IMG/VR virus record: IMGVR_UViG_3300020055_000028
Span: 1-51,087 of that record
Length of the DNA stretch: 51,087 nt
Reading direction: 5' to 3' (one strand)
Source of the DNA: a virus
Shown: one piece after another, positions 1 through 51,087 of the stretch
Position numbering within the stretch: the stretch's first letter is position 1
Layout: every line of letters starts with the position of its first letter
The notes under the pieces: generated by a model
Database searches by the model: none
What the model saw: only the letters and a program-made list of their open reading frames with translations
Told to the model about the DNA's origin: nothing
Position numbers and translations under genes: made by a program

Positions 1-1227
1 ATTACTTGGGATAAATCAGCAAATACACTGAACTTCGATGATAATAACTATCTCACTATGGGTACTGGTGGTGATTTCATTATGTACCACGAAGGTGCTA
101 ACACATATATTAAAGAATTAAATGCTACCGGTGATTTAGTGCTTCAAGCAAATAATATGCAGCTTGAAGATACAAGCGGACAAGCATATTTCTGTGGTAC
201 TGCTGGCCAAGGTGCATCTATGCACTTCAATGGTGATCAAAAGCTGATTACTACAAATATTGGTATAGACATCGAGGGTGAAGCTAACACTGATACCCTA
301 CGTGTTCAGTCAACTGCTCTTTTTGAAGAAGATGTTTTCTTTGATACAGCTTCTACAAATAATGCCATTTATATTGATTATTCAGAAAATAGAATGCTTT
401 TCGCGAATAATATTGGTTTGTATTTTGGTCACGCCCATCACGAGTGTTTACATTTATTCAATGATGGCATTAACGCCGTTATCAGAGAGGAAGGTTCAGG
501 TAATCTAGAAATACAAGCTAATAATGTTTTGATTGAAGATACCGATGCAACTTCTATGATTACGGCTGAATCAGGAAACGGTGTTAAATTATATTATAAC
601 GGAAATCAAAAATTCATTACGACTACGATAGGTATCGATGTTACGGGTAAAGTACAAGGCGATAGTCTACAGATCGATGGCAATGTAGATCTTGGTTCAC
701 TTAGTACTCATAGCATTAGTGTAAATGGTAGACTAGATACTAATTTAATTTCTAGTAATCAATCTAATGTTGGTTCAATGGCATTGCCATGGGATTGGGG
801 TTACTTCAACGATATCAACGTAGCGAATACTGCGACAATTCTTAACCTCGAAGTCACAACGTTGGAAGCAAATGGTGTTGCATTAACAGGCACTGGCGGA
901 GATGTTACTACGACTTCAGCCACAGAAATTGATAGTATTGATTTGCAATCTTTGAATAAGACACAAGGATTTAAATATTTCGTTCACGGCAAAGATTTGA
1001 ATGATTCAGATTCAGGTTATGCAGTCGAGATAAATGTTGTCATAACAGATAATGATGACATTTATTATACACGTTATGGTGAAGTAGAAACAAATATGAG
1101 TGATGTATCTCTCGTTCCTGAATTAGCTGCGAATACTACACATGTCGTATTAAAAGCAACATGTGGTTCAGCGTCAGGTACAAATATACATAGATTTAAT
1201 GTAATGAAGATCGAGACGAGAGATTAA
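1..1227 (+). CDS. Tail fibre-type structural protein, 5'-truncated by window edge
   Basis: The reading frame is open from base 1, and the first 19 codons (ITWDKSANTLNF...) continue smoothly into the later sequence. The ATG at 58 is therefore internal and the gene starts upstream of the window. At least 408 residues are present. The protein is made of repeating segments of the type NxLxF-DN followed by HEGANTYI or YYNGNQKFITT, with ELNATGDLVLQANN and EEGSGNLEIQANN in parallel positions. This is the style of beta-rich phage fibre shafts. The end (about residues 310-408 of the visible part) lacks repeats and may be a C-terminal cap. The stop overlaps the next start (TAATG). The structural role is inferred from repeat style and context; no enzymatic motif is seen. 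Confidence 0.75.
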   Translation: MTWDKSANTLNFDDNNYLTMGTGGDFIMYHEGANTYIKELNATGDLVLQANNMQLEDTSGQAYFCGTAGQGASMHFNGDQKLITTNIGIDIEGEANTDTLRVQSTALFEEDVFFDTASTNNAIYIDYSENRMLFANNIGLYFGHAHHECLHLFNDGINAVIREEGSGNLEIQANNVLIEDTDATSMITAESGNGVKLYYNGNQKFITTTIGIDVTGKVQGDSLQIDGNVDLGSLSTHSISVNGRLDTNLISSNQSNVGSMALPWDWGYFNDINVANTATILNLEVTTLEANGVALTGTGGDVTTTSATEIDSIDLQSLNKTQGFKYFVHGKDLNDSDSGYAVEINVVITDNDDIYYTRYGEVETNMSDVSLVPELAANTTHVVLKATCGSASGTNIHRFNVMKIETRD

Positions 1228-1640
1228 TGGCAAACGCTATATACGATAAATTTAAAGAGGCTATTCTCAGTGGTAGCAGTGATTCTGCTTTAAATAATGG
1301 CAATCTGAAGGTTGCGCTGATCAATACTGACAATGAGAGTTATACTGCGACAGATCAGTTTTATTCTGACGTGAGTGCGCTAGCCAATACTGCAGTAGCT
1401 AATGCTACATTGACAAATGTCACTCTGACAAACGGTGTATTAGATGCCGACGATGTGAGATTTGTCTCGGTCACAGATACAACAGAATGCGAAGCTTTAT
1501 TGTTTTATATCGACACAGGAAACACAGCAACGAGCAGACTAGTTGCATTTATGGATACAAATATCAACGGACTACCAATTACACCTGATGGCTCGAATGT
1601 AGATATTTCATGGAGCACATCAGGAATATTCAAATTATAA
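1227..1640 (+). CDS. Small conserved phage structural protein
   Basis: This 137-residue protein starts with MANAIYDKFKEAILSG, followed by NLKVALINTD, FYSDVSALA, a valine/threonine-rich strand region, LLFYIDTGNTATSRLVAF, GLPITPDGSNVDISW and a C-terminal IFKL. I recognise this layout as a protein widespread in tailed phages and usually annotated as hypothetical or structural. Family recognition is from memory. Translation is coupled to the preceding fibre gene through a TAATG overlap, which suggests co-production with it. No signal peptide, membrane segment or catalytic motif is visible. The exact role in the particle is unknown. Confidence 0.7.
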   Translation: MANAIYDKFKEAILSGSSDSALNNGNLKVALINTDNESYTATDQFYSDVSALANTAVANATLTNVTLTNGVLDADDVRFVSVTDTTECEALLFYIDTGNTATSRLVAFMDTNINGLPITPDGSNVDISWSTSGIFKL

Positions 1641-1652
1641 GAAGAGAAAAAA

Positions 1653-2741
1653 ATGGCATCTACATCACAACAATTTGATACTCTCGATGGATTAGTCGTC
1701 ACAGGAGACATGTCGGTTGGAGCCAATTTAAATGTCGATTCGGGTACATTGTTTGTCGATGCTTCTACTAATCGTGTAGGTATCGGCAAGACAAACCCGC
1801 AGTATAATTTGGATATCCCCGGAAATGCATTTATCGATACGCTGACCGCAAACAACTTTAACTACGTTTCTATTTCTTCTATTAATATTGATAATTTAAC
1901 TTTTTCAGGCAATACAGTTGAATCTTCATCTTTGCTAATATTAAAATCTGGATCTACTAATGCTATTGATCTAGATAGCGGCGCGGGTGCTGTTAGATTA
2001 GAAAAAGGTTCTACTGAATATGGTCGTTTGAGTGAAAATGGTGGTAGCTTAGTCATTGCAGCAGGCGCATCAACATCTACTGCATTAACTCTTCAGGCAG
2101 ATGGCGATGCATTCTTTGCAGCAAATGTGCATATGGTGAATGGCGACTATTTCCATTTAGGCGCTAATACGTTGAGAGGTACCAATAGCGGAGTACAAAT
2201 TAGCTCTAACACATATCATGCCGGCTATTTAGTACACTCTACAACTGATACTGATACACATATTAAATTTAATAATAATCAAATCGCATTGACTGCTGGT
2301 GGTTCAACAGTCTTATCTGCCAATTCTACTATCATCAGCACCCCTAAGCTAAAGGTTGATGATTTTTTCCTTGAAAATGTATATGAAGGCACGATAGATA
2401 CTTCAGCAAATCCCGATAGATATATTTTTAATATGCAATTGGGATCGGTTCAAACTATTACTGCGGTCGCTGATTTTCATGTAGATTTTTCAGGTATGTC
2501 AGCTCTCCCAGCTAGCACTGCAGCTACTTTTACATTGATAGTCACGAATAGTGGCGGAACTCATGAAATTACATGGCCCGGAAGTACCGAAGATGACGCA
2601 ATGTATTGGGCTGAAGGTGTAGAGCCTCCTTCTTCTAGCGGTGTAGATATATACACTTTTTATTATGTTAGAAATTCAGCTGGAACAGGCGGTACAATGT
2701 ATGCTGGATTAGCATTACGAAAAGCTGGATGGGCGCAGTAA
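1653..2741 (+). CDS. Tail fibre-type structural protein
   Basis: The 362-residue protein begins QQFDTLDGLVVTGDMSVGANLNVDSGTL and contains the VDASTNRVGIGKTNP motif common in phage fibre shafts (a strand with the VGIGT-type turn). Further segments are LDSGAGAVRLEKGS, ALTLQADGDAFFAAN and IKFNNNQIALTAGG. The C-terminal third (about 240-362) is different and ends in a strand-rich domain with EITWPGS and TFYYVRNSAGTGG, resembling C-terminal tip domains of other phage fibres. A purine-rich leader (agaagagaaaaaa) precedes the ATG. It sits between the small conserved protein and the Tyr/Pro-repeat protein. The fibre assignment is inferred from motif style. Confidence 0.7.
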   Translation: MASTSQQFDTLDGLVVTGDMSVGANLNVDSGTLFVDASTNRVGIGKTNPQYNLDIPGNAFIDTLTANNFNYVSISSINIDNLTFSGNTVESSSLLILKSGSTNAIDLDSGAGAVRLEKGSTEYGRLSENGGSLVIAAGASTSTALTLQADGDAFFAANVHMVNGDYFHLGANTLRGTNSGVQISSNTYHAGYLVHSTTDTDTHIKFNNNQIALTAGGSTVLSANSTIISTPKLKVDDFFLENVYEGTIDTSANPDRYIFNMQLGSVQTITAVADFHVDFSGMSALPASTAATFTLIVTNSGGTHEITWPGSTEDDAMYWAEGVEPPSSSGVDIYTFYYVRNSAGTGGTMYAGLALRKAGWAQ

Positions 2742-2753
2742 CAGGAGTTAAAT

Positions 2754-4664
2754 ATGCCAGCTGGAGGTAAAGGATTTTTTTCGAGAACATGGGCTGAGAC
2801 GTTTAACGAATCGCGTGACGTCGCCACTCGAAATACTCCTATTGATTTACCATACGGAAAACATGTTCTAGAAATTGAAGGGCGTGGCGGACGTGGTCAA
2901 CCAAATGTAATACAACCAGCATATCAAGTACAAACTTTATATCCCGCGCGGGATTATCAACAAGCTGCTTATCAGACTAGTCAACCAGCTTATTATGTGC
3001 AAACTAATTATCCTGCTAGATATACTCTTCAGCCTGCATATACACGTTACGTAGATCATCCTGAAAGATATACAACTCAACCTGCTTATGAAACTTCGGC
3101 TGCAAAACCTGCTCGTTTTACTCTTCAACCAGCATATACTACATATACAAATCATCCTGAAAGATATACATCTCAGCCTGCGTATCTAACCGCGGCTGCT
3201 AAACCAGCTAGATATACTCTTCAACCAGCATATGAAACATCTCGCTTTTATGAAGGCACATCGTATTATTCGCCAGCATATGAAACATCTAGCTTTTATG
3301 AAGGCGCATCGTATTATTCGCCAGCATATTCAACATCTGCTTTTTATGAAGGCACAAACCATTATTATCAAGCTGGTTATCATGAATATACCTATTATCC
3401 AGCACGCGGGTATTGGACCTCGCATCCGTCGAGAGGCTATTATCAAGCTGGATACGGCCCAGTAGTAGACTATTTTAATTCATTTCCTAGTTTCGATGGA
3501 TATGTTTATTATCCTGAAAGATATATTGTACAACCAGCTTATAGTACGTACTTCCTTCATTACGGCCGATGGATATATGATCCAAGTAAAAATTTTCCGG
3601 CGCGCTATACTGTACAATTTGGTTATCATTCTGGTCCATATTATTATCTCCGCGCGACGCCAGAGGACACAGTACCAGTCACATGGATAGATGGCTACAT
3701 AGCCGCAAATTATTACCCTACTAGATATTCTGTACAACCTAGTTATCCTAGCCCGCAATCATATTATCAAATACATGGATGGTATTATTGGGCTGATAAT
3801 TATCCAGCGAGATTTACAAGACAACCTGGTTATTTAAAATATACAAATTACCCTGCTAGATCCTATTGGCAGGCTGCCTATACACGATTAGATGGCTATC
3901 AACCCGCGTATCAAGTAATACAATATTTCCCGGAGAGGTCATATACTCAACCAGATGTAACTACATACACTAATTATCCTGGTAGAACATATGTTGAACC
4001 AGATTTAACTTTATATAGTAATCATCCTGGTAGAACATATACTCAACCAGATGTAACTACATATAGTAATTATCCGTTGAGATATTCTGTACAGCCATCA
4101 TATACACAATACACTAGTTATCCACAGCGTATTTCATATCATGCTCCTTATGAAACATCTCAAAATCATCCATTGAGATATTCTAAACAACCAGCCTATA
4201 CTCAATATAGTAATTTTCCACAACGTATTTCATATCAGGCTGCATATGAAACATCTACGAGTTATCCATTGAGATATAGTGTTAATCCTGCTTATCAAGT
4301 ACAAACGTTGTATCCGTCGAGAACGACTTATTACCCATCTCGAACTTATCAACAACCAGCTTATTATGTGCAAACTAATTATCCTGCTAGATATTTTACT
4401 GGAACATCTGGAGAAGATACGATTGTATATGTACAAGATGCACAAAATACATATTATCAATTTAGAGCTCCTGGCACTGCTTCTCCGGCGGCCGGTTCTT
4501 ATACCAATCCCGCTTTGCCCCCTACAGTATATGCGACCGTTTATGCAACTGAAGTTGGTGGTGTTTATCAAACATCTGTACAAGCTTATGTTGGTTCAGG
4601 AACAAACAATACAAATGCTGCCCAAAAAGGGTTTATAAATATGAAGTACGATGCTGACGTTTAA
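2754..4664 (+). CDS. Tyr/Pro/Arg-rich 16-residue repeat protein, candidate adhesive virion protein
   Basis: The protein has 636 residues. An N-terminal segment (1-55) has LPYGKHVLEIEGRGGRG. From about residue 57 to 560 it consists of degenerate repeats of roughly 16 residues with the pattern [YHFK]-P-x-R-[YFT]-x-x-Q-P-A-Y followed by about five polar or aromatic residues. I count 24 [YHFK]PxR motifs. A Gly/Thr/Tyr-containing C-terminal domain (about 561-636) starts GTSGEDTIVYVQ. Tyrosine and proline are extremely abundant and I see no cysteine. AGGAG precedes the ATG. A PKHD-type hydroxylase is the next gene, 21 bases downstream. Low-complexity Tyr/Pro repeats recall animal adhesive proteins, but only by composition. 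Placement among fibre genes suggests a virion component. The function is unknown to me. Confidence 0.8.
   Translation: MPAGGKGFFSRTWAETFNESRDVATRNTPIDLPYGKHVLEIEGRGGRGQPNVIQPAYQVQTLYPARDYQQAAYQTSQPAYYVQTNYPARYTLQPAYTRYVDHPERYTTQPAYETSAAKPARFTLQPAYTTYTNHPERYTSQPAYLTAAAKPARYTLQPAYETSRFYEGTSYYSPAYETSSFYEGASYYSPAYSTSAFYEGTNHYYQAGYHEYTYYPARGYWTSHPSRGYYQAGYGPVVDYFNSFPSFDGYVYYPERYIVQPAYSTYFLHYGRWIYDPSKNFPARYTVQFGYHSGPYYYLRATPEDTVPVTWIDGYIAANYYPTRYSVQPSYPSPQSYYQIHGWYYWADNYPARFTRQPGYLKYTNYPARSYWQAAYTRLDGYQPAYQVIQYFPERSYTQPDVTTYTNYPGRTYVEPDLTLYSNHPGRTYTQPDVTTYSNYPLRYSVQPSYTQYTSYPQRISYHAPYETSQNHPLRYSKQPAYTQYSNFPQRISYQAAYETSTSYPLRYSVNPAYQVQTLYPSRTTYYPSRTYQQPAYYVQTNYPARYFTGTSGEDTIVYVQDAQNTYYQFRAPGTASPAAGSYTNPALPPTVYATVYATEVGGVYQTSVQAYVGSGTNNTNAAQKGFINMKYDADV
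2922..4400 (+). repeat. Degenerate 48-nt (16-codon) coding repeats
   Basis: These encode the 16-residue units of the Tyr/Pro-rich protein. Typical neighbouring units read HPERYTTQPAYETSAA, KPARFTLQPAYTTYTN and HPERYTSQPAYLTAAA. A near-identical block coding QPAYYVQTNYPARY appears at both ends of the array (around 2983 and 4355), so the array looks bracketed by copies of one unit. Confidence 0.8.
3228..3371 (+). repeat. Three near-identical 48-nt tandem units
   Basis: Within the larger array, three consecutive copies encode PAYETSRFYEGTSYYS, PAYETSSFYEGASYYS and PAYSTSAFYEGTNHYY. The first two copies are nearly identical in DNA, indicating recent unit duplication by slippage or recombination. 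Confidence 0.8.
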
Positions 4665-4685
4665 TTAATTTAAGGTGATTATATA

Positions 4686-5297
4686 ATGTTTCAAATTCAA
4701 GAAAAGCTTGTCCCTCCTCATTTTCTTTCTCATTTCGGTGTTATGAAATCTGTTTTTGACGATGAAGAAATCGATCGAATCAAATTTTACGAGAAGATTT
4801 TAGATTTTACGCCGGCGGCAACGGTCGGCCAAAAAGTTGATCCAGAAACTCATGACCCGGATGTTCATGATTATCGAAATAATAAAGTCGGTTATATGAC
4901 TGTTGATCAAAATACCGAATGGTTATGGAGTAAAATAGCGCATATAACAGGCAAAGCTAATTACGATTTATTCCTATACGATATTGAATTTCTAGAAACA
5001 ATAAACTATTTGATATATGAAGAAGGCAATGAGTATAAAGAACATCGCGACTGCTCATCTTACGGTTATCGCAAATATGATAGAAAAATATCAGGTATAG
5101 TAATGTTATCTGATTCGGACGAATATGAAGGTGGAGAACTCGAAATAAATATATCAGCAACCTCCTTTGAAAAAACTGAATTACAGAAAGGTGATGTGGC
5201 ATTTTTTGATAGTTGGTTTACTCATCGAGTAAATCCAGTTACTAAAGGAACTAGAAGGACATTAGCATTTTGGGCGCATGGATTGAACAAAATATGA
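4686..5297 (+). CDS. PKHD-type 2OG-Fe(II) dioxygenase (prolyl hydroxylase-like)
   Basis: This 203-residue protein has the double-stranded beta-helix signature of Fe(II)/2-oxoglutarate dioxygenases. The Fe-binding HxD is in YKEHRD (H120, D122), the distal His is in WFTHRV (H180), and the 2OG-binding Arg is in PVTKGTRRTLAFW (R190). The run GGELEI followed by KGDVAFFDSWFTHRVNPVT matches the prolyl 4-hydroxylase/PiuC-type core. All key residues are present, so activity is likely. The substrate cannot be read from sequence. Prolyl or other side-chain hydroxylation is the family norm, and the immediate upstream gene encodes a Pro/Tyr-repeat protein. A strong ribosome site (AAGGTGA) lies 7 bases before the ATG. 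The stop overlaps the next start (ATGA). Confidence 0.88.
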   Translation: MFQIQEKLVPPHFLSHFGVMKSVFDDEEIDRIKFYEKILDFTPAATVGQKVDPETHDPDVHDYRNNKVGYMTVDQNTEWLWSKIAHITGKANYDLFLYDIEFLETINYLIYEEGNEYKEHRDCSSYGYRKYDRKISGIVMLSDSDEYEGGELEINISATSFEKTELQKGDVAFFDSWFTHRVNPVTKGTRRTLAFWAHGLNKI

Positions 5298-5551
5298 ATC
5301 TTTGGAATAAAATAAAAAAATGGTTTATCGCATTATTCATCGATGAATATGAGGTGACAATATATTTTCCTAATGAAATTATTGAAAAACCAGATGGCAG
5401 CAAACAACAAGGTTTTAATCCCAAAACCTATGTTTGTAGAAAATTAAAAAAGGTAACAAATACTCACTTTAAATTATGTCTAGTTGATGGTAATTTTGTA
5501 GAGATTAAAACTGTAGATCCAGTGGGATTTGATATTGTAAAAACAAAATAG
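5294..5551 (+). CDS. Small conserved phage protein of unknown function
   Basis: I place the start at the ATG inside the ATGA overlap with the hydroxylase stop, giving 85 residues beginning MNLWNKIKKWFIALF. An in-frame ATG at 5270 would lie within the hydroxylase gene and is less likely. The N-terminal 16 residues are amphipathic and aromatic-rich (WNKIKKWFIALFI), so peripheral membrane contact is possible. The rest (EVTIYFPNEI, PKTYVCRKLKKV, VEIKTVDPVGFDI) looks like a small beta-barrel. I recall similar proteins in marine T4-like phages, without a known function. Translational coupling to the oxygenase suggests co-expression, not necessarily shared function. Confidence 0.65.
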   Translation: MNLWNKIKKWFIALFIDEYEVTIYFPNEIIEKPDGSKQQGFNPKTYVCRKLKKVTNTHFKLCLVDGNFVEIKTVDPVGFDIVKTK

Positions 5552-5558
5552 GTTTATT

Positions 5559-5888
5559 ATGGCTGAAGAAGAACAGATAAAACACGCGTATCACCCAGCA
5601 GATTCTAATGGAGATGGTAAAGTTAGCAAAGAAGAAGAAAGATTATACCTTGAATTCAAAAGAAAAGAACTTGAAGATGCAGATGCAATGCGAGATGCTC
5701 AAAGAAAAATGGCATGGTTCGCTCTTGCTGGTATGTTGCTCTATCCCGCCATGGTTGTTATTACTGATCTTGCTGGATTAGAAAAAGCATCAAATATTTT
5801 AGGTGACATGGCTCCAACATATTTTGTTGCCGTCGCTGGTTTAGTAGCAGCGTTTTTTGGAGCACAAGCTTATCAAAAAGGAAAATAA
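5559..5888 (+). CDS. EF-hand plus two-TM membrane protein, holin candidate
   Basis: The 109-residue protein has three parts. Residues 14-25 form a canonical calcium-binding EF-hand loop (DSNGDGKVSKEE). A charged helix follows (about 26-50). Two hydrophobic segments come last (about 52-70, WFALAGMLLYPAMVVI, and about 86-105, YFVAVAGLVAAFFGAQAY), before a short basic tail. It directly precedes a spanin pair, which makes it the best holin candidate in the window. EF-hand small membrane proteins are familiar in marine phages, though usually unassigned. The holin role is inferred from topology and position. Calcium binding is predicted from the loop residues. Confidence 0.6.
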   Translation: MAEEEQIKHAYHPADSNGDGKVSKEEERLYLEFKRKELEDADAMRDAQRKMAWFALAGMLLYPAMVVITDLAGLEKASNILGDMAPTYFVAVAGLVAAFFGAQAYQKGK

Positions 5889-5891
5889 ATT

Positions 5892-6284
5892 ATGCCAATA
5901 TTGATTTTGTTATTTTTATTAATGTCAATGGGTGGAGGAGCGTGGTATTATTATACTGATACTCAAGAAAGGCTTGCAACTCTCAGAGACAATAACTCAA
6001 AGCTAATGTTAGTCGCGGAAACAAATCAACAAACGATTGACAGCCTGCAAAAAGATTACGCGATCGCTCAAGAAAATCTAGAGAACCTCGCGAAAAGAGC
6101 ACAAGAGGCAGAAGTATATCAAGATGAATTAGCAGCAAAGCTAAGACGACATGATTTGACTGTTCTTACCCTACAAAAACCTGGATTAATTGAAAAGAGA
6201 GTAAACAATGCAACATCCAAAATTTTTATGCAAATTGAAGCTGACACTGGTAACCAGTCTGCTATTGCTTCTCAGTCTGAATAG
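5892..6284 (+). CDS. i-spanin-like (Rz-type) inner-membrane protein
   Basis: This is a 130-residue protein with an N-terminal membrane segment (about residues 2-20, PILILLFLLMSMGGGAWYYY) and then a long heptad-like helical region (about 25-95, rich in Q/E/K/L). This is the architecture of Rz-type i-spanins, which link the inner membrane to an outer-membrane partner during the last step of lysis. The following gene starts inside this one in another frame and encodes a lipoprotein, the classic overlapping Rz/Rz1 arrangement. Assignment rests on topology and gene overlap, because spanins are poorly conserved in sequence. Confidence 0.65.
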   Translation: MPILILLFLLMSMGGGAWYYYTDTQERLATLRDNNSKLMLVAETNQQTIDSLQKDYAIAQENLENLAKRAQEAEVYQDELAAKLRRHDLTVLTLQKPGLIEKRVNNATSKIFMQIEADTGNQSAIASQSE

Positions 6285-6660
6285 CGGCTGTGCGAGTGTA
6301 GAACCACAAGTCGTTGTAAAAACAGATTATATTGTCAAAGACATTCCGATTCAACCTCGACCTAAACCAGTAAATTTACATCGTGTAAAATTTTATGCTG
6401 TTACTCCGGAAAATATAGACGAATTTTTACAAAAGTTCGAAAAAGAATCAGGTGTTACCGTTTATTTTGCATTGAGTGTACCTGATTATGAAAACATGAG
6501 TTTGAATGTTGCAGAATTGCGTAGATATATAAACCAGCAGCAAGCTCTTATTATATATTATGAAGAGTCTATCGAGACTATGATAAGAGAAACTCCTGAA
6601 GATTCAGAAGTTATAGTTCAAGAAGGAACCGATTCTTTATTTGATTTATTTAAATGGTAA
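6208..6660 (+). CDS. o-spanin-like (Rz1-type) lipoprotein
   Basis: The 150-residue protein has a positively charged N-terminus, a hydrophobic stretch (LTLVTSLLLLLSL) and a lipobox-like LNSGC with the candidate lipidated Cys near residue 28. A short Pro-rich segment (IQPRPKPVN) follows, and then a 90-residue soluble domain. Rz1 proteins are outer-membrane lipoproteins, often Pro-rich. The start lies 77 bases inside the i-spanin gene. The protein is longer than many Rz1 proteins, so it could also be another outer-membrane lipoprotein. Lipid attachment implies a Gram-negative host envelope. An in-frame TTG at 6235 would give a shorter signal peptide. Confidence 0.62.
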   Translation: MQHPKFLCKLKLTLVTSLLLLLSLNSGCASVEPQVVVKTDYIVKDIPIQPRPKPVNLHRVKFYAVTPENIDEFLQKFEKESGVTVYFALSVPDYENMSLNVAELRRYINQQQALIIYYEESIETMIRETPEDSEVIVQEGTDSLFDLFKW

Positions 6661-6663
6661 ATT

Positions 6664-7395
6664 ATGACAATTGATGTAAAATTTTTAGATACTAGTAATG
6701 GTATGTATCGGATTCATCCAGTTCAACGAGCAGCAGCAGTTGAAGCCGCACATAAAAAGAAACAAATAGACAAACACGGCAAAGAAACCTTTGTCGATTG
6801 TCCTGGTATTTTTGATTATAAAAATACTGGTTGGATTATACCAGCTTGGGATGAATTTAAAATATATTGTTCAGACAAAGCGACGATGGCATATGCTGGT
6901 GGCAGCTCAAAAATGCGCGAGGCAAACGGTAATATTCCATGTCCAGTGCATCATGATAGTAATCCAAATGGTATGAGTCCAGATATTACTGATGGCATAC
7001 CTCCAGGTGACAAAAATGCAGTTGCAAGATTGCAACCACTTCATTTTACTTCTCCATGGATGGTAATGCCAGAAGGAGATGTATCTTTCTTATTATTGGC
7101 TCCTCATTATCATTCAGATATTGTTGATGATTTTATCATTTATCCGGGAATAGTAGATTATAATCCTCGATTTGGAGCTTTAAATTGGATTATGTCACCT
7201 CGAAGAGAGGGTACTTATACAATTAAAGCTGGTACTCCATTATTACATGTAATACCAATACATAAAGCTGATTATAGAATTATCATGACTCCAGAGAAAA
7301 GAGAAAGACCTGGAATCATTGCTTCTGCTAGTCAATTTTATCGTAAATACGTTATGAAAAGATCAAAATATACAGTGGAAATAAAAGATGATTAA
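6664..7395 (+). CDS. DUF6065-like protein of unknown function
   Basis: The 243-residue protein contains PWMVMPEGDVSFLLLAP, YPGIVDY, a strand pair around INWIMSP-like sequence (ALNWIMSPRREG), and AGTPLLHVIPIHKADYRI. This succession matches my recollection of the DUF6065 family, a beta-sandwich/cupin-like group found beside oxygenases and in phages. I cannot verify the match. Cys- and His-rich CPVHHDSNP near residue 97 could bind a metal, but this is speculative. The gene overlaps the next oxygenase gene by 8 bases, which is itself joined to a further oxygenase by an ATGA overlap. The three form a translationally coupled unit. No function is assigned. Confidence 0.6.
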   Translation: MTIDVKFLDTSNGMYRIHPVQRAAAVEAAHKKKQIDKHGKETFVDCPGIFDYKNTGWIIPAWDEFKIYCSDKATMAYAGGSSKMREANGNIPCPVHHDSNPNGMSPDITDGIPPGDKNAVARLQPLHFTSPWMVMPEGDVSFLLLAPHYHSDIVDDFIIYPGIVDYNPRFGALNWIMSPRREGTYTIKAGTPLLHVIPIHKADYRIIMTPEKRERPGIIASASQFYRKYVMKRSKYTVEIKDD

Positions 7396-8182
7396 TCAAG
7401 AAAAACTTGAAGATTTAAAATTAGATATTTGGTTTAATGATAGGGGCGTATATGTTGAAAATATACTAGAAGAACCAGAAATCTATGCCGACTGGGATAG
7501 TTTAGTAGAAACATTTGCTTTACCCCATGTGGGTAATCACTTGTATATGAATAAAACTGACGATATAAGTGAAATAGTAAATGTTGTAAATATTAGAAAT
7601 ACTAATGGTCTAGAAAAACAATATTTAAAAACAAATGAAATTCAGAAAGAAGTTAAATCTTTTAACGAATCGCCGTGTGTCACATCACAAGAATTATTAG
7701 AAAATAATCATACGTTTATAGTCACTGATTGGGAAAGATATAACGAAAATGCCAGAAATATAATTCATCAATTATTAGAGACTTTTTATGTTGAACATGT
7801 AAATTTTGGCATTTGGCCAGCACAAATTAGCGATTATTCTGGGCATGCTCATTTATATGCTGGTTTAAAAGACAGTAATTCATTTAGTCCTCACTGTGAT
7901 ATGCCTTCGAATTTTATTTTTCAAATAGATGGTGAAACTGAAGTTACCATTTATAAAAATCGTAGCTGTCAATTATTAGATAGTTCGATAGACGGCACAT
8001 GGGAAGAAGATAGAAGAAAAGAATTATTCGATAGTTTCGAAATTGATTTTGAGGTCGTAATGAAACCAGGTGATATGATTTATGTTCCTTCACGTCAATA
8101 TCATTATTTTAAACCATTGACAAATCGATTATCAATTAGTTATCCACTTATATATCGCAGTCCTTTCGAAGGCATGTTATGA
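7388..8182 (+). CDS. JmjC/cupin-type Fe(II)/2OG oxygenase
   Basis: The 264-residue protein has the cupin/JmjC pattern in its second half. SPHCDMPSNFIFQIDGE provides HxD (H169, D171) on the strand that leads into the jelly roll, and MKPGDMIYVPSRQYHYF provides the distal His (H239). A conserved-looking Arg follows in NRLSISYPL. This resembles Cupin_4/Cupin_8 and ribosomal-oxygenase-type hydroxylases, which modify protein side chains. Residues 1-130 have no recognised motif and may be a substrate-binding part. The full metal triad suggests activity. The substrate is unknown. The start lies inside the preceding DUF6065-like gene and the stop overlaps the next gene (ATGA). Confidence 0.75.
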   Translation: MINQEKLEDLKLDIWFNDRGVYVENILEEPEIYADWDSLVETFALPHVGNHLYMNKTDDISEIVNVVNIRNTNGLEKQYLKTNEIQKEVKSFNESPCVTSQELLENNHTFIVTDWERYNENARNIIHQLLETFYVEHVNFGIWPAQISDYSGHAHLYAGLKDSNSFSPHCDMPSNFIFQIDGETEVTIYKNRSCQLLDSSIDGTWEEDRRKELFDSFEIDFEVVMKPGDMIYVPSRQYHYFKPLTNRLSISYPLIYRSPFEGML

Positions 8183-8844
8183 GCGATCAATTACAAATAT
8201 CACGCCAATATCTTTGGTCAGATAGTCTTTTTGAAATAAAAATTCCAAATGCGAATAATCAAGCGATAGTAGATTTTTATGAGATCGGGTCTAAATCACA
8301 CAAAGGAGATGCACGATCAAATATAGGTGGATGGCAATTCCCTATGAAAGATGGTATGTGTGAAGAATATGATCAAATTATGGATAGAATAGTTGAAGGT
8401 GTAAATCATATTGCAAACAATGTAATGGGCATGAGTTTAATTATAGAAATGTCTAATTCGTGGATAAATACAAATAAATTAGGTGCCAAAAATGCATTTC
8501 ATACACATCCTGGATGTTTATTTTCTGGTGTTTATTATGCGAAAGTACCAAAAATAGGCGATCCGGGTTATATTAATTTCGTTAGAGAAGGTCATCATCA
8601 AATTGAATCGACCCTCGCTTTTTTTGCTGATCATTATGCACAACAAAGATTAGAGCAAAATGGTGGAGATGATAGAGATATGCAATGGATCACTCATATG
8701 ACCGTGCCGCCTGTCGAAAGTAGCGCTTTAATTTTTCCATCATGGTATGGTCATGAAGTATATACATCTTTATCAGAAAAAGAAGATAGAATTGCTGTAG
8801 GTATGAATTTCTCTCCACGGTTGACTTCAGAAAATAATAAATAA
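8179..8844 (+). CDS. 2OG-Fe(II) oxygenase, TIGR02466-like
   Basis: The 221-residue protein shows WINTNKLGAKNAFHTHPGCLFSGVYY-type core features. Fe-binding candidates are H108 and H110 in FHTHP, a distal His in PSWYGHEV (H192), and an Arg in EDRIAVGMNF (R204). The succession H-x-HP...SGVYY...LIFPSWxxH...R..V..N matches the putative 2OG-Fe(II) oxygenase family I know as TIGR02466, which occurs in many marine phages and bacteria. The first metal-site motif reads HxH rather than HxD, so the ligand assignment is tentative. It is translationally coupled to the JmjC-type gene. The substrate is unknown. Confidence 0.75.
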   Translation: MSDQLQISRQYLWSDSLFEIKIPNANNQAIVDFYEIGSKSHKGDARSNIGGWQFPMKDGMCEEYDQIMDRIVEGVNHIANNVMGMSLIIEMSNSWINTNKLGAKNAFHTHPGCLFSGVYYAKVPKIGDPGYINFVREGHHQIESTLAFFADHYAQQRLEQNGGDDRDMQWITHMTVPPVESSALIFPSWYGHEVYTSLSEKEDRIAVGMNFSPRLTSENNK

Positions 8845-8847
8845 ATA
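8836..8847 (+). promoter_or_regulatory. Candidate late promoter (two overlapping AATAAATA)
   Basis: Two overlapping AATAAATA octamers (8836-8843 and 8840-8847) fit the NATAAATA late-promoter form reported for T4-like cyanophages. They overlap the upstream stop codon and lie about 20-30 bases before the next ATG. In AT-rich DNA a chance match is possible. Confidence 0.4.
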
Positions 8848-8868
8848 AAACAACTATAGAGAACAACG

Positions 8869-9216
8869 ATGGCTTCGAGAGTAGAAGATCTGACTGTCAC
8901 TCAAGGCACAGATATGAGTTTCAAAATCTATTTGAAAGACTCTGCGGGCGCATCTCTTGATGTTTCGACTAAATTATTTAGCGCTTCGATGAAAAAATCT
9001 TATACGTCAACGGCGAGCATTGATTTTACAACTGCTGTCAATGACGCGCCGAATGGTGTTATGACAATTTCCCTTACAAAAGATCAAACAACGAATTTAG
9101 ATGAACACGTCAGATATGTCTACGATGTTATGATGTATGAAGCAGGTAACACAAACGTCGAAGAAATACTTAATGGTAAAGTATTCATCAAACCCACAGT
9201 CACGAGATTAAGTTAA
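8869..9216 (+). CDS. Small beta-sandwich fibre/baseplate-associated protein
   Basis: The 115-residue protein begins MASRVEDLTVTQGTDMSFKIYLKDSAG and has SLDVSTKLFSASMKK, GVMTISLTKDQTTNLDE and YVYDVMMYEAG. This resembles the small Ig-like/BppU-N-like domain proteins that phages encode just before a fibre gene. The pattern is of strands only, with no membrane segment. It joins the following large fibre gene by a TAATG overlap, so the two are probably made together. The role as a fibre or baseplate accessory is inferred. Confidence 0.65.
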   Translation: MASRVEDLTVTQGTDMSFKIYLKDSAGASLDVSTKLFSASMKKSYTSTASIDFTTAVNDAPNGVMTISLTKDQTTNLDEHVRYVYDVMMYEAGNTNVEEILNGKVFIKPTVTRLS

Positions 9217-12200
9217 TGTCTACTATTACTACACGTTCTGCAAAAGGTTCTGCTCTGACTCATACAGAGATGGATGCTAATTTTACTAATCTCAATACAG
9301 ATAAAGTAGAAACTAAAGGTACATTGACAAAAACATTTGCAAATAATGAGACCGCAGCAATTACGTTATCTTCAGCAATGCCAAGCGGTCATATTCCAGT
9401 TGTATCAGTTACTAAAGATGCCGTTGTTGATGGATTAGTAGAATCAAGCTGGGATGTCAATTCGACTGGATCTAATTATGAGATTAGCGATGGTACAACT
9501 TATACTGTCACTTTGACATCAGCAAATGCAGGACATACACCATATAATTTAGAATGGGACGGTAACACTGCAAATACTGCAGGTGAGTTAGCTACTATAT
9601 TAAGTGATTTATCGCCAGGTATTGCTGGAAGTTCGCCTGGATATGCTAGTTATTTAAAAATTATGAAATTTGTCGATAATGGAAATAAAATTTTTATCGC
9701 AAATACAGCTTTGACTGGATTTGCATTATATGATTTATCGACCGCATACGATACATCTACTGCAGTTTTAGCTAATACATCTAGCATTGATTGGACTTCT
9801 GATATTACCTACACCGGGTATAATTATATGTACCAGAAGTGGGATATAGAATTCGATGACGACGGTGATAGAATGTGGCTGATGGGCAATACGAGAGCAT
9901 ATACCGGTTCCTCATATACTTATTATACATTTTGTCATGAATTTTCTTTAACCACACCGTATGTAATTGAACCCGGTAATGTAACTCACGTAGGAAATAC
10001 TGTACACGGATCCTCGGGTTTGTATAACCCCAGCTCGGATTATATTTTATATAGAGGATGGTATAAACCTACTGGTTTATATGTGCAAGGTAATTATTAC
10101 ATGCAACAATTATTCGATAATGATAACTCAACATCTGTAGTTGGTGTAAGCAGTACTAGTAATGGATATAACCTTATTCGTGATGTATTTTATACGGATC
10201 CTAATGGCGGTCTAGCTCCTCATCATACTGCAGTGTCTACTTCTCTTGGAGAAGTTTGGGCCGGCCCGATGAGTGATGATTTACAAAGGGTTGTCGGGAA
10301 AAAAAATACCAATCGACAAATAGCTTTTTTCGAATATACTGATAGAGGAGGAAATCGATATCATGCGAATGAAGTTTTAGGTGATTGGGATTTCTATATA
10401 GATCATAGTTCATCTGGTCCTCAAGGTCAATGGTTGGAAAAAGAACCGTTTAGAAAATGGTATGATGATAATGGCGGTACTTTTAACACCTTAACACTTT
10501 TTGATAATAATTACGATTCTTTGTTAGACGCAGATGCTGACGGCAATTTATATTTGTTTTTTCCTAAAATAGGTCGTGTTTATAAATTTACATGTGCACA
10601 TGTATCAAAAGCTAGATTTAAAAGATCAAGCGGGTCATGGTCAGCTAATGATGTAGGAAAAGTAATATCTGGGAATGGAGGTAAAGCAGTTCTTACTGCA
10701 ATTGACGGTTCATATACTATTATTGATCCATTTGATAATACAGATCCTATTACATCATGGACATTAGAAGATTTTAGTGTTAAAAGTGATGCAGAGGGCC
10801 TAGAATTAGCTTCATCATCGTCTTCCTACGATTTAGGTAGAATGCATCTTAATCCCGATAATTACAACACTGCATATGGTCCGGTTCCCGATGATCGTTT
10901 GGGAATGACATATGACGCTATAGATTTTTATCCAGTTTCTGGTGCTAATGCAAATAATATGGTAAACTATCAAGATAACACATTTGAGAATGGTGCATAT
11001 TCTATCGAGAATATGGTTAGGGCCGTTTGTTGGGGAGACAACGGAAATATAGCTGTTTTTTATGGTGGTAATAACAATAAATTTTATACTGTAGATTTAA
11101 ATAGACCATATGATTTTCTTTATAATACGCCCGTATGTTCTACAACAAAAATATTAGATCCGTCGTCCACTACTGATAGTTACGATATTGAATTTAGTGC
11201 CAATGGTCATATGTTTTTTTATGCACTTGGGTCCACTCTCGTATCGGTTGAATTGACAACTGATTGGGATATTGGATCAGCTAATACCTCAACAAAATAT
11301 ACTACTACTAATCTATGCACAACTGCCGGCCCCTACGGCGCATTGCAATTTAATATCAAACCGGATGGTACTAAATTATGGGCAATGGATTATTATACTA
11401 CTAATAGCAGCAAATATGTATGGGAGTATACATTAACTACTCCATGGGATTTGTCTACTAGAACATTAGCCGCAACACATACGAATACAGCGAAAATATT
11501 CGAAGGTATCAAAGGAAATGGGAGTGCGACGGGCGAAGAATACACTGATCATTATTACACGCATGGAATATTCGAATGGAATTCAGACGGTACTGCTATC
11601 TTTATTAATAGATATAATCGAGAATCGAGTCAAAGTCATCGTTCATATTTAGCCAAAGTCGGTGTCAAAACACCTTGGGATTTGTCAACTGCATATGTCA
11701 CTGGGCATATGGTAAATGGTACTCATGGCGATCATGGAGCTGGAGGTTGGCAATATGGACCACGATCGTTCATGGGAGGTGACGGAACTATGATGATTCA
11801 TGCTACAGTCGATTCTTCTCCAACATATTATTACTTATGTGCTCAAAAAACAGGCGGCGCGAGTTATTTGACCGGTTACAATACAGCAATTACTGGAAGT
11901 ACTGCACAGATTGATACAACAAATTGGAATGATATAAACGGCGTAACAGTTACCGAAGCGAAAAACGATGGTGATATTTACTATAGTTTTAGTACTGATA
12001 ATAGAACTACGTGGAAAATTATACATAATACGGATGGTGAAAGAAGTATAGCAAGAAATAATGGCGGCACTTGGCAATATAATAGTAATATTACTTACGC
12101 TACAAATACGTGGACAAATGCAGCAATCAATAGCGAAAAAGGTGCAATACAAGAAGCCTCTGCTTTAGCAGTAAATAGAATGGACAAAACACAATTTGAA

Positions 12201-12440
12201 GCTGTATCTGATGCAAATCATATTACAATGGGTTCAACTCTTGATTTGGCTATAACGTATAATTTAACAAGTAGTGGATTAACTTCTCCTACTTCTGACG
12301 GTGTGTCTTTGAATTATGCTGGTAGTACAGGAGATCAAGGGGCAGTCATTGGCACTGATTTTAATTGGGTATTAGCTAATACAACGACGGTTGAAATTAC
12401 TGCTTTAGCTCCATCTAATCTCAAAGTTAGAATAGTGTAA
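9216..12440 (+). CDS. Large tail fibre protein with propeller-like repeats
   Basis: The protein has 1074 residues. Its N-terminus STITTRSAKGSALTHTEMDANFTNLN is a well-known fibre-start motif in phages. The central part carries repeated blade-like units with a W-D-[LI] element (WDIEFDDDGDRMW, YDIEFSANGHMFF, TPWDLSTRTLA, TPWDLSTAYVT) and [FW]xx[DSP]Gxx[LMI] turns, suggesting one or more beta-propellers. The last ~230 residues end in a strand-rich domain (TTTVEITALAPSNLKVRIV). No enzymatic motif is evident. It overlaps the upstream small gene by TAATG and is likely an extended receptor-contacting protein. The propeller fold is an inference from the repeats. Confidence 0.75.
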   Translation: MSTITTRSAKGSALTHTEMDANFTNLNTDKVETKGTLTKTFANNETAAITLSSAMPSGHIPVVSVTKDAVVDGLVESSWDVNSTGSNYEISDGTTYTVTLTSANAGHTPYNLEWDGNTANTAGELATILSDLSPGIAGSSPGYASYLKIMKFVDNGNKIFIANTALTGFALYDLSTAYDTSTAVLANTSSIDWTSDITYTGYNYMYQKWDIEFDDDGDRMWLMGNTRAYTGSSYTYYTFCHEFSLTTPYVIEPGNVTHVGNTVHGSSGLYNPSSDYILYRGWYKPTGLYVQGNYYMQQLFDNDNSTSVVGVSSTSNGYNLIRDVFYTDPNGGLAPHHTAVSTSLGEVWAGPMSDDLQRVVGKKNTNRQIAFFEYTDRGGNRYHANEVLGDWDFYIDHSSSGPQGQWLEKEPFRKWYDDNGGTFNTLTLFDNNYDSLLDADADGNLYLFFPKIGRVYKFTCAHVSKARFKRSSGSWSANDVGKVISGNGGKAVLTAIDGSYTIIDPFDNTDPITSWTLEDFSVKSDAEGLELASSSSSYDLGRMHLNPDNYNTAYGPVPDDRLGMTYDAIDFYPVSGANANNMVNYQDNTFENGAYSIENMVRAVCWGDNGNIAVFYGGNNNKFYTVDLNRPYDFLYNTPVCSTTKILDPSSTTDSYDIEFSANGHMFFYALGSTLVSVELTTDWDIGSANTSTKYTTTNLCTTAGPYGALQFNIKPDGTKLWAMDYYTTNSSKYVWEYTLTTPWDLSTRTLAATHTNTAKIFEGIKGNGSATGEEYTDHYYTHGIFEWNSDGTAIFINRYNRESSQSHRSYLAKVGVKTPWDLSTAYVTGHMVNGTHGDHGAGGWQYGPRSFMGGDGTMMIHATVDSSPTYYYLCAQKTGGASYLTGYNTAITGSTAQIDTTNWNDINGVTVTEAKNDGDIYYSFSTDNRTTWKIIHNTDGERSIARNNGGTWQYNSNITYATNTWTNAAINSEKGAIQEASALAVNRMDKTQFEAVSDANHITMGSTLDLAITYNLTSSGLTSPTSDGVSLNYAGSTGDQGAVIGTDFNWVLANTTTVEITALAPSNLKVRIV

Positions 12441-12450
12441 AACGAGGTTT

Positions 12451-12458
12451 TATAAATA
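12451..12458 (+). promoter_or_regulatory. Candidate late promoter TATAAATA
   Basis: An exact T4-type late promoter octamer. It sits directly before the ATG at 12459 and about 92 bases before the better supported start at 12550. Transcription from it would begin inside the small ORF, so it fits expression of the 12550 gene. Confidence 0.5.
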
Positions 12459-12617
12459 ATGTTATCTGGCGAAATTCAAATTAAGAAACCCGACGGAACA
12501 ATCAAAACTTTAAAGTTACAATCGAAACCTAGAAACGAGGAAAAAGCTCATGGCGACTCTTCAACACCCAACTCTGGTACGGAACACGATCGCAGACACA
12601 GTAGTAGATCTGATTGA
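12459..12617 (+). CDS. Possible 52-residue ORF overlapping the next gene
   Basis: The ATG is preceded by AACGAGG about 11 bases upstream. The product starts MLSGEIQIKKPDGTIKTLKL and becomes polar and low-complexity after about residue 24, where it overlaps the next gene in another frame (68 bases). The first part looks protein-like (a beta hairpin with IKKPDGT). An exact late-promoter octamer ends at the base before the ATG, which would put the transcript start inside this ORF, so the case is mixed. It could be a genuine small gene or just leader sequence of the next gene. Confidence 0.35.
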   Translation: MLSGEIQIKKPDGTIKTLKLQSKPRNEEKAHGDSSTPNSGTEHDRRHSSRSD

Positions 12618-12936
12618 CGCGGGCGGTTCAGCCGGTACACTCAACTTCTATACTTCAAATGGCGGCTCATTGCTTGCTACATTGACTTTTTCAGCCACTG
12701 CTTTTGGCGCAGCTGCTTCTGGTGTAGCAACCGCTTCAGCAATTACTGAAGATGCGAATACTGCCGCTGGCACTGTAGCCTGGTTTGAAGTACACGATTC
12801 TTCAGGCAACACCATCTTCGAAGGTGATGTAACTGATGATGATACAGGAACGGGCTCAATCTTGCTGTCATCTACCACTCTTGGTACTGGTGACACCCTG
12901 TCAGTTACTTCGCTTACATATACTGCACCTAATTGA
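12550..12936 (+). CDS. Small conserved phage structural protein
   Basis: The 128-residue protein has the layout of a family common in tailed phages: RNTIADTVVDLIDAGG, TLNFYTSNGGSLLATLTF, a conserved SATAFGAAASGVATASAI block, then GTVAWFEVHDSSGNTIFEGDV and a Thr-rich end. The DNA is noticeably more GC-rich than its neighbours. GAGGAAAAAG lies just upstream of the ATG. A hairpin follows the stop. I recognise the pattern but know no proven function; a minor virion or fibre-attached protein is likely. Confidence 0.7.
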   Translation: MATLQHPTLVRNTIADTVVDLIDAGGSAGTLNFYTSNGGSLLATLTFSATAFGAAASGVATASAITEDANTAAGTVAWFEVHDSSGNTIFEGDVTDDDTGTGSILLSSTTLGTGDTLSVTSLTYTAPN

Positions 12937-12959
12937 TCTAGTAACTGACTAGAACATAG

Positions 12960-12990
12960 ACAGCCCGATCGAAAGATCGTGGCTGTTTAT
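12960..12990 (+). terminator. Stem-loop terminator candidate
   Basis: ACAGCC-C-GATC pairs with GATC-G-(T)-GGCTGT around a GAAA tetraloop (stem bases 12960-12970 and 12975-12986, one bulged T). TTTATCGTTT follows. The stable stem with a GNRA-type loop and T-rich tail fits an intrinsic terminator between the small structural gene and the 1054-residue repeat protein. Confidence 0.65.
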
Positions 12991-13006
12991 CGTTTAGGAG
13001 TAGACA

Positions 13007-16000
13007 GTGGCACGCATAATATATGTAGCAGACGATTATGTTGATGTCGGATATGTAAAAAAGTTCGAGGAAGCTTCGGGTTCTTTACTATCTGACAACG
13101 CGACTGTTGCAGGTAGCGGTGTACATACTCCAGTCAGTTTAGCACAAGGTCAAGCTGTATCTGGACCGTCTTCAGTAACGGGTTCAGGTATACGCGAAGT
13201 TACTGCTACCGGTAATTTCACACCAACTCCATCTTTTGTAGGAAATGGTACCCGGACCGTGTCAGGTTCGGGCACTGTTGGTGCTCATACTCCTGAAACG
13301 ATTACTTACGAAGTTACTAATGATGGAGCTGGTGCTTATCTCTTCGATGACTTAAGTAATCCAACACTTTACCTCAAACGAGGTTCTACATACAATTTCA
13401 ATATCGATGCATCAGGTCACCCATTCTGGATAAAGACCACATCGAGTACAGGCACAACAAATCAATATAACGATGGTGTATCAAATAATGGTATCGATAG
13501 TGGTACCATTACATTCGTCGTGCCTGATGATGCGCCTGATACATTATACTATAATTGTCAGTATCATGGAAGTATGGCTGGTACATTTAACGTTGTATCA
13601 GGTCAACTTTCAAATGTAGACGGTGTAGCTGAAAGAGAAATTACAGCTGACGGTAATTTACAATTAGATAACTGTGCTGTTTCAGGTAATGGTGAAGTTA
13701 TTGTTGCTACAATATTTGGTACTGGTTCACTCGTATCAAATAATTCTAGCTTAAATGGTATTGTAGAAAGAGAAATTACAGCCGTAGGTAGCTTAACTAC
13801 TACGCCGTCCATATCTGGTACCGGTGGCAGAACAATCACGTCAGTATCATCACTACCTCAAAATAATTCCTCCATTTCTGGTGATGGTGTTCATGAACTC
13901 ACGATTACCGCATCAATTCAATCAGAAAATTCAAGTGTAAATGGTATAGGTGAACACGAGATACTATTTGTTAACGGTGTTTTTGGTATATCAAATTCGA
14001 GTGTATCTGGTGTATCAAGTAAAACGGTCATCGCATTTGGAAATATTCAGCCTTCTCCATCAGTCGTAGGAAATGGCGAAAGAACTATCAAGGCTAACGG
14101 CCAATTAGGAACGTTATCAGTTGTAAATGGTACTGGTAATAGATCGCTAGACGGAGAAAGCAATACTCTTACTATCAGGTCGACAGCATCTGGTATTGGT
14201 AAAAGAAAGATTGTAGCTAATGGATCGTTGACAGTAACGAGCTCTTCGGTTGGTTCGGGTGAAAGGACAGTTACAGGCATAGGAAATATCATTACTGGAT
14301 CTTCAGTTGTCGGTGGTGGTGATCGATCCATTGTAGGAAGTATTGCTCTTACTACGTCGGCATCAGTAAACGGCACAGGCGAAAGAGAGATTACCGGTAA
14401 TGGTGCACTCATCACTACAGTTTCGTCAGTTGGTACAGGTAATCGTAAAGTTACTATCAGCGGTGATATACAGCCATCACCGTGTGTAGTGACTGGCACG
14501 ACAGAAAGATCTGTTACAACATCTATATCATTGATAACTACAGCTCAAGTTTCTGGTACTGGTACACGTAAAGTATTTGGTATTGGTTCAATTGTTTCAA
14601 ATAATTCTGCTGTCGGTGTAGGTGAAAGAACAGTAACGGGCGCAGGTAATCTCGTTACATCAGCTAGCATTGTCAGTGTAGGTGAAAGAATTATTACCGC
14701 TACTGGTAATTTAGTAACGGCAGCCTCAGTATCAGGTAGCGGTGGTGTCTTTACAGTTGCGAGAGGAAATATCATTGCTTCAGATGCTGTAGTCTCTGGT
14801 GATGGTACACGAACTATTACTAGCGCTGTTGCTATTCAAACATCTGCGGCGATCGCAGGTATCGGCACGAGAAAAATTGTTGGTTCTGCGGTACTACAAC
14901 CAACAGCTATATTTGTTACTTCACCAATTGGAGAAAGAACCGTTGTAGGTTCAGGTTCGCTCATTTCAACACAGTCTATAATCACTAGTAGTGTATATCG
15001 CAATATAATAGCTCATGGTGATCTTAATATATCTACCATAGTATCTGGAATTGGCGAAAGAATTATACCAAGCGATGGTGTATTTGGTATTACTCAATCA
15101 ACAGTCGGCGCTAGCGGCACAAGAAAAATCACAACTGATATTAATCTCACACTTCAATCAACTGTAAGCGGTGCAGGTATTCATAAGGTAGTGGGTACTG
15201 GCTCGCTTGTGACTAACTCAACGGTGAGTGGTGCAGGTAGATCTGCAATTATTATAGACGCCAATTTTGAACCTGCAAATTGTATCGTCAGTGGTGTTGG
15301 CGAAAGAATTATTACCGCTAGCGGTAATCTTGTTACTACTGGTAGCTCGGTTGGTGTTGGTGAGAGAACGATAACAGGAACCGGTGTGCTTATATCTGAT
15401 AGTTCATCTGTCGGTATAGGTGAAAGAAAAATTGTCGGGGCAGGCAGTCTTGTTGCGGCAGATTCAATTGTCACATCAGCTGTAGTAAGAACTAATCCGG
15501 GATCTGGTGATTTAATTTCAGATAATGCATCGATATCTGCAATCGGTGAAAGAATTATTAAAGCTAATGGTTCTCTCGTTTCTGATAATTCAATAGTTCA
15601 ATCACCGTCAAATATTCGAATAGTGACGTCGAACGGACTCGCTGTTCAACCTACGCCTACTGTTTCTGGCTCTGGTATCCATAAGGTATTTGGTAATGGT
15701 GATCTACGACCTCAATCGACAGTCGAAGGTATAGCAATTATACCACGTAGGCATCAAAGAGCAAATGGTAATCTGTTGCCTTCTGTTGTTGTCAGCGGCG
15801 AAGGTAAGAGAAAAGTTAAGGGTGATGGCGCGCTGACGACATCTGCACAAATTGTTTGTATTACTACGCGTAAGATTATTAGTACAGGCGCTAATTTACC
15901 TCAGAATAATAGTAGAGTTGTATCACCTGCAGAGAGAATAGTAAAAGTTATCGGCATCGATGGAATGACTAATTCGATAGTTGTTGGTGACGGTGTTAAA

Positions 16001-16171
16001 TCAGATACACTTGTCAGAGCAGGATTTAGAGGTATCACTAATTCTACTTTATCAGGAATTGGTAATACAATAAATATTGATCAATTCATTACGGTGAGAA
16101 TATTTGAACCAAATAATATAACAACGCGAATCAATCCTCCACGAGAGATTACAGTGCGGTCACGCTCATAG
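13007..16171 (+). CDS. Cupredoxin-like domain plus ~20-residue repeat fibre protein
   Basis: The start is GTG, with TAGGAG 8-13 bases upstream, and the product has 1054 residues. Residues ~98-197 form a cupredoxin-like domain: YLKRGSTYNFNIDASGHPFWI gives H138, and YYNCQYHGSMAGTF gives C184, H187 and M190. This is the complete His-Cys-His-Met set of type 1 copper sites, with the C-x2-H-x2-M spacing I know from amicyanin. Residues before (30-92) and after (~200-1020) consist of ~20-residue repeats with the consensus VSGxGERxIxGxGxLxxxxS, a likely beta-solenoid or stacked-strand shaft. The C-terminal 35 residues are non-repetitive and basic. A fibre or whisker-like virion role is inferred from position and repeats. 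Copper binding is predicted only. Confidence 0.75.
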   Translation: MARIIYVADDYVDVGYVKKFEEASGSLLSDNATVAGSGVHTPVSLAQGQAVSGPSSVTGSGIREVTATGNFTPTPSFVGNGTRTVSGSGTVGAHTPETITYEVTNDGAGAYLFDDLSNPTLYLKRGSTYNFNIDASGHPFWIKTTSSTGTTNQYNDGVSNNGIDSGTITFVVPDDAPDTLYYNCQYHGSMAGTFNVVSGQLSNVDGVAEREITADGNLQLDNCAVSGNGEVIVATIFGTGSLVSNNSSLNGIVEREITAVGSLTTTPSISGTGGRTITSVSSLPQNNSSISGDGVHELTITASIQSENSSVNGIGEHEILFVNGVFGISNSSVSGVSSKTVIAFGNIQPSPSVVGNGERTIKANGQLGTLSVVNGTGNRSLDGESNTLTIRSTASGIGKRKIVANGSLTVTSSSVGSGERTVTGIGNIITGSSVVGGGDRSIVGSIALTTSASVNGTGEREITGNGALITTVSSVGTGNRKVTISGDIQPSPCVVTGTTERSVTTSISLITTAQVSGTGTRKVFGIGSIVSNNSAVGVGERTVTGAGNLVTSASIVSVGERIITATGNLVTAASVSGSGGVFTVARGNIIASDAVVSGDGTRTITSAVAIQTSAAIAGIGTRKIVGSAVLQPTAIFVTSPIGERTVVGSGSLISTQSIITSSVYRNIIAHGDLNISTIVSGIGERIIPSDGVFGITQSTVGASGTRKITTDINLTLQSTVSGAGIHKVVGTGSLVTNSTVSGAGRSAIIIDANFEPANCIVSGVGERIITASGNLVTTGSSVGVGERTITGTGVLISDSSSVGIGERKIVGAGSLVAADSIVTSAVVRTNPGSGDLISDNASISAIGERIIKANGSLVSDNSIVQSPSNIRIVTSNGLAVQPTPTVSGSGIHKVFGNGDLRPQSTVEGIAIIPRRHQRANGNLLPSVVVSGEGKRKVKGDGALTTSAQIVCITTRKIISTGANLPQNNSRVVSPAERIVKVIGIDGMTNSIVVGDGVKSDTLVRAGFRGITNSTLSGIGNTINIDQFITVRIFEPNNITTRINPPREITVRSRS
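13298..13597 (+). other. Cupredoxin-like domain with complete type 1 Cu ligand pattern
   Basis: The encoded domain carries GHPFW and CQYHGSM, with the four potential copper ligands H138, C184, H187 and M190. A second copy of this domain is encoded at about 29398-29694 in another virion-type gene. Confidence 0.65.
13604..16066 (+). repeat. ~60-nt coding repeats (about 40 units of ~20 residues)
   Basis: Units follow the pattern V-x-G-x-G-E-R-x-I-x-G-x-G-x-L-x-x-x-x-S. Examples are VNGTGEREITGNGALITTVSS and VGVGERTVTGAGNLVTSASI. Unit length varies between 19 and 22 codons, and DNA identity between units is modest, so the array is old or is kept apart by selection. Confidence 0.7.
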
Positions 16172-16174
16172 TTG

Positions 16175-16182
16175 CATAAATA
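16175..16182 (+). promoter_or_regulatory. Candidate late promoter CATAAATA
   Basis: A NATAAATA octamer in the short gap before gp13, 22 bases upstream of its ATG, at a transition to the neck/tail block. Confidence 0.5.
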
Positions 16183-16204
16183 AATTAAAGCACGGAGAAA
16201 ATAA

Positions 16205-16948
16205 ATGGCAGTTCCTACAACGAGAGATGATTTTAAGGAGTATTGCCTTCGGTCTCTTGGTAAACCTGTAATAGAAATCAATGTTGACGATCTACAAGTT
16301 GAAGATAGGATCGATCAAGCGTTGCGTTTTTATTGGGACTATCACTTCGACGGCACTGAAAAAATCTATTATAAACATGTTGTTGATGCAAATACTGTAG
16401 CAAATAAGTATATTGATTTGCCAGAAAATATTGTTGGTGCTGTAAAGCTTTTTCCAATCGGTGATCCTAATACTTCTTCGGGCGATATCTTTAATATTCG
16501 GTATCAAATTGCATTAAACGATTTGTATACATTGACAAATGTAGCATTGCTTGATTATTATATGACAATGGAACATCTAGCATTGGTGTCTGAGTTACTT
16601 ATTGGTAAACCACAAATTAGATATAATAGACATCGAAATAGATTGCATATAGATGAGACGGCCGGCGATCTAGAAGCAGGACAATTTTTATTAGTTGAAG
16701 CTTATGAACTTGTAGATCCTACAACATATACAGATGTATGGGCAGATCGTTGGCTTCAATATTATACGGCGCAATTAATCAAACGTCAATGGGGTACAAA
16801 CCTTACGAAATTTGAAGGATTACAATTACCTGGTGGTGTAACTTTCAACGGACGTCAGATCTATGACGAAGCCGATGCTGAAATAAAAAGATTAGAAGAT
16901 GAGATGGTAAACAATTACAGTTTGCCTGTAATGGATATGATTGGTTAG
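16205..16948 (+). CDS. 13: Neck protein gp13
   Basis: The 247-residue protein begins TTRDDFKEYCLRSLGKPVIEINVDD and continues RIDQALRFYWDYHFDGTEKIYYKH, the recognisable start of T4-like gp13. It also has IDLPENIVGAVKLFPIG and WADRWLQYYTAQLIKRQWGTNLTKF. T4 gp13 is a neck protein that sits below the portal and joins filled heads to tails. At 247 residues it is somewhat shorter than T4 gp13 (309). It is the first gene of the T4-order block 13-14-15-16-17-18-19-20 and has its own late-promoter candidate. Base CGGAGAA precedes the ATG. Confidence 0.9.
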   Translation: MAVPTTRDDFKEYCLRSLGKPVIEINVDDLQVEDRIDQALRFYWDYHFDGTEKIYYKHVVDANTVANKYIDLPENIVGAVKLFPIGDPNTSSGDIFNIRYQIALNDLYTLTNVALLDYYMTMEHLALVSELLIGKPQIRYNRHRNRLHIDETAGDLEAGQFLLVEAYELVDPTTYTDVWADRWLQYYTAQLIKRQWGTNLTKFEGLQLPGGVTFNGRQIYDEADAEIKRLEDEMVNNYSLPVMDMIG

Positions 16949-16990
16949 CACTAGCTAATTATACACACAACTTAGGAATTGTACATAGGT

Positions 16991-17722
16991 ATGGCCACAA
17001 ATCCATATTTTAATAACTTTACTAATACGTCAGAGCAAGACCTGATCGAAGATTTGATTATTGAATCAATTAAGATTTATGGTCATGACGTATGGTATTG
17101 TCCACGCACTATCGTATCGAAAGATAATATTCTAAATGAAGATGCGTTATCTACCTATGATTATTCTTATCAGATAGAAATGTATATTAAAAATGTCGAA
17201 GGATTCGAAGGCGAAGGTGATTTCTTATCAAGATTTAATATACAAATAAGAGACGAGATCACATTCACTGTTGCCAATAAAAGATATAATGAAACTATCG
17301 GGGACTATGAAAATTCTCCGAGACCAAAAGAAGGCGACATCATTTATTTTCCATTGACAGAAAAAGTATATGTAATTAAGTTTGCCGAACACGAAGCTCC
17401 TGTGTTTTATCAAATGGGCGCATTGCAATGCTATGATTTGATTTGTGAACAGTTTGAATATAGTAATGAGAAATTAAATACCGGTATTGCGGCTATTGAT
17501 CAATTTGAAACTCAATACAGTTTAGCAGCTACAACAACTGATGGTCTTTCTTTCGATGCAAACAATAACATAATAATTGACGCGAACACCGGCAGGCCCA
17601 CGGGAGCATCATCATTTGATCCGGATGATGTGTTCGACGACACAACAGAATTTGAATCTCAAGCACTTGATTTTATTGATTTTTCTGAAGAAGATCCATT
17701 TAGCGAAGGCGGTAGATACTAA
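16991..17722 (+). CDS. 14: Neck protein gp14
   Basis: With the ATG at 16991 the product is 243 residues, starting MATNPYFNNF, the usual gp14 start. A TTG at 16979 would add four residues but has no suitable ribosome site. Segments IIESIKIYGHDVWYCPRTIV, YQIEMYIKNVEGFEGEGDFLSRF and DEITFTVANKRY are typical of gp14, which completes the head-tail neck with gp13. The size is close to T4 gp14 (256). The C-terminal 60 residues are acidic. The stop overlaps the gp15 start (TAATG). Confidence 0.9.
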   Translation: MATNPYFNNFTNTSEQDLIEDLIIESIKIYGHDVWYCPRTIVSKDNILNEDALSTYDYSYQIEMYIKNVEGFEGEGDFLSRFNIQIRDEITFTVANKRYNETIGDYENSPRPKEGDIIYFPLTEKVYVIKFAEHEAPVFYQMGALQCYDLICEQFEYSNEKLNTGIAAIDQFETQYSLAATTTDGLSFDANNNIIIDANTGRPTGASSFDPDDVFDDTTEFESQALDFIDFSEEDPFSEGGRY

Positions 17723-18831
17723 TGTTCGGCCGCACTTTCTATTACGATACTCTGAGAAAATATGTCATTTTGTTTGGCACGTTATTTAATGATATACAAA
17801 TTAATAGGCAAGATACAACTGGCAATGTCAAACAAGTTGTTAAAGTACCACTGTCATATGGACCTCGTGAAAAGTTTTTAGCCAGAATTGAAGGAATCGA
17901 TGGTGGTAGAGATCCACAAGAACAACCATTCTCAATTGTATTACCTCGAATGGGATTTGAGATAACAAGTTTTTCATATGCTGGTGAACGTAAATTACCT
18001 ACTATTAATAAATTCGCAGAAACACCGCATAACGATACACATGGCAAAAGAAAAAAGTTTAGATATACTCCAGTTCCTTACGATATTAATTTCACCCTTT
18101 CTATCTTTGTTAAAAATTCTACAGACGGCACTCGAATTATCGAGCAAATTTTACCATACTTTACACCTGAATGGACAACAACTGTACAATTGACTGATGA
18201 TCCTGATATAACTCTCGATATACCATTAGTATTACAAAGTACTTCACAAGACGATGTATATGAAGGCGGATTTGAAGAGAGGCGCGCCTTGATCTGGAGT
18301 CTAGATTTTACTATGAAAGGATTTTTCTTTGGAGCTGACTATCAACAAACTGTTATTCGTTTAGCTAATACAGAAATATATGATACTACATTTATAGATG
18401 ATATTACTACCGCGCCAGATGCTGGATTAGAAGAAGCCGCTAGAATATTAAATGCACCTGGTCTTTTAGCTAATAATCAGCCTACTGTTTATTCAAGTAT
18501 TAATACACAACAAGCTACAGCAATAGCTACTATTACAAATGGTAGCGTATCGTCTATCACATTAGTAAATCCAGGTAAAGGTTATTCTACGGCAACTGCT
18601 ACAATATATGGTGGTGGAGGATATTCTGCAACAGCAACAGTTACAATAGACACTGATGTAGATTCTGTTTATGAGATCATAGTAAATAATGGAGGCTCAG
18701 GATATACGAGTACACCAACAGTAACTATTAGTAGTCCTGATCTTAGTTCTATACCGTCAGCTGAAATATCTGCTGATTCTAATTATGGTGTTGTAGTCGA
18801 TATTGGAGATCCGTACCCGGATGTGGAGTAA
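17722..18831 (+). CDS. 15: Tail terminator/sheath stabiliser gp15 with C-terminal extension
   Basis: The product is 369 residues, about 100 longer than T4 gp15 (272). Residues 1-260 are gp15-like: FYYDTLRKYVILFGTLFNDI, PLSYGPREKFLAR, LPRMGFEITSFSYAGERKL and RYTPVPYDINFTLSIFVKN. gp15 caps the tail tube and sheath and joins the tail to the neck. Residues ~270-355 form an added domain with two Gly-rich repeats (VNPGKGYSTATATIYGGGGYSA and NNGGSGYTSTPTVTI), a motif often found in phage virion proteins. The extension may decorate the neck. It starts on a TAATG overlap with gp14. Confidence 0.88.
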   Translation: MFGRTFYYDTLRKYVILFGTLFNDIQINRQDTTGNVKQVVKVPLSYGPREKFLARIEGIDGGRDPQEQPFSIVLPRMGFEITSFSYAGERKLPTINKFAETPHNDTHGKRKKFRYTPVPYDINFTLSIFVKNSTDGTRIIEQILPYFTPEWTTTVQLTDDPDITLDIPLVLQSTSQDDVYEGGFEERRALIWSLDFTMKGFFFGADYQQTVIRLANTEIYDTTFIDDITTAPDAGLEEAARILNAPGLLANNQPTVYSSINTQQATAIATITNGSVSSITLVNPGKGYSTATATIYGGGGYSATATVTIDTDVDSVYEIIVNNGGSGYTSTPTVTISSPDLSSIPSAEISADSNYGVVVDIGDPYPDVE

Positions 18832-18833
18832 AA

Positions 18834-19259
18834 ATGAAAGAAAATAAAAATCAATTAGATGATATTCTTGATGTCAAATCTACTACGATTATAGAAATAG
18901 ATGATGATAAGCCATTGCCCACTACATATCGTCCGTCTCTACATGAAACTGATAAAGAAGTTGAGAATGACACCAAATATGTACGTCAAAATTTCTATGA
19001 TTTGATTGAGAAGGGTCACAGCGCCATTGACGAATTACTCGCCGTAGCAGATCAATCACAACATCCTCGAGCATATGAAGTACTCGCTACAATGATTAAA
19101 ACAATGGGTGATATGAATAATGATCTGTTGGGTATGCACGAAAAGAAACAAAAACTGACTGGAGAAAAACCAGAAGATAAAAAGGAAACAGTCAACAACA
19201 ATCTTTTTGTAGGCTCTACTAGTGACCTATTAAAGTTGATGAATAAAGATGACAATTGA
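18834..19259 (+). CDS. 16: Small terminase subunit gp16
   Basis: The 141-residue acidic protein has a central helical region (DTKYVRQNFYDLIEKGHSAIDELLAVA, ATMIKTMGDMNNDLLGMHEKKQKLTGE) and a late NNNLFVGSTSDLLKLM segment. These are characteristic of T4-like gp16, the oligomeric regulator of the packaging motor. The length is near T4 gp16 (164). GGAG lies 5 bases before the ATG. The 3' end overlaps the start of gp17 by 11 bases, so the two subunits are translationally linked. Confidence 0.88.
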   Translation: MKENKNQLDDILDVKSTTIIEIDDDKPLPTTYRPSLHETDKEVENDTKYVRQNFYDLIEKGHSAIDELLAVADQSQHPRAYEVLATMIKTMGDMNNDLLGMHEKKQKLTGEKPEDKKETVNNNLFVGSTSDLLKLMNKDDN

Positions 19260-20901
19260 TATTCAAGATATTGAGGATTATCGTTCATATCTTGGTAATG
19301 TAAACCTCAAAAGAAAAGGCGTTACTATTGAATGGACCGAAGAGATGGTCCAAGAATTTATTAAATGCGCCAAAGACCCGATATATTTTGCTGAGCGGTA
19401 TATTCAGATTGTTCACGTCGACCATGGACTTATACCGATTAAGCTTTATGAATATCAAAAAGACATCATTCAAAAAACTACAGACCACAGAAGAACATGC
19501 GTGGTTACTAGCCGCCAAGCGGGTAAAACAACGACTGCTGTCTGTCTTATACTTCACTATATTCTTTTTAACGATCATAAGCTTGTCGCTCTTCTCGCAA
19601 ATAAAGGAGACGCTGCAAGAGAAATATTGGATCGTATCAAGACAGCTTATGAGGCTCTTCCTAAATGGTTGCAACAAGGTGTCATCGAATGGAACAAAGG
19701 ATCAGTAGAATTTGAAAATGGTTCAAAGATTTTGGCGGCAGCTACATCATCATCGGCTATCAGAGGTAAATCTGTATCTTTTCTGTATATAGACGAAACA
19801 GCATTCGTAGAGAACTGGGACGAATTCTTCGCTTCGGTCTTTCCTACAATTTCTTCTGGTACGTCAACCAAAATTCTTTTGACGTCGACACCACACGGTC
19901 TGAATCACTTTTACAAGACGTGCGAAGGAGCGAAAGCGGGGAAGAACGGGTATCAGTTCGTAGAGGTTCAATGGACTGATGTACCCGGACGAGATGATAA
20001 ATGGCGAGAAGAAACACTCGCAGCAATGGATTTTGACACAGAGAAATTCGCTCAGGAAATGGAGTGTGAATTCCTCGGATCATCTGGCACATTAATATCA
20101 GGCTGGAAACTCAAACAACTCGTATATAAAGAACCGATAAAAGAAGTAGGCGGTATAATAGTATATGAAGAACCAAAAGAAAATGGTAATTATGTCATAG
20201 TTGTAGATGTAAGTAGAGGCAAGGGCCTTGATTACTCAGCTTTCCAAGTCATCGATATCTCACAGATGCCATATGTACAGGTAGGTGCATACCGTAATAA
20301 TATGATTACACCTGTAGATTACGCATCTGCTGTACACGCCGCAGCAAAATATTATAATAATGCTAATATACTAGTCGAAGTAAACGATATCGGGGAACAA
20401 GTGGCCGGTATTGTATTCGAAGAATATGAATATGAAAACATGCTACTCACCGAAAATAATGGTCGAGAAGGCAAACGTCTTTTATCAGGTGTAGCAGGTT
20501 TTAATGGTAGAGCAGATAAAGGTATTCGTACTACTAAATCAGTCAAATCAATAGGTTGTTCTATGATTAAATTACTCGTAGAACAAAATCAAATTATAAT
20601 TAATGATTTCGAAACTATTAGAGAATTCTCTACATTCAGTCAAAAAGGAACTTCTTACGAAGCGGAACCTGGAAATCATGATGATTTAGTCATGTGTTTA
20701 GTGTTATTTGGTTGGCTATCTAATCAAAGATTTTTCAAAGAATTGACTGATATAAATACGGTTATAAACCTAAAAGAAATGAATGAAGAAAAAGTATTTA
20801 GTGAGTTGGTACCATTTGGATTCATTGATGACGGTCAGAAAGAATTCGAAGATCCTCAACCGATCACGACCAGAGGAAATGATTACTCGTGGCTGATGTA
20901 A
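19249..20901 (+). CDS. 17: Large terminase subunit gp17 (packaging ATPase/nuclease)
   Basis: The 550-residue protein is the DNA-packaging motor. ATPase domain: Walker A SRQAGKTT (88-95), Walker B FLYIDE (178-183) and coupling motif LLTSTP (210-215). Nuclease domain (RNase H fold): VVDVSRGKGLDYS with D320, an acidic strand VEVND (about E378), and GNHDDLVM with D478/D479. All these motifs are intact. T4 gp17 has 610 residues. The gene overlaps gp16 by 11 bases and lies immediately upstream of the sheath gene, as in T4. Confidence 0.96.
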   Translation: MTIDIQDIEDYRSYLGNVNLKRKGVTIEWTEEMVQEFIKCAKDPIYFAERYIQIVHVDHGLIPIKLYEYQKDIIQKTTDHRRTCVVTSRQAGKTTTAVCLILHYILFNDHKLVALLANKGDAAREILDRIKTAYEALPKWLQQGVIEWNKGSVEFENGSKILAAATSSSAIRGKSVSFLYIDETAFVENWDEFFASVFPTISSGTSTKILLTSTPHGLNHFYKTCEGAKAGKNGYQFVEVQWTDVPGRDDKWREETLAAMDFDTEKFAQEMECEFLGSSGTLISGWKLKQLVYKEPIKEVGGIIVYEEPKENGNYVIVVDVSRGKGLDYSAFQVIDISQMPYVQVGAYRNNMITPVDYASAVHAAAKYYNNANILVEVNDIGEQVAGIVFEEYEYENMLLTENNGREGKRLLSGVAGFNGRADKGIRTTKSVKSIGCSMIKLLVEQNQIIINDFETIREFSTFSQKGTSYEAEPGNHDDLVMCLVLFGWLSNQRFFKELTDINTVINLKEMNEEKVFSELVPFGFIDDGQKEFEDPQPITTRGNDYSWLM

Positions 20902-20919
20902 TATAGAAATGCTGTTTGT

Positions 20920-20927
20920 TATAAATA
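20920..20927 (+). promoter_or_regulatory. Late promoter TATAAATA before gp18
   Basis: An exact T4-type late promoter octamer in the 70-base gap between gp17 and gp18, 45 bases before the gp18 ATG. Confidence 0.65.
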
Positions 20928-20971
20928 AATGTACGCTTACATAATTAAAAAAATATAAGGGAGATAAATTT

Positions 20972-23512
20972 ATGCCTTTTCAATTAAGCCCAGGCGTTAA
21001 TGTTACAGAGATCGATCTGACCACTGTAATCCCTGCCGTAGCCACGACCGATGCCGCAATTGCAGGCGTTTTTAAGTGGGGACCGGTAGATAAGCCTTCA
21101 CTCGTTGTATCTGAAAGCGAGTTAGCTTCAGTTTATGGTAAGCCAGATTCTGATAATGCAGAAACCTGGTTTACAGCAGCTAACTTTTTGTCATATGCTA
21201 ATCGTCTGCATGTATCTCGAGCTCATCACTCGACTGGTAATATCAATCGCATTAACGCATATGCTGTAAACAATAGCACTAATCTTATTGTAGATGCTGC
21301 TTCAGTAAGTGTTCAAGATAATGATATCATTAGTCAAATGGTGGCTGGAACTACATTAGATACACAAGTAATAGTTGATTCTTCAGAGATTGATTTTAAT
21401 TCTGGAGATTCTACAACTACCATTAATGCTACCTCAGATGCTATTGTATTGAATACACCTTTGACTCTTCTCGAAGGCGAACAAGTGTTTTTGTCTAGTT
21501 CAAATAATTTGCCTACCGCGGTCGACAATGTAACACCTTATTTCCTTGTTGATGTAGCATCAGATAATCTTAGCTTTAAGTTGAGCGCTAGTCGAGGTGG
21601 TTCACCAATTAATTTCGTCGCCGGTCAAGAAGGCGATGGTGATATGACATTAACTCGGCGCGGCCAAACTCGTATTACTCTTCTTGGATCTACTTACACT
21701 GGTGCGACCGGCACCTTCGATTTTGAATTTCATGATCCCAAATGGTCATTTAACGCAATTGCTAATACTTCAGCACTTTCAACAACTGCGTTGATATCTA
21801 ATCATATTGTAAAAAATGAAGATCATTATGATTCAGGAATCGATGGAAATTTTGACGATGCAGTTATGTACATCGCCAAATACCCCGGAACATTGGGTAA
21901 TTCATTGAAAGTTTCAGTATGTGATAGCGCAGCAGCATTTAATAGTACAGTAACTGTAGCAGCTGGTACTACAATGGCAATCAACATCGGTTCAAATACC
22001 GGTACGGTTAGCGCTTCTACTAATACAGCTGTAAGTGATGTTACTGATGAACTCAATGTGGGTGATTTGATTAAAGTTGGTAATTCAGAGATTGGTATGC
22101 AGTATCTTGAAGTTACAGCAATCGATCCTGTAGGAACTGCAACTAGCACTACGGTTCATTTTGGTGAAAATCTTGTCACATCAGAAAACATCTCAGTTAC
22201 AAATAGCTCCTTCGAAAGATTTTGGGGTTTTTGGGGTGTTGTAAGCGGTGCACCTGGTCAGTCAGCATTTATGGCTGCTCAAGGTAATACTGCCGCAAAT
22301 GATGAGTTGCATGTTGTAGTCGTTGACGAAGATGGAGAAATCACCGGTACACCAAACACTATTCTTGAAGTTTGGTCTGGTCTTTCTCGAGCTACTGATG
22401 CGAAGAGCAAAGACGGCGCTAATCTGTATTATAAGGATGTCATCAACCAATCTTCTAAGTGGATTTGGTGGGCAAACGATTCTACAGCCGCTCCTTCAGC
22501 AACAGCTTTATTGCTTGCATCATCAACAGCAACCGCTCCACTATCAATGTCAATGACTATGGGGCGCGATATTGGTTCTGAGTCAACTACAAATAATCTT
22601 GGAGATATTCTTCGAGCATATGATAAGTTTAAGTCAGGCGAAGATATTGATGTTTCATTAATCTTGACAGGCAAATCTCGCGGCGGTGCTACTACTAATG
22701 GTGGCCGAATCGTTGAAGGTTTCCAACTGGCTAACTATCTAATCGATAATATTGCAGAGTCAAGAAAAGATTGTGTAGTATTTGTATCTCCGGAGAAAGA
22801 GGATGTAGTTGGAAATGTAACTGATATTACTGAAGACGTAAATGATTTTAGATCTGCCCTTCGATCTACTTCATACGCTGTGATGGATAGCGGTTACAAA
22901 TATCAATATGATAAGTATAATGATGTATATCGATGGATTCCAATGAACGGTGACATTGCTGGTCTTTGTGCGCGCACAGATGACACGCGTGATCCTTGGT
23001 ATTCACCTGCAGGATTTAATAGAGGTAATATTAAGAACATCGTCAAACTCGCTTGGAATCCTAAGAAAGCAGAACGTGACTTGTTGTATAGCAACGGTGT
23101 AAATCCGATTGTCAACTTCCCTGGACAAGGTATTGTAATGTTCGGTGATAAGACATTGCTTGCGAAGCCATCTGCATTTGATAGAATCAATGTACGAAGA
23201 TTGTTTATTGTACTTGAGAAAGCAATTGCTACCGCATCGAAGTTTACTCTCTTCGAATTCAATGATGAGTTTACTCGAGCTAGCTTTGTAAATCTCGTAA
23301 CACCTTACCTACGAGATGTACAAGGTCGTCGCGGTATTACTGATTTCTTAGTAGTGGCTGATGAGACGAATAATACTGGTGAAGTTATTGATCGTAACGA
23401 GTTTGTTGGAGATATCTACATCAAACCCGCTCGAAGCATCAATTTCATTCAGTTGAATTTTGTCGCTGTACGATCTGGCGTAGAATTCTCCGAAGTTGTT
23501 GGGAATTTCTAA
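20972..23512 (+). CDS. 18: Tail sheath protein gp18
   Basis: The 846-residue protein starts PFQLSPGVNVTEIDLTTVIPAV, the hallmark start of myovirus sheath proteins. Its conserved C-terminal domain includes RDPWYSPAGFNRG, NPIVNFPGQGIVMFGDKTLL, DRINVRRLFIVLEKAI and KPARSINFIQLNFVAVRSG. The sheath contracts around the tube during injection. It is about 190 residues longer than T4 gp18 (659), and the extra length lies in the middle, variable, surface-exposed part (roughly residues 100-450). AAGGGAGA precedes the ATG. High expression is expected from its own late promoter. Confidence 0.95.
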   Translation: MPFQLSPGVNVTEIDLTTVIPAVATTDAAIAGVFKWGPVDKPSLVVSESELASVYGKPDSDNAETWFTAANFLSYANRLHVSRAHHSTGNINRINAYAVNNSTNLIVDAASVSVQDNDIISQMVAGTTLDTQVIVDSSEIDFNSGDSTTTINATSDAIVLNTPLTLLEGEQVFLSSSNNLPTAVDNVTPYFLVDVASDNLSFKLSASRGGSPINFVAGQEGDGDMTLTRRGQTRITLLGSTYTGATGTFDFEFHDPKWSFNAIANTSALSTTALISNHIVKNEDHYDSGIDGNFDDAVMYIAKYPGTLGNSLKVSVCDSAAAFNSTVTVAAGTTMAINIGSNTGTVSASTNTAVSDVTDELNVGDLIKVGNSEIGMQYLEVTAIDPVGTATSTTVHFGENLVTSENISVTNSSFERFWGFWGVVSGAPGQSAFMAAQGNTAANDELHVVVVDEDGEITGTPNTILEVWSGLSRATDAKSKDGANLYYKDVINQSSKWIWWANDSTAAPSATALLLASSTATAPLSMSMTMGRDIGSESTTNNLGDILRAYDKFKSGEDIDVSLILTGKSRGGATTNGGRIVEGFQLANYLIDNIAESRKDCVVFVSPEKEDVVGNVTDITEDVNDFRSALRSTSYAVMDSGYKYQYDKYNDVYRWIPMNGDIAGLCARTDDTRDPWYSPAGFNRGNIKNIVKLAWNPKKAERDLLYSNGVNPIVNFPGQGIVMFGDKTLLAKPSAFDRINVRRLFIVLEKAIATASKFTLFEFNDEFTRASFVNLVTPYLRDVQGRRGITDFLVVADETNNTGEVIDRNEFVGDIYIKPARSINFIQLNFVAVRSGVEFSEVVGNF

Positions 23513-23527
23513 TAAATAGTATAAATA
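23511..23527 (+). promoter_or_regulatory. Late promoters AATAAATA and TATAAATA before gp19
   Basis: AATAAATA (23511-23518) and the exact octamer TATAAATA (23520-23527) lie side by side in the 36-base gap before gp19, 22 bases or more from its ATG. A duplicated late promoter would fit an abundantly needed tube protein. Confidence 0.6.
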
Positions 23528-23548
23528 AAAATAAAATAGGAGAATAAA

Positions 23549-24055
23549 ATGCCATTTAGCGTACAGAACTTTAAGTCAGCGGCTCTCAGTCAAGGAGGGT
23601 ATCGTCCCTCCTTGTTTGAAGTGCAGGTTACGACTTTGGGTGAAGAGTTTAATCTACTCTGTATGTCTTCGCAAGTACCTACATTTACGACTGGCATTAT
23701 TGAAGTACCTTATTTCGGTCGAAAAGTAAAAGTTGCTGGTGATAGAACATTTGCCGAGTGGACAACTACTGTAATGATCGAAGAAGACTTCAGTCAACGC
23801 GCGGTACTCGAAGAGTGGGCCCGTAAGGTAAATGACGGTCCATCCAACATCCGTTCTTATGGTTCGCCTGAGGATTACAAAGAAGATGCTACGATCAAGC
23901 TTTACGGAAAAACTGGATCAAAGCTTCGTGAATACACACTCGTTGGATGCTGGCCCTCAGATGTTGGTACTATCGAACTAGATTGGAATACAAACGATAC
24001 TATCGGTACTTATACAGTAACGTGGTCATTTGATTACTTCAATCCTGGATCTTAA
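23549..24055 (+). CDS. 19: Tail tube protein gp19
   Basis: The 168-residue protein is close to T4 gp19 (163). It shows the tube-protein layout: SVQNFKSAAL near the start, RPSLFEVQVTT, NLLCMSSQVPTFTTGIIEVPYFGRKVKVAGDRTFAEWTTTVM-type region, then EEWARKVND and a C-terminal TIELDWNTNDTIGTYTVTWSFDYF. gp19 stacks in hexameric rings to form the inner tube. AGGAG precedes the ATG. A terminator-type hairpin follows the stop. A perfect inverted repeat lies within codons 15-22. Confidence 0.94.
   Translation: MPFSVQNFKSAALSQGGYRPSLFEVQVTTLGEEFNLLCMSSQVPTFTTGIIEVPYFGRKVKVAGDRTFAEWTTTVMIEEDFSQRAVLEEWARKVNDGPSNIRSYGSPEDYKEDATIKLYGKTGSKLREYTLVGCWPSDVGTIELDWNTNDTIGTYTVTWSFDYFNPGS
23591..23614 (+). other. 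Perfect 9-bp inverted repeat inside gp19
   Basis: CAAGGAGGG and CCCTCCTTG pair perfectly around a six-base loop (TATCGT), within codons 15-22 of the tube gene. The left arm carries an AAGGAGG anti-Shine-Dalgarno complement. This may be a coincidence of the Gly-Gly-Tyr-Arg-Pro-Ser coding sequence or an RNA structure. Confidence 0.6.
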
Positions 24056-24077
24056 AGTCCAATTTGAATAACAATAG

Positions 24078-24111
24078 AGGGGATTATAAATAACTATAAT
24101 CCCCTTTATTT
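24078..24111 (+). terminator. Intrinsic terminator after gp19
   Basis: AGGGGATTATA (24078-24088) pairs with TATAATCCCCT (24095-24105) around AATAAC, followed by TTATTT. An 11-bp stem with a T-rich tail 22 bases after the gp19 stop fits a terminator. A late promoter octamer lies inside the hairpin. Confidence 0.75.
24085..24092 (+). promoter_or_regulatory. Late promoter TATAAATA embedded in the terminator hairpin
   Basis: An exact octamer 35 bases before the gp20 ATG, made from the end of the left arm and most of the loop of the terminator. Confidence 0.6.
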
Positions 24112-24126
24112 CATCGGAGATAATGA

Positions 24127-25842
24127 ATGGACCTCTTTGGATTTGAAATCAATAGGAAGAAAGAGCAGAAAGAGCAAGAAAAGCTCGTCTCTTTTGTCCC
24201 TCCCACCAATGAAGACGGCGCGTTAACCGTTGCAGCAGGTGGTGTCTACGGCACTTACGTAGATCTTGACGGTTCAGTCAGAACAGAAGCAGAATTAGTC
24301 AATAAGTATAGAGCTATATCATTCGATCCCACCATCGATATGGCTATTCAAGAAATTTGTAACGAAGCTATTGTAGAAGATAGTGACGAAGACACTATCT
24401 CTATTGTTCTTGACGATATCAAACAACCTGAATCAATCAAAAAAACTATCATGGAAGAGTTCGATAATATATTAGGACTCTTGGAATTTAATAAATTAAG
24501 TTACGAACTTTTCAGGCGATGGTATGTCGACGGCCGTCTCTATTATCATGTTCTAGTTGATGAGAAAAAACCAGCAAAAGGTATTCTTGAAGTAAGATAT
24601 GTAGATCCTCGTAATATCAAAAAAGTACGAGAAATTAAGAAAGAAAAAGATCCAAAAACTGGTGTTACAATAGAAAAACTCATCAACGAATATTACATGT
24701 ACAGTCCCTCTGGTTTCCTGAAACGTACAGGGTCAGTAACTGGTTCGACTATGAATACCTATGGAACATCAGGTTCCGCATCTGCAGAAGGCGTTAAGAT
24801 AGCGAGAGACGCTATTGTATATTGTACGTCTGGTAACCAAAGCCTCGATAACAAACTTATCTTATCATGGTTACATAAAGCTATTCGGCCATTGAATCAA
24901 TTGCGTTCAATGGAAGATTCGCTGGTTATCTATCGCATCTCCCGCGCGCCCGAGCGCAGAATCTTTTATGTAGATGTTGGCGGTTTGCCAAAAGCGAAAG
25001 CTGAGCAATACCTAGCCGATATCATGACCAAATTTAAGAATAAAGTCGTTTATGATTCATCAACTGGTGAAATCAGAGACGACCGTAAATTCATGACTAT
25101 GTTAGAAGATTTCTGGTTACCACGGCGAGAAGGTGGTAAGGGAACAGAAATTACTACATTGCCTGGAGGTCAAAACTTAGGAGAAATTGAAGATGTTGTT
25201 TATTTCCAAAATAATCTATATCGCTCTCTTAACGTTCCTATCACCCGTTTACAACCCGAAACTACATACACTCTTGGTCGCGCTACTGAAATATCTCGAG
25301 ACGAAGTAAAATTCAGTAAGTTTATTCTTCGATTAAGGAATAAGTTTTCTGAATTATTCTTAAAGCTTCTCGAAAGACAATTGATTTTAAAGCAGATTTG
25401 TACCGTCGAAGATTGGAAAGAGTGGAAAGATCAAATTCAGTTTGATTTTGCTGTCGATAATTATTTCGAAGAACTAAAATCAATGGAAATGAACCGCGAT
25501 CGTGCAGGTTTATTAAGAGAAATGGAAGAGTGGGTTGGTAAATATTATTCACATGAATACGTACGACGATATGTATTACAGCAATCTGAAGAAGAAATTG
25601 CTGAAATTGATAAGCAAATCAAGACTGAAATGACTGATCCACGATATGCTGACGAAGAAGAAGCTGCAGCTGAAGAAGATAATATGAGAGGTCCATCAGA
25701 AGAATCTCCTGTACCTCAGCAATCGTATAAGTTAATACCGGATGACTCGAAGAAAGAGCAAAATGATTATGATGATGCCATAAAAATATCACAAATGGAA
25801 TTAATTGAAAGTATGACGAGATTTATCGATGAAGCGGTATAG
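24127..25842 (+). CDS. 20: Portal protein gp20
   Basis: The 571-residue protein (T4 gp20: 524) has the usual marine T4-like gp20 landmarks: [100 protein letters not shown]-type helix, [52 protein letters not shown] and [21 protein letters not shown]. It forms the dodecameric ring at the packaging vertex. The C-terminus is acidic ([10 protein letters not shown]). In T4 it is followed by 67, 68, 21, 22 and 23; here it is followed by a collagen-like gene. Confidence 0.95.
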
Positions 25843-25844
25843 AA

Positions 25845-27008
25845 ATGGACGAATTCAATGACATTATAAACAAAGCCTTTTCGGTAAGTTTATATAAAAA
25901 ATTAGACAAAAGGACTGATGAGAAACTTGATAGTCTAAAAGAAAATATCAAGACACTCAAAAGTTTTACTGGCCCGATCGGACCAGCAGGTCCAGCAGGT
26001 CCACAGGGTCCAGAAGGCCCACCGGGGATTATAGGTGAAGAAGGTCCAAGAGGTTTCAAGGGTGATACAGGTCCTCAGGGTCCAGAAGGACCGGCAGGTC
26101 CTCAAGGACCGCAAGGAGAAAAAGGAGATCCGGGCGGACCAGTCGGTCCACAAGGCCTTCAAGGAGATATTGGACCAAGAGGTCCGCAAGGTGTACCGGG
26201 ACCACCAGGATTAAAAGGTGATAGAGGACCAACTGGTCTAAAAGGAAATAAAGGTCCAAAAGGTTTACGCGGTCTTAGAGGTTTAGAAGGTCCACAAGGT
26301 ATACCAGGACCAATTGGTCCAGAAGGAAAAATTGGACCAAGAGGAGAAACAGGACCTCAAGGATTACAAGGACCAAAAGGTGATATTGGTCCTCAAGGTT
26401 TAACAGGTAAAATAGGTCCAAAAGGACCAAAAGGTGCTAAGGGCGCCAAAGGCCCAAAAGGTGATACAGGTCCTCAGGGTCCAGCGGGTAAAGATGCACC
26501 TGATTATAAAATTCAAATTGAAGACGCATTAGACGAATTCAATAAGAAAATTCAGACAGTTCAAAAAGGCTTTGATAAAAAAGCCAGTGAGATGTTTAAT
26601 AGATTTGGACTGGTTGGCGCGACAGGTAGTGGTGAAGTAAAACTAAGAAGATTGGACGATGTCGAATTCGATACGCTCAATCCACCGTTAGACGGCACTC
26701 TACTTACATATGATGCGGTACAGAAAAAATTTGTATTTGATACGTTTGTAGGTGTTGCATCTGCATCTGGTGTAAATTTACAAGTAACTACACTCGATGA
26801 TTTTCAAACATTTACACGCGCTTTATCTGGAACAAGTTTTACAGTAGATCTAGAAGTCGAAAATCTTATAAATATTGTAGAATATTTTATTGTAAGAGAT
26901 AGTGACAATGTTAGAGTATATCCAGTAATTGATAGAACGATAACTGAGATAAATATAGAATCAAACCTAGATCTAACAGGAACAACACTAACTATAATTC
27001 ACTACTAA
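25845..27008 (+). CDS. Collagen-like Gly-X-Y repeat protein
   Basis: The 387-residue protein has a charged helical N-terminus (1-42, coiled-coil-like) and then a collagen-like tract (43-217) of 58 Gly-X-Y triplets, interrupted once by an extra Gly ([10 protein letters not shown]). A helical linker follows ([25 protein letters not shown]), and then a C-terminal strand-rich domain (about 255-387). Prolines are mostly in the X position (GPx), with only a few in Y (GPP, GDP, GVP, GIP). Lysine is frequent in Y (12 cases such as GPK, GLK, GAK). Collagen-like tracts form trimeric shafts in phage fibres. It starts 3 bases after the portal stop, where T4 has scaffold and protease genes. A fibre or head-decoration shaft is inferred. 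Confidence 0.85.
25971..26495 (+). repeat. Collagen-like Gly-X-Y coding tract
   Basis: 58 triplets (18 + 40) with a single-residue break after the 18th. The DNA is dominated by 9-nt steps starting GGT/GGA and CC-rich codons, making it locally GC-rich and giving long spurious antisense ORFs. Confidence 0.9.
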
Positions 27009-27020
27009 AGGAAATAGAAG

Positions 27021-28163
27021 ATGGCATCAAAAGAATACTATCATGATATTGATCTAGTAAAAGTAGGTCAACTAGTCAATGCCCGTATCCAAAATGTCAC
27101 CACCACAGAAAGAACTACTTTAGGTGGAGGTCTTGGTAGCGGCAACGTAGGTTTACAAGTATTTGATACTACTGTTGCAGCGCCATTTATTTGGGATGGT
27201 AGCGCGTGGGTAAGAGATGCGCTTACTGTTTCTGGTGACGTTGTATACAAAGGCGTTATTAACCCATCAAATGCTGGTACAGTTAACAAAGAAGCTGGTT
27301 TTCAATATGTAGTTGATACAGCCGGTACTTTGACAGCAGGTGGTGTCACATTCTCACCATCAGGCGTTGTTGAAGTTGGAGATATTGTACTCTTTACTTC
27401 TGCTACTGACGCATCTGTAATTCAACGAAATGTTGAAGGCGCAACAGATGCAGTCGCTGGTATTATTGAGCTAGCTACGCAAAGCGAAGTTAATACTGGT
27501 ACAGATACTACTAGAGCAATTACTCCTGCTACATTGGCTGGTTCTACTCTAGCTAGTAACGTTAGCACTAATCAGTCTAACATCTCTACACTGCAAACAG
27601 ATGTCACAAATCTGCAGACGTATGCTGCTAATAACGCCGGTGATATTGCGACTCTTCAGACAGATGTAACTAATCTACAAACCTACGCTGCCAATAATGC
27701 TGGTGATATTGCAACTCTGCAAACGCAGATGACTGCAATACAAACTTATGCTGCTAATAATGCCAGTGATATTGCTACACTACAAACTAGCGTAACTAAC
27801 CTACAGACATATGCTGCTAATAATGCTGGCGACATCGCTACATTACAGACGCAGATGACTGCAGTACAAACTTACGCAGCTAATAATGCTTCTGACATTG
27901 CAACATTGCAATCACAAGTATCATCGCTTTCTAGTTCAGCGGTAAAAGTGTATAGCAACGCTAACGTTTCGATTAGTCAGGGTTCGGCGACGACAATTAC
28001 TCACAACCTCGATCTCTCTGATCCTAACTTCTTTACGATTAGAGTTGCAGATACAAATGGATCGTCTATTAGTGTGGATGTCGATGCAGTTACTTCGAAC
28101 ACCATTACACTAACCTCACTTGTCCAGTTGGCGGGAGTAAAAGTCTTTATCGTCGGTGCATAA
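27021..28163 (+). CDS. Fibre protein with 21-residue coiled-coil repeats
   Basis: The 380-residue protein has an N-terminal domain (1-140) with FIWDGSAWVRDAL and a common phage-fibre motif, GIIELATQSEVNTGTDTTRAITPATLAGS (149-176). About five 21-residue repeats follow (188-300) of the form ATLQTDVTNLQTYAANNAGDI, three heptads each, expected to form a trimeric coiled-coil shaft. The C-terminal ~75 residues (ITHNLDLSDPNFFTIRVADTNG...) form a strand-rich tip. GGAAATAGAAG precedes the ATG. It lies between the collagen-like gene and the first duplicated fibre cassette. The role as a trimeric fibre is inferred from the repeats. Confidence 0.78.
   Translation: MASKEYYHDIDLVKVGQLVNARIQNVTTTERTTLGGGLGSGNVGLQVFDTTVAAPFIWDGSAWVRDALTVSGDVVYKGVINPSNAGTVNKEAGFQYVVDTAGTLTAGGVTFSPSGVVEVGDIVLFTSATDASVIQRNVEGATDAVAGIIELATQSEVNTGTDTTRAITPATLAGSTLASNVSTNQSNISTLQTDVTNLQTYAANNAGDIATLQTDVTNLQTYAANNAGDIATLQTQMTAIQTYAANNASDIATLQTSVTNLQTYAANNAGDIATLQTQMTAVQTYAANNASDIATLQSQVSSLSSSAVKVYSNANVSISQGSATTITHNLDLSDPNFFTIRVADTNGSSISVDVDAVTSNTITLTSLVQLAGVKVFIVGA
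27582..27920 (+). repeat. 63-nt coding repeats (21-residue coiled coil)
   Basis: About five units. The first two full units are identical in protein over 21 residues yet differ at 12 of 21 codons, all synonymous. Confidence 0.85.
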
Positions 28164-28185
28164 TAACTCATAATTTGGATTTATT

Positions 28186-30306
28186 ATGTCAGACAAATTA
28201 TTTACTGGGTTACAGCTACCGCATTTAGCTAATAGTCAAGCTCGAGCCTCAGATGATGGTTTTCTGAGGCTTTATTTTAAAAATGATGATCTTTATGCAG
28301 TAAATACATCCGGTGGGGATAATCGCCTCACCGGTGATTTTCTTGATGTCGGTCTAATAGACTCATCAAATGTTTCATCAAATGTAGTTTCGTCTGTTAG
28401 TTCTCTCAGATTTGGCACAGATGGCGGCTTTACAGTCGAAGATCTGGGTTCAGGTCAAGTCAAAGTTAGTCTAAACTCTACCTTTAAATATTGGTCAGTC
28501 GCGGGCCAAAACACTGTTATTGCCGAAGGCCTTGACACTGTTGAACTCGTTGCTGGCGAAAATATTATTATTACTACCAACGCATCAGCAAAAAGCGTTG
28601 AGTTTAGTACATCAAATACCCTCGCTGAAATTGTTATATCAGAAACGTCTCCCGCGGGCGCCAGTGTGGGCGATTTGTGGTTTGATCCAAGCAATCTAAA
28701 AACCTACATATACTATGATGATAGTTCATCAACACAGTGGGTTGAGATAGGTGGATCGACCGTTGTCAGTACAACAGGCTCTATCAGCGATGCGAATCTG
28801 ATATACGATGGTGTGATATCAGAGCATCTCATACCAGATACAGATGTGACATATGATTTAGGTTCTGCTAATAATAGATTTAGAGATTTGTATTTGTCGG
28901 GTAATACAATTTATCTTGGCGACACAACTTTTTCAACAGATAAAATACTCGACTTCGATTTAGCTATCGATCCAGAAGTTTTTAGAATCAACGTAGATTT
29001 CCCGCTAGCTGGTCATGGTTATTCTCCAAATAATTGGAAATGGACGTGGGATGCAGGTCGAGTTGCATACACACGATTGGCGATAAGAGGTATTGATCAA
29101 GCGAGTGTTCCTCTCTATGCCACTGGGGAATATACTGTGTTCAATTTTGCTGCGCATGAAATGACTGGCAATATGACACAGACTCATAAAATATATTTAA
29201 AGTGGATTGAAGGTGCTGGTTTAGATAACGTACCAACTTGGTCGACCTCGACACTCAATGTGACTGGTATATCTCATCCTCAAATCAGAGACGGAGCAAC
29301 AACAGAAGTACAAAGACTATTCATCGATATTCCTGATGTAATAACTCCTCCCACTCTCGTAGCTCCCAATGTAGAATACGATGTATCAGTTTTAAATATC
29401 GGAGCCTTTACTTTTTCAAACACGGCGATGGGTGATAATCCTACACTCGGTCCTGTGTATCGAGGCGGTACATATACATTCAATCTCGACGTCAGCGGTC
29501 ACCCATTCTATCTGACAACTGATAACGGCAATAACTTTTCTTCAGGTACCTATTACGGTGAATATACTGATGGTGTCACTGGCTCTCGAAATCAAACTGG
29601 TACACTCGTTCTAAACGTAGCTAATGACGCACCTAATACTATATTCTATCAGTGTGGTGTACACTCGAGTATGAGAGGAGAAATTGAAGTCAGAGATCTC
29701 GAAGTTGAAACGTGGCCTAATGGCAATTATAAACTATATTTCCAACACGATCAAGAAGGACATTCTACACCTGTAGAAATTAAACCAAAACCAACGATTA
29801 ATGACATCGATAATGTTTGTTTGATATATGACGGTGCTCACTCTAAATTTAAAGTAAAGGATATGGGCGAATACGTAGACGATACTGTTCAGTTTCAGTC
29901 TAAAATTGAAGATATCGTAACAACGCAGACAGTGAATAATGTGACTGCTAATCAGGTGAGTACACAAATCAGAGACGAAATCGAGTATGTAATTAACTCT
30001 CACACAACAGGCATTCTCGATATCCTGACTGGTACGAAGAGATGGTACGCACCTTACAATATTACTATTACAGAAATTACTGCAAATTTGGGTGTAGCGG
30101 CAGATGATATAGTAACCGCAGTAATTAATTCAGGAGGTTCAACTCTACAAACTATAAATATAACCGCAGGACAACAATCTACGTCTTTAACTGGCCTCAG
30201 TTTATCAGTATTAAATGGTGGGTATTTAACTATTGATGTGACAGCAGTTGGTACAACAAATAAAGGCGAAGATTTGTATATACAAATAAAATATAGGAGA
30301 ACATGA
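28186..30306 (+). CDS. Modular fibre protein with cupredoxin-like domain (cassette A, gene 1)
   Basis: The 706-residue protein has several recognisable parts. There is an N-terminal part with LYFKNDDLYAVNTSGGDNRL, then a GDLWFDPSNLKTYIYYDD...TQWV module (162-185) that recurs in many later genes. A DVTYDLGSANNRFRDLYLSGNTIYLG fibre motif follows (220-245). A cupredoxin-like domain (~405-503) has GHPF (H439) and CGVHSSM (C490, H493, M496). A C-terminal domain (TGTKRWYAPYNITITEI to the end) is shared with the protein at 34043. The ligand pattern matches that of the protein at 13007. The gene ends in an ATGA overlap with the next gene. The virion role is inferred. Confidence 0.75.
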   Translation: MSDKLFTGLQLPHLANSQARASDDGFLRLYFKNDDLYAVNTSGGDNRLTGDFLDVGLIDSSNVSSNVVSSVSSLRFGTDGGFTVEDLGSGQVKVSLNSTFKYWSVAGQNTVIAEGLDTVELVAGENIIITTNASAKSVEFSTSNTLAEIVISETSPAGASVGDLWFDPSNLKTYIYYDDSSSTQWVEIGGSTVVSTTGSISDANLIYDGVISEHLIPDTDVTYDLGSANNRFRDLYLSGNTIYLGDTTFSTDKILDFDLAIDPEVFRINVDFPLAGHGYSPNNWKWTWDAGRVAYTRLAIRGIDQASVPLYATGEYTVFNFAAHEMTGNMTQTHKIYLKWIEGAGLDNVPTWSTSTLNVTGISHPQIRDGATTEVQRLFIDIPDVITPPTLVAPNVEYDVSVLNIGAFTFSNTAMGDNPTLGPVYRGGTYTFNLDVSGHPFYLTTDNGNNFSSGTYYGEYTDGVTGSRNQTGTLVLNVANDAPNTIFYQCGVHSSMRGEIEVRDLEVETWPNGNYKLYFQHDQEGHSTPVEIKPKPTINDIDNVCLIYDGAHSKFKVKDMGEYVDDTVQFQSKIEDIVTTQTVNNVTANQVSTQIRDEIEYVINSHTTGILDILTGTKRWYAPYNITITEITANLGVAADDIVTAVINSGGSTLQTINITAGQQSTSLTGLSLSVLNGGYLTIDVTAVGTTNKGEDLYIQIKYRRT
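29398..29694 (+). other. Second cupredoxin-like domain
   Basis: The encoded domain has RGGTYTFNLDVSGHPFYL and FYQCGVHSSMRGEI, giving His, Cys, His and Met with the same C-x2-H-x2-M spacing as the domain at 13298-13597. Confidence 0.65.
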
Positions 30307-30542
30307 TGGAGTTTATTATCGAAGAAAATTTAGATAATCCATCTGAACAAGAAAAATACTTTGCTACGCTCGAAGATGGCGAAGCCAAAATATATCGTAT
30401 TAGTCTTGAAGATTCTTCTCATACACTTTTAATGGTACAACCATGGTATCCAGCGACAAATGGAACTCGAGTGCCATGGGATGATTTAAATCAAGTGGTC
30501 AATTGGTATCAAGAGATCACTACCGGAGAGCAAAATGCCTAA
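30303..30542 (+). CDS. 79-residue small protein (cassette A, gene 2)
   Basis: It starts in an ATGA overlap with the preceding fibre gene, after TAGGAG. A second ATG follows directly, so the start is uncertain by one codon. The sequence has TLEDGEAKIYRISLEDSSHTLLMVQPWYP and PWDDLNQVVNWYQEI. It is paralogous to the small protein at 35092 (shared L-x-DG-x-A-x-[IV], QPW, W-x-[DE]-[LI]-N-x-V-V-[ND]-W-[YF]-Q). No known function; perhaps a fibre chaperone or connector because it always sits between the same two fibre genes. Confidence 0.7.
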   Translation: MMEFIIEENLDNPSEQEKYFATLEDGEAKIYRISLEDSSHTLLMVQPWYPATNGTRVPWDDLNQVVNWYQEITTGEQNA

Positions 30543-32340
30543 GATTAAAGATCCACATCGCAATATAATTGCTGTCCTAGAAGATCCACGACCTGGCAGA
30601 AATCAAATATATTTTTATGGAGATGCTCATGATAAAACAACTCTATCTCCTATTTTTAATAAGCACGCAAAATTTGGTACAGGTTTTCAGCCAATAACAA
30701 GGCATGGTTATTCTACGTGGGGAGGAATTAATGCTGGCGGTATGCATGGCGGTGTACTTGCAACATCAAAAGAATGTGTAACAATGAATGGCACTACCAC
30801 TACTGGTAATAGTGTTCAATGTAATATTATGCCTGGACCAATTATGTCAATGGATCCGGATCGACCATACAGACCTGCGATGTGGACAACTGAAAATGGT
30901 ATTACTAGCTTAATACTGAGTTCTACGAGTGGTGCTTCATATTCACGTGAACACAAATATTGGTCTAATATTAGTGTTGATGCAGAAATCAGCGAAGTTT
31001 CTATCACTGGCGGATTTTCCTATAGCAACGGGCCCGGAGGATATACTGAAATAAATCATCCAGGTGAAGTTTTATATAAAATGCCTGGAACCAATTATTA
31101 TTCAGGAGTTTATCATAGAGATGGAGGTGCACAAAGAGGTAATGTGAGAGGAAATTTCCATCGGGTTGGTTTAATGAGAGCAGGTCCATTTCCACAATGG
31201 ACATCAACTGATATTGGTTCTCGCCGAGATTATAACTTCTTTCAGTTTATTGGACCATCTGATATAGATGATAGACCAATTTGGTTACTCACTGATTATC
31301 GCTATGACCGTCTGCATTATATATTAAGACATAATGTAGATCTTAATACAGAAACAGTATTACATACTTTTAATACTATACCTTCTGCTTCTGGTAATAA
31401 TTATGGCGGTGAACGATCTATGTCGACTGGCTTAGATCAGCAACATAAAGCGTCATCAAAGGTATTCGATGATGTTTTAAGTGCAGGTAATAAAGCTTGG
31501 TATACACCGTATTTTGATACAAGCAATAATTATTTTCCATTCTATTTCCAATGGGAAAAATCTACAGATACATTTGTAAGGAATGAAGATGTAACAGTTA
31601 GCGGAGATTTAAGTTCTACATATCTCAACGACGGTTTAGGTATTCAAGGCGGCGACGGCTGTTTTAATTCTATGCTGTATAATGAAGTTCATTCATATGG
31701 TGGAAACAAATATATTACCCTATTCCCTCTCGAAGGATCATATGCAGCTCATGACTCTGTACCCGGAGGCCGCACATTTGTAACATACTCGATTGATGCG
31801 GCTAATCCAAAAGCATTAACACATCATAGCCATGAAATTGCAACACATACAATTAGAAATATTATATGGTTAAACGATTCGCGAACTCTTTTGGGTGTTT
31901 TCCACTATTCTAATTTTGCTATCTACAATTTTGATGCTGTAAATGGTTGGACAGAATCCGGCCGCATACCATATGGGCTAGGTAGTGTAGGCAGAGATTC
32001 TACAGATAGAATTTTTGCTTTTGTTAATGAAGGAGATTCATACGGAACAATTCACCAAATAACTCCGACTGTTCCGATTAATGTGACAATTACACCTGCA
32101 CAAGCTTCTTATAATTATACCGGATCAAATATTAATTCAACTATTGCAGTTAGTGCATTTGGTATAGATGGTAATAGAATCGCTACAACAGTAAATCTAT
32201 CGATTAATGGTTCTACTCTTACATTTAGTGGAGGAGCTACTACTACATCTATCACTACATCATCGAGCGCTGATACCAATGTTGATATCGTAGTTACTGG
32301 AGCTGGACTTTCTGATATCCTAGCAAACATTGATGTGTAA
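30535..32340 (+). CDS. Fibre protein with C-terminal Ig-like domain (cassette A, gene 3)
   Basis: The 601-residue protein is paralogous over its length to the 615-residue protein at 35341. Shared features are a start with HDKTTLSPIFN (HDKATLAPIFG in the other), QIYFYGD-type strands, YTPYFDTSNNYFPFYFQWEKSTDTFVRNEDVTV in the middle, and MGRDSTDRI-like (VGRDSTDRIFAF) near residue 485. The C-terminal Ig-like domain has TITPAQASYNYTGSNINST and TFSGGATTTSITTSSSA. The fold of the first 500 residues is probably beta-rich; no enzyme motif is seen. It overlaps the preceding small gene by 8 bases. Confidence 0.72.
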   Translation: MPKIKDPHRNIIAVLEDPRPGRNQIYFYGDAHDKTTLSPIFNKHAKFGTGFQPITRHGYSTWGGINAGGMHGGVLATSKECVTMNGTTTTGNSVQCNIMPGPIMSMDPDRPYRPAMWTTENGITSLILSSTSGASYSREHKYWSNISVDAEISEVSITGGFSYSNGPGGYTEINHPGEVLYKMPGTNYYSGVYHRDGGAQRGNVRGNFHRVGLMRAGPFPQWTSTDIGSRRDYNFFQFIGPSDIDDRPIWLLTDYRYDRLHYILRHNVDLNTETVLHTFNTIPSASGNNYGGERSMSTGLDQQHKASSKVFDDVLSAGNKAWYTPYFDTSNNYFPFYFQWEKSTDTFVRNEDVTVSGDLSSTYLNDGLGIQGGDGCFNSMLYNEVHSYGGNKYITLFPLEGSYAAHDSVPGGRTFVTYSIDAANPKALTHHSHEIATHTIRNIIWLNDSRTLLGVFHYSNFAIYNFDAVNGWTESGRIPYGLGSVGRDSTDRIFAFVNEGDSYGTIHQITPTVPINVTITPAQASYNYTGSNINSTIAVSAFGIDGNRIATTVNLSINGSTLTFSGGATTTSITTSSSADTNVDIVVTGAGLSDILANIDV

Positions 32341-32342
32341 AT

Positions 32343-33464
32343 ATGGCTGCATCTACAACTACTGCCTATTCATTTTTATCAAACGATTATCGTGACGATA
32401 ATACTTTAGGCGTACCGTACAAAGGTACATCAATTAGATCTACGAGAACTGGCTTAGATCTTCAATCACAAGGCACGCAGCAATTTAAACTATATATTGG
32501 AGACGACGAGCCCACTGTCACCGCTCAAATGGGTGGTTATCGATTAGATACTGAAGGAAATAGAACTCTGCAAGGATTTGTCAATGCTCATAGTGCTATG
32601 AGTCATCTTGATATTTCCAATCACACTTCAGGCGGCACGATCAATGATTTTTATATTAATACTAATTGGACTGCCGTCAATAGAAATACTATTGATGGTT
32701 TAAGTTGTATCGATCTATCTGCAACCGCTAGTATTTCTAATTCAACAACTACTACTTTACCTCAAAATTATACACTGTTTTGTGTATGGTATCCACGTGT
32801 TTCGAATAGCGGTTGGAGAACATTGTGGCGTGGTAATAATGACCATAAGGTCATCGTAAATAATAATGCTACAGATTTGGGTATGTATTCTAATCGTAAT
32901 GGAGCATTTAGAGACACAGGTTATAACATCTCTATTCAATGGCAATCTTTAATTGTAGTTGGCAATGGATCTAGCGCTACGTCATATAGTGGTACTCAAA
33001 CATTTTATGTAAATGGCACAAATGTTGGCACTACAGATCGAGTCGGTAGCGGTACAACAATTGATATTTTTGGTTGGTCAGGTCAAAATCCCGGATATTT
33101 TAGAGAAATCGGTGTATTGGGCGAGGCACTATCGACAACAGATGTTGCAACTCTCGAGGCATTTTTATCCGGATCAGTTTCAGGAAATACTGCAGTTACA
33201 CACTTTTCTTCTCCTTTAGCAGCAGATCAAAGTTTGATAGAATATAGTTCAAATACATTTACTCAATTTACACACAACAATATATTAAATGTACTAAAAC
33301 CGTCAACTACTAGTATAATAAGTACTGTACCAGAACCAGAATTTTCATTTGATAAAACAATCCGAATTACTGCAGCTAATAAAATTCAACCAACTCTACA
33401 AAGCGGAGGAGGTAGCGGCGGAGGTGGCGGTACCGGTACCGTCGAAAAACAAATATGGTATTAG
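32343..33464 (+). CDS. LamG/concanavalin-like fibre protein (cassette A, gene 4)
   Basis: The 373-residue protein contains a lectin-like jelly-roll region (about 110-275): NYTLFCVWYPRVS, VIVNNNATDLGMYS, TFYVNGTNVGTTDRVG, FREIGVLGEALSTTDVATLEAFLSG. This is the pattern of LamG/concanavalin A-like domains. It ends in a Gly-rich tail (SGGGSGGGGGTGTVEKQIWY). It parallels the 384-residue protein at 37200. Carbohydrate binding on the host surface is a reasonable inference. It starts 2 bases after the preceding stop with no clear ribosome site, suggesting translational coupling. An oxygenase gene follows 3 bases later. Confidence 0.7.
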   Translation: MAASTTTAYSFLSNDYRDDNTLGVPYKGTSIRSTRTGLDLQSQGTQQFKLYIGDDEPTVTAQMGGYRLDTEGNRTLQGFVNAHSAMSHLDISNHTSGGTINDFYINTNWTAVNRNTIDGLSCIDLSATASISNSTTTTLPQNYTLFCVWYPRVSNSGWRTLWRGNNDHKVIVNNNATDLGMYSNRNGAFRDTGYNISIQWQSLIVVGNGSSATSYSGTQTFYVNGTNVGTTDRVGSGTTIDIFGWSGQNPGYFREIGVLGEALSTTDVATLEAFLSGSVSGNTAVTHFSSPLAADQSLIEYSSNTFTQFTHNNILNVLKPSTTSIISTVPEPEFSFDKTIRITAANKIQPTLQSGGGSGGGGGTGTVEKQIWY

Positions 33465-33467
33465 ATT

Positions 33468-34037
33468 ATGATAAATTATCTTTTAGATGTAAACAAAAAC
33501 CCGTTTTTTATTGAGACGAAAATTGATATACAAGATATATTTAAAAAACACCAAAATAATATTATCGAAGGTTTTGGTAATAAGATAGACGAGTACTCAA
33601 ATTTAAAAAACCCTGTTTATAGTGTTGGTTATGATGATGCACATCTTGAATTAATACCTAAATACGAGGCTGCAATAGGAAATATATTTTATTTAGCTGG
33701 TGAAGATAAATCATATAAGATGAAATCGTGGACATATGTTCAAACACCTGAAAAACAATTTACTTGGAAATTTCATCATCATAATCATGGAGATATAAAA
33801 CCAAATTTATGTACGGTTACATATTTTAATGTGCCCAAATCGGGCGGACAATTCTGTTTTAAGTATGATGATGAAGAATATATAATACAGATAAGAGAAA
33901 ATTACTTATACATTTTTCCACCATGGTTAATGCATACACCGTTACCGCATACTGGCGACGAAACTAGAATATGTTTAAACTGTGATTTTTATACAGATAG
34001 TAAATCAGTTTTTAAAGAGTTCGATCATTACTGGTAA
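33468..34037 (+). CDS. 2OG-Fe(II) oxygenase-like protein between fibre cassettes
   Basis: The 189-residue protein shows WKFHHHNHGDIKPNLCTVTYFNVPKSGGQFCF (candidate Fe ligands among H103-H107, the 2OG oxygenase core strand, and SGG turn), then YLYIFPPWLMHTPLPHTGDETRICLNCDF with the distal His (H156) and an Arg (R167) placed as for 2OG binding. The pattern resembles the putative 2OG-Fe(II) oxygenase group found in marine phages. It is the fourth such gene in this window, and this one lies between two copies of a fibre cassette. The exact first metal ligand is uncertain because the motif is His-rich (HHHNHGD). The substrate is unknown; a fibre protein is a natural candidate. Confidence 0.7.
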   Translation: MINYLLDVNKNPFFIETKIDIQDIFKKHQNNIIEGFGNKIDEYSNLKNPVYSVGYDDAHLELIPKYEAAIGNIFYLAGEDKSYKMKSWTYVQTPEKQFTWKFHHHNHGDIKPNLCTVTYFNVPKSGGQFCFKYDDEEYIIQIRENYLYIFPPWLMHTPLPHTGDETRICLNCDFYTDSKSVFKEFDHYW

Positions 34038-34042
34038 AATAA

Positions 34043-35086
34043 ATGGCACAAATAGATTTTCCAAATAGTCCTATCAATGGTCAAACCGTTACAGTTAACG
34101 GTGTTGTCTATACGTATGATAGTACTAAAAGCCGTTGGAATCGAACTGTCAATATTAGCTCCGGGGGCGGGGGCGGAGGCGCCTCTGTAACTGTTGGTAC
34201 TACAGCTCCTACTTCTCCTAGCAATGGAGATTTATGGTTTGATTCAGAAGATTTATTGTTGTACATGTATTATGCCGATGGGTCTTCGAATCAATGGGTT
34301 CAAGTCGTACCTTCAGGCACATCATTATCATCAGGTGTAAATCCACCTACAACAGCAGATGCTGGTGACTTATGGTTTGATCCTACTGATTTAATATTAT
34401 ACGTTCTATACAATGATGGTAGTTCATCGCAATGGGTAAAAGTAACTCCCGGTGGTGGAAGTAGTAGTGCAAATACTCTTAGTTTATCTGATTTAAGTGT
34501 CACACAAAATCCCGCATCAAATACTGGTACACTTTCGTATGATACTGTAAATGGTGTTTTTACTTACACACCACCAGATCTCACATCTTTCCTCACATCA
34601 GTAAATTATAGTGAAGTAGCAAATACACCGACAAATGTTAGCGAATTTGTGAATGACTCGGGATATATTACTAATTATGTCGTGACAGCAAATGACGTAA
34701 TTCAGTATGAAGCTAATTTAACAATTGATTATGCACAGTTGACTAATACACCCACTGATGTAGATGATTATATTAGAGCGTATCGGTATCAAGGTGCTCT
34801 GACTATAAATACTGGTACGAAGAGATTTTATTTACACGACAGTTATACTTTATCGAATATCTATGCTTATGTAGATACTGCTCCAGTTGGAGCTGATATA
34901 AATTTAACTGCAAGAAAAAACGGTGTCTCTTTACAGAATTTTTCTATAGCAGATGGTAATAATGCTGGTGCTACGACGAGTTTATCTCATTCATTTGTAG
35001 CTGGAGATTATGTAACAGTAGATATCACACAGATTGGATCAACTACAGCAGGTGAGAACTTGTATGTTGTGTTTGTATTTAGGTAA
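34043..35086 (+). CDS. Modular fibre protein (cassette B, gene 1)
   Basis: The 347-residue protein begins AQIDFPNSPINGQTVTVNGVVYTYDSTKSRW, the N-terminal module repeated in most later fibre genes. A Gly-rich linker and two GDLWFDxxDLxLYxxYxDGSSxQWVxV modules (about residues 65-95 and 106-135) follow, then a shaft region (VNYSEVANTPTNVSEFVNDSGYIT). The C-terminal domain (NTGTKRFYLHDSYTLSNIYAYVD to the end) is homologous to the end of the 706-residue protein at 28186. It differs from that protein in lacking the cupredoxin-like domain. It starts the second copy of the four-gene cassette. Confidence 0.75.
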   Translation: MAQIDFPNSPINGQTVTVNGVVYTYDSTKSRWNRTVNISSGGGGGGASVTVGTTAPTSPSNGDLWFDSEDLLLYMYYADGSSNQWVQVVPSGTSLSSGVNPPTTADAGDLWFDPTDLILYVLYNDGSSSQWVKVTPGGGSSSANTLSLSDLSVTQNPASNTGTLSYDTVNGVFTYTPPDLTSFLTSVNYSEVANTPTNVSEFVNDSGYITNYVVTANDVIQYEANLTIDYAQLTNTPTDVDDYIRAYRYQGALTINTGTKRFYLHDSYTLSNIYAYVDTAPVGADINLTARKNGVSLQNFSIADGNNAGATTSLSHSFVAGDYVTVDITQIGSTTAGENLYVVFVFR

Positions 35087-35091
35087 TAAAT

Positions 35092-35331
35092 ATGGCTCAG
35101 ATAGATTTTACAAAAGAAACAACTCAATTCGATGAAAATGGAAATACTGTAATTGTAACAGTTAATCATCGTGCTACACTTGATGATGGTGTAGCAGAAG
35201 TTTTTATTATCAACGAAGATGATACTCTCGATTCAATTCGATATCAACCATGGAAAACTAATGGCGATGGCAGTCGTTCAGATTGGGTTGATATTAACGA
35301 AGTAGTCGACTGGTTTCAAAATACCGATTAG
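35092..35331 (+). CDS. 79-residue small protein (cassette B, gene 2)
   Basis: It is a paralogue of the small protein at 30303: VNHRATLDDGVAEVFIINEDDTLDSIRYQPW and SDWVDINEVVDWFQNTD correspond to its counterpart. It lies in the same position between the first and third fibre genes of the cassette. The N-terminus (AQIDFTKETTQF) resembles the fibre module start AQIDFPNSP, hinting at fusion or shared origin. Function unknown; a small accessory or chaperone for the neighbouring fibre is possible. Confidence 0.7.
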   Translation: MAQIDFTKETTQFDENGNTVIVTVNHRATLDDGVAEVFIINEDDTLDSIRYQPWKTNGDGSRSDWVDINEVVDWFQNTD

Positions 35332-35340
35332 GAAATAAAC

Positions 35341-37188
35341 ATGGCTAAGGTAAGAGGCACAACTAAAGGTTGGGGTACTGAAAACGAAGGTACCACAATG
35401 GTAATTGAAAGTCCGAATCCAAATCACACTCGTATTTGGATCGAAGCAGATGGTCATGACAAAGCTACATTAGCTCCTATCTTTGGTTCAATGATGCATC
35501 TTCGTAAAGATATGGATAAGAATCAAGCGAGACAATATACTAATGCTCCCAATCGTTATTATCCAACAGATTCGGGTAATACTTTTAGATCTGGCGGCGG
35601 ACCAGCCACACTAGCGTTGACTAAATCAACCACATATAGTCCACAAACCACTTTTACATACGCAAACAACAGGCATAATAATGTAGATTTTTGGCCTATG
35701 TTATCGATGGATCCAACTGTAATTTCATCACCGATCAGACGCATTACTAATCCAACTGATAATAAATCTGTAGATTTATGGTTAAATATGCAAAGCTGGT
35801 ATAATTGGTATCGATGGATGGCGTGGTACAATTCTGATGGTGAATGGGACGAATATCAACCCACACACGAGCATTATTATGATGGTCAAGGTAGTTCAAC
35901 TGAGATTACTCATCCTATGTTTCCTACAATATGGGAAGCAGGTACTGATTGGATTTCTATTATCACTAGACAAACAAGATATGATGCATATGTAGCAAGA
36001 CCGATGTGGGGTCTTGGTCGCAATAAAGGAGCAGAATTTACTGGGACAAATGCGACTAATAATACAACTATGCGTAATCCGTATAATATTCAATTTTGCG
36101 GTAGATCTGATGTCGATGGTAAAGCAATATACCTATATAATAATCATGATAATGATTATCAACAATATGTAACTAAACATAATGCAGATAGTAATAACAC
36201 AACTGACTTGCACTATTTTAGCGCCGCACCAACTGCTGCTGGTACAAGTGCTGGAGGAGCTAGAACAACTACAGTAATCGGAAAAGTTTGTAAATATTCT
36301 TCTTCTTTCTTTGACGATCCGACTAGTACCGGAAATACTTGTGCATATATTCCGTATTTCGATACGAATTTAGATTATCATCCTTTCCTATTACAATGGG
36401 ATAAAACAACAGATACATTTACTCGTAATGAAGATATTACTATTACTGGTAATACATCATCATCTTATATTACTAATATGAGAGCAGATGCTGGTGATTT
36501 GACTGGCCACGCTCTGACGGGATGGAATGAAACGTTTGTTAGTGCGAACACTCGTTATCTCACACTCATGATGTTGACAGGTCACCATCAAGAAAATGAT
36601 ACTAATGCACAAGGTCGTACATTTATAACATACACAATGAATCCAACTGATCCCAAGCAATTGACTTTTCATAGTACTTTAACAATACCTAAAACACCAA
36701 AAGCGGCAGTATTTTTAAATGATGAAAAAACAATGTTGGGAATTATATGTTACGCTGTAACATTCATATACAATTGGAATAATACGACTGGATGGGAACT
36801 AGGTAGTACTATCAGTGAAAATATTACAGCAATGGGTAGAGATTCTACAGATAGAATATGGGCTAATGCGGTCGGTACTGAATATTCATATGGCGATCTA
36901 CATATTTTAACACCGTCATTACCTATTAGAGTAACTATAAATCCAGCTAGCTCGTCATATAATTATACTGGCACAAATATTAATTCAACTGTAGATATTA
37001 GTGCTTATAATATCGAAGGATCTCGAATTGCCACTACTGTTGATTTATCAATAGAAGGCAGTACGATGACTTTTTCAGGCGGAGCTACTACTACAAGTAT
37101 TACGACATCAACTAGTGCAGAAACGACTGTTAATATAGTTATCACTGGTGCAGGCGTGAGTGATATAGTTGCTGATGTAAACATTTAA
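35341..37188 (+). CDS. Fibre protein with C-terminal Ig-like domain (cassette B, gene 3)
   Basis: The 615-residue paralogue of the protein at 30535. Common features are HDKATLAPIFG, IPYFDTNLDYHPFLLQWDKTTDTFTRNEDITI, AMGRDSTDRIWA and the C-terminal domain TINPASSSYNYTGTNINST...TFSGGATTTSITTSTSA. The N-terminal 250 residues (tryptophan- and tyrosine-rich, e.g. SVDLWLNMQSWYNWYRWMAWY) are the most divergent part, as expected for receptor contact. AGGAAATAAAC precedes the ATG. Fibre function is inferred from its setting. Confidence 0.72.
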   Translation: MAKVRGTTKGWGTENEGTTMVIESPNPNHTRIWIEADGHDKATLAPIFGSMMHLRKDMDKNQARQYTNAPNRYYPTDSGNTFRSGGGPATLALTKSTTYSPQTTFTYANNRHNNVDFWPMLSMDPTVISSPIRRITNPTDNKSVDLWLNMQSWYNWYRWMAWYNSDGEWDEYQPTHEHYYDGQGSSTEITHPMFPTIWEAGTDWISIITRQTRYDAYVARPMWGLGRNKGAEFTGTNATNNTTMRNPYNIQFCGRSDVDGKAIYLYNNHDNDYQQYVTKHNADSNNTTDLHYFSAAPTAAGTSAGGARTTTVIGKVCKYSSSFFDDPTSTGNTCAYIPYFDTNLDYHPFLLQWDKTTDTFTRNEDITITGNTSSSYITNMRADAGDLTGHALTGWNETFVSANTRYLTLMMLTGHHQENDTNAQGRTFITYTMNPTDPKQLTFHSTLTIPKTPKAAVFLNDEKTMLGIICYAVTFIYNWNNTTGWELGSTISENITAMGRDSTDRIWANAVGTEYSYGDLHILTPSLPIRVTINPASSSYNYTGTNINSTVDISAYNIEGSRIATTVDLSIEGSTMTFSGGATTTSITTSTSAETTVNIVITGAGVSDIVADVNI

Positions 37189-37199
37189 ATAGGCGCTTC

Positions 37200-38354
37200 A
37201 TGGGCAGAATAACAATTAGAGCTAATGGTAGTGCGACTCAGCCAATTAGATTAAAACGACAAAGTATAAATGTTGAAAGTACATATACTTCTTGGCCGTC
37301 ATTCGGTGGATTAACAACAAATTTATCTGGTGCTCGATACGCAATATCTACTGGCGGTCCATTGCCTGCAGCATCTGCAAATAATGTTTTATCAAGTAAC
37401 TTAAGTAGTTTATATGCGGCATATGAAGGATCTACATTTTCCGCAGGCGTAGAATGGACTGATGATATAGGGTCATCTTCTGCGACGACTTTTCGTGGCA
37501 GCCCATTTATTTCATCATCTACTCTCAATAATTATTCTATTTTAGAAGGCACAACGAACGACGGATTATCATTTCCTACTGGCATTTTACCAGGTGGTAC
37601 TGGTCAATCATACACTCTTTTTCATGTTGCTAGATATAATGGAACAGAACGCAGAATATTTACTTCAGGAAATAGTAATTGGTTGTCAGGTTTTTGGAAT
37701 GGTAATGCAGGAGTAGCTTATCATGAGGGTTGGTTAACTGCACAAACTGATTATGAAACAACAAATTGGGTAATTTCATGCGATCAGGCGGGATTATATC
37801 GAAGTAATGGTGTACAGAGAAGTACATCAATTGGCGGAAATAGAGGCACAACTCTTCTTACTATTAATAATGGAGGCGGAGCTCCCGGCGGAGGTGAAAC
37901 ATCAGATTGGCAAGTTGCAGAAGTTGTAATATTTGACTCACAGCTTTCAGCGACAGATATTGATTATGTAGAACAATATTTAGGAATGAAATATCAATTG
38001 CCTGTAAATGGTACTATACCGACATCATGGCCATATGGCGGTACGTATGGAAATGTATCAGGCCCGACAGAAGATTTAAATAATGTATCGAAGACATTAA
38101 CAAGTGCTGTTGCCCCGACATATTCATTTAGCGATACATTTAATGTTAAATCATCTTTATCACGAAAGTTTGAAAAGATTATTACAACTACTAGCGAAAA
38201 AATATATACGTATAATTATTTAGATCAATTTGATTTACAAGAATTGAGATCATTGGCCGGCGAGACAAGAGATTATACAAAAGCGCGCGCCATACTATCA
38301 AACGTTTCTGGCGGCGGTGGTGGTGCACCAGTAGATCCCGAAAGTTGGGAATAA
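37200..38354 (+). CDS. LamG/concanavalin-like fibre protein (cassette B, gene 4)
   Basis: The 384-residue protein has the same lectin-like pattern as that at 32343: SYTLFHVARYNGTERRIFTSG, NWVISCDQAGLYRSNGVQRS, WQVAEVVIFDSQLSATDIDYVEQYLGMKY. It begins GRITIRANGSATQPIRLKRQ and ends with a Gly-rich GGGGGAPVDPESWE tail, also like its partner. The jelly-roll region is roughly residues 135-270. A sugar-binding role at the fibre tip is inferred. The next gene has its own late-promoter candidate, so this gene probably ends the transcription unit. Confidence 0.7.
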   Translation: MGRITIRANGSATQPIRLKRQSINVESTYTSWPSFGGLTTNLSGARYAISTGGPLPAASANNVLSSNLSSLYAAYEGSTFSAGVEWTDDIGSSSATTFRGSPFISSSTLNNYSILEGTTNDGLSFPTGILPGGTGQSYTLFHVARYNGTERRIFTSGNSNWLSGFWNGNAGVAYHEGWLTAQTDYETTNWVISCDQAGLYRSNGVQRSTSIGGNRGTTLLTINNGGGAPGGGETSDWQVAEVVIFDSQLSATDIDYVEQYLGMKYQLPVNGTIPTSWPYGGTYGNVSGPTEDLNNVSKTLTSAVAPTYSFSDTFNVKSSLSRKFEKIITTTSEKIYTYNYLDQFDLQELRSLAGETRDYTKARAILSNVSGGGGGAPVDPESWE

Positions 38355-38355
38355 G

Positions 38356-38363
38356 TATAAATA
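38356..38363 (+). promoter_or_regulatory. Candidate late promoter TATAAATA
   Basis: An exact octamer in the 30-base gap before the 1067-residue fibre gene, 21 bases from its ATG and just after the second cassette. Confidence 0.55.
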
Positions 38364-38384
38364 TAAAGATCCCAGGGATAATAT

Positions 38385-41300
38385 ATGGCCGCATACAATT
38401 TTCCAAATAGTCCGAGCGATGGCGATACCGTTGTTATAAACGGGGTCACGTATACCTATAATTCGACTAAAAATGCATGGAAAGACGGGGCAGCATCATC
38501 TAGCGGTTCTTCTTCATTTGTCGTTGTAGGTAATACAGCACCAGCTACACCTGGCGATGGAGATCTTTGGTACGATACTGCCAATAATGAATTATACGTA
38601 TACATCGATTCATCAAACACCTGGGCCGATTCTGCTACGTTTACACAAGTAGATTACGTAACGAAGGTCGGACATAATCTTGCTGATCCTACTGCTACAG
38701 CAGATATTGTTTTAGATGCGGGTGATGGAATAAATCCTGCTACATATTATGGCGACGTCATTGACAAGACGGCTAATAATTTTGTTGTACTTGATATTTC
38801 AACACGAAATTTTTGGGGCAATACAAACGGCACACACTTTGGTGAAGTATATGATCCGTCAGGATCTACACTTATTATTGAAAATTCAATTCCAACTCCT
38901 ACTGTTCATGCAGATCTCGATGGTAATATTTTAGGTTCTGCAACTGTAGCAGGAAATCTAACACCGACAGCTAACGTAACATATAATCTCGGTTCAGAAA
39001 CAAAAAGATGGAATGATCTTTATCTGAGCGGAAATACGATATATCTCGGTTCACTCGAATTATCAGAAAGTTCTAACGCTCTTTTAATATCAGTTGCTGG
39101 TGCAAACGCAGAAACATTTGCTACTCAAGAATATGTACAGTCTCAACTAGCCACAAAAGACCAGCTGAGCGAATTGAATGATGTAAACATGGCTGGAATT
39201 ACGGCTGGAGATTTCCTATTATACGATGGTAGTGAATTTTTGCCAGTCGATTTTGCAACTGAAGTAAACACATATGCAGACACTCGTATTAGTCTCGCAA
39301 GTATACAAGACTTATCAGATGTAGATGGAGTTGATACACCAGCAAGCGGAGATGTTTTATTATATAATGCTGGAAGCAGTAATTTTGGTTTTATTAATCT
39401 TGGTAGTGAAATCAATTCATATTTTGATATACGACTTGCAACAAAAGATACAGACGATCTATCAGAAGGTACTACCAATCTTTACTATACTGATGCAAGA
39501 GCAGACGCACGAATAAATCTGCAAACAGGTGCAAATCTTGATTTAAGCAATAAGACTACATCTGATCTTGCAGAAGGCACTAATTTATACTACACTGATG
39601 CGAGAGCACGCGCAGCTATTAGTGAGAACTCAGCACAGTTAAGCTATAATAGTACTACTGGTGTTTTAACGTTCACTCAGGGAGACACTGACACAGTTTC
39701 AGAAGGTGCTACGAACTTATACTTTACAGATGCAAGGGCTAGATCAGCAATCAGCGCATCAGGTGATTTAAGTTATAATAGTACCACCGGTGTAATGAGT
39801 TTTACTGAGACTACCACTACACTCAGTATCGGATCAAATATTTTATCGTACGTCGATGAAACAGGAGCAACGACTAATATCGATTTGTCATTGTATCTCG
39901 ATGATACAAATCTTGCAAGACTGACATCAGGCGCGGTCGACGCAAATGGTCTTGCAACATTTACGCGCTCTGACAACACAACATTTACTGTTGACTTCGC
40001 TGTTCTCTTCGATGATACAAATCTGACAAGAATTACAAGCGGCAGTTTCTCAAATAATGTTATTACATTAACTCGTAGTGATTCAACTACTGCGGCAACT
40101 ATCGATCTCTCGACAACTTATCTTCAAAATCTTTCTTCAGAAGATACAGATGATCTAACTGAAGGAGTCAATAATCTCTACTTCACTAATGCTCGAGCAG
40201 ACGCTCGCATTAACTTGCAGACTGGCGCCAATCTCGATCTGAGTCAAAAGACAACGTCTGATCTTTCTGAAGGAACTAACTTATATTACACAGATGCAAG
40301 AGCTCGAGCCGCGATCAGCGAGAACTCTACACAACTGAGTTATAATAGTACAACTGGTGTATTAACTTATACACAGGGAGATACAGACACTGTAACTGAA
40401 GGCTCAACTAATCTATATTATACTGATACGAGAGCCGACGCTAGAATAGCATTACAAGTTGGTGCTAATCTTGATCTAACACAAAAAGATACTGACGATT
40501 TATCAGAAGGTTCTACTAACCTTTATTATACAGACGCGAGAGCTAGATCACATATCGAAGGTGCCGATTTAGATCTAGGCACTAATAAGATATTGTTCTC
40601 TAACATGTACGCTACGACTGGTGATTTGCCATCGGCTACATCATATCACGGTATGTTTGCTCATGTTCATGGAACTGGAGCAGCTTATTATGCTCACGCT
40701 GGTAGTTGGATAGAGCTAGCAAATGCAAGTGATATTCCAACTATTCCTACAATACCATCAGACTTAGATGATTTAAACAATGTATCTAATACTGCGCCGC
40801 TCGATGGACAAGCTCTCGTTTGGGATAATGCTAATAGCGAATGGGCGCCAGGAAATGTAGCAAGCAGTGGAGGAGCTACAGCACTCGGAGATCTTACTGA
40901 TGTATCGACTACTGGAGCAACAACAGGTCAAGTACTGAAATATAATGGTAGCAGTTGGGCTCCAGCAGCTGACGCTACTGGCGGCGGTGGTGGTGCTTCC
41001 GTCACATCGTCTAATACAGCACCAAGTGCACCAAGTGAAGGAGATCTTTGGTTTGATACAAGTGATCTCACAATGTATGTCTACTACGATGATGGTAGTA
41101 ATGCAGCATGGATCACCGTCACTCCAGAAGTAGGAGGTAGTGGAGGTGTTACGGTATCTTCTACTCCACCTTCGTCGCCTAGTTATGATGATCTCTGGTT
41201 CGACGACACGAACCTGATACTTTATATCTACTTCTACGACGGAAACTCTGCACAATGGGTACAGACAAATCCATCGGGCGGTGGTTCAACAACAACGCCG

Positions 41301-41588
41301 AATACATATCAAGAACAGACGCAAAATTATACTGCGGTCGCCGGCGACAGACTCATTGTTGATACATCGAACACAGTGACTATTACGTTACCTGCATCCG
41401 CATCTCTCAGCGATGAGATAAGAATTATTGACGGTACAGGTAATGCATCGATAAATAATATAACTGTGGCCAGAAACGGACACAACATCGAAGGATTAGC
41501 TCAAGACTTAACAGTCAATGTAAATAGAGCAGCATTTGGTTTAGTATACTATAATGCTACTCAAGGCTGGATTATGACGGAACGATAA
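38385..41588 (+). CDS. Long tail fibre protein with NLYYTDARA repeats
   Basis: The 1067-residue protein starts with the shared module AAYNFPNSPSDGDTVVINGVTYTYNSTKNAW and a GDLWYDTANNELYVY module. It carries NVTYNLGSETKRWNDLYLSGNTIYLG (about 195-225). A central shaft (about 360-730) repeats DTDDLSEGTTNLYYTDARADARI, a classic phage fibre shaft unit; some pairs are close to 90 residues long and are almost copied (TTSDLxEGTNLYYTDARARAAISENSxQLSYNSTTGVL). Two further GDLWFD modules lie near the end. The C-terminal domain ends NNITVARNGHNIEGLAQDLTVN...GWIMTER, a trimeric tip type seen in many phage fibres. It overlaps the next gene by TAATG. Confidence 0.82.
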   Translation: MAAYNFPNSPSDGDTVVINGVTYTYNSTKNAWKDGAASSSGSSSFVVVGNTAPATPGDGDLWYDTANNELYVYIDSSNTWADSATFTQVDYVTKVGHNLADPTATADIVLDAGDGINPATYYGDVIDKTANNFVVLDISTRNFWGNTNGTHFGEVYDPSGSTLIIENSIPTPTVHADLDGNILGSATVAGNLTPTANVTYNLGSETKRWNDLYLSGNTIYLGSLELSESSNALLISVAGANAETFATQEYVQSQLATKDQLSELNDVNMAGITAGDFLLYDGSEFLPVDFATEVNTYADTRISLASIQDLSDVDGVDTPASGDVLLYNAGSSNFGFINLGSEINSYFDIRLATKDTDDLSEGTTNLYYTDARADARINLQTGANLDLSNKTTSDLAEGTNLYYTDARARAAISENSAQLSYNSTTGVLTFTQGDTDTVSEGATNLYFTDARARSAISASGDLSYNSTTGVMSFTETTTTLSIGSNILSYVDETGATTNIDLSLYLDDTNLARLTSGAVDANGLATFTRSDNTTFTVDFAVLFDDTNLTRITSGSFSNNVITLTRSDSTTAATIDLSTTYLQNLSSEDTDDLTEGVNNLYFTNARADARINLQTGANLDLSQKTTSDLSEGTNLYYTDARARAAISENSTQLSYNSTTGVLTYTQGDTDTVTEGSTNLYYTDTRADARIALQVGANLDLTQKDTDDLSEGSTNLYYTDARARSHIEGADLDLGTNKILFSNMYATTGDLPSATSYHGMFAHVHGTGAAYYAHAGSWIELANASDIPTIPTIPSDLDDLNNVSNTAPLDGQALVWDNANSEWAPGNVASSGGATALGDLTDVSTTGATTGQVLKYNGSSWAPAADATGGGGGASVTSSNTAPSAPSEGDLWFDTSDLTMYVYYDDGSNAAWITVTPEVGGSGGVTVSSTPPSSPSYDDLWFDDTNLILYIYFYDGNSAQWVQTNPSGGGSTTTPNTYQEQTQNYTAVAGDRLIVDTSNTVTITLPASASLSDEIRIIDGTGNASINNITVARNGHNIEGLAQDLTVNVNRAAFGLVYYNATQGWIMTER

Positions 41589-42850
41589 TGGCAAATTATT
41601 CAGATATCAAAGCAGGTTTAGGAGGCGGAGTAACAGAATACGCTAATGCTGCTGCATTGCCAACAAGTGGTAATTCTCTCGGTGATCTCGCAGTTACAAT
41701 TGATACAAAAGCATTGTATATGTGGGATGGTAGTGAATGGGATAAAATTTATCTAGGTCCAGATATGGTTCCTGAATTTACATCTTTACCATTATCTTCT
41801 TATAATTTAAGTAGCGGTTCGAATACATTAATTACTGTGGCTGCTAATGATCCAGATGGATTTCCAATTACATATAGTCATGATACAAATCCATCTAATC
41901 AGCAACAAGCAATAATAACAAATAGTGGTGGTACATTTACACTTGTTCCTAGTTCAAATACTTCTCATGCTGGTAATTTTACTTTGAGATTTAAAGCTAC
42001 TGATGGTGTACATGTAGCAACTCAATCTTCTACTATAGTTTTAGCATTTTATGATTTTACAATTAGTCCTACTATTAATAGTGCATCAGAATGGACACTT
42101 TCATCTGATGGCGATTTAGTTTTAGATAGCGCAGGCACATATACTATCGTACCTTCTAGTGATTTAACTATCGATACTAAAATGTGGGGTGCTGGCGGAT
42201 CAACTACGGGTAATTTATCTGGAGGTGCGGGAGGTTATTCTAGTGGTACATTATCGTTAACAGCTGGAACTAGTTATATTATTCGTGTTGGATCAGAAAC
42301 TGGAGGCGGTACAGGTGGATCAGGAACAGGAGGCGGTTATTCAGGCATTTTCGAAGTAACTGAAGCTCATGCAAATTCTGTCATTATTGCTGGCGGTGGT
42401 GGAGGTGGTTGTTCTCAATATAGTGTTTCTCAAGTACCAGCAGCGGGAGGAGGATCTTCTGGCCAATCTGGTGGTTATCAAGGCACCAGTGGTGGTAAAG
42501 GCGGAACTCAATCTGCTGGAGGTGCAGCAGCTGATGAAGGTTTATCAAGAGGAGGAACTGCTGGTAGCGCTCTTACAGGTGGTATAGGTAATTCTGCTGG
42601 TTCCTACGGAGGTGGCGGCGGAGGTTCAGGTTATTATGGAGGCGGTGGCGGAGCGTCACGTGTTGGTGGTGATGGTGGTAATAGCGGCATGGGCGGTGGC
42701 GGCTCTGGATATATAGGACATTCAATAGTATCAAATGGAGTTACTACAGCTGGTAATCAAGCGACTCCAGCAAATTCAACAGATACAGATCGTGGTACAG
42801 CTGGAAATCCAGCCAATCCAGGTAAAGTTATCATATCAGTAGCAGCATAG
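41588..42850 (+). CDS. Fibre/adhesin with cadherin-like and Gly-rich domains
   Basis: The 420-residue protein has a short N-terminus with the ALYMWDGSEWDKIYLG module (about 45-60). A cadherin-like/Ig-like domain follows (about 62-152: TLITVAANDPDGFPITYSHDTNP, GTFTLVPSSNTSHAGNFTLRFKATDGVH). Then comes a FYDFTISPTINSASEW linker and a strongly Gly-rich C-terminal domain (about 195-420: GGYSSGTLSLTAGTSYIIRVG, SVIIAGGGGGG, YGGGGGGSGYYGGGGGAS, ending NPGKVIISVAA). Gly-rich domains of this kind recall the polyglycine-helix adhesins of T-even phages (gp38 of S16), which contact receptors. That link is by analogy. Confidence 0.75.
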   Translation: MANYSDIKAGLGGGVTEYANAAALPTSGNSLGDLAVTIDTKALYMWDGSEWDKIYLGPDMVPEFTSLPLSSYNLSSGSNTLITVAANDPDGFPITYSHDTNPSNQQQAIITNSGGTFTLVPSSNTSHAGNFTLRFKATDGVHVATQSSTIVLAFYDFTISPTINSASEWTLSSDGDLVLDSAGTYTIVPSSDLTIDTKMWGAGGSTTGNLSGGAGGYSSGTLSLTAGTSYIIRVGSETGGGTGGSGTGGGYSGIFEVTEAHANSVIIAGGGGGGCSQYSVSQVPAAGGGSSGQSGGYQGTSGGKGGTQSAGGAAADEGLSRGGTAGSALTGGIGNSAGSYGGGGGGSGYYGGGGGASRVGGDGGNSGMGGGGSGYIGHSIVSNGVTTAGNQATPANSTDTDRGTAGNPANPGKVIISVAA

Positions 42851-42857
42851 GTTTTAT

Positions 42858-44420
42858 ATGGCAATTAATTTTCCAGACAATCCAACAGACGGCGATACAC
42901 ACGCTGGATTTACTTGGAACGCTACAACAGGAGCGTGGCAATCTGCTGCGTATCACACAGCAACTGGAAATACAGCACCAACAAATCCACAAAGTGGTGA
43001 TCAATGGTTTGACACATCAGACGGAACCCTATACGTTTATTTTAATGATGGTTCATCGTCACAGTGGGTCGGCGTATCAGGACCGCAAGGGCCAGCGGGA
43101 GCAACTGGAATCGATGGTGTTGACGGATCATCAGTAACGAGTTATGCAAATACTAGTTTATTTCCTTTATCAAATAATTCTGCAGGTGATTTTGCCTTTA
43201 CTACAGATACAAAAGCATTGTATATGTGGGATGGTAGTGTATGGGATAGAATATCAACGGGTGTAGATGAAACTCCAGAATGGACGACAGAACCAAACTC
43301 AAGTTATGATTTAAACGCAGATGGTACAAATACTAGTATTACAATAGCAGCTTCTGATCCTGAAGGATTTCCAATTACATATAGTTTTGATACAAATCCT
43401 ACGAATCAACCTCAAGCGACTATCACAAATAATGGCGGTGTTTTTAATTTTGTGCCTAGTACAAATACTGCACACGATGGTAGTTTTACCATGAGATTTA
43501 AAGCATCAGATGGTGTAAATATAACAACTAGATCATCTACAATGAATCTTACGTTCTTCGAATCACAATTAATGGCAGAAGTATATAATGATTCTTATTC
43601 AGCAGCAAACACCGGCAGCTTTACGGTACCAGATGGAGCTACGAAAGTATATTTCTTCGCATGCGCTGGAGGTGGATCTAGCGGTTATAGAACAAATCAA
43701 GATGGTGGTCATGGCGCAGGTGGAGGTGGTGCTGCAAATATTTCAGGATTCCAAGTAGCAGCATCTCCTGGAGATGTATTTGATTATTCTGTTGGTCAGG
43801 GTGGATCATTCGATAGCGGTAGCGGAGGAGCGACTACTGTTAGCCGATCATCTGTAACACTACTGCAATTAGGTGGTGGAAGTGGAGGTTCTGATGGTGT
43901 TGGAGGTGGAGGTGGTGCTGGCGGAGCTGGTGGCACCGTGATTACCGGTACTGGTGTAGCTGGAGGTGCTGGTGGAGTAGGCGGAACTCGAGGAGGCACG
44001 GCAGCTGCAAATGGAGGTAGTACTACAGATGGAACAGGCGGAGGTGGCGGAGGAGGTTATCATCTCGCCGGACAAGGCGGTACTGGAGGTTCGTCTACAA
44101 TCAGCGTATCAACTTGGACATACGGTAATATTAGTATAGCATTTAACGGAGGTTCTGGCGGCGGTCCAGGTACAAACGGAAATCCAGGAACTGCTGGTAC
44201 TAGCATACCATTGGCTGAAGCTGGTTTTGGTGTTGCGCAAGATGGAAATACTGGTGCCGGTGCAGGTGCTGGTCGCGGTATACAACCAGTCGTCAATGGA
44301 ACTGCAGCTACTTATTTTCATGGCGGTGGAGGTGGTGGTATACAATCATATATTGTAGGACGAAATATTGACGGCCGCGGTGGTGGCGGATTCTTAATTG
44401 CAGTCGCAACTAAAACTTAG
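42858..44420 (+). CDS. Fibre/adhesin with collagen-like linker, cadherin-like and Gly-rich domains
   Basis: The 520-residue protein starts AINFPDNPTDGDTHAGFTWNATTGAW and has a GDQWFDTSDGTLYVYFNDGSSSQWVG module. A short GPQGPAGATGIDGVDG collagen-like linker follows, then YANTSLFP...ALYMWDGSVWDRIS, a cadherin-like domain (SITIAASDPEGFPITYSFDTNPTNQ), and a Gly-rich domain of about 265 residues with a strand start KVYFFACAGGGSSG. The ALYMWDGS part is almost identical in DNA to the gene at 41588, which shows a recent exchange or duplication. The role as a receptor-binding fibre is inferred from the modules. Confidence 0.75.
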   Translation: MAINFPDNPTDGDTHAGFTWNATTGAWQSAAYHTATGNTAPTNPQSGDQWFDTSDGTLYVYFNDGSSSQWVGVSGPQGPAGATGIDGVDGSSVTSYANTSLFPLSNNSAGDFAFTTDTKALYMWDGSVWDRISTGVDETPEWTTEPNSSYDLNADGTNTSITIAASDPEGFPITYSFDTNPTNQPQATITNNGGVFNFVPSTNTAHDGSFTMRFKASDGVNITTRSSTMNLTFFESQLMAEVYNDSYSAANTGSFTVPDGATKVYFFACAGGGSSGYRTNQDGGHGAGGGGAANISGFQVAASPGDVFDYSVGQGGSFDSGSGGATTVSRSSVTLLQLGGGSGGSDGVGGGGGAGGAGGTVITGTGVAGGAGGVGGTRGGTAAANGGSTTDGTGGGGGGGYHLAGQGGTGGSSTISVSTWTYGNISIAFNGGSGGGPGTNGNPGTAGTSIPLAEAGFGVAQDGNTGAGAGAGRGIQPVVNGTAATYFHGGGGGGIQSYIVGRNIDGRGGGGFLIAVATKT

Positions 44421-44428
44421 GAATAATA

Positions 44429-46120
44429 ATGGCATATAATTTTCCAAATAGTCCAAACAACGGAGATACGGTAGTCGTCAATGGCTCTACCTATACCTAT
44501 GCTTCTGCAACAAATACTTGGAAAACAACTGCATCTTCAGGCGGTGGAGGTGGTGCATCAGTTACATCATCAGACACTGCACCTACTAGTCCATCTGATG
44601 GAGATTTGTGGTGGAATTCTGCTGAAGCAATCATGTATGTCTATTATGATGATGGATCTTCATCGCAGTGGGTTAGTACGAGTACTCCTGGACCTCGTGG
44701 AGAATCAGGTCTTAATGTCACTACGTCAAATACTGCACCGTCTTCTCCTACAGCAGGTCAATTTTGGTGGAACACAGACGTCAATCGATTATACATCTAT
44801 TACACTGACGCAGATTCTAGTCAATGGGTACAAGCGACTACTCCAGGTGCCGATGGGGTTGATGGTGCTGACGGTAGTTCAGTAACTTCGTACGCTAATA
44901 CTAGTTCTTTTCCTTCTTCTAATAATACAGTGGGTGATTTTGCTTTTGCGACTGATAAGAAAACATTATATACATGGGACGGTACTGAATGGGATCGTAT
45001 AGCTCATGGAAATGACGAAAGCCCTGTAATAATCACTGAACCACCGACTACGAGTGATTTAAATAATGACGGCACCACGAGCACAATCACAATGGTTGCG
45101 CAAGATCCAGAAGGTTTTGATGTTACATATGGTATTGCATATAAAACGGCTGGTAACGCGTTACCAAATCAATTAGCATCAGCAACTACAGTTAATGCAA
45201 ATGGCGAATTTACTTTTACGCCTACGTCTAATACATCAAATGCAGGATCGTTTAGAGCTAGATTGAGTGCATCAGACGGTGCTAGAACTACGACTCGTTT
45301 TGTAGATTTTAGTTTAGCATTCGCTGCGACAGTAGATTATCTTGTAGTTGCAGGCGGCGGCGCAGGTGGTGGTGTAAATAACGGCGCCGGTTGTGGTGGC
45401 GGCGGTGCTGGAGGATATATTTACACTACTGGAGCATCTTTTAATAATGGTACAACTTTTAATATTACAGTTGGTGCTGGAGGAACAGATACCGTAAAAA
45501 CTACCGGTGGAAATGGAGCAAATTCTTCTATTTCAGCTGCAGGATTTACAACTGTCACCGCAATAGGCGGAGGTGGTGGAGGCGGCGGTTCCTCTGGAGT
45601 AGCAGCAAGTGGTGGTTCAGGTGGCGGCTCCGCATACAATAGTGCTAGCTTTGGTACTGGCACAGCAGGACAAGGTAATGATGGTGGTAGTAATGGTTCT
45701 GGTACGAGTAACTATCCAGCCGGCGGTGGTGGTGGAGCAGGAGCTGTTGGTGGCACTGCATCTGGTTCTACTGGTGGTGCCGGCGGTGATGGTTTGCAAA
45801 ACTCTATTACAGGAACACCAACTTATTATGCCGGCGGCGGCGGTGGAGCAAGTCGCGGAACTGGAGGTGCTGGAGGTCTAGGAGGCGGAGCAGATGGACG
45901 TGGTAATCAAAATAATGCTAGTGGCTATGGAGCTACTCCTAATACTGGTGGTGGTGGAGGCGGCGCGCAAGGTAATGCTTTAGGAGGTCCAGGAGGTTCT
46001 GGAATTGTAATTATTAGAACTACAGCAACAGCTGCATCAACTACTGGTTCTCCGACAGTCACTACAGATGGATCGTATAACATTTATAGCTTTCTTACAG
46101 ATGGCAGTATAACTTTTTAA
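44429..46120 (+). CDS. Fibre/adhesin with two GDLWW modules, cadherin-like and Gly-rich domains
   Basis: The 563-residue protein starts AYNFPNSPNNGDTVVVNGSTYTYASATNTW. It has two modules (GDLWWNSAEAIMYVYYDDGSSSQWVS and GQFWWNTDVNRLYIYYTDADSSQWVQ), each followed by a short Gly-X-Y linker (GPRGESG; GADGVDGADG). Then come YANTSSFP...TLYTWDGTEWDRIA, a cadherin-like domain (TITMVAQDPEGFDVTYGIAYKTAGN), and a Gly-rich domain from about 310 that begins DYLVVAGGGAGGGV and contains GPGGSGIVIIRTTA. An ~35-residue tail follows. The cadherin-like part is closest to that of the gene at the window end. Confidence 0.75.
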   Translation: MAYNFPNSPNNGDTVVVNGSTYTYASATNTWKTTASSGGGGGASVTSSDTAPTSPSDGDLWWNSAEAIMYVYYDDGSSSQWVSTSTPGPRGESGLNVTTSNTAPSSPTAGQFWWNTDVNRLYIYYTDADSSQWVQATTPGADGVDGADGSSVTSYANTSSFPSSNNTVGDFAFATDKKTLYTWDGTEWDRIAHGNDESPVIITEPPTTSDLNNDGTTSTITMVAQDPEGFDVTYGIAYKTAGNALPNQLASATTVNANGEFTFTPTSNTSNAGSFRARLSASDGARTTTRFVDFSLAFAATVDYLVVAGGGAGGGVNNGAGCGGGGAGGYIYTTGASFNNGTTFNITVGAGGTDTVKTTGGNGANSSISAAGFTTVTAIGGGGGGGGSSGVAASGGSGGGSAYNSASFGTGTAGQGNDGGSNGSGTSNYPAGGGGGAGAVGGTASGSTGGAGGDGLQNSITGTPTYYAGGGGGASRGTGGAGGLGGGADGRGNQNNASGYGATPNTGGGGGGAQGNALGGPGGSGIVIIRTTATAASTTGSPTVTTDGSYNIYSFLTDGSITF

Positions 46121-46128
46121 GGTAAACA

Positions 46129-48627
46129 ATGGCAACTAATTTTCCAGCAAATCCATCTAACGGCGATACACACGCTGGATTTACATTTAACTCTGCAACT
46201 GGTGCTTGGGAATCAAGCGCAGTTACTCCATCAGCTCAAGACCCAGCAGTTACAGTATATGCTACCGTCGATGACCTTCCGACTTCTGGTGTGACAACTG
46301 GACAACAAGCATTCGTATCTGCTACAAATCGTTTATATATTTGGAATAGTAGTGGTTGGTATAATATTGCTTTGATTAATACGACTCCAAGCATTAGCGG
46401 AGCTTCTGCAAGCTATGATCTCGCATCAGATGGTACTCCTACAGTTGTAACAATTACTGCATCAGATCCAGAAGGACTTCCTATTACATACGACATTGTC
46501 TCTGATACCTCAGGAAATACGGCGACTGTCACTTCTAATAATAATATCTTTACGATTACTCCTTCTACAAATGACGCAGATGCAGGAACATTCTCACTTA
46601 CATTCCGTGCAAGTGACGGAGTAAATATTGCTTCTGCAATTTCTGAGTTTATTTTGCAGTTTAAAATTGTAAATAGTAACTATACTACAGCTTTGATCAC
46701 ATCAGTCGGTACCAATAATGAAGTCAACAATTCATTTGTAGATTCAAGTACCAACAGTAATGCGATTACTGCTACTGGAAATGCAACTCAGACTACGTTT
46801 AGTCCATATCGACATGGAGGGTATTCGACTTATTTTGACGGAAGCGGCGATTATTTAACAGGTCCCTCTATTGTTTTAAGTAATACTGTCCCATTTACTA
46901 TTGAACTATGGTATTACAATACATCAACTGGTACTTCTGAAGAAGGACTAATTGTTCAAAGAAACGGTGCTTCTTCACCGTGGAATGGGTGGCGCATATT
47001 CAATAATGTTGGCTCTGCTAATACATTAAGTTTTTATAATGGAACCTCATATGTAACAATTGCAACAAATCTTCCAAAAAATCAATGGCATCATATTGCA
47101 GTTGTATCCCAAGGATCCGGAACTAATCAAGGTCAATGTTATTTGAATGGTGTAGCTTCTGGATCTGCATTTACTGTTGATAGTTTAATTAATTTTAATG
47201 GTAATCTTGCAATTGGTACAGATAACGCAGTTACATCGCGAACTATGACAGGCTATTTAGCGGATGTAAGAGTAGTTAACGGTACAGCAGTTTACACCTC
47301 TAATTTTACTCCTACAACAGAACGACTCACAGCAATCACAAACACCAGCCTACTGACCTGTCATCTGCCTTACATAGCAGATGGTTCAACAAATGGTCAC
47401 TCTATTTCTGTTAACGGCAACACCAAAACAACGCCATTCTCACCATACGACTACGAAACATATTCTGCTGCAGACAACGGCGGGTCGATATATTTTGATG
47501 GTAGTGGCGACAAGTTGACAATTCCTGGAACTTATTGGAATTTTGGTACAAATCCATTTACGGTTGAAGCTTGGGTATATCCAAATAGTGCTAATGGACC
47601 TATATTTACTACTCATAGAGCGGGCACAGCAAGTGGTTTTTATTTTTCAATGACTACTACCAATAACGCTATACTTCATGGAAGATATTACGGCAGTAAT
47701 GTGGAAACGGCTTCATCTGCTAATGCTGTTAAACTAAATCAATGGAATCATTTTGCATGGTGTCGAGAAGGAACAGGATCAAATCAAACTAGAATGTTTG
47801 CAAATGGCAAAGTAGTTGCAACATATACAGATAATCAAGATTACTCTAGTGCTCCGTATGGTCCTTTTGTAGGAGGATATGATGCGGGGGGTGCTCAATA
47901 CGATGTAAATGGAAATATTGCAGATTTAAGAGTAGTTTCTGGAACCGCTCTTTATACAGCAGACTTCACCCCGCCCACAACACCACTAACAGCAATCACC
48001 AATACGTCATTGCTTCTTAAGGGTACGAACGCTGGAATTATTGATAAGTCGCAGTCAGTACAGACTTTGACTTTGAACGGTGATGCGAAGTCGTCCACTA
48101 CCCAGAGCAAGTATTTAACCTCGTCAATGTATTTTGATGGGACTGATGACTATCTAGAAGCAACTGCTTCAAGTTTATTTGATTTTGGATCGGAGGACTT
48201 TACTATTGAAATGTGGGCGTATCCACAAACCGATTCGGATGATAGAGGTGGGCTATTTGAATTATACGTAGACGACAACAATGTATTGCGCATATTTAGA
48301 CAAACCGGTGATGTGATAGAAGCTCTTGCAAGAAATGGAGGAGTAAATCAGTTTCAGATTACATCCTCTATAACTAATGATCAATGGGTTCATTATGCTT
48401 TGGTTAACAATGGAGGTACCGTTAGTTTCTATAAAAATGGTACTTTAGTTGGTTCAGATTCCAGTTTTACACTTCCTGACTTTAGTTCTGCAAGAGTTTT
48501 GATTGGACTGGATTTGTACGGCACCGATCGTTGGTATACAGGCTACATATCAGATGTCCGCATCACCAAAGGTCTAGCAAGATACACATCTAACTTCACA
48601 CCACCCACAGCAGCGTTACAAGGGTAA
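46129..48627 (+). CDS. Fibre protein with three LamG-like domains
   Basis: The 832-residue protein starts ATNFPANPSNGDTHAGFTFNSATGAW, followed by NRLYIWNSSGWYNIA and a cadherin-like domain (about 100-185). Three LamG/concanavalin-like domains follow at about 230-425, 450-640 and 660-830. Each starts YFDGSGDYL or an equivalent (YFDGSGDKL, YFDGTDDYL), has a FTIELWYY/FTVEAWVY/FTIEMWAY strand, an NQWHHIAVVS-type strand (NQWNHFAWCR, DQWVHYALVN), and ends in ADVRVVNGTAVYTSNFTPTT-type sequence. LamG-like domains bind glycans or proteins in other systems. A surface-adhesion function for this fibre is inferred. The domains are too diverged in DNA to be a very recent triplication, except at the joints. 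Confidence 0.8.
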   Translation: MATNFPANPSNGDTHAGFTFNSATGAWESSAVTPSAQDPAVTVYATVDDLPTSGVTTGQQAFVSATNRLYIWNSSGWYNIALINTTPSISGASASYDLASDGTPTVVTITASDPEGLPITYDIVSDTSGNTATVTSNNNIFTITPSTNDADAGTFSLTFRASDGVNIASAISEFILQFKIVNSNYTTALITSVGTNNEVNNSFVDSSTNSNAITATGNATQTTFSPYRHGGYSTYFDGSGDYLTGPSIVLSNTVPFTIELWYYNTSTGTSEEGLIVQRNGASSPWNGWRIFNNVGSANTLSFYNGTSYVTIATNLPKNQWHHIAVVSQGSGTNQGQCYLNGVASGSAFTVDSLINFNGNLAIGTDNAVTSRTMTGYLADVRVVNGTAVYTSNFTPTTERLTAITNTSLLTCHLPYIADGSTNGHSISVNGNTKTTPFSPYDYETYSAADNGGSIYFDGSGDKLTIPGTYWNFGTNPFTVEAWVYPNSANGPIFTTHRAGTASGFYFSMTTTNNAILHGRYYGSNVETASSANAVKLNQWNHFAWCREGTGSNQTRMFANGKVVATYTDNQDYSSAPYGPFVGGYDAGGAQYDVNGNIADLRVVSGTALYTADFTPPTTPLTAITNTSLLLKGTNAGIIDKSQSVQTLTLNGDAKSSTTQSKYLTSSMYFDGTDDYLEATASSLFDFGSEDFTIEMWAYPQTDSDDRGGLFELYVDDNNVLRIFRQTGDVIEALARNGGVNQFQITSSITNDQWVHYALVNNGGTVSFYKNGTLVGSDSSFTLPDFSSARVLIGLDLYGTDRWYTGYISDVRITKGLARYTSNFTPPTAALQG

Positions 48628-48634
48628 ATAGATC

Positions 48635-49954
48635 ATGGCTATTAATTTTCCAAACAGTCCATCAAATGGAGATACATACGAGTTTAGTGGAACTACGTAT
48701 ACGTACAGTGCTGCAAAAACTGCATGGAAACCTACTAGCGCTAGCGCTGGAGGTGGTGGTGCATCAGTAACCGTATCTAATACTGCGCCGTCGTCACCGT
48801 CTGATGGCGATTTATGGTATGATTCGAGCGTACTCAAACTTTATGTGTATTATGAAGATGGATCGTCGTCACAATGGGTACAATCAAATCCAGGAACACA
48901 AGGACCAGCTGGTCCTGCAGGTGCAGCTGGTCCTGCAGGTGCAGATGGGGCTGACGGTACAGGAATAACTAAATCTGCTAGCGATCCTACAATTACTACA
49001 AATGGTACTCTCGGTGATTTGTGGTTAAATACTACAAGCGGCGAGATGTATGCACTAACAGATACAACGGCAAATAATAATGTTTGGACAAATATTGGAG
49101 TAGGCGTGGGCGATATTACGCCGGGTATTTCCGCTTCAGGAGGAACAGAAACAACAGTAAGTGGCTACAAATATCATACTTTTACTTCGTCTGGAACATT
49201 TACTGTTACCAGAGAAGGTGATATCGATTATTTAATAGTAGCTGGGGGCGGAGGCGGTGGTTCCGGGCTCCCGGCCTCAGCTACTGGTTCTGGTGGCGGC
49301 GGCGGCGCCGGCGGCTTAATTTCTTTAAGCAGTCAAACAGTAACAACTCAAAACTATTCTATCGTTATTGGTGCAGGAGGGTCGGGTGGATCGAACGGGC
49401 AAAACGCGGGAGCAGCAAACGGCTCTGATACCACGGCATTTTCACAAACGGCTATTGGTGGTGGCAAAGGTGGATATGGCGTAGACCAGAATGGTGCAAG
49501 TGGAGGTTCTGGCGGAGGTTTTGGTGGCGATAATGGCGGCGCAGTCTCTGGCTCGGGAACAGCAGGGCAAGGCTATGCTGGTGGTAGTAATGCTTTCTTT
49601 TCTGGCCAAGGGGACCACGGTGCGGGTGGTGGCGGTGCAGGAGGAATAGGGGGCTATCCAACTAATAACGGCCCTGCAGGAGCTGGTGGTATCGGATTAG
49701 ATATGTCTAGCACATACGGAACTACTTATGGTGAATCAGGATGGTTTGCGGGTGGCGGCGCTGGAAATGAGAATACAGGAGCTTTAACATCCGGCGGGCA
49801 AGGGGGCGGAGGAGACTCTAGTGCTTCACTAACCACTTCTCAACAATCAGGTACTATTAACACAGGCGGCGGCGGAGGTGGTTCCGGAAAAGCCAATAAT
49901 AAAGACGCAGGTAGTGGTGGCTCCGGAATAGTAATAATTCGTTACGCAATTTAG
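48635..49954 (+). CDS. Fibre/adhesin with collagen-like linker and Gly-rich domain
   Basis: The 439-residue protein starts AINFPNSPSNGDTYEFSGTTYTYSAAKTAW. It has a GDLWYDSSVLKLYVYYEDGSSSQWVQ module (58-83), a Gly-X-Y linker of about eight triplets (87-110), and a second, shorter GDLWLNTTSGEMYAL module. A strand YKYHTFTSSGTFTV leads into the Gly-rich domain (about 200-439: DYLIVAGGGGGGSG, ending GSGGSGIVIIRYAI). The Gly-rich domain ending in SGIVIIRY is a type common in marine phage fibres. Unlike its neighbours it has no cadherin-like domain. Confidence 0.75.
   Translation: MAINFPNSPSNGDTYEFSGTTYTYSAAKTAWKPTSASAGGGGASVTVSNTAPSSPSDGDLWYDSSVLKLYVYYEDGSSSQWVQSNPGTQGPAGPAGAAGPAGADGADGTGITKSASDPTITTNGTLGDLWLNTTSGEMYALTDTTANNNVWTNIGVGVGDITPGISASGGTETTVSGYKYHTFTSSGTFTVTREGDIDYLIVAGGGGGGSGLPASATGSGGGGGAGGLISLSSQTVTTQNYSIVIGAGGSGGSNGQNAGAANGSDTTAFSQTAIGGGKGGYGVDQNGASGGSGGGFGGDNGGAVSGSGTAGQGYAGGSNAFFSGQGDHGAGGGGAGGIGGYPTNNGPAGAGGIGLDMSSTYGTTYGESGWFAGGGAGNENTGALTSGGQGGGGDSSASLTTSQQSGTINTGGGGGGSGKANNKDAGSGGSGIVIIRYAI
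48901..48956 (+). repeat. Short collagen-like tract with 18-nt tandem repeat
   Basis: Within the linker of the fibre gene, an 18-nt unit coding GPAGAA / GPAGAD (GCTGGTCCTGCAGGTGCA) is tandemly repeated. It is a small, recent, slippage-type expansion of a Gly-X-Y linker. Confidence 0.65.
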
Positions 49955-49962
49955 GAAAAGAA

Positions 49963-50340
49963 ATGGGACATTATGCAAAAGTACAAAACGGAATAGTCAG
50001 TCAGGTAATTGTAGCTGAAGCCGAGTTTTTCGATACGTTTGTAGACTCGAGCCCGGGTCAATGGATTCAAACTTCTTATAATACGAGAGGAGGAATCCAT
50101 TATCAACCAAATTCCAATACTCCATCAGACGATCAAACTAAAGCATTACGTAAAAATTATGCGGGAATTGGATTTACATATGATACAGCTAAAGATGCAT
50201 TTATTCCTCCTCAGCCTTTTACCAGTTGGACTTTAAACGAAACTACATGTTTATGGGAAGCACCAGTTGCTTATCCAGACGATGGTAATATGTATACATG
50301 GGATGAAACTACTACAAGCTGGGTCTTAATAGAGGAATAA
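49963..50340 (+). CDS. Conserved marine phage protein (GIGFTYD family)
   Basis: The 125-residue protein has GHYAKVQNGIVSQVIVAE, WIQTSYNTRGG, NYAGIGFTYDTAKDAFIPPQPF, SWTLNETTCLWEAPVAYPDDG and YTWDETTTSWV. I recognise this as a small protein found again and again in T4-like marine phages (with NYAGIGYTYD..AFIPP.P), usually among fibre genes and unassigned. Its position between fibre genes suggests a fibre accessory or a short tip protein. AGGAAAAG precedes the ATG. Confidence 0.72.
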   Translation: MGHYAKVQNGIVSQVIVAEAEFFDTFVDSSPGQWIQTSYNTRGGIHYQPNSNTPSDDQTKALRKNYAGIGFTYDTAKDAFIPPQPFTSWTLNETTCLWEAPVAYPDDGNMYTWDETTTSWVLIEE

Positions 50341-50343
50341 ACA

Positions 50344-51087
50344 TTGGCAATTAACTTTCCAGACAGTCCAACTAATGGTCAACAGTATACAGCTGGTGGT
50401 ATAACTTTTGTTTACGACTCGTCTGCAAATCGTTGGGATTCTAATGGTGAAAGTTCGACAACAACGATATCAGATAATGCGCCATCTAATCCGACTGCAG
50501 GAGATATGTGGTTTGATTCTTCGAATGTTGTTCTCTACATTTATTATAATGATGGAGACACAAGTCAATGGATAGGTGTTAGTCAACTAGGAGGAGGAAC
50601 TTTAGATGCTGGTGGAGGTGTAACTACATACGCTACTCTATCTGCTCGAAATGCCGCTGCTCCTACTGCTGGAGATTTAGCATTCGTTACTGCTAATAAG
50701 GCATTATATTTGTATGACGGTACTGAATGGGATCGTATCTCAGCAGGTGTGGATGAAAGTCCAGTCATTATTACTGAACCACCAACTACAACACAAGAAC
50801 TAAATAGTGATGGTACGACAAGCACAGTTACAATGACAGCTCAAGATCCTGAAGGTTTTGATATTACCTATGGTATTGCTTATAAAACTGCAGGAAATAC
50901 ACGGCCTTCTCAACTCTCTGCAGACACTACTATAAATCAAAGTACTGGAGTATATACTTTTACTCCATCTAGTAACAATTCGTTAGCAGGAACTTTTCGA
51001 GCTCGTTTAAGTGCTTCGGACGGGGCAAGAATTACAACTCGTTTTGTAGATTTTGAGTTACAGTTTTATGATTTTACAATTAGTCCA
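50344..51087 (+). CDS. Modular fibre protein, TTG start, 3'-truncated by window edge
   Basis: A reading frame starts at TTG 50344, after GAGGAATAAACA, and runs open to the window end (248 codons). The preceding codons in frame are ACA and a stop, so TTG is the only plausible start. The product begins AINFPDSPTNGQQYTAGGITFVYDSSANRW, exactly like its neighbours, which confirms the start. A GDMWFDSSNVVLYIYYNDGDTSQWIG module and ALYLYDGTEWDRIS follow. A cadherin-like domain (PVIITEPPTT..., TVTMTAQDPEGFDITYGIAYKTAGN) is closest to that of the gene at 44429. The last residues FYDFTISP match the gene at 41588, so a Gly-rich domain probably follows. Confidence 0.8.
   Translation, partial: MAINFPDSPTNGQQYTAGGITFVYDSSANRWDSNGESSTTTISDNAPSNPTAGDMWFDSSNVVLYIYYNDGDTSQWIGVSQLGGGTLDAGGGVTTYATLSARNAAAPTAGDLAFVTANKALYLYDGTEWDRISAGVDESPVIITEPPTTTQELNSDGTTSTVTMTAQDPEGFDITYGIAYKTAGNTRPSQLSADTTINQSTGVYTFTPSSNNSLAGTFRARLSASDGARITTRFVDFELQFYDFTISP

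Follow-up and report, generated by a model that had tools for sequence, protein, structure and literature searches.

2OG-Fe(II) oxygenases are numerous in marine phages, and the targets of these enzymes have so far been guessed to be mostly metabolic. Published suggestions for phage oxygenases are roles in metabolism or DNA repair (PMC3037559, PMC9602691), and their functions 'have not been specifically investigated' (PMC9602691). Phage 2OG-Fe(II) oxygenases of PHROG_61 are structurally similar to EGLN3 (PMC12774648). A virus-encoded prolyl 4-hydroxylase with proposed viral protein substrates is described for Chlorovirus PBCV-1 (Eriksson et al. 1999, as cited in PMC9301287 and PMC7019647), and the viral use of prolyl 4-hydroxylase 'remains cryptic' (PMC9301287). 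According to a study of collagens in E. coli prophages, the prolyl hydroxylases needed are absent from bacteria and viruses (PMC3368898).

Here, a 51,087-nucleotide stretch of phage DNA (the window) was analysed. The phage is T4-like, with terminase, sheath, tube, portal and neck genes, and among phage records its terminase was closest to those of Sinorhizobium phages phiN3 and phiM12 (58%). An open reading frame at 2754..4664 (+), with an ATG start, encodes a Tyr/Pro-rich repeat protein of 636 residues. Three structural genes lie upstream, in an order that is the same in the related contigs L001, L003 and L101, and the oxygenase gene and a probable lysis cassette follow downstream (Table 1). 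The cassette was identified by a match to PHROG_812 (6e-13) and by a homologue that adjoins lysozyme in Roseobacter phage CRP-207. Because the repeat gene has tail/structural genes on one side and the lysis cassette on the other, its product is likely to be a late particle component. The first-pass annotation had proposed such a component, and a location in the virion is suggested by gene position.

Table 1 Features of the window discussed in the text (L001, L101 and G005 are related contigs)
Feature	Position	Strand	Evidence
Virion structural protein	58-1227	+	PHROGs
Minor-tail-like protein, phrog_644	1227-1640	+	PHROGs; homologous phages annotate a minor tail subunit
Tail-fibre-like protein	1653-2741	+	PHROGs
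Repeat protein, N-terminal domain (residues 1-52)	2754..2909	+	GKGFFSRTWAETF...LPYGKxxLEIxGRGG; conserved in 6/6 members; dN/dS 0.05
Repeat protein, Tyr/Pro repeat region (residues 53-546)	2910..4391	+	16-residue unit YPxRxxxQPAYxxxTN; motif and autocorrelation statistics
Repeat protein, C-terminal domain (residues 547-636) plus stop codon	4392..4664	+	VYATxYA and KGFINMKYD motifs; alignment; HMM finds the domain in 6/6 members; dN/dS 0.06
2OG-Fe(II) oxygenase, prolyl-4-hydroxylase fold	4686..5297	+	PF13640, PHROG_61, invariant triad, Foldseek, tree
Membrane protein, holin-like	5559-5888	+	Probable lysis cassette (cassette span 5559..6660)
Inner spanin	5892-6284	+	Probable lysis cassette
Outer Rz-like spanin	6208-6660	+	Probable lysis cassette
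JmjC_2/Cupin_8 oxygenase	7388-8182	+	Pfam, JmjC_2 2.8e-13; kept in L001, G005, L101
2OG-FeII_Oxy_5 oxygenase	8179-8844	+	Pfam; kept in L001, G005, L101
Collagen-like protein	25845..27008	+	Gly-X-Y run of at least 40 triplets without a break; follows the portal gene directly

Several other features of these regions were recorded. The inner and outer spanin genes of the window (5892-6660) lie in overlapping frames. The lysis cassette recurs in about 20 further phage contigs, most of which, as far as their upstream sequence is available, lack the repeat/oxygenase pair. In the records of Pelagibacter phage HTVC008M (L136) and Melnitz-3 (L137), CsgF, CsgG and curlin-like genes are annotated a few kb from the homologue of window 5559-5885. 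The window gene at 6664-7395 matched phrog_7084 and had no Pfam match. An 832-residue protein encoded at 46129-48627, in which three Laminin_G_3 domains are accompanied by a cadherin-like region, is probably a receptor-binding or decoration protein. DUF6065 proteins adjoin the oxygenase in L003 (L003:6573-7301) and in G005 (L083:1227-1946), and a DUF6065 gene of L043 (L043:5198-5935) is situated between a Gly-rich/collagen-like gene and an oxygenase.

The repeat region accounts for about 494 residues of the repeat protein. The [YHFK]PxR motif occurs 24 times, against a mean of 0.8 and a maximum of 5 in 2,000 same-composition shuffles, and is accompanied by 11 QPAY and 14 QPxY motifs; the protein contains 17.1% Tyr, 10.7% Thr, 9.7% Pro, 5.7% Arg, 5.5% Gly and no Cys. 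These counts and shuffles agree with the earlier description of about 500 repetitive residues in 636, with 24 [YHFK]PxR motifs, many QPAY motifs and no cysteine. Self-identity reached 0.31 at lag 16 and 0.29 at lag 32 (shuffle maximum 0.14), and 86 units from four members gave the consensus [ND]YP[SA]R...QPAY...T. The 16-residue period reported at first pass is therefore real, but its register is broken mid-repeat: the spacing between motifs is exactly 16 in 14 of 23 intervals and ranges from 7 to 65 in the rest. A variant block, EGTSYYSPAY, was seen at about residues 160-210. No Gly-X-Y run was found in the repeat protein, which with its period of 16 differs from collagen-like phage fibres. 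The gene is protein-coding and under purifying selection, with a dN/dS against L001 of 0.20 overall and 0.24 in the repeat; the values for both end domains are listed in Table 1. An AlphaFold prediction of the monomer, made with an alignment of 4 sequences, had a mean pLDDT of 23.5 and no confident fold.

Homology searches with the repeat protein gave no real match in Pfam, PHROGs, PDB sequences or phage records (tblastn), in keeping with the earlier statement that the repeat belongs to no well-characterised family. Weak PDB matches (E of 0.03 and above) were taken as compositional. Searches with the N- and C-terminal domains returned chance matches only among 50,697 phage records, and HMMs of the two domains found nothing convincing in all fetched loci outside the family; a likeness of the N-terminus to Gly-rich phage proteins of L043 and L048, noted by eye only, was given no weight. 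Members were then sought in 2.9 million IMG/VR contigs with the oxygenase, the whole protein, the repeat DNA pattern and the end domains as queries. Five further members were identified (L001, L002, L003, L085+L083 and L101), making six with the window; L085+L083 is one gene split over two loci of the 160-kb contig G005. The DNA pattern also matched six times in 84,980 prokaryote genomes, and as none of the six encodes the repeat in frame these matches were attributed to chance. Because five further members were found in IMG/VR and no prokaryote-genome match carried the repeat in frame, the family appears to be small and confined to phages as far as seen. The profile search proposed in the first-pass annotation thus led to a small phage-only family and not to a known family that acts differently. 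Judged by its sequence, the YPxR repeat is a new protein repeat family.

The gene adjoining the repeat gene, which lay outside the earlier finding, is of prolyl-hydroxylase type and is the best lead to the function of the locus. Its product matched PF13640 (4.7e-16; 60 bits, with the cut-off at 27) and PHROG_61 (4.3e-30). Residues H120, D122, H180 and R190, the HxD...H...R set comprising the iron triad and the basic 2OG-binding residue, are invariant in 38 aligned oxygenases. The predicted structure (pLDDT 85) has a double-stranded beta-helix fold of P4H/PHD type. The top Foldseek matches of this model were to the Pseudomonas putida prolyl-4-hydroxylase (4j25, 4iw3; E 3e-11, TM 0.67, 16-18% identity); matches at E below 1e-9 were to 4j25, 4iw3, 6t8m and PHD2 and covered Dictyostelium and human HIF prolyl hydroxylases and PiuC, and the TM against PHD2 was up to 0.73. 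By sequence profile, PKHD-type PiuC was the strongest match, followed by C. reinhardtii P4H, collagen P4H alpha-2 and others. Since PiuC leads by sequence profile, the prolyl substrate class is assigned from fold plus context and not from sequence alone. The model is that of a prolyl-hydroxylase-type enzyme, which may act on peptidyl proline.

The same oxygenase is encoded by the next gene after the repeat gene in all six members. The two genes are separated by a short gap in the three members checked, and in L101 the start codon overlaps the stop codon. In a maximum-likelihood tree the six YPxR-linked oxygenases formed one clade (support 100/100), about 30% identical to other family members, which often adjoin Gly-X-Y proteins. 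Second copies of the oxygenase family are present in two relatives (G003:C1:15145-15777 and G005:C1:69371-70027), in a replication-gene neighbourhood; they belong to a different subfamily, with 32-33% identity to the window enzyme.

The neighbours of related oxygenases were then compared. A scan with the oxygenase at 8179-8844 as a control returned one relative only, so a comparison within the family was used instead. Across 39 non-redundant loci, Gly-X-Y open reading frames made up 13 of 144 at one or two genes from the oxygenase and 6 of 236 at four or more (p=0.007). In the half of the tree that includes the window clade, a Gly-X-Y gene lay within four genes of the oxygenase in 11/16 loci, against 1/18 in the other half (p=1.8e-4), although the tree separates collagen-associated from other oxygenases with only moderate support (92/84) and many of the loci are contig fragments. 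In seven of these 11 collagen-associated loci the Gly-X-Y gene is directly upstream of the oxygenase.

Glycosyltransferases, including GT25 and PLOD-type domains, also adjoin related oxygenases; in a search for the GT25 family, the single genome with a match was G005, where it lies far from the repeat/oxygenase pair. In Synechococcus phage S-PRM1 (L096, NC_055761; 5411-8417), two 2OG-Fe(II) oxygenases are followed by gp162, recorded as hypothetical, whose glycosyltransferase domains are of GT25 and PLOD type (PF25342 9e-46, PF01755 5e-29) and which resembles a collagen-lysine-modification enzyme in a cyanophage. Two further loci (L004:661-4428 and L012:3475-7190) contain a collagen-like gene, a fusion of about 800 residues combining GT1, GT25 and 2OG-oxygenase parts, and an adjoining gene of prolyl-hydroxylase type, and have the make-up of phage-borne collagen-modification clusters.

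We consider it probable that the repeat protein is a late, most likely tail-associated fibre whose prolines are hydroxylated by the adjacent prolyl-4-hydroxylase-type enzyme. The main competing account stems from the collagen-like protein encoded by the window phage itself, which is a rival substrate for the hydroxylase. The enzyme would then act on that protein, on a small molecule or on a host protein, for instance EF-Tu or one of the ribosome, and the fibre formed by the repeat protein would be unmodified and only share the operon. This account, which we regard as rather unlikely, draws on the presence of the collagen-like gene, on the collagen-like genes adjoining related oxygenases, on the P. 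putida structure 4iw3, a complex with EF-Tu, and on the guesses of 2OG/nitrogen metabolism or DNA repair made for cyanophage oxygenases (PMC3037559, PMC9602691). However, the collagen-like gene is near the portal gene, 21 kb from the repeat/oxygenase pair. Moreover, contig G005, whose terminase is 94% identical to that of the window, keeps the pair, and over its 160 kb neither a Gly-X-Y run above five nor a collagen-like gene was found. Oxygenases of the window clade were found only beside the YPxR repeat (6/6). Among lysis-cassette loci that lack the repeat protein and extend 2 kb or more upstream, none carried an oxygenase of this clade; the oxygenase of one such locus, L153, belongs to another subfamily (35% identical). 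The adjacency of the two genes may reflect co-regulation only, and as the six member contigs are few and related, the co-inheritance of repeat and oxygenase counts as one event.

The remaining alternatives concern the chemistry of the repeat and the place of the protein. In the first-pass annotation, the composition was likened to that of mussel foot proteins and adhesive or cross-linking chemistry was suggested. A mussel-type protein acting through Tyr (DOPA) and cationic residues would fit the content of Tyr (17%) and Pro (10%), the lack of Cys and the tandem repeat; hydroxyproline, too, occurs in mussel foot proteins. The basic Lys/Tyr-rich character of mussel foot repeats was not found, however: Lys makes up about 1% or less of the repeat, and the net charges of the six members are -8.0, -5.2, -4.2, +6.5, +15.7 and +16.5. 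A tyrosinase search in five records gave no match, and its controls were silent too. In L101, 19 aromatic-Pro motifs are kept and only 5 have Arg at the fourth place (14/19 lost), compared with 22/24 or all in the other members. Of the window's repeat residues, 32% of Pro were identical in all six members, against 19% of Tyr, 17% of Arg and 12% or less of others. The conservation of Pro, the loss of Arg in L101 and the unstable charge together speak for a role built around proline rather than for a cationic adhesive or arginine modification, and the mussel-type reading now appears very improbable. Hydroxylation of the YPxR arginine by the JmjC_2/Cupin_8 enzyme (7388-8182; a YcfD-like class), besides or instead of proline, is suggested by the domain match and by the retention of that gene in three relatives, but L101 keeps the enzyme despite its lost arginines, and we think this reading very improbable. 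A non-virion late protein, such as an assembly scaffold or a lysis-associated factor, would suit a gene directly before the lysis cassette, with holin-like and spanin genes within 1 kb downstream. That role is unlikely given the three structural genes immediately upstream, the fibre-like architecture of a long repeat with two conserved end domains, and searches of Pfam and PHROGs that gave no lysis-domain signal in the repeat protein.

In the favoured account of a proline-hydroxylated fibre, two conserved end domains would be joined by an extended, proline-interrupted Tyr/Thr/Gln-rich repeat, and the oxygenase would hydroxylate the prolines at YP and QP sites, either before the fibre is assembled or in the course of assembly. 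By analogy with collagen and plant extensins, hydroxylation might stiffen or stabilise the extended chain, or ready it for other attachments. The repeat/oxygenase pair would then be the counterpart of phage modules of collagen-like fibre and hydroxylase, with a different repeat in the place of the substrate. More tentatively, the phage may make a virion fibre that is rich in hydroxyproline yet not collagen: a new structural repeat, evolved in place of the collagen-like substrate of that enzyme family and paired with a prolyl hydroxylase of its own. A bacterial virus would then have arrived independently at a solution like that of extensins or mussels. That the enzyme gene directly follows the repeat gene in all six members suggests that the virus could modify its own fibre chemically, as animals do with collagen. 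The locus names a specific candidate pair of enzyme and substrate, with a repetitive substrate and mutable catalytic residues; set beside the collagen-like pairs, it suggests a fibre-modifying rather than a metabolic role for one branch of the phage 2OG-Fe(II) oxygenases.

No description of a YPxR repeat or of such a repeat/hydroxylase pair was found in the open-access literature. The phage loci that combine a collagen-like fibre with a 2OG-Fe(II) oxygenase (for example L022, L027 and L031) share with the window the gene order and a long repeat structural protein directly upstream, and their oxygenases belong to the half of the tree that holds the window enzyme; they differ in the repeat, which in the window is YPxRxxxQPAY of 16 residues and not Gly-X-Y, unrelated in sequence and without the Gly periodicity of a triple helix. 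By family match, fold and active site the window enzyme is a member of PHROG_61/PF13640, within which the window enzymes are a distinct clade tied to one partner gene. The closest solved fold is that of the P. putida prolyl-4-hydroxylase, but identity is low and the known partner of that enzyme is EF-Tu and not a repeat protein. The PBCV-1 prolyl 4-hydroxylase is set apart as that of a eukaryotic algal virus, from which no YPxR repeat is known. Mussel foot protein 1 and plant extensins are Tyr/Pro tandem repeats modified by prolyl hydroxylases, whereas the window repeat has no sequence relation to them, is poor in Lys and does not conserve its charge.

Follow-up and report, generated by a model that had tools for sequence, protein, structure and literature searches.

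Clustered 2OG-Fe(II) oxygenases of an aquatic T4-like phage as candidate modifying enzymes for its host-binding tail proteins

2OG-Fe(II) oxygenases are often found as "auxiliary" genes in marine T4-like phages, with ten in S-CREM1 and 24 reported for S-SCSM1 (PMC9964418). The substrates of these enzymes, and of the flavin halogenases of cyanophages, are unproven, and published ideas include DNA repair, 2OG drawdown and antibiotic synthesis. What, then, do such oxygenases modify when several are packed among late genes? The question is raised by positions 4686–8844 of a stretch of 51,087 nt (hereafter, the window) of IMGVR_UViG_3300020055_000028, an aquatic T4-like phage. A reading of this DNA from its letters alone (the sequence-only reading) had placed three oxygenases of distinct families in the region and a fourth at 33468, and Pfam profiles bear this out (PF13640, JmjC_2/Cupin_8 and PF13759 in the region; PF13759, above cut-off, for the fourth ORF) (Table 1). 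The catalytic residues that it listed (H120/D122/H180/R190, H169/D171/H239 and H108/H110/H192/R204) are numbered exactly.

The late and lysis setting that it described is also found: the i-spanin and o-spanin are assigned by PHROG, and the tail-fibre assembly-type gene past the module is followed by neck, terminase, sheath, tube and portal genes. The 109-aa product upstream of the spanins is a holin candidate, judged from its position and hydrophobicity. The gene for the small conserved protein possibly starts further inside; its L005 homologue begins about 30 bp later. The three oxygenases, which had been taken as separate enzymes, are all present but fall into two sub-modules, one consisting of a repeat protein and the PKHD-type oxygenase, and the other of the DUF6065-like, JmjC and PF13759 proteins. 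The repeat-protein gene and the dUTPase-fold (DUF6065-like) gene had been overlooked.

Table 1. Genes of the oxygenase region and its surroundings in the window
Feature	Coordinates	Strand	Remarks
Pro/Tyr repeat protein, 636 aa	2754..4664	+	proposed adhesin/tail-tip substrate; direct repeats
PKHD-type 2OG-Fe(II) oxygenase	4686..5297	+	PF13640 E 4.7e-16; phrog_61
Small conserved protein, unknown function	5270..5551	+	gene order kept in L005, L006, L007
109-aa protein, hydrophobic segments and EF-hand-like loop	5559..5888	+	weak EF-hand; phrog_27150
i-spanin (Rz-like)	5892..6284	+	phrog_739 1.2e-12
o-spanin (Rz1-like)	6208..6660	+	phrog_812 6.3e-13; overlaps i-spanin gene
DUF6065-like protein, predicted dUTPase fold	6664..7395	+	phrog_7084; constant oxygenase partner
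JmjC_2/Cupin_8 oxygenase	7388..8182	+	PF08007 2.8e-13, Cupin_8 3.4e-9; phrog_8014
PF13759/TIGR02466-type 2OG oxygenase	8179..8844	+	PF13759 3.2e-13; phrog_81
Tail-fibre assembly-type protein	8869..9216	+	phrog_1084/phrog_3304; first gene past module
Fourth oxygenase, PF13759	33468..34037	+	PF13759 1.8e-7; phrog_81 2e-11

The PKHD oxygenase scores 60 bits against PF13640 (cut-off 27), and its nearest solved relatives are the PKHD hydroxylases PiuC and Sbal_3634. Its gene begins 21 bp past that of the repeat protein, which contains 10% Pro, 17% Tyr and 5% Gly and is built of units of about 16 residues (QPAYxVxTxYP[AS]Rxxx); by residue type, conservation within the repeats is highest for Pro (0.77), followed by Arg (0.72) and Tyr (0.64). 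The repeat protein resembles mussel foot proteins and plant extensins in composition only; in both of these, short Pro/Tyr repeats go together with prolyl hydroxylation, and in plants also with glycosylation. No relative was found in Pfam, PHROG or the PDB, and AlphaFold2 gave a poor model (mean pLDDT 33.5), so that no fold is claimed and the proposed status of the protein as a virion adhesin rests on position and architecture. The S16-type gp38 adhesin (polyglycine sandwich) at the T4-like tail tip has repeat arms of few residue types and variable tip segments (PMC6851490), and Gly_rich_2 proteins occupy the matching place in cyanophages. Unlike gp38, the window protein is Pro/Tyr-based, with little Gly and without the glycine-rich motif, and the two may be alike in layout.

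The close clade of the PKHD oxygenase comprises 24 sequence clusters, 23 of which include upstream sequence and could be examined for a repeat protein. A Pro/Tyr-rich repeat protein is encoded at most three genes upstream of PKHD in all 23 and immediately adjacent to it in 20, counts that are not independent because the clusters form one clade. The HDHR catalytic residues are intact in 56 of 60 loci of this clade. In a wider and more distant PKHD set, a repeat protein lies within two genes in 9.3 of 28 clusters, compared with 4.6 expected (0 of 2000 permutations, with random genes of the same locus as control). Oxygenases lacking repeat proteins, which the sequence-only reading had named as evidence against its proposal, were not seen in the testable clusters of the PKHD clade but are found among more distant cyanophage homologues (e.g., ACG-2014a).

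Within the clade, the window repeat protein is 73, 69 and 44% identical to the upstream neighbours in L005, L006 and L007, respectively. The repeat sequence has turned over many times, giving unrelated types (QPAYSVTTNYPSR, TNYNVAYPIANQP, YNPGSANYNAGNP, VPGNATGNFNI, YGYNVTPGNTNPA, NQPYPFQAPGTK and YNAQNPAS), and the N-terminal flank and a two-arm layout persist: the flank of the window protein is common to repeat proteins of other lineages (hhalign 96.8%, E 2.8e-10), and the central gap is clear in most homologues and weaker in the window protein. PKHD-linked repeat proteins contain more Tyr than the other repeat proteins compared (10.6% vs 2.2%, p=3e-10), and their Pro content is not significantly different (median 10.4% vs 8.2%, p=0.12). 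Proline of the repeats, the first candidate residue, is probably what PKHD hydroxylates. Among the isolated phages searched, neither the repeat protein of the window nor that of L272 had a match, and the repeat–PKHD form was found in no isolate.

In related phages a further enzyme, also overlooked earlier, accompanies this pair. A GlcNAc-transferase of PF11397, which we take to be the Pfam family of Gnt1, is encoded within four genes of PKHD in 15 of the 24 clusters and is missing from all 251 other loci compared. It was not found in the 51-kb window or in the 160-kb and 151-kb contigs of the nearest long relatives, and isolated phages yielded one weak match, in Xanthomonas phage XacN1 (21%). 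The arrangement recalls the modification of Skp1 in Dictyostelium and Toxoplasma, in which the prolyl 4-hydroxylase PhyA is followed by Gnt1, a GT60 hydroxyproline GlcNAc-transferase that requires prolyl-4-hydroxylated Skp1 (PMC6939170): in those 15 clusters, a PF13640-type hydroxylase and PF11397 are encoded together beside a Pro-rich protein. The phage system differs in being phage-encoded and in having a many-proline repeat protein as its putative target, and the window, which is without the transferase, is for this reason not counted as a member of a Skp1-type pathway. Because GT60 also contains a Trypanosoma cruzi polypeptide transferase, hydroxyproline is not the sole possible acceptor.

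One lineage has lost catalytic residues naturally. In L175 and L176, PKHD carries H-E-W-A at the catalytic positions and JmjC has lost its ligands, and both reading frames are still full-length. QP-type motifs number 1 in this lineage, as against 16–25 in the window, L005, L006, L007 and L174, and a K[NAS][AGS]Y motif occurs 37 times. The catalytic residues and the QP prolines are thus missing from the same lineage, a joint loss that counts as one event in two near-identical contigs. In L094 and L254, the PKHD residues are of the active type, yet QPAY-type motifs are few or absent.

In the second sub-module, the JmjC oxygenase scores 49.9 bits against PF08007 (cut-off 22), and His169, Asp171, His239 and Arg247 are invariant across 12 homologues. 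Its nearest solved families are NO66/MINA, YcfD and JMJD5, and its relatives with known function are protein hydroxylases. The JmjC_2 profile and the HxD...H ligands are common to it and the ribosomal oxygenases NO66, MINA and YcfD, although it has 264 aa compared with 373–489 aa in the solved ROX chains. The third oxygenase scores 50.4 bits against PF13759 (cut-off 27), the profile matched, its TIGR02466 label being by resemblance; HHHR is present in 7/7 neighbours checked, and 3bvc_A and 2rg4_A are distant PDB relatives. The fourth oxygenase (31.9 bits, cut-off 27) sits between two fibre-region genes, of which the downstream one (34043) is a tail-fibre gene (phrog_9729/3304). The JmjC gene overlaps the DUF6065-like gene by 8 bp and the third oxygenase gene by 4 bp, which suggests translational coupling. 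For the DUF6065-like product, the AlphaFold2 model (mean pLDDT 77) has a predicted dUTPase fold: dUTPases top both the Foldseek and VIA-align lists (Z 9.5–10.5 over about 120 residues), with a best Foldseek E of only 8e-3. Arginine was considered as the JmjC substrate, as L094 has lost both His239 (H239N) and most YPxR arginines, and was dropped, because L254 lacks YPxR although its JmjC is intact.

Alignments were required to find relatives of the JmjC and PF13759 proteins, because single-protein scans with either retrieved none beyond one already-known contig; the JmjC alignment found no bacterial relatives in the genome contigs searched. In the 34 clusters of JmjC homologues with context, at least two other 2OG genes (30/34), a Gly-rich or repeat protein (28/34), a halogenase (26/34) and DUF6065 (24/34) lie nearby. 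The DUF6065–JmjC–PF13759 set, which in the window stands together near fibre genes, is shared with the halogenase/multi-2OG cassettes of the cyanophages Syn10, S-CREM1, S-SZBM1, Sf-FP1, S-RIM44, P-RSM6, P-TIM40 and S-WAM1. These, like the window, have JmjC beside 2OG oxygenases and, in most, a DUF6065-like gene; they follow Gly-rich tail-tip genes, and those of Sf-FP1 and S-RIM44, like the window module, directly precede the neck and terminase genes. The window differs in its repeat/PKHD sub-module, the intervening spanins, the clustering of only three oxygenases and the absence of a halogenase (PF04820 was found neither in it nor in the two long relatives). Several cassette genes bear the PHROG label "DNA endonuclease V"; the one checked is PF13640 by Pfam, and for it the label was rejected. 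DUF6065-like homologues were found in cassettes, and bacterial DUF6065 context is uninformative, because alphaproteobacterial matches stand among ordinary chromosomal genes with no oxygenase cassette, and the contig of a "Nonlabens" match resembles phage (P-TIM40-like cassette).

Taken together, the oxygenases, encoded in the late region, probably modify the tail proteins with which the phage itself binds its host, with PKHD acting on repeat prolines, a reading that draws on gene content and context. PKHD would hydroxylate side chains in the repeat protein encoded directly upstream, with proline the likeliest residue, and in sister phages the hydroxyproline would probably receive a GlcNAc cap from the PF11397 transferase, whose gene is two to three genes distant. 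The DUF6065–JmjC–PF13759 set would form a second, translationally coupled sub-module that acts on different residues of the same adhesin class, with Arg, His, Tyr or Asn as candidates. The benefit may be receptor binding that is stiffer, protease-resistant or chemically diversified. Hydroxylation of virion proteins, offered by the sequence-only reading as one economical explanation, is now the best-supported option, through the repeat linkage, PF11397 and the joint loss of catalytic residues and QP motifs; its chemistry is what we infer.

The same proteins could be involved in another capacity. Dedicated phage chaperones are commonly required for fibre assembly, and the enzymes might act on virion adhesins mainly as folding or assembly partners, with catalysis secondary and losable; the full-length PKHD and JmjC frames kept in L175/L176 after catalytic loss, and the retained H239N JmjC of L094, fit this. 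However, nearly all PKHD loci, and most of the JmjC proteins checked, have intact active sites, and the PF11397, sulfotransferase and halogenase partners belong to catalytic families, so this explanation is unlikely. Modification of a host protein instead of a phage protein, such as a surface receptor or ribosomal protein, would suit the ribosomal oxygenases among the solved JmjC_2 relatives and the wide classification of 2OG oxygenases as phage auxiliary metabolic genes; it is quite unlikely given that the genes lie inside the fibre/neck block, strictly linked to a fast-evolving phage repeat protein.

Small molecules and nucleic acids are still less probable targets. Because the S-CREM1 halogenase was assigned by its authors to free tryptophan/pyrrolnitrin (PMC9964418), and clusters of several oxygenases with a halogenase resemble biosynthetic clusters, the cassette might produce or alter a peptide natural product or small molecule, a role suggested for the tryptophan halogenases of phages; but neither a precursor-peptide nor a scaffold-making enzyme was identified, the cassettes are constantly placed behind Gly-rich or repeat tail-tip genes, and the window branch is without a halogenase, which makes this very unlikely. 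Least probable of all is a role in DNA repair, DNA-base modification or 2OG/nitrogen signalling. Published proposals for cyanophage 2OG oxygenases include DNA repair near uvsX/uvsY and 2OG drawdown (PMC3037559; discussed in PMC9146016), and the predicted dUTPase fold of one module member could instead indicate nucleotides. Yet the families here are PKHD, JmjC_2 and PF13759 and adjoin tail genes, no DNA-modification gene is among the annotated window genes, and the JmjC homologues near cobS/replication genes (Syn30, Sf-CH1b) are more distant and without the cassette.

Modification of host-binding tail proteins, the reading preferred here, admits a bolder version: a phage hydroxyproline pathway in which a prolyl hydroxylase, often with a Gnt1-type GlcNAc-transferase and sometimes a sulfotransferase, decorates a Pro/Tyr repeat adhesin, with Gly-rich tail tips of cyanophages likewise halogenated and hydroxylated. 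This version is plausible, although it falls short of probable. The conserved neighbourhoods point to a specific and testable substrate class, host-binding tail proteins. If this is true, receptor-binding proteins would be chemically diversified with hydroxyl, sugar, sulfate and halogen groups, modifications invisible to genome-based prediction of host range; phages would have counterparts of hydroxyproline-rich glycoproteins, and eukaryotic Skp1-type hydroxyproline glycosylation would have a phage counterpart.

The four 2OG oxygenase genes proposed in the sequence-only reading were all assigned to Pfam families, with PHROGs concurring wherever they name a gene, and the catalytic residue numbers given there proved exact, the residues being conserved among homologues. 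The late setting was likewise borne out on this 51-kb virus contig: the spanin pair, tail-fibre assembly, neck, terminase, sheath, tube and portal genes of a T4-like myovirus lie nearby, with a long fibre block following the portal gene. The large terminase is closest to those of Sinorhizobium phages phiN3 and phiM12 (58% identity), which makes an alphaproteobacterial host plausible. The tail sheath is 846 aa long but the profile that it matches has only 496 positions, which points to a large insertion.

Features of the window and of related loci (locus handle before the colon; other positions are those of the window)
Feature	Position	Assignment or remark
PKHD-type oxygenase	4686-5297	PF13640 (Pfam)
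JmjC oxygenase	7388-8182	JmjC_2/Cupin_8 (Pfam)
Third oxygenase	8179-8844	PF13759 (Pfam)
Fourth oxygenase	33468-34037	PF13759 (Pfam)
DUF6065-like gene	6664-7395	overlaps JmjC gene
Repeat protein	2754-4664	Pro/Tyr-rich
Tail sheath	20972-23512	
Collagen-like protein	25845-27008	Gly-X-Y triplets
Gly-rich tail-tip type proteins	within 41588-49954 (41588, 42858, 44429, 48635)	most with shared fibre-type N-terminal module
PKHD pseudoenzyme	L175:8701-9261	full length, catalytic residues lost
JmjC pseudoenzyme	L175:10744-11559	full length, catalytic residues lost
Sulfotransferase genes (PF03567)	L177:1860-2552, L259:9702-10334, L265:12938-13810	near Tyr/Asn/Pro repeat proteins
'DNA endonuclease V'-labelled gene	L081:7430-8017	amid 2OG oxygenases

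The repeat-protein gene stops 21 bp 5′ of the PKHD gene, and its 636-residue product is built from units of about 16 residues (QPAYxVxTxYP[AS]Rxxx). The pair is retained in the related loci L005, L006 and L007 despite repeat divergence, with identities to the window of 73, 69 and 44% (aligned) for the repeat protein and 82, 79 and 55% for PKHD. Proline is the most conserved residue type in the repeats (mean identity 0.77), followed by Arg (0.72) and Tyr (0.64), with Asn, Glu and Leu at 0.23 or less. The collagen-like protein encoded immediately 3′ of the portal gene is a possible second proline substrate.

A PKHD-alignment scan of IMG/VR gave, together with earlier loci, 60 loci, which group into 24 clusters at an 80% identity threshold. 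Co-occurrence of oxygenases with repeat proteins in relatives, the check put forward in the sequence-only reading, holds within this set: in all 23 clusters with upstream sequence, one of the three genes preceding PKHD encodes a Pro/Tyr-rich repeat protein, and in 20 it is the gene immediately upstream, the clusters forming a single clade and the counts not being independent events; it fails for distant cyanophage homologues such as that of ACG-2014a, which have no repeat neighbour. A DUF6065-like gene follows within three genes downstream in 21/24 clusters and five genes downstream in the window. The repeats are wholly unlike one another between lineages; the N-terminal flanks are homologous between marine and freshwater groups (hhalign probability 96.8%, E 2.8e-10), the C-terminal flanks show no match between these groups, and in most members two repeat arms flank a non-repetitive centre. 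Persistence of the gene pair despite turnover of the repeat sequence suggests that a residue class, not a fixed sequence, is what the pairing depends on. In a broader, earlier set, clustered at 60% identity (28 clusters), repeat proteins, some of them collagen-like, lay within two genes of PKHD in 9.3 clusters against 4.6 expected for random same-locus genes, a value reached in 0/2000 permutations. At loci L015-L020, a collagen-like protein is encoded upstream of PKHD, and after PKHD come two related genes of about 250 aa (MKVAVC[VI]SGQPRNY...), possibly another hydroxylase-plus-transferase cassette.

One lineage shows a natural loss of catalytic residues. In the near-identical contigs L175 and L176, PKHD carries H-E-W-A in place of H-D-H-R and JmjC has lost its iron ligands, with the PF13759 enzyme intact. 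Their repeats are of the KNAYxTxxxTxYPARFN type, with 37 K[NAS][AGS]Y motifs and one QP-type motif, versus 16-25 QP-type motifs in the window, L005, L006, L007 and L174. This co-loss is suggestive of prolines as the target, but it is one event, and in L094 and L254 the PKHD looks active although exact QPAY-type motifs are scarce or absent. Since both dead enzymes retain their full length, PKHD and JmjC may also serve in binding or as chaperones.

Hydroxylation of the repeat protein could be followed by further modification. In the freshwater/estuarine branch, the gene of about 320 residues after the DUF6065 pair encodes a PF11397 'Glycosyltransferase (GlcNAc)' (E-values 1.5e-25 to 3.4e-34 in 5/5 proteins tested), PF11397 being the Gnt1/GT60 family. 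GT60 also contains a Trypanosoma cruzi polypeptide transferase, so that the acceptor need not be hydroxyproline. PF11397 lies within four genes of PKHD in 15/24 clusters and occurs in 0/251 of the other compared loci; it was not found in the window, its 160-kb relative or the 151-kb L254 contig. Gnt1 attaches GlcNAc to a Skp1 proline hydroxylated by the prolyl 4-hydroxylase PhyA, and its action is PhyA-dependent (PMC6939170); the phage pairing, where present, recalls this system. Sulfotransferase-type genes adjoin the module in three clusters; the repeat protein could conceivably be sulfated on tyrosines or on sugars.

The DUF6065-like, JmjC and PF13759 genes of the window overlap successively by 8 and 4 bp. 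The predicted structure of the DUF6065-like product (mean pLDDT 77) matches dUTPases in fold (VIA-align Z up to 10.5; Foldseek best E 8e-3), and profile comparison places JmjC closest, among solved structures, to the histidyl/arginyl protein hydroxylases NO66, MINA and YcfD. In cyanophages, the JmjC cassette runs from Gly-rich tail-tip genes through a gene of about 160 residues, one or two flavin halogenases, DUF6065 and several 2OG oxygenases to JmjC and further 2OG oxygenases. Among 34 JmjC clusters with context, a halogenase is nearby in 26, DUF6065 in 24, at least two other 2OG genes in 30 and a Gly-rich or repeat protein in 28; more distant homologues (Syn30, Sf-CH1b) have no such cassette around them and neighbour cobS and replication genes. 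In Sf-FP1 and S-RIM44 the cassette is immediately 5′ of neck and terminase genes, the same location as the window module. Syn10, the source of the halogenase VirX1, has two halogenases. In an exploratory comparison of 46 clusters, with phage lineage as a confounder, cyanophage Gly-rich tail-tip proteins whose genes precede the halogenase cassette contain more His than Gly-rich proteins of halogenase-free loci (3.6% vs 0.4%, p=1e-7) and also more Arg and Tyr, all three being plausible acceptor residues. Genes labelled 'DNA endonuclease V' sit amid the 2OG oxygenases of locus L081 and, in similar form, of P-RSM6, P-TIM40 and S-WAM1; the sole one tested belongs to PF13640, and the label has therefore probably spread from PHROG names. 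One contig of a flavobacterial genome assembly (L305; NZ_RMVE01000006.1, Nonlabens xiamenensis) bears a halogenase/2OG cassette of cyanophage type along with P-TIM40-like proteins, and is probably phage DNA within the assembly.

In passages of PMC3037559, PMC9146016 and PMC9964418, cyanophage 2OG oxygenases are attributed to DNA repair, to 2OG drawdown or, broadly, to lipid metabolism and the modification of proteins, and free tryptophan is assigned to the halogenase; these passages do not name adjacent tail proteins as substrate. A literature search, with most subscription papers outside its coverage, found no report of phage prolyl hydroxylation of fibres. Each component family is known; as far as could be checked, no one has described them combined in an adhesin-modifying module.

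From the observed gene identities, active sites and linkage we infer substrate, residue and role. Most likely, the repeat adhesin would be produced late in infection and PKHD would hydroxylate exposed prolines in its repeat arms; in some lineages the hydroxyproline would then be glycosylated, and DUF6065, JmjC and the PF13759 enzyme would alter further residues of the adhesin or of another tail-tip protein. Such modification could stiffen the proteins, make them resist proteases or diversify their chemistry where they meet the receptor.
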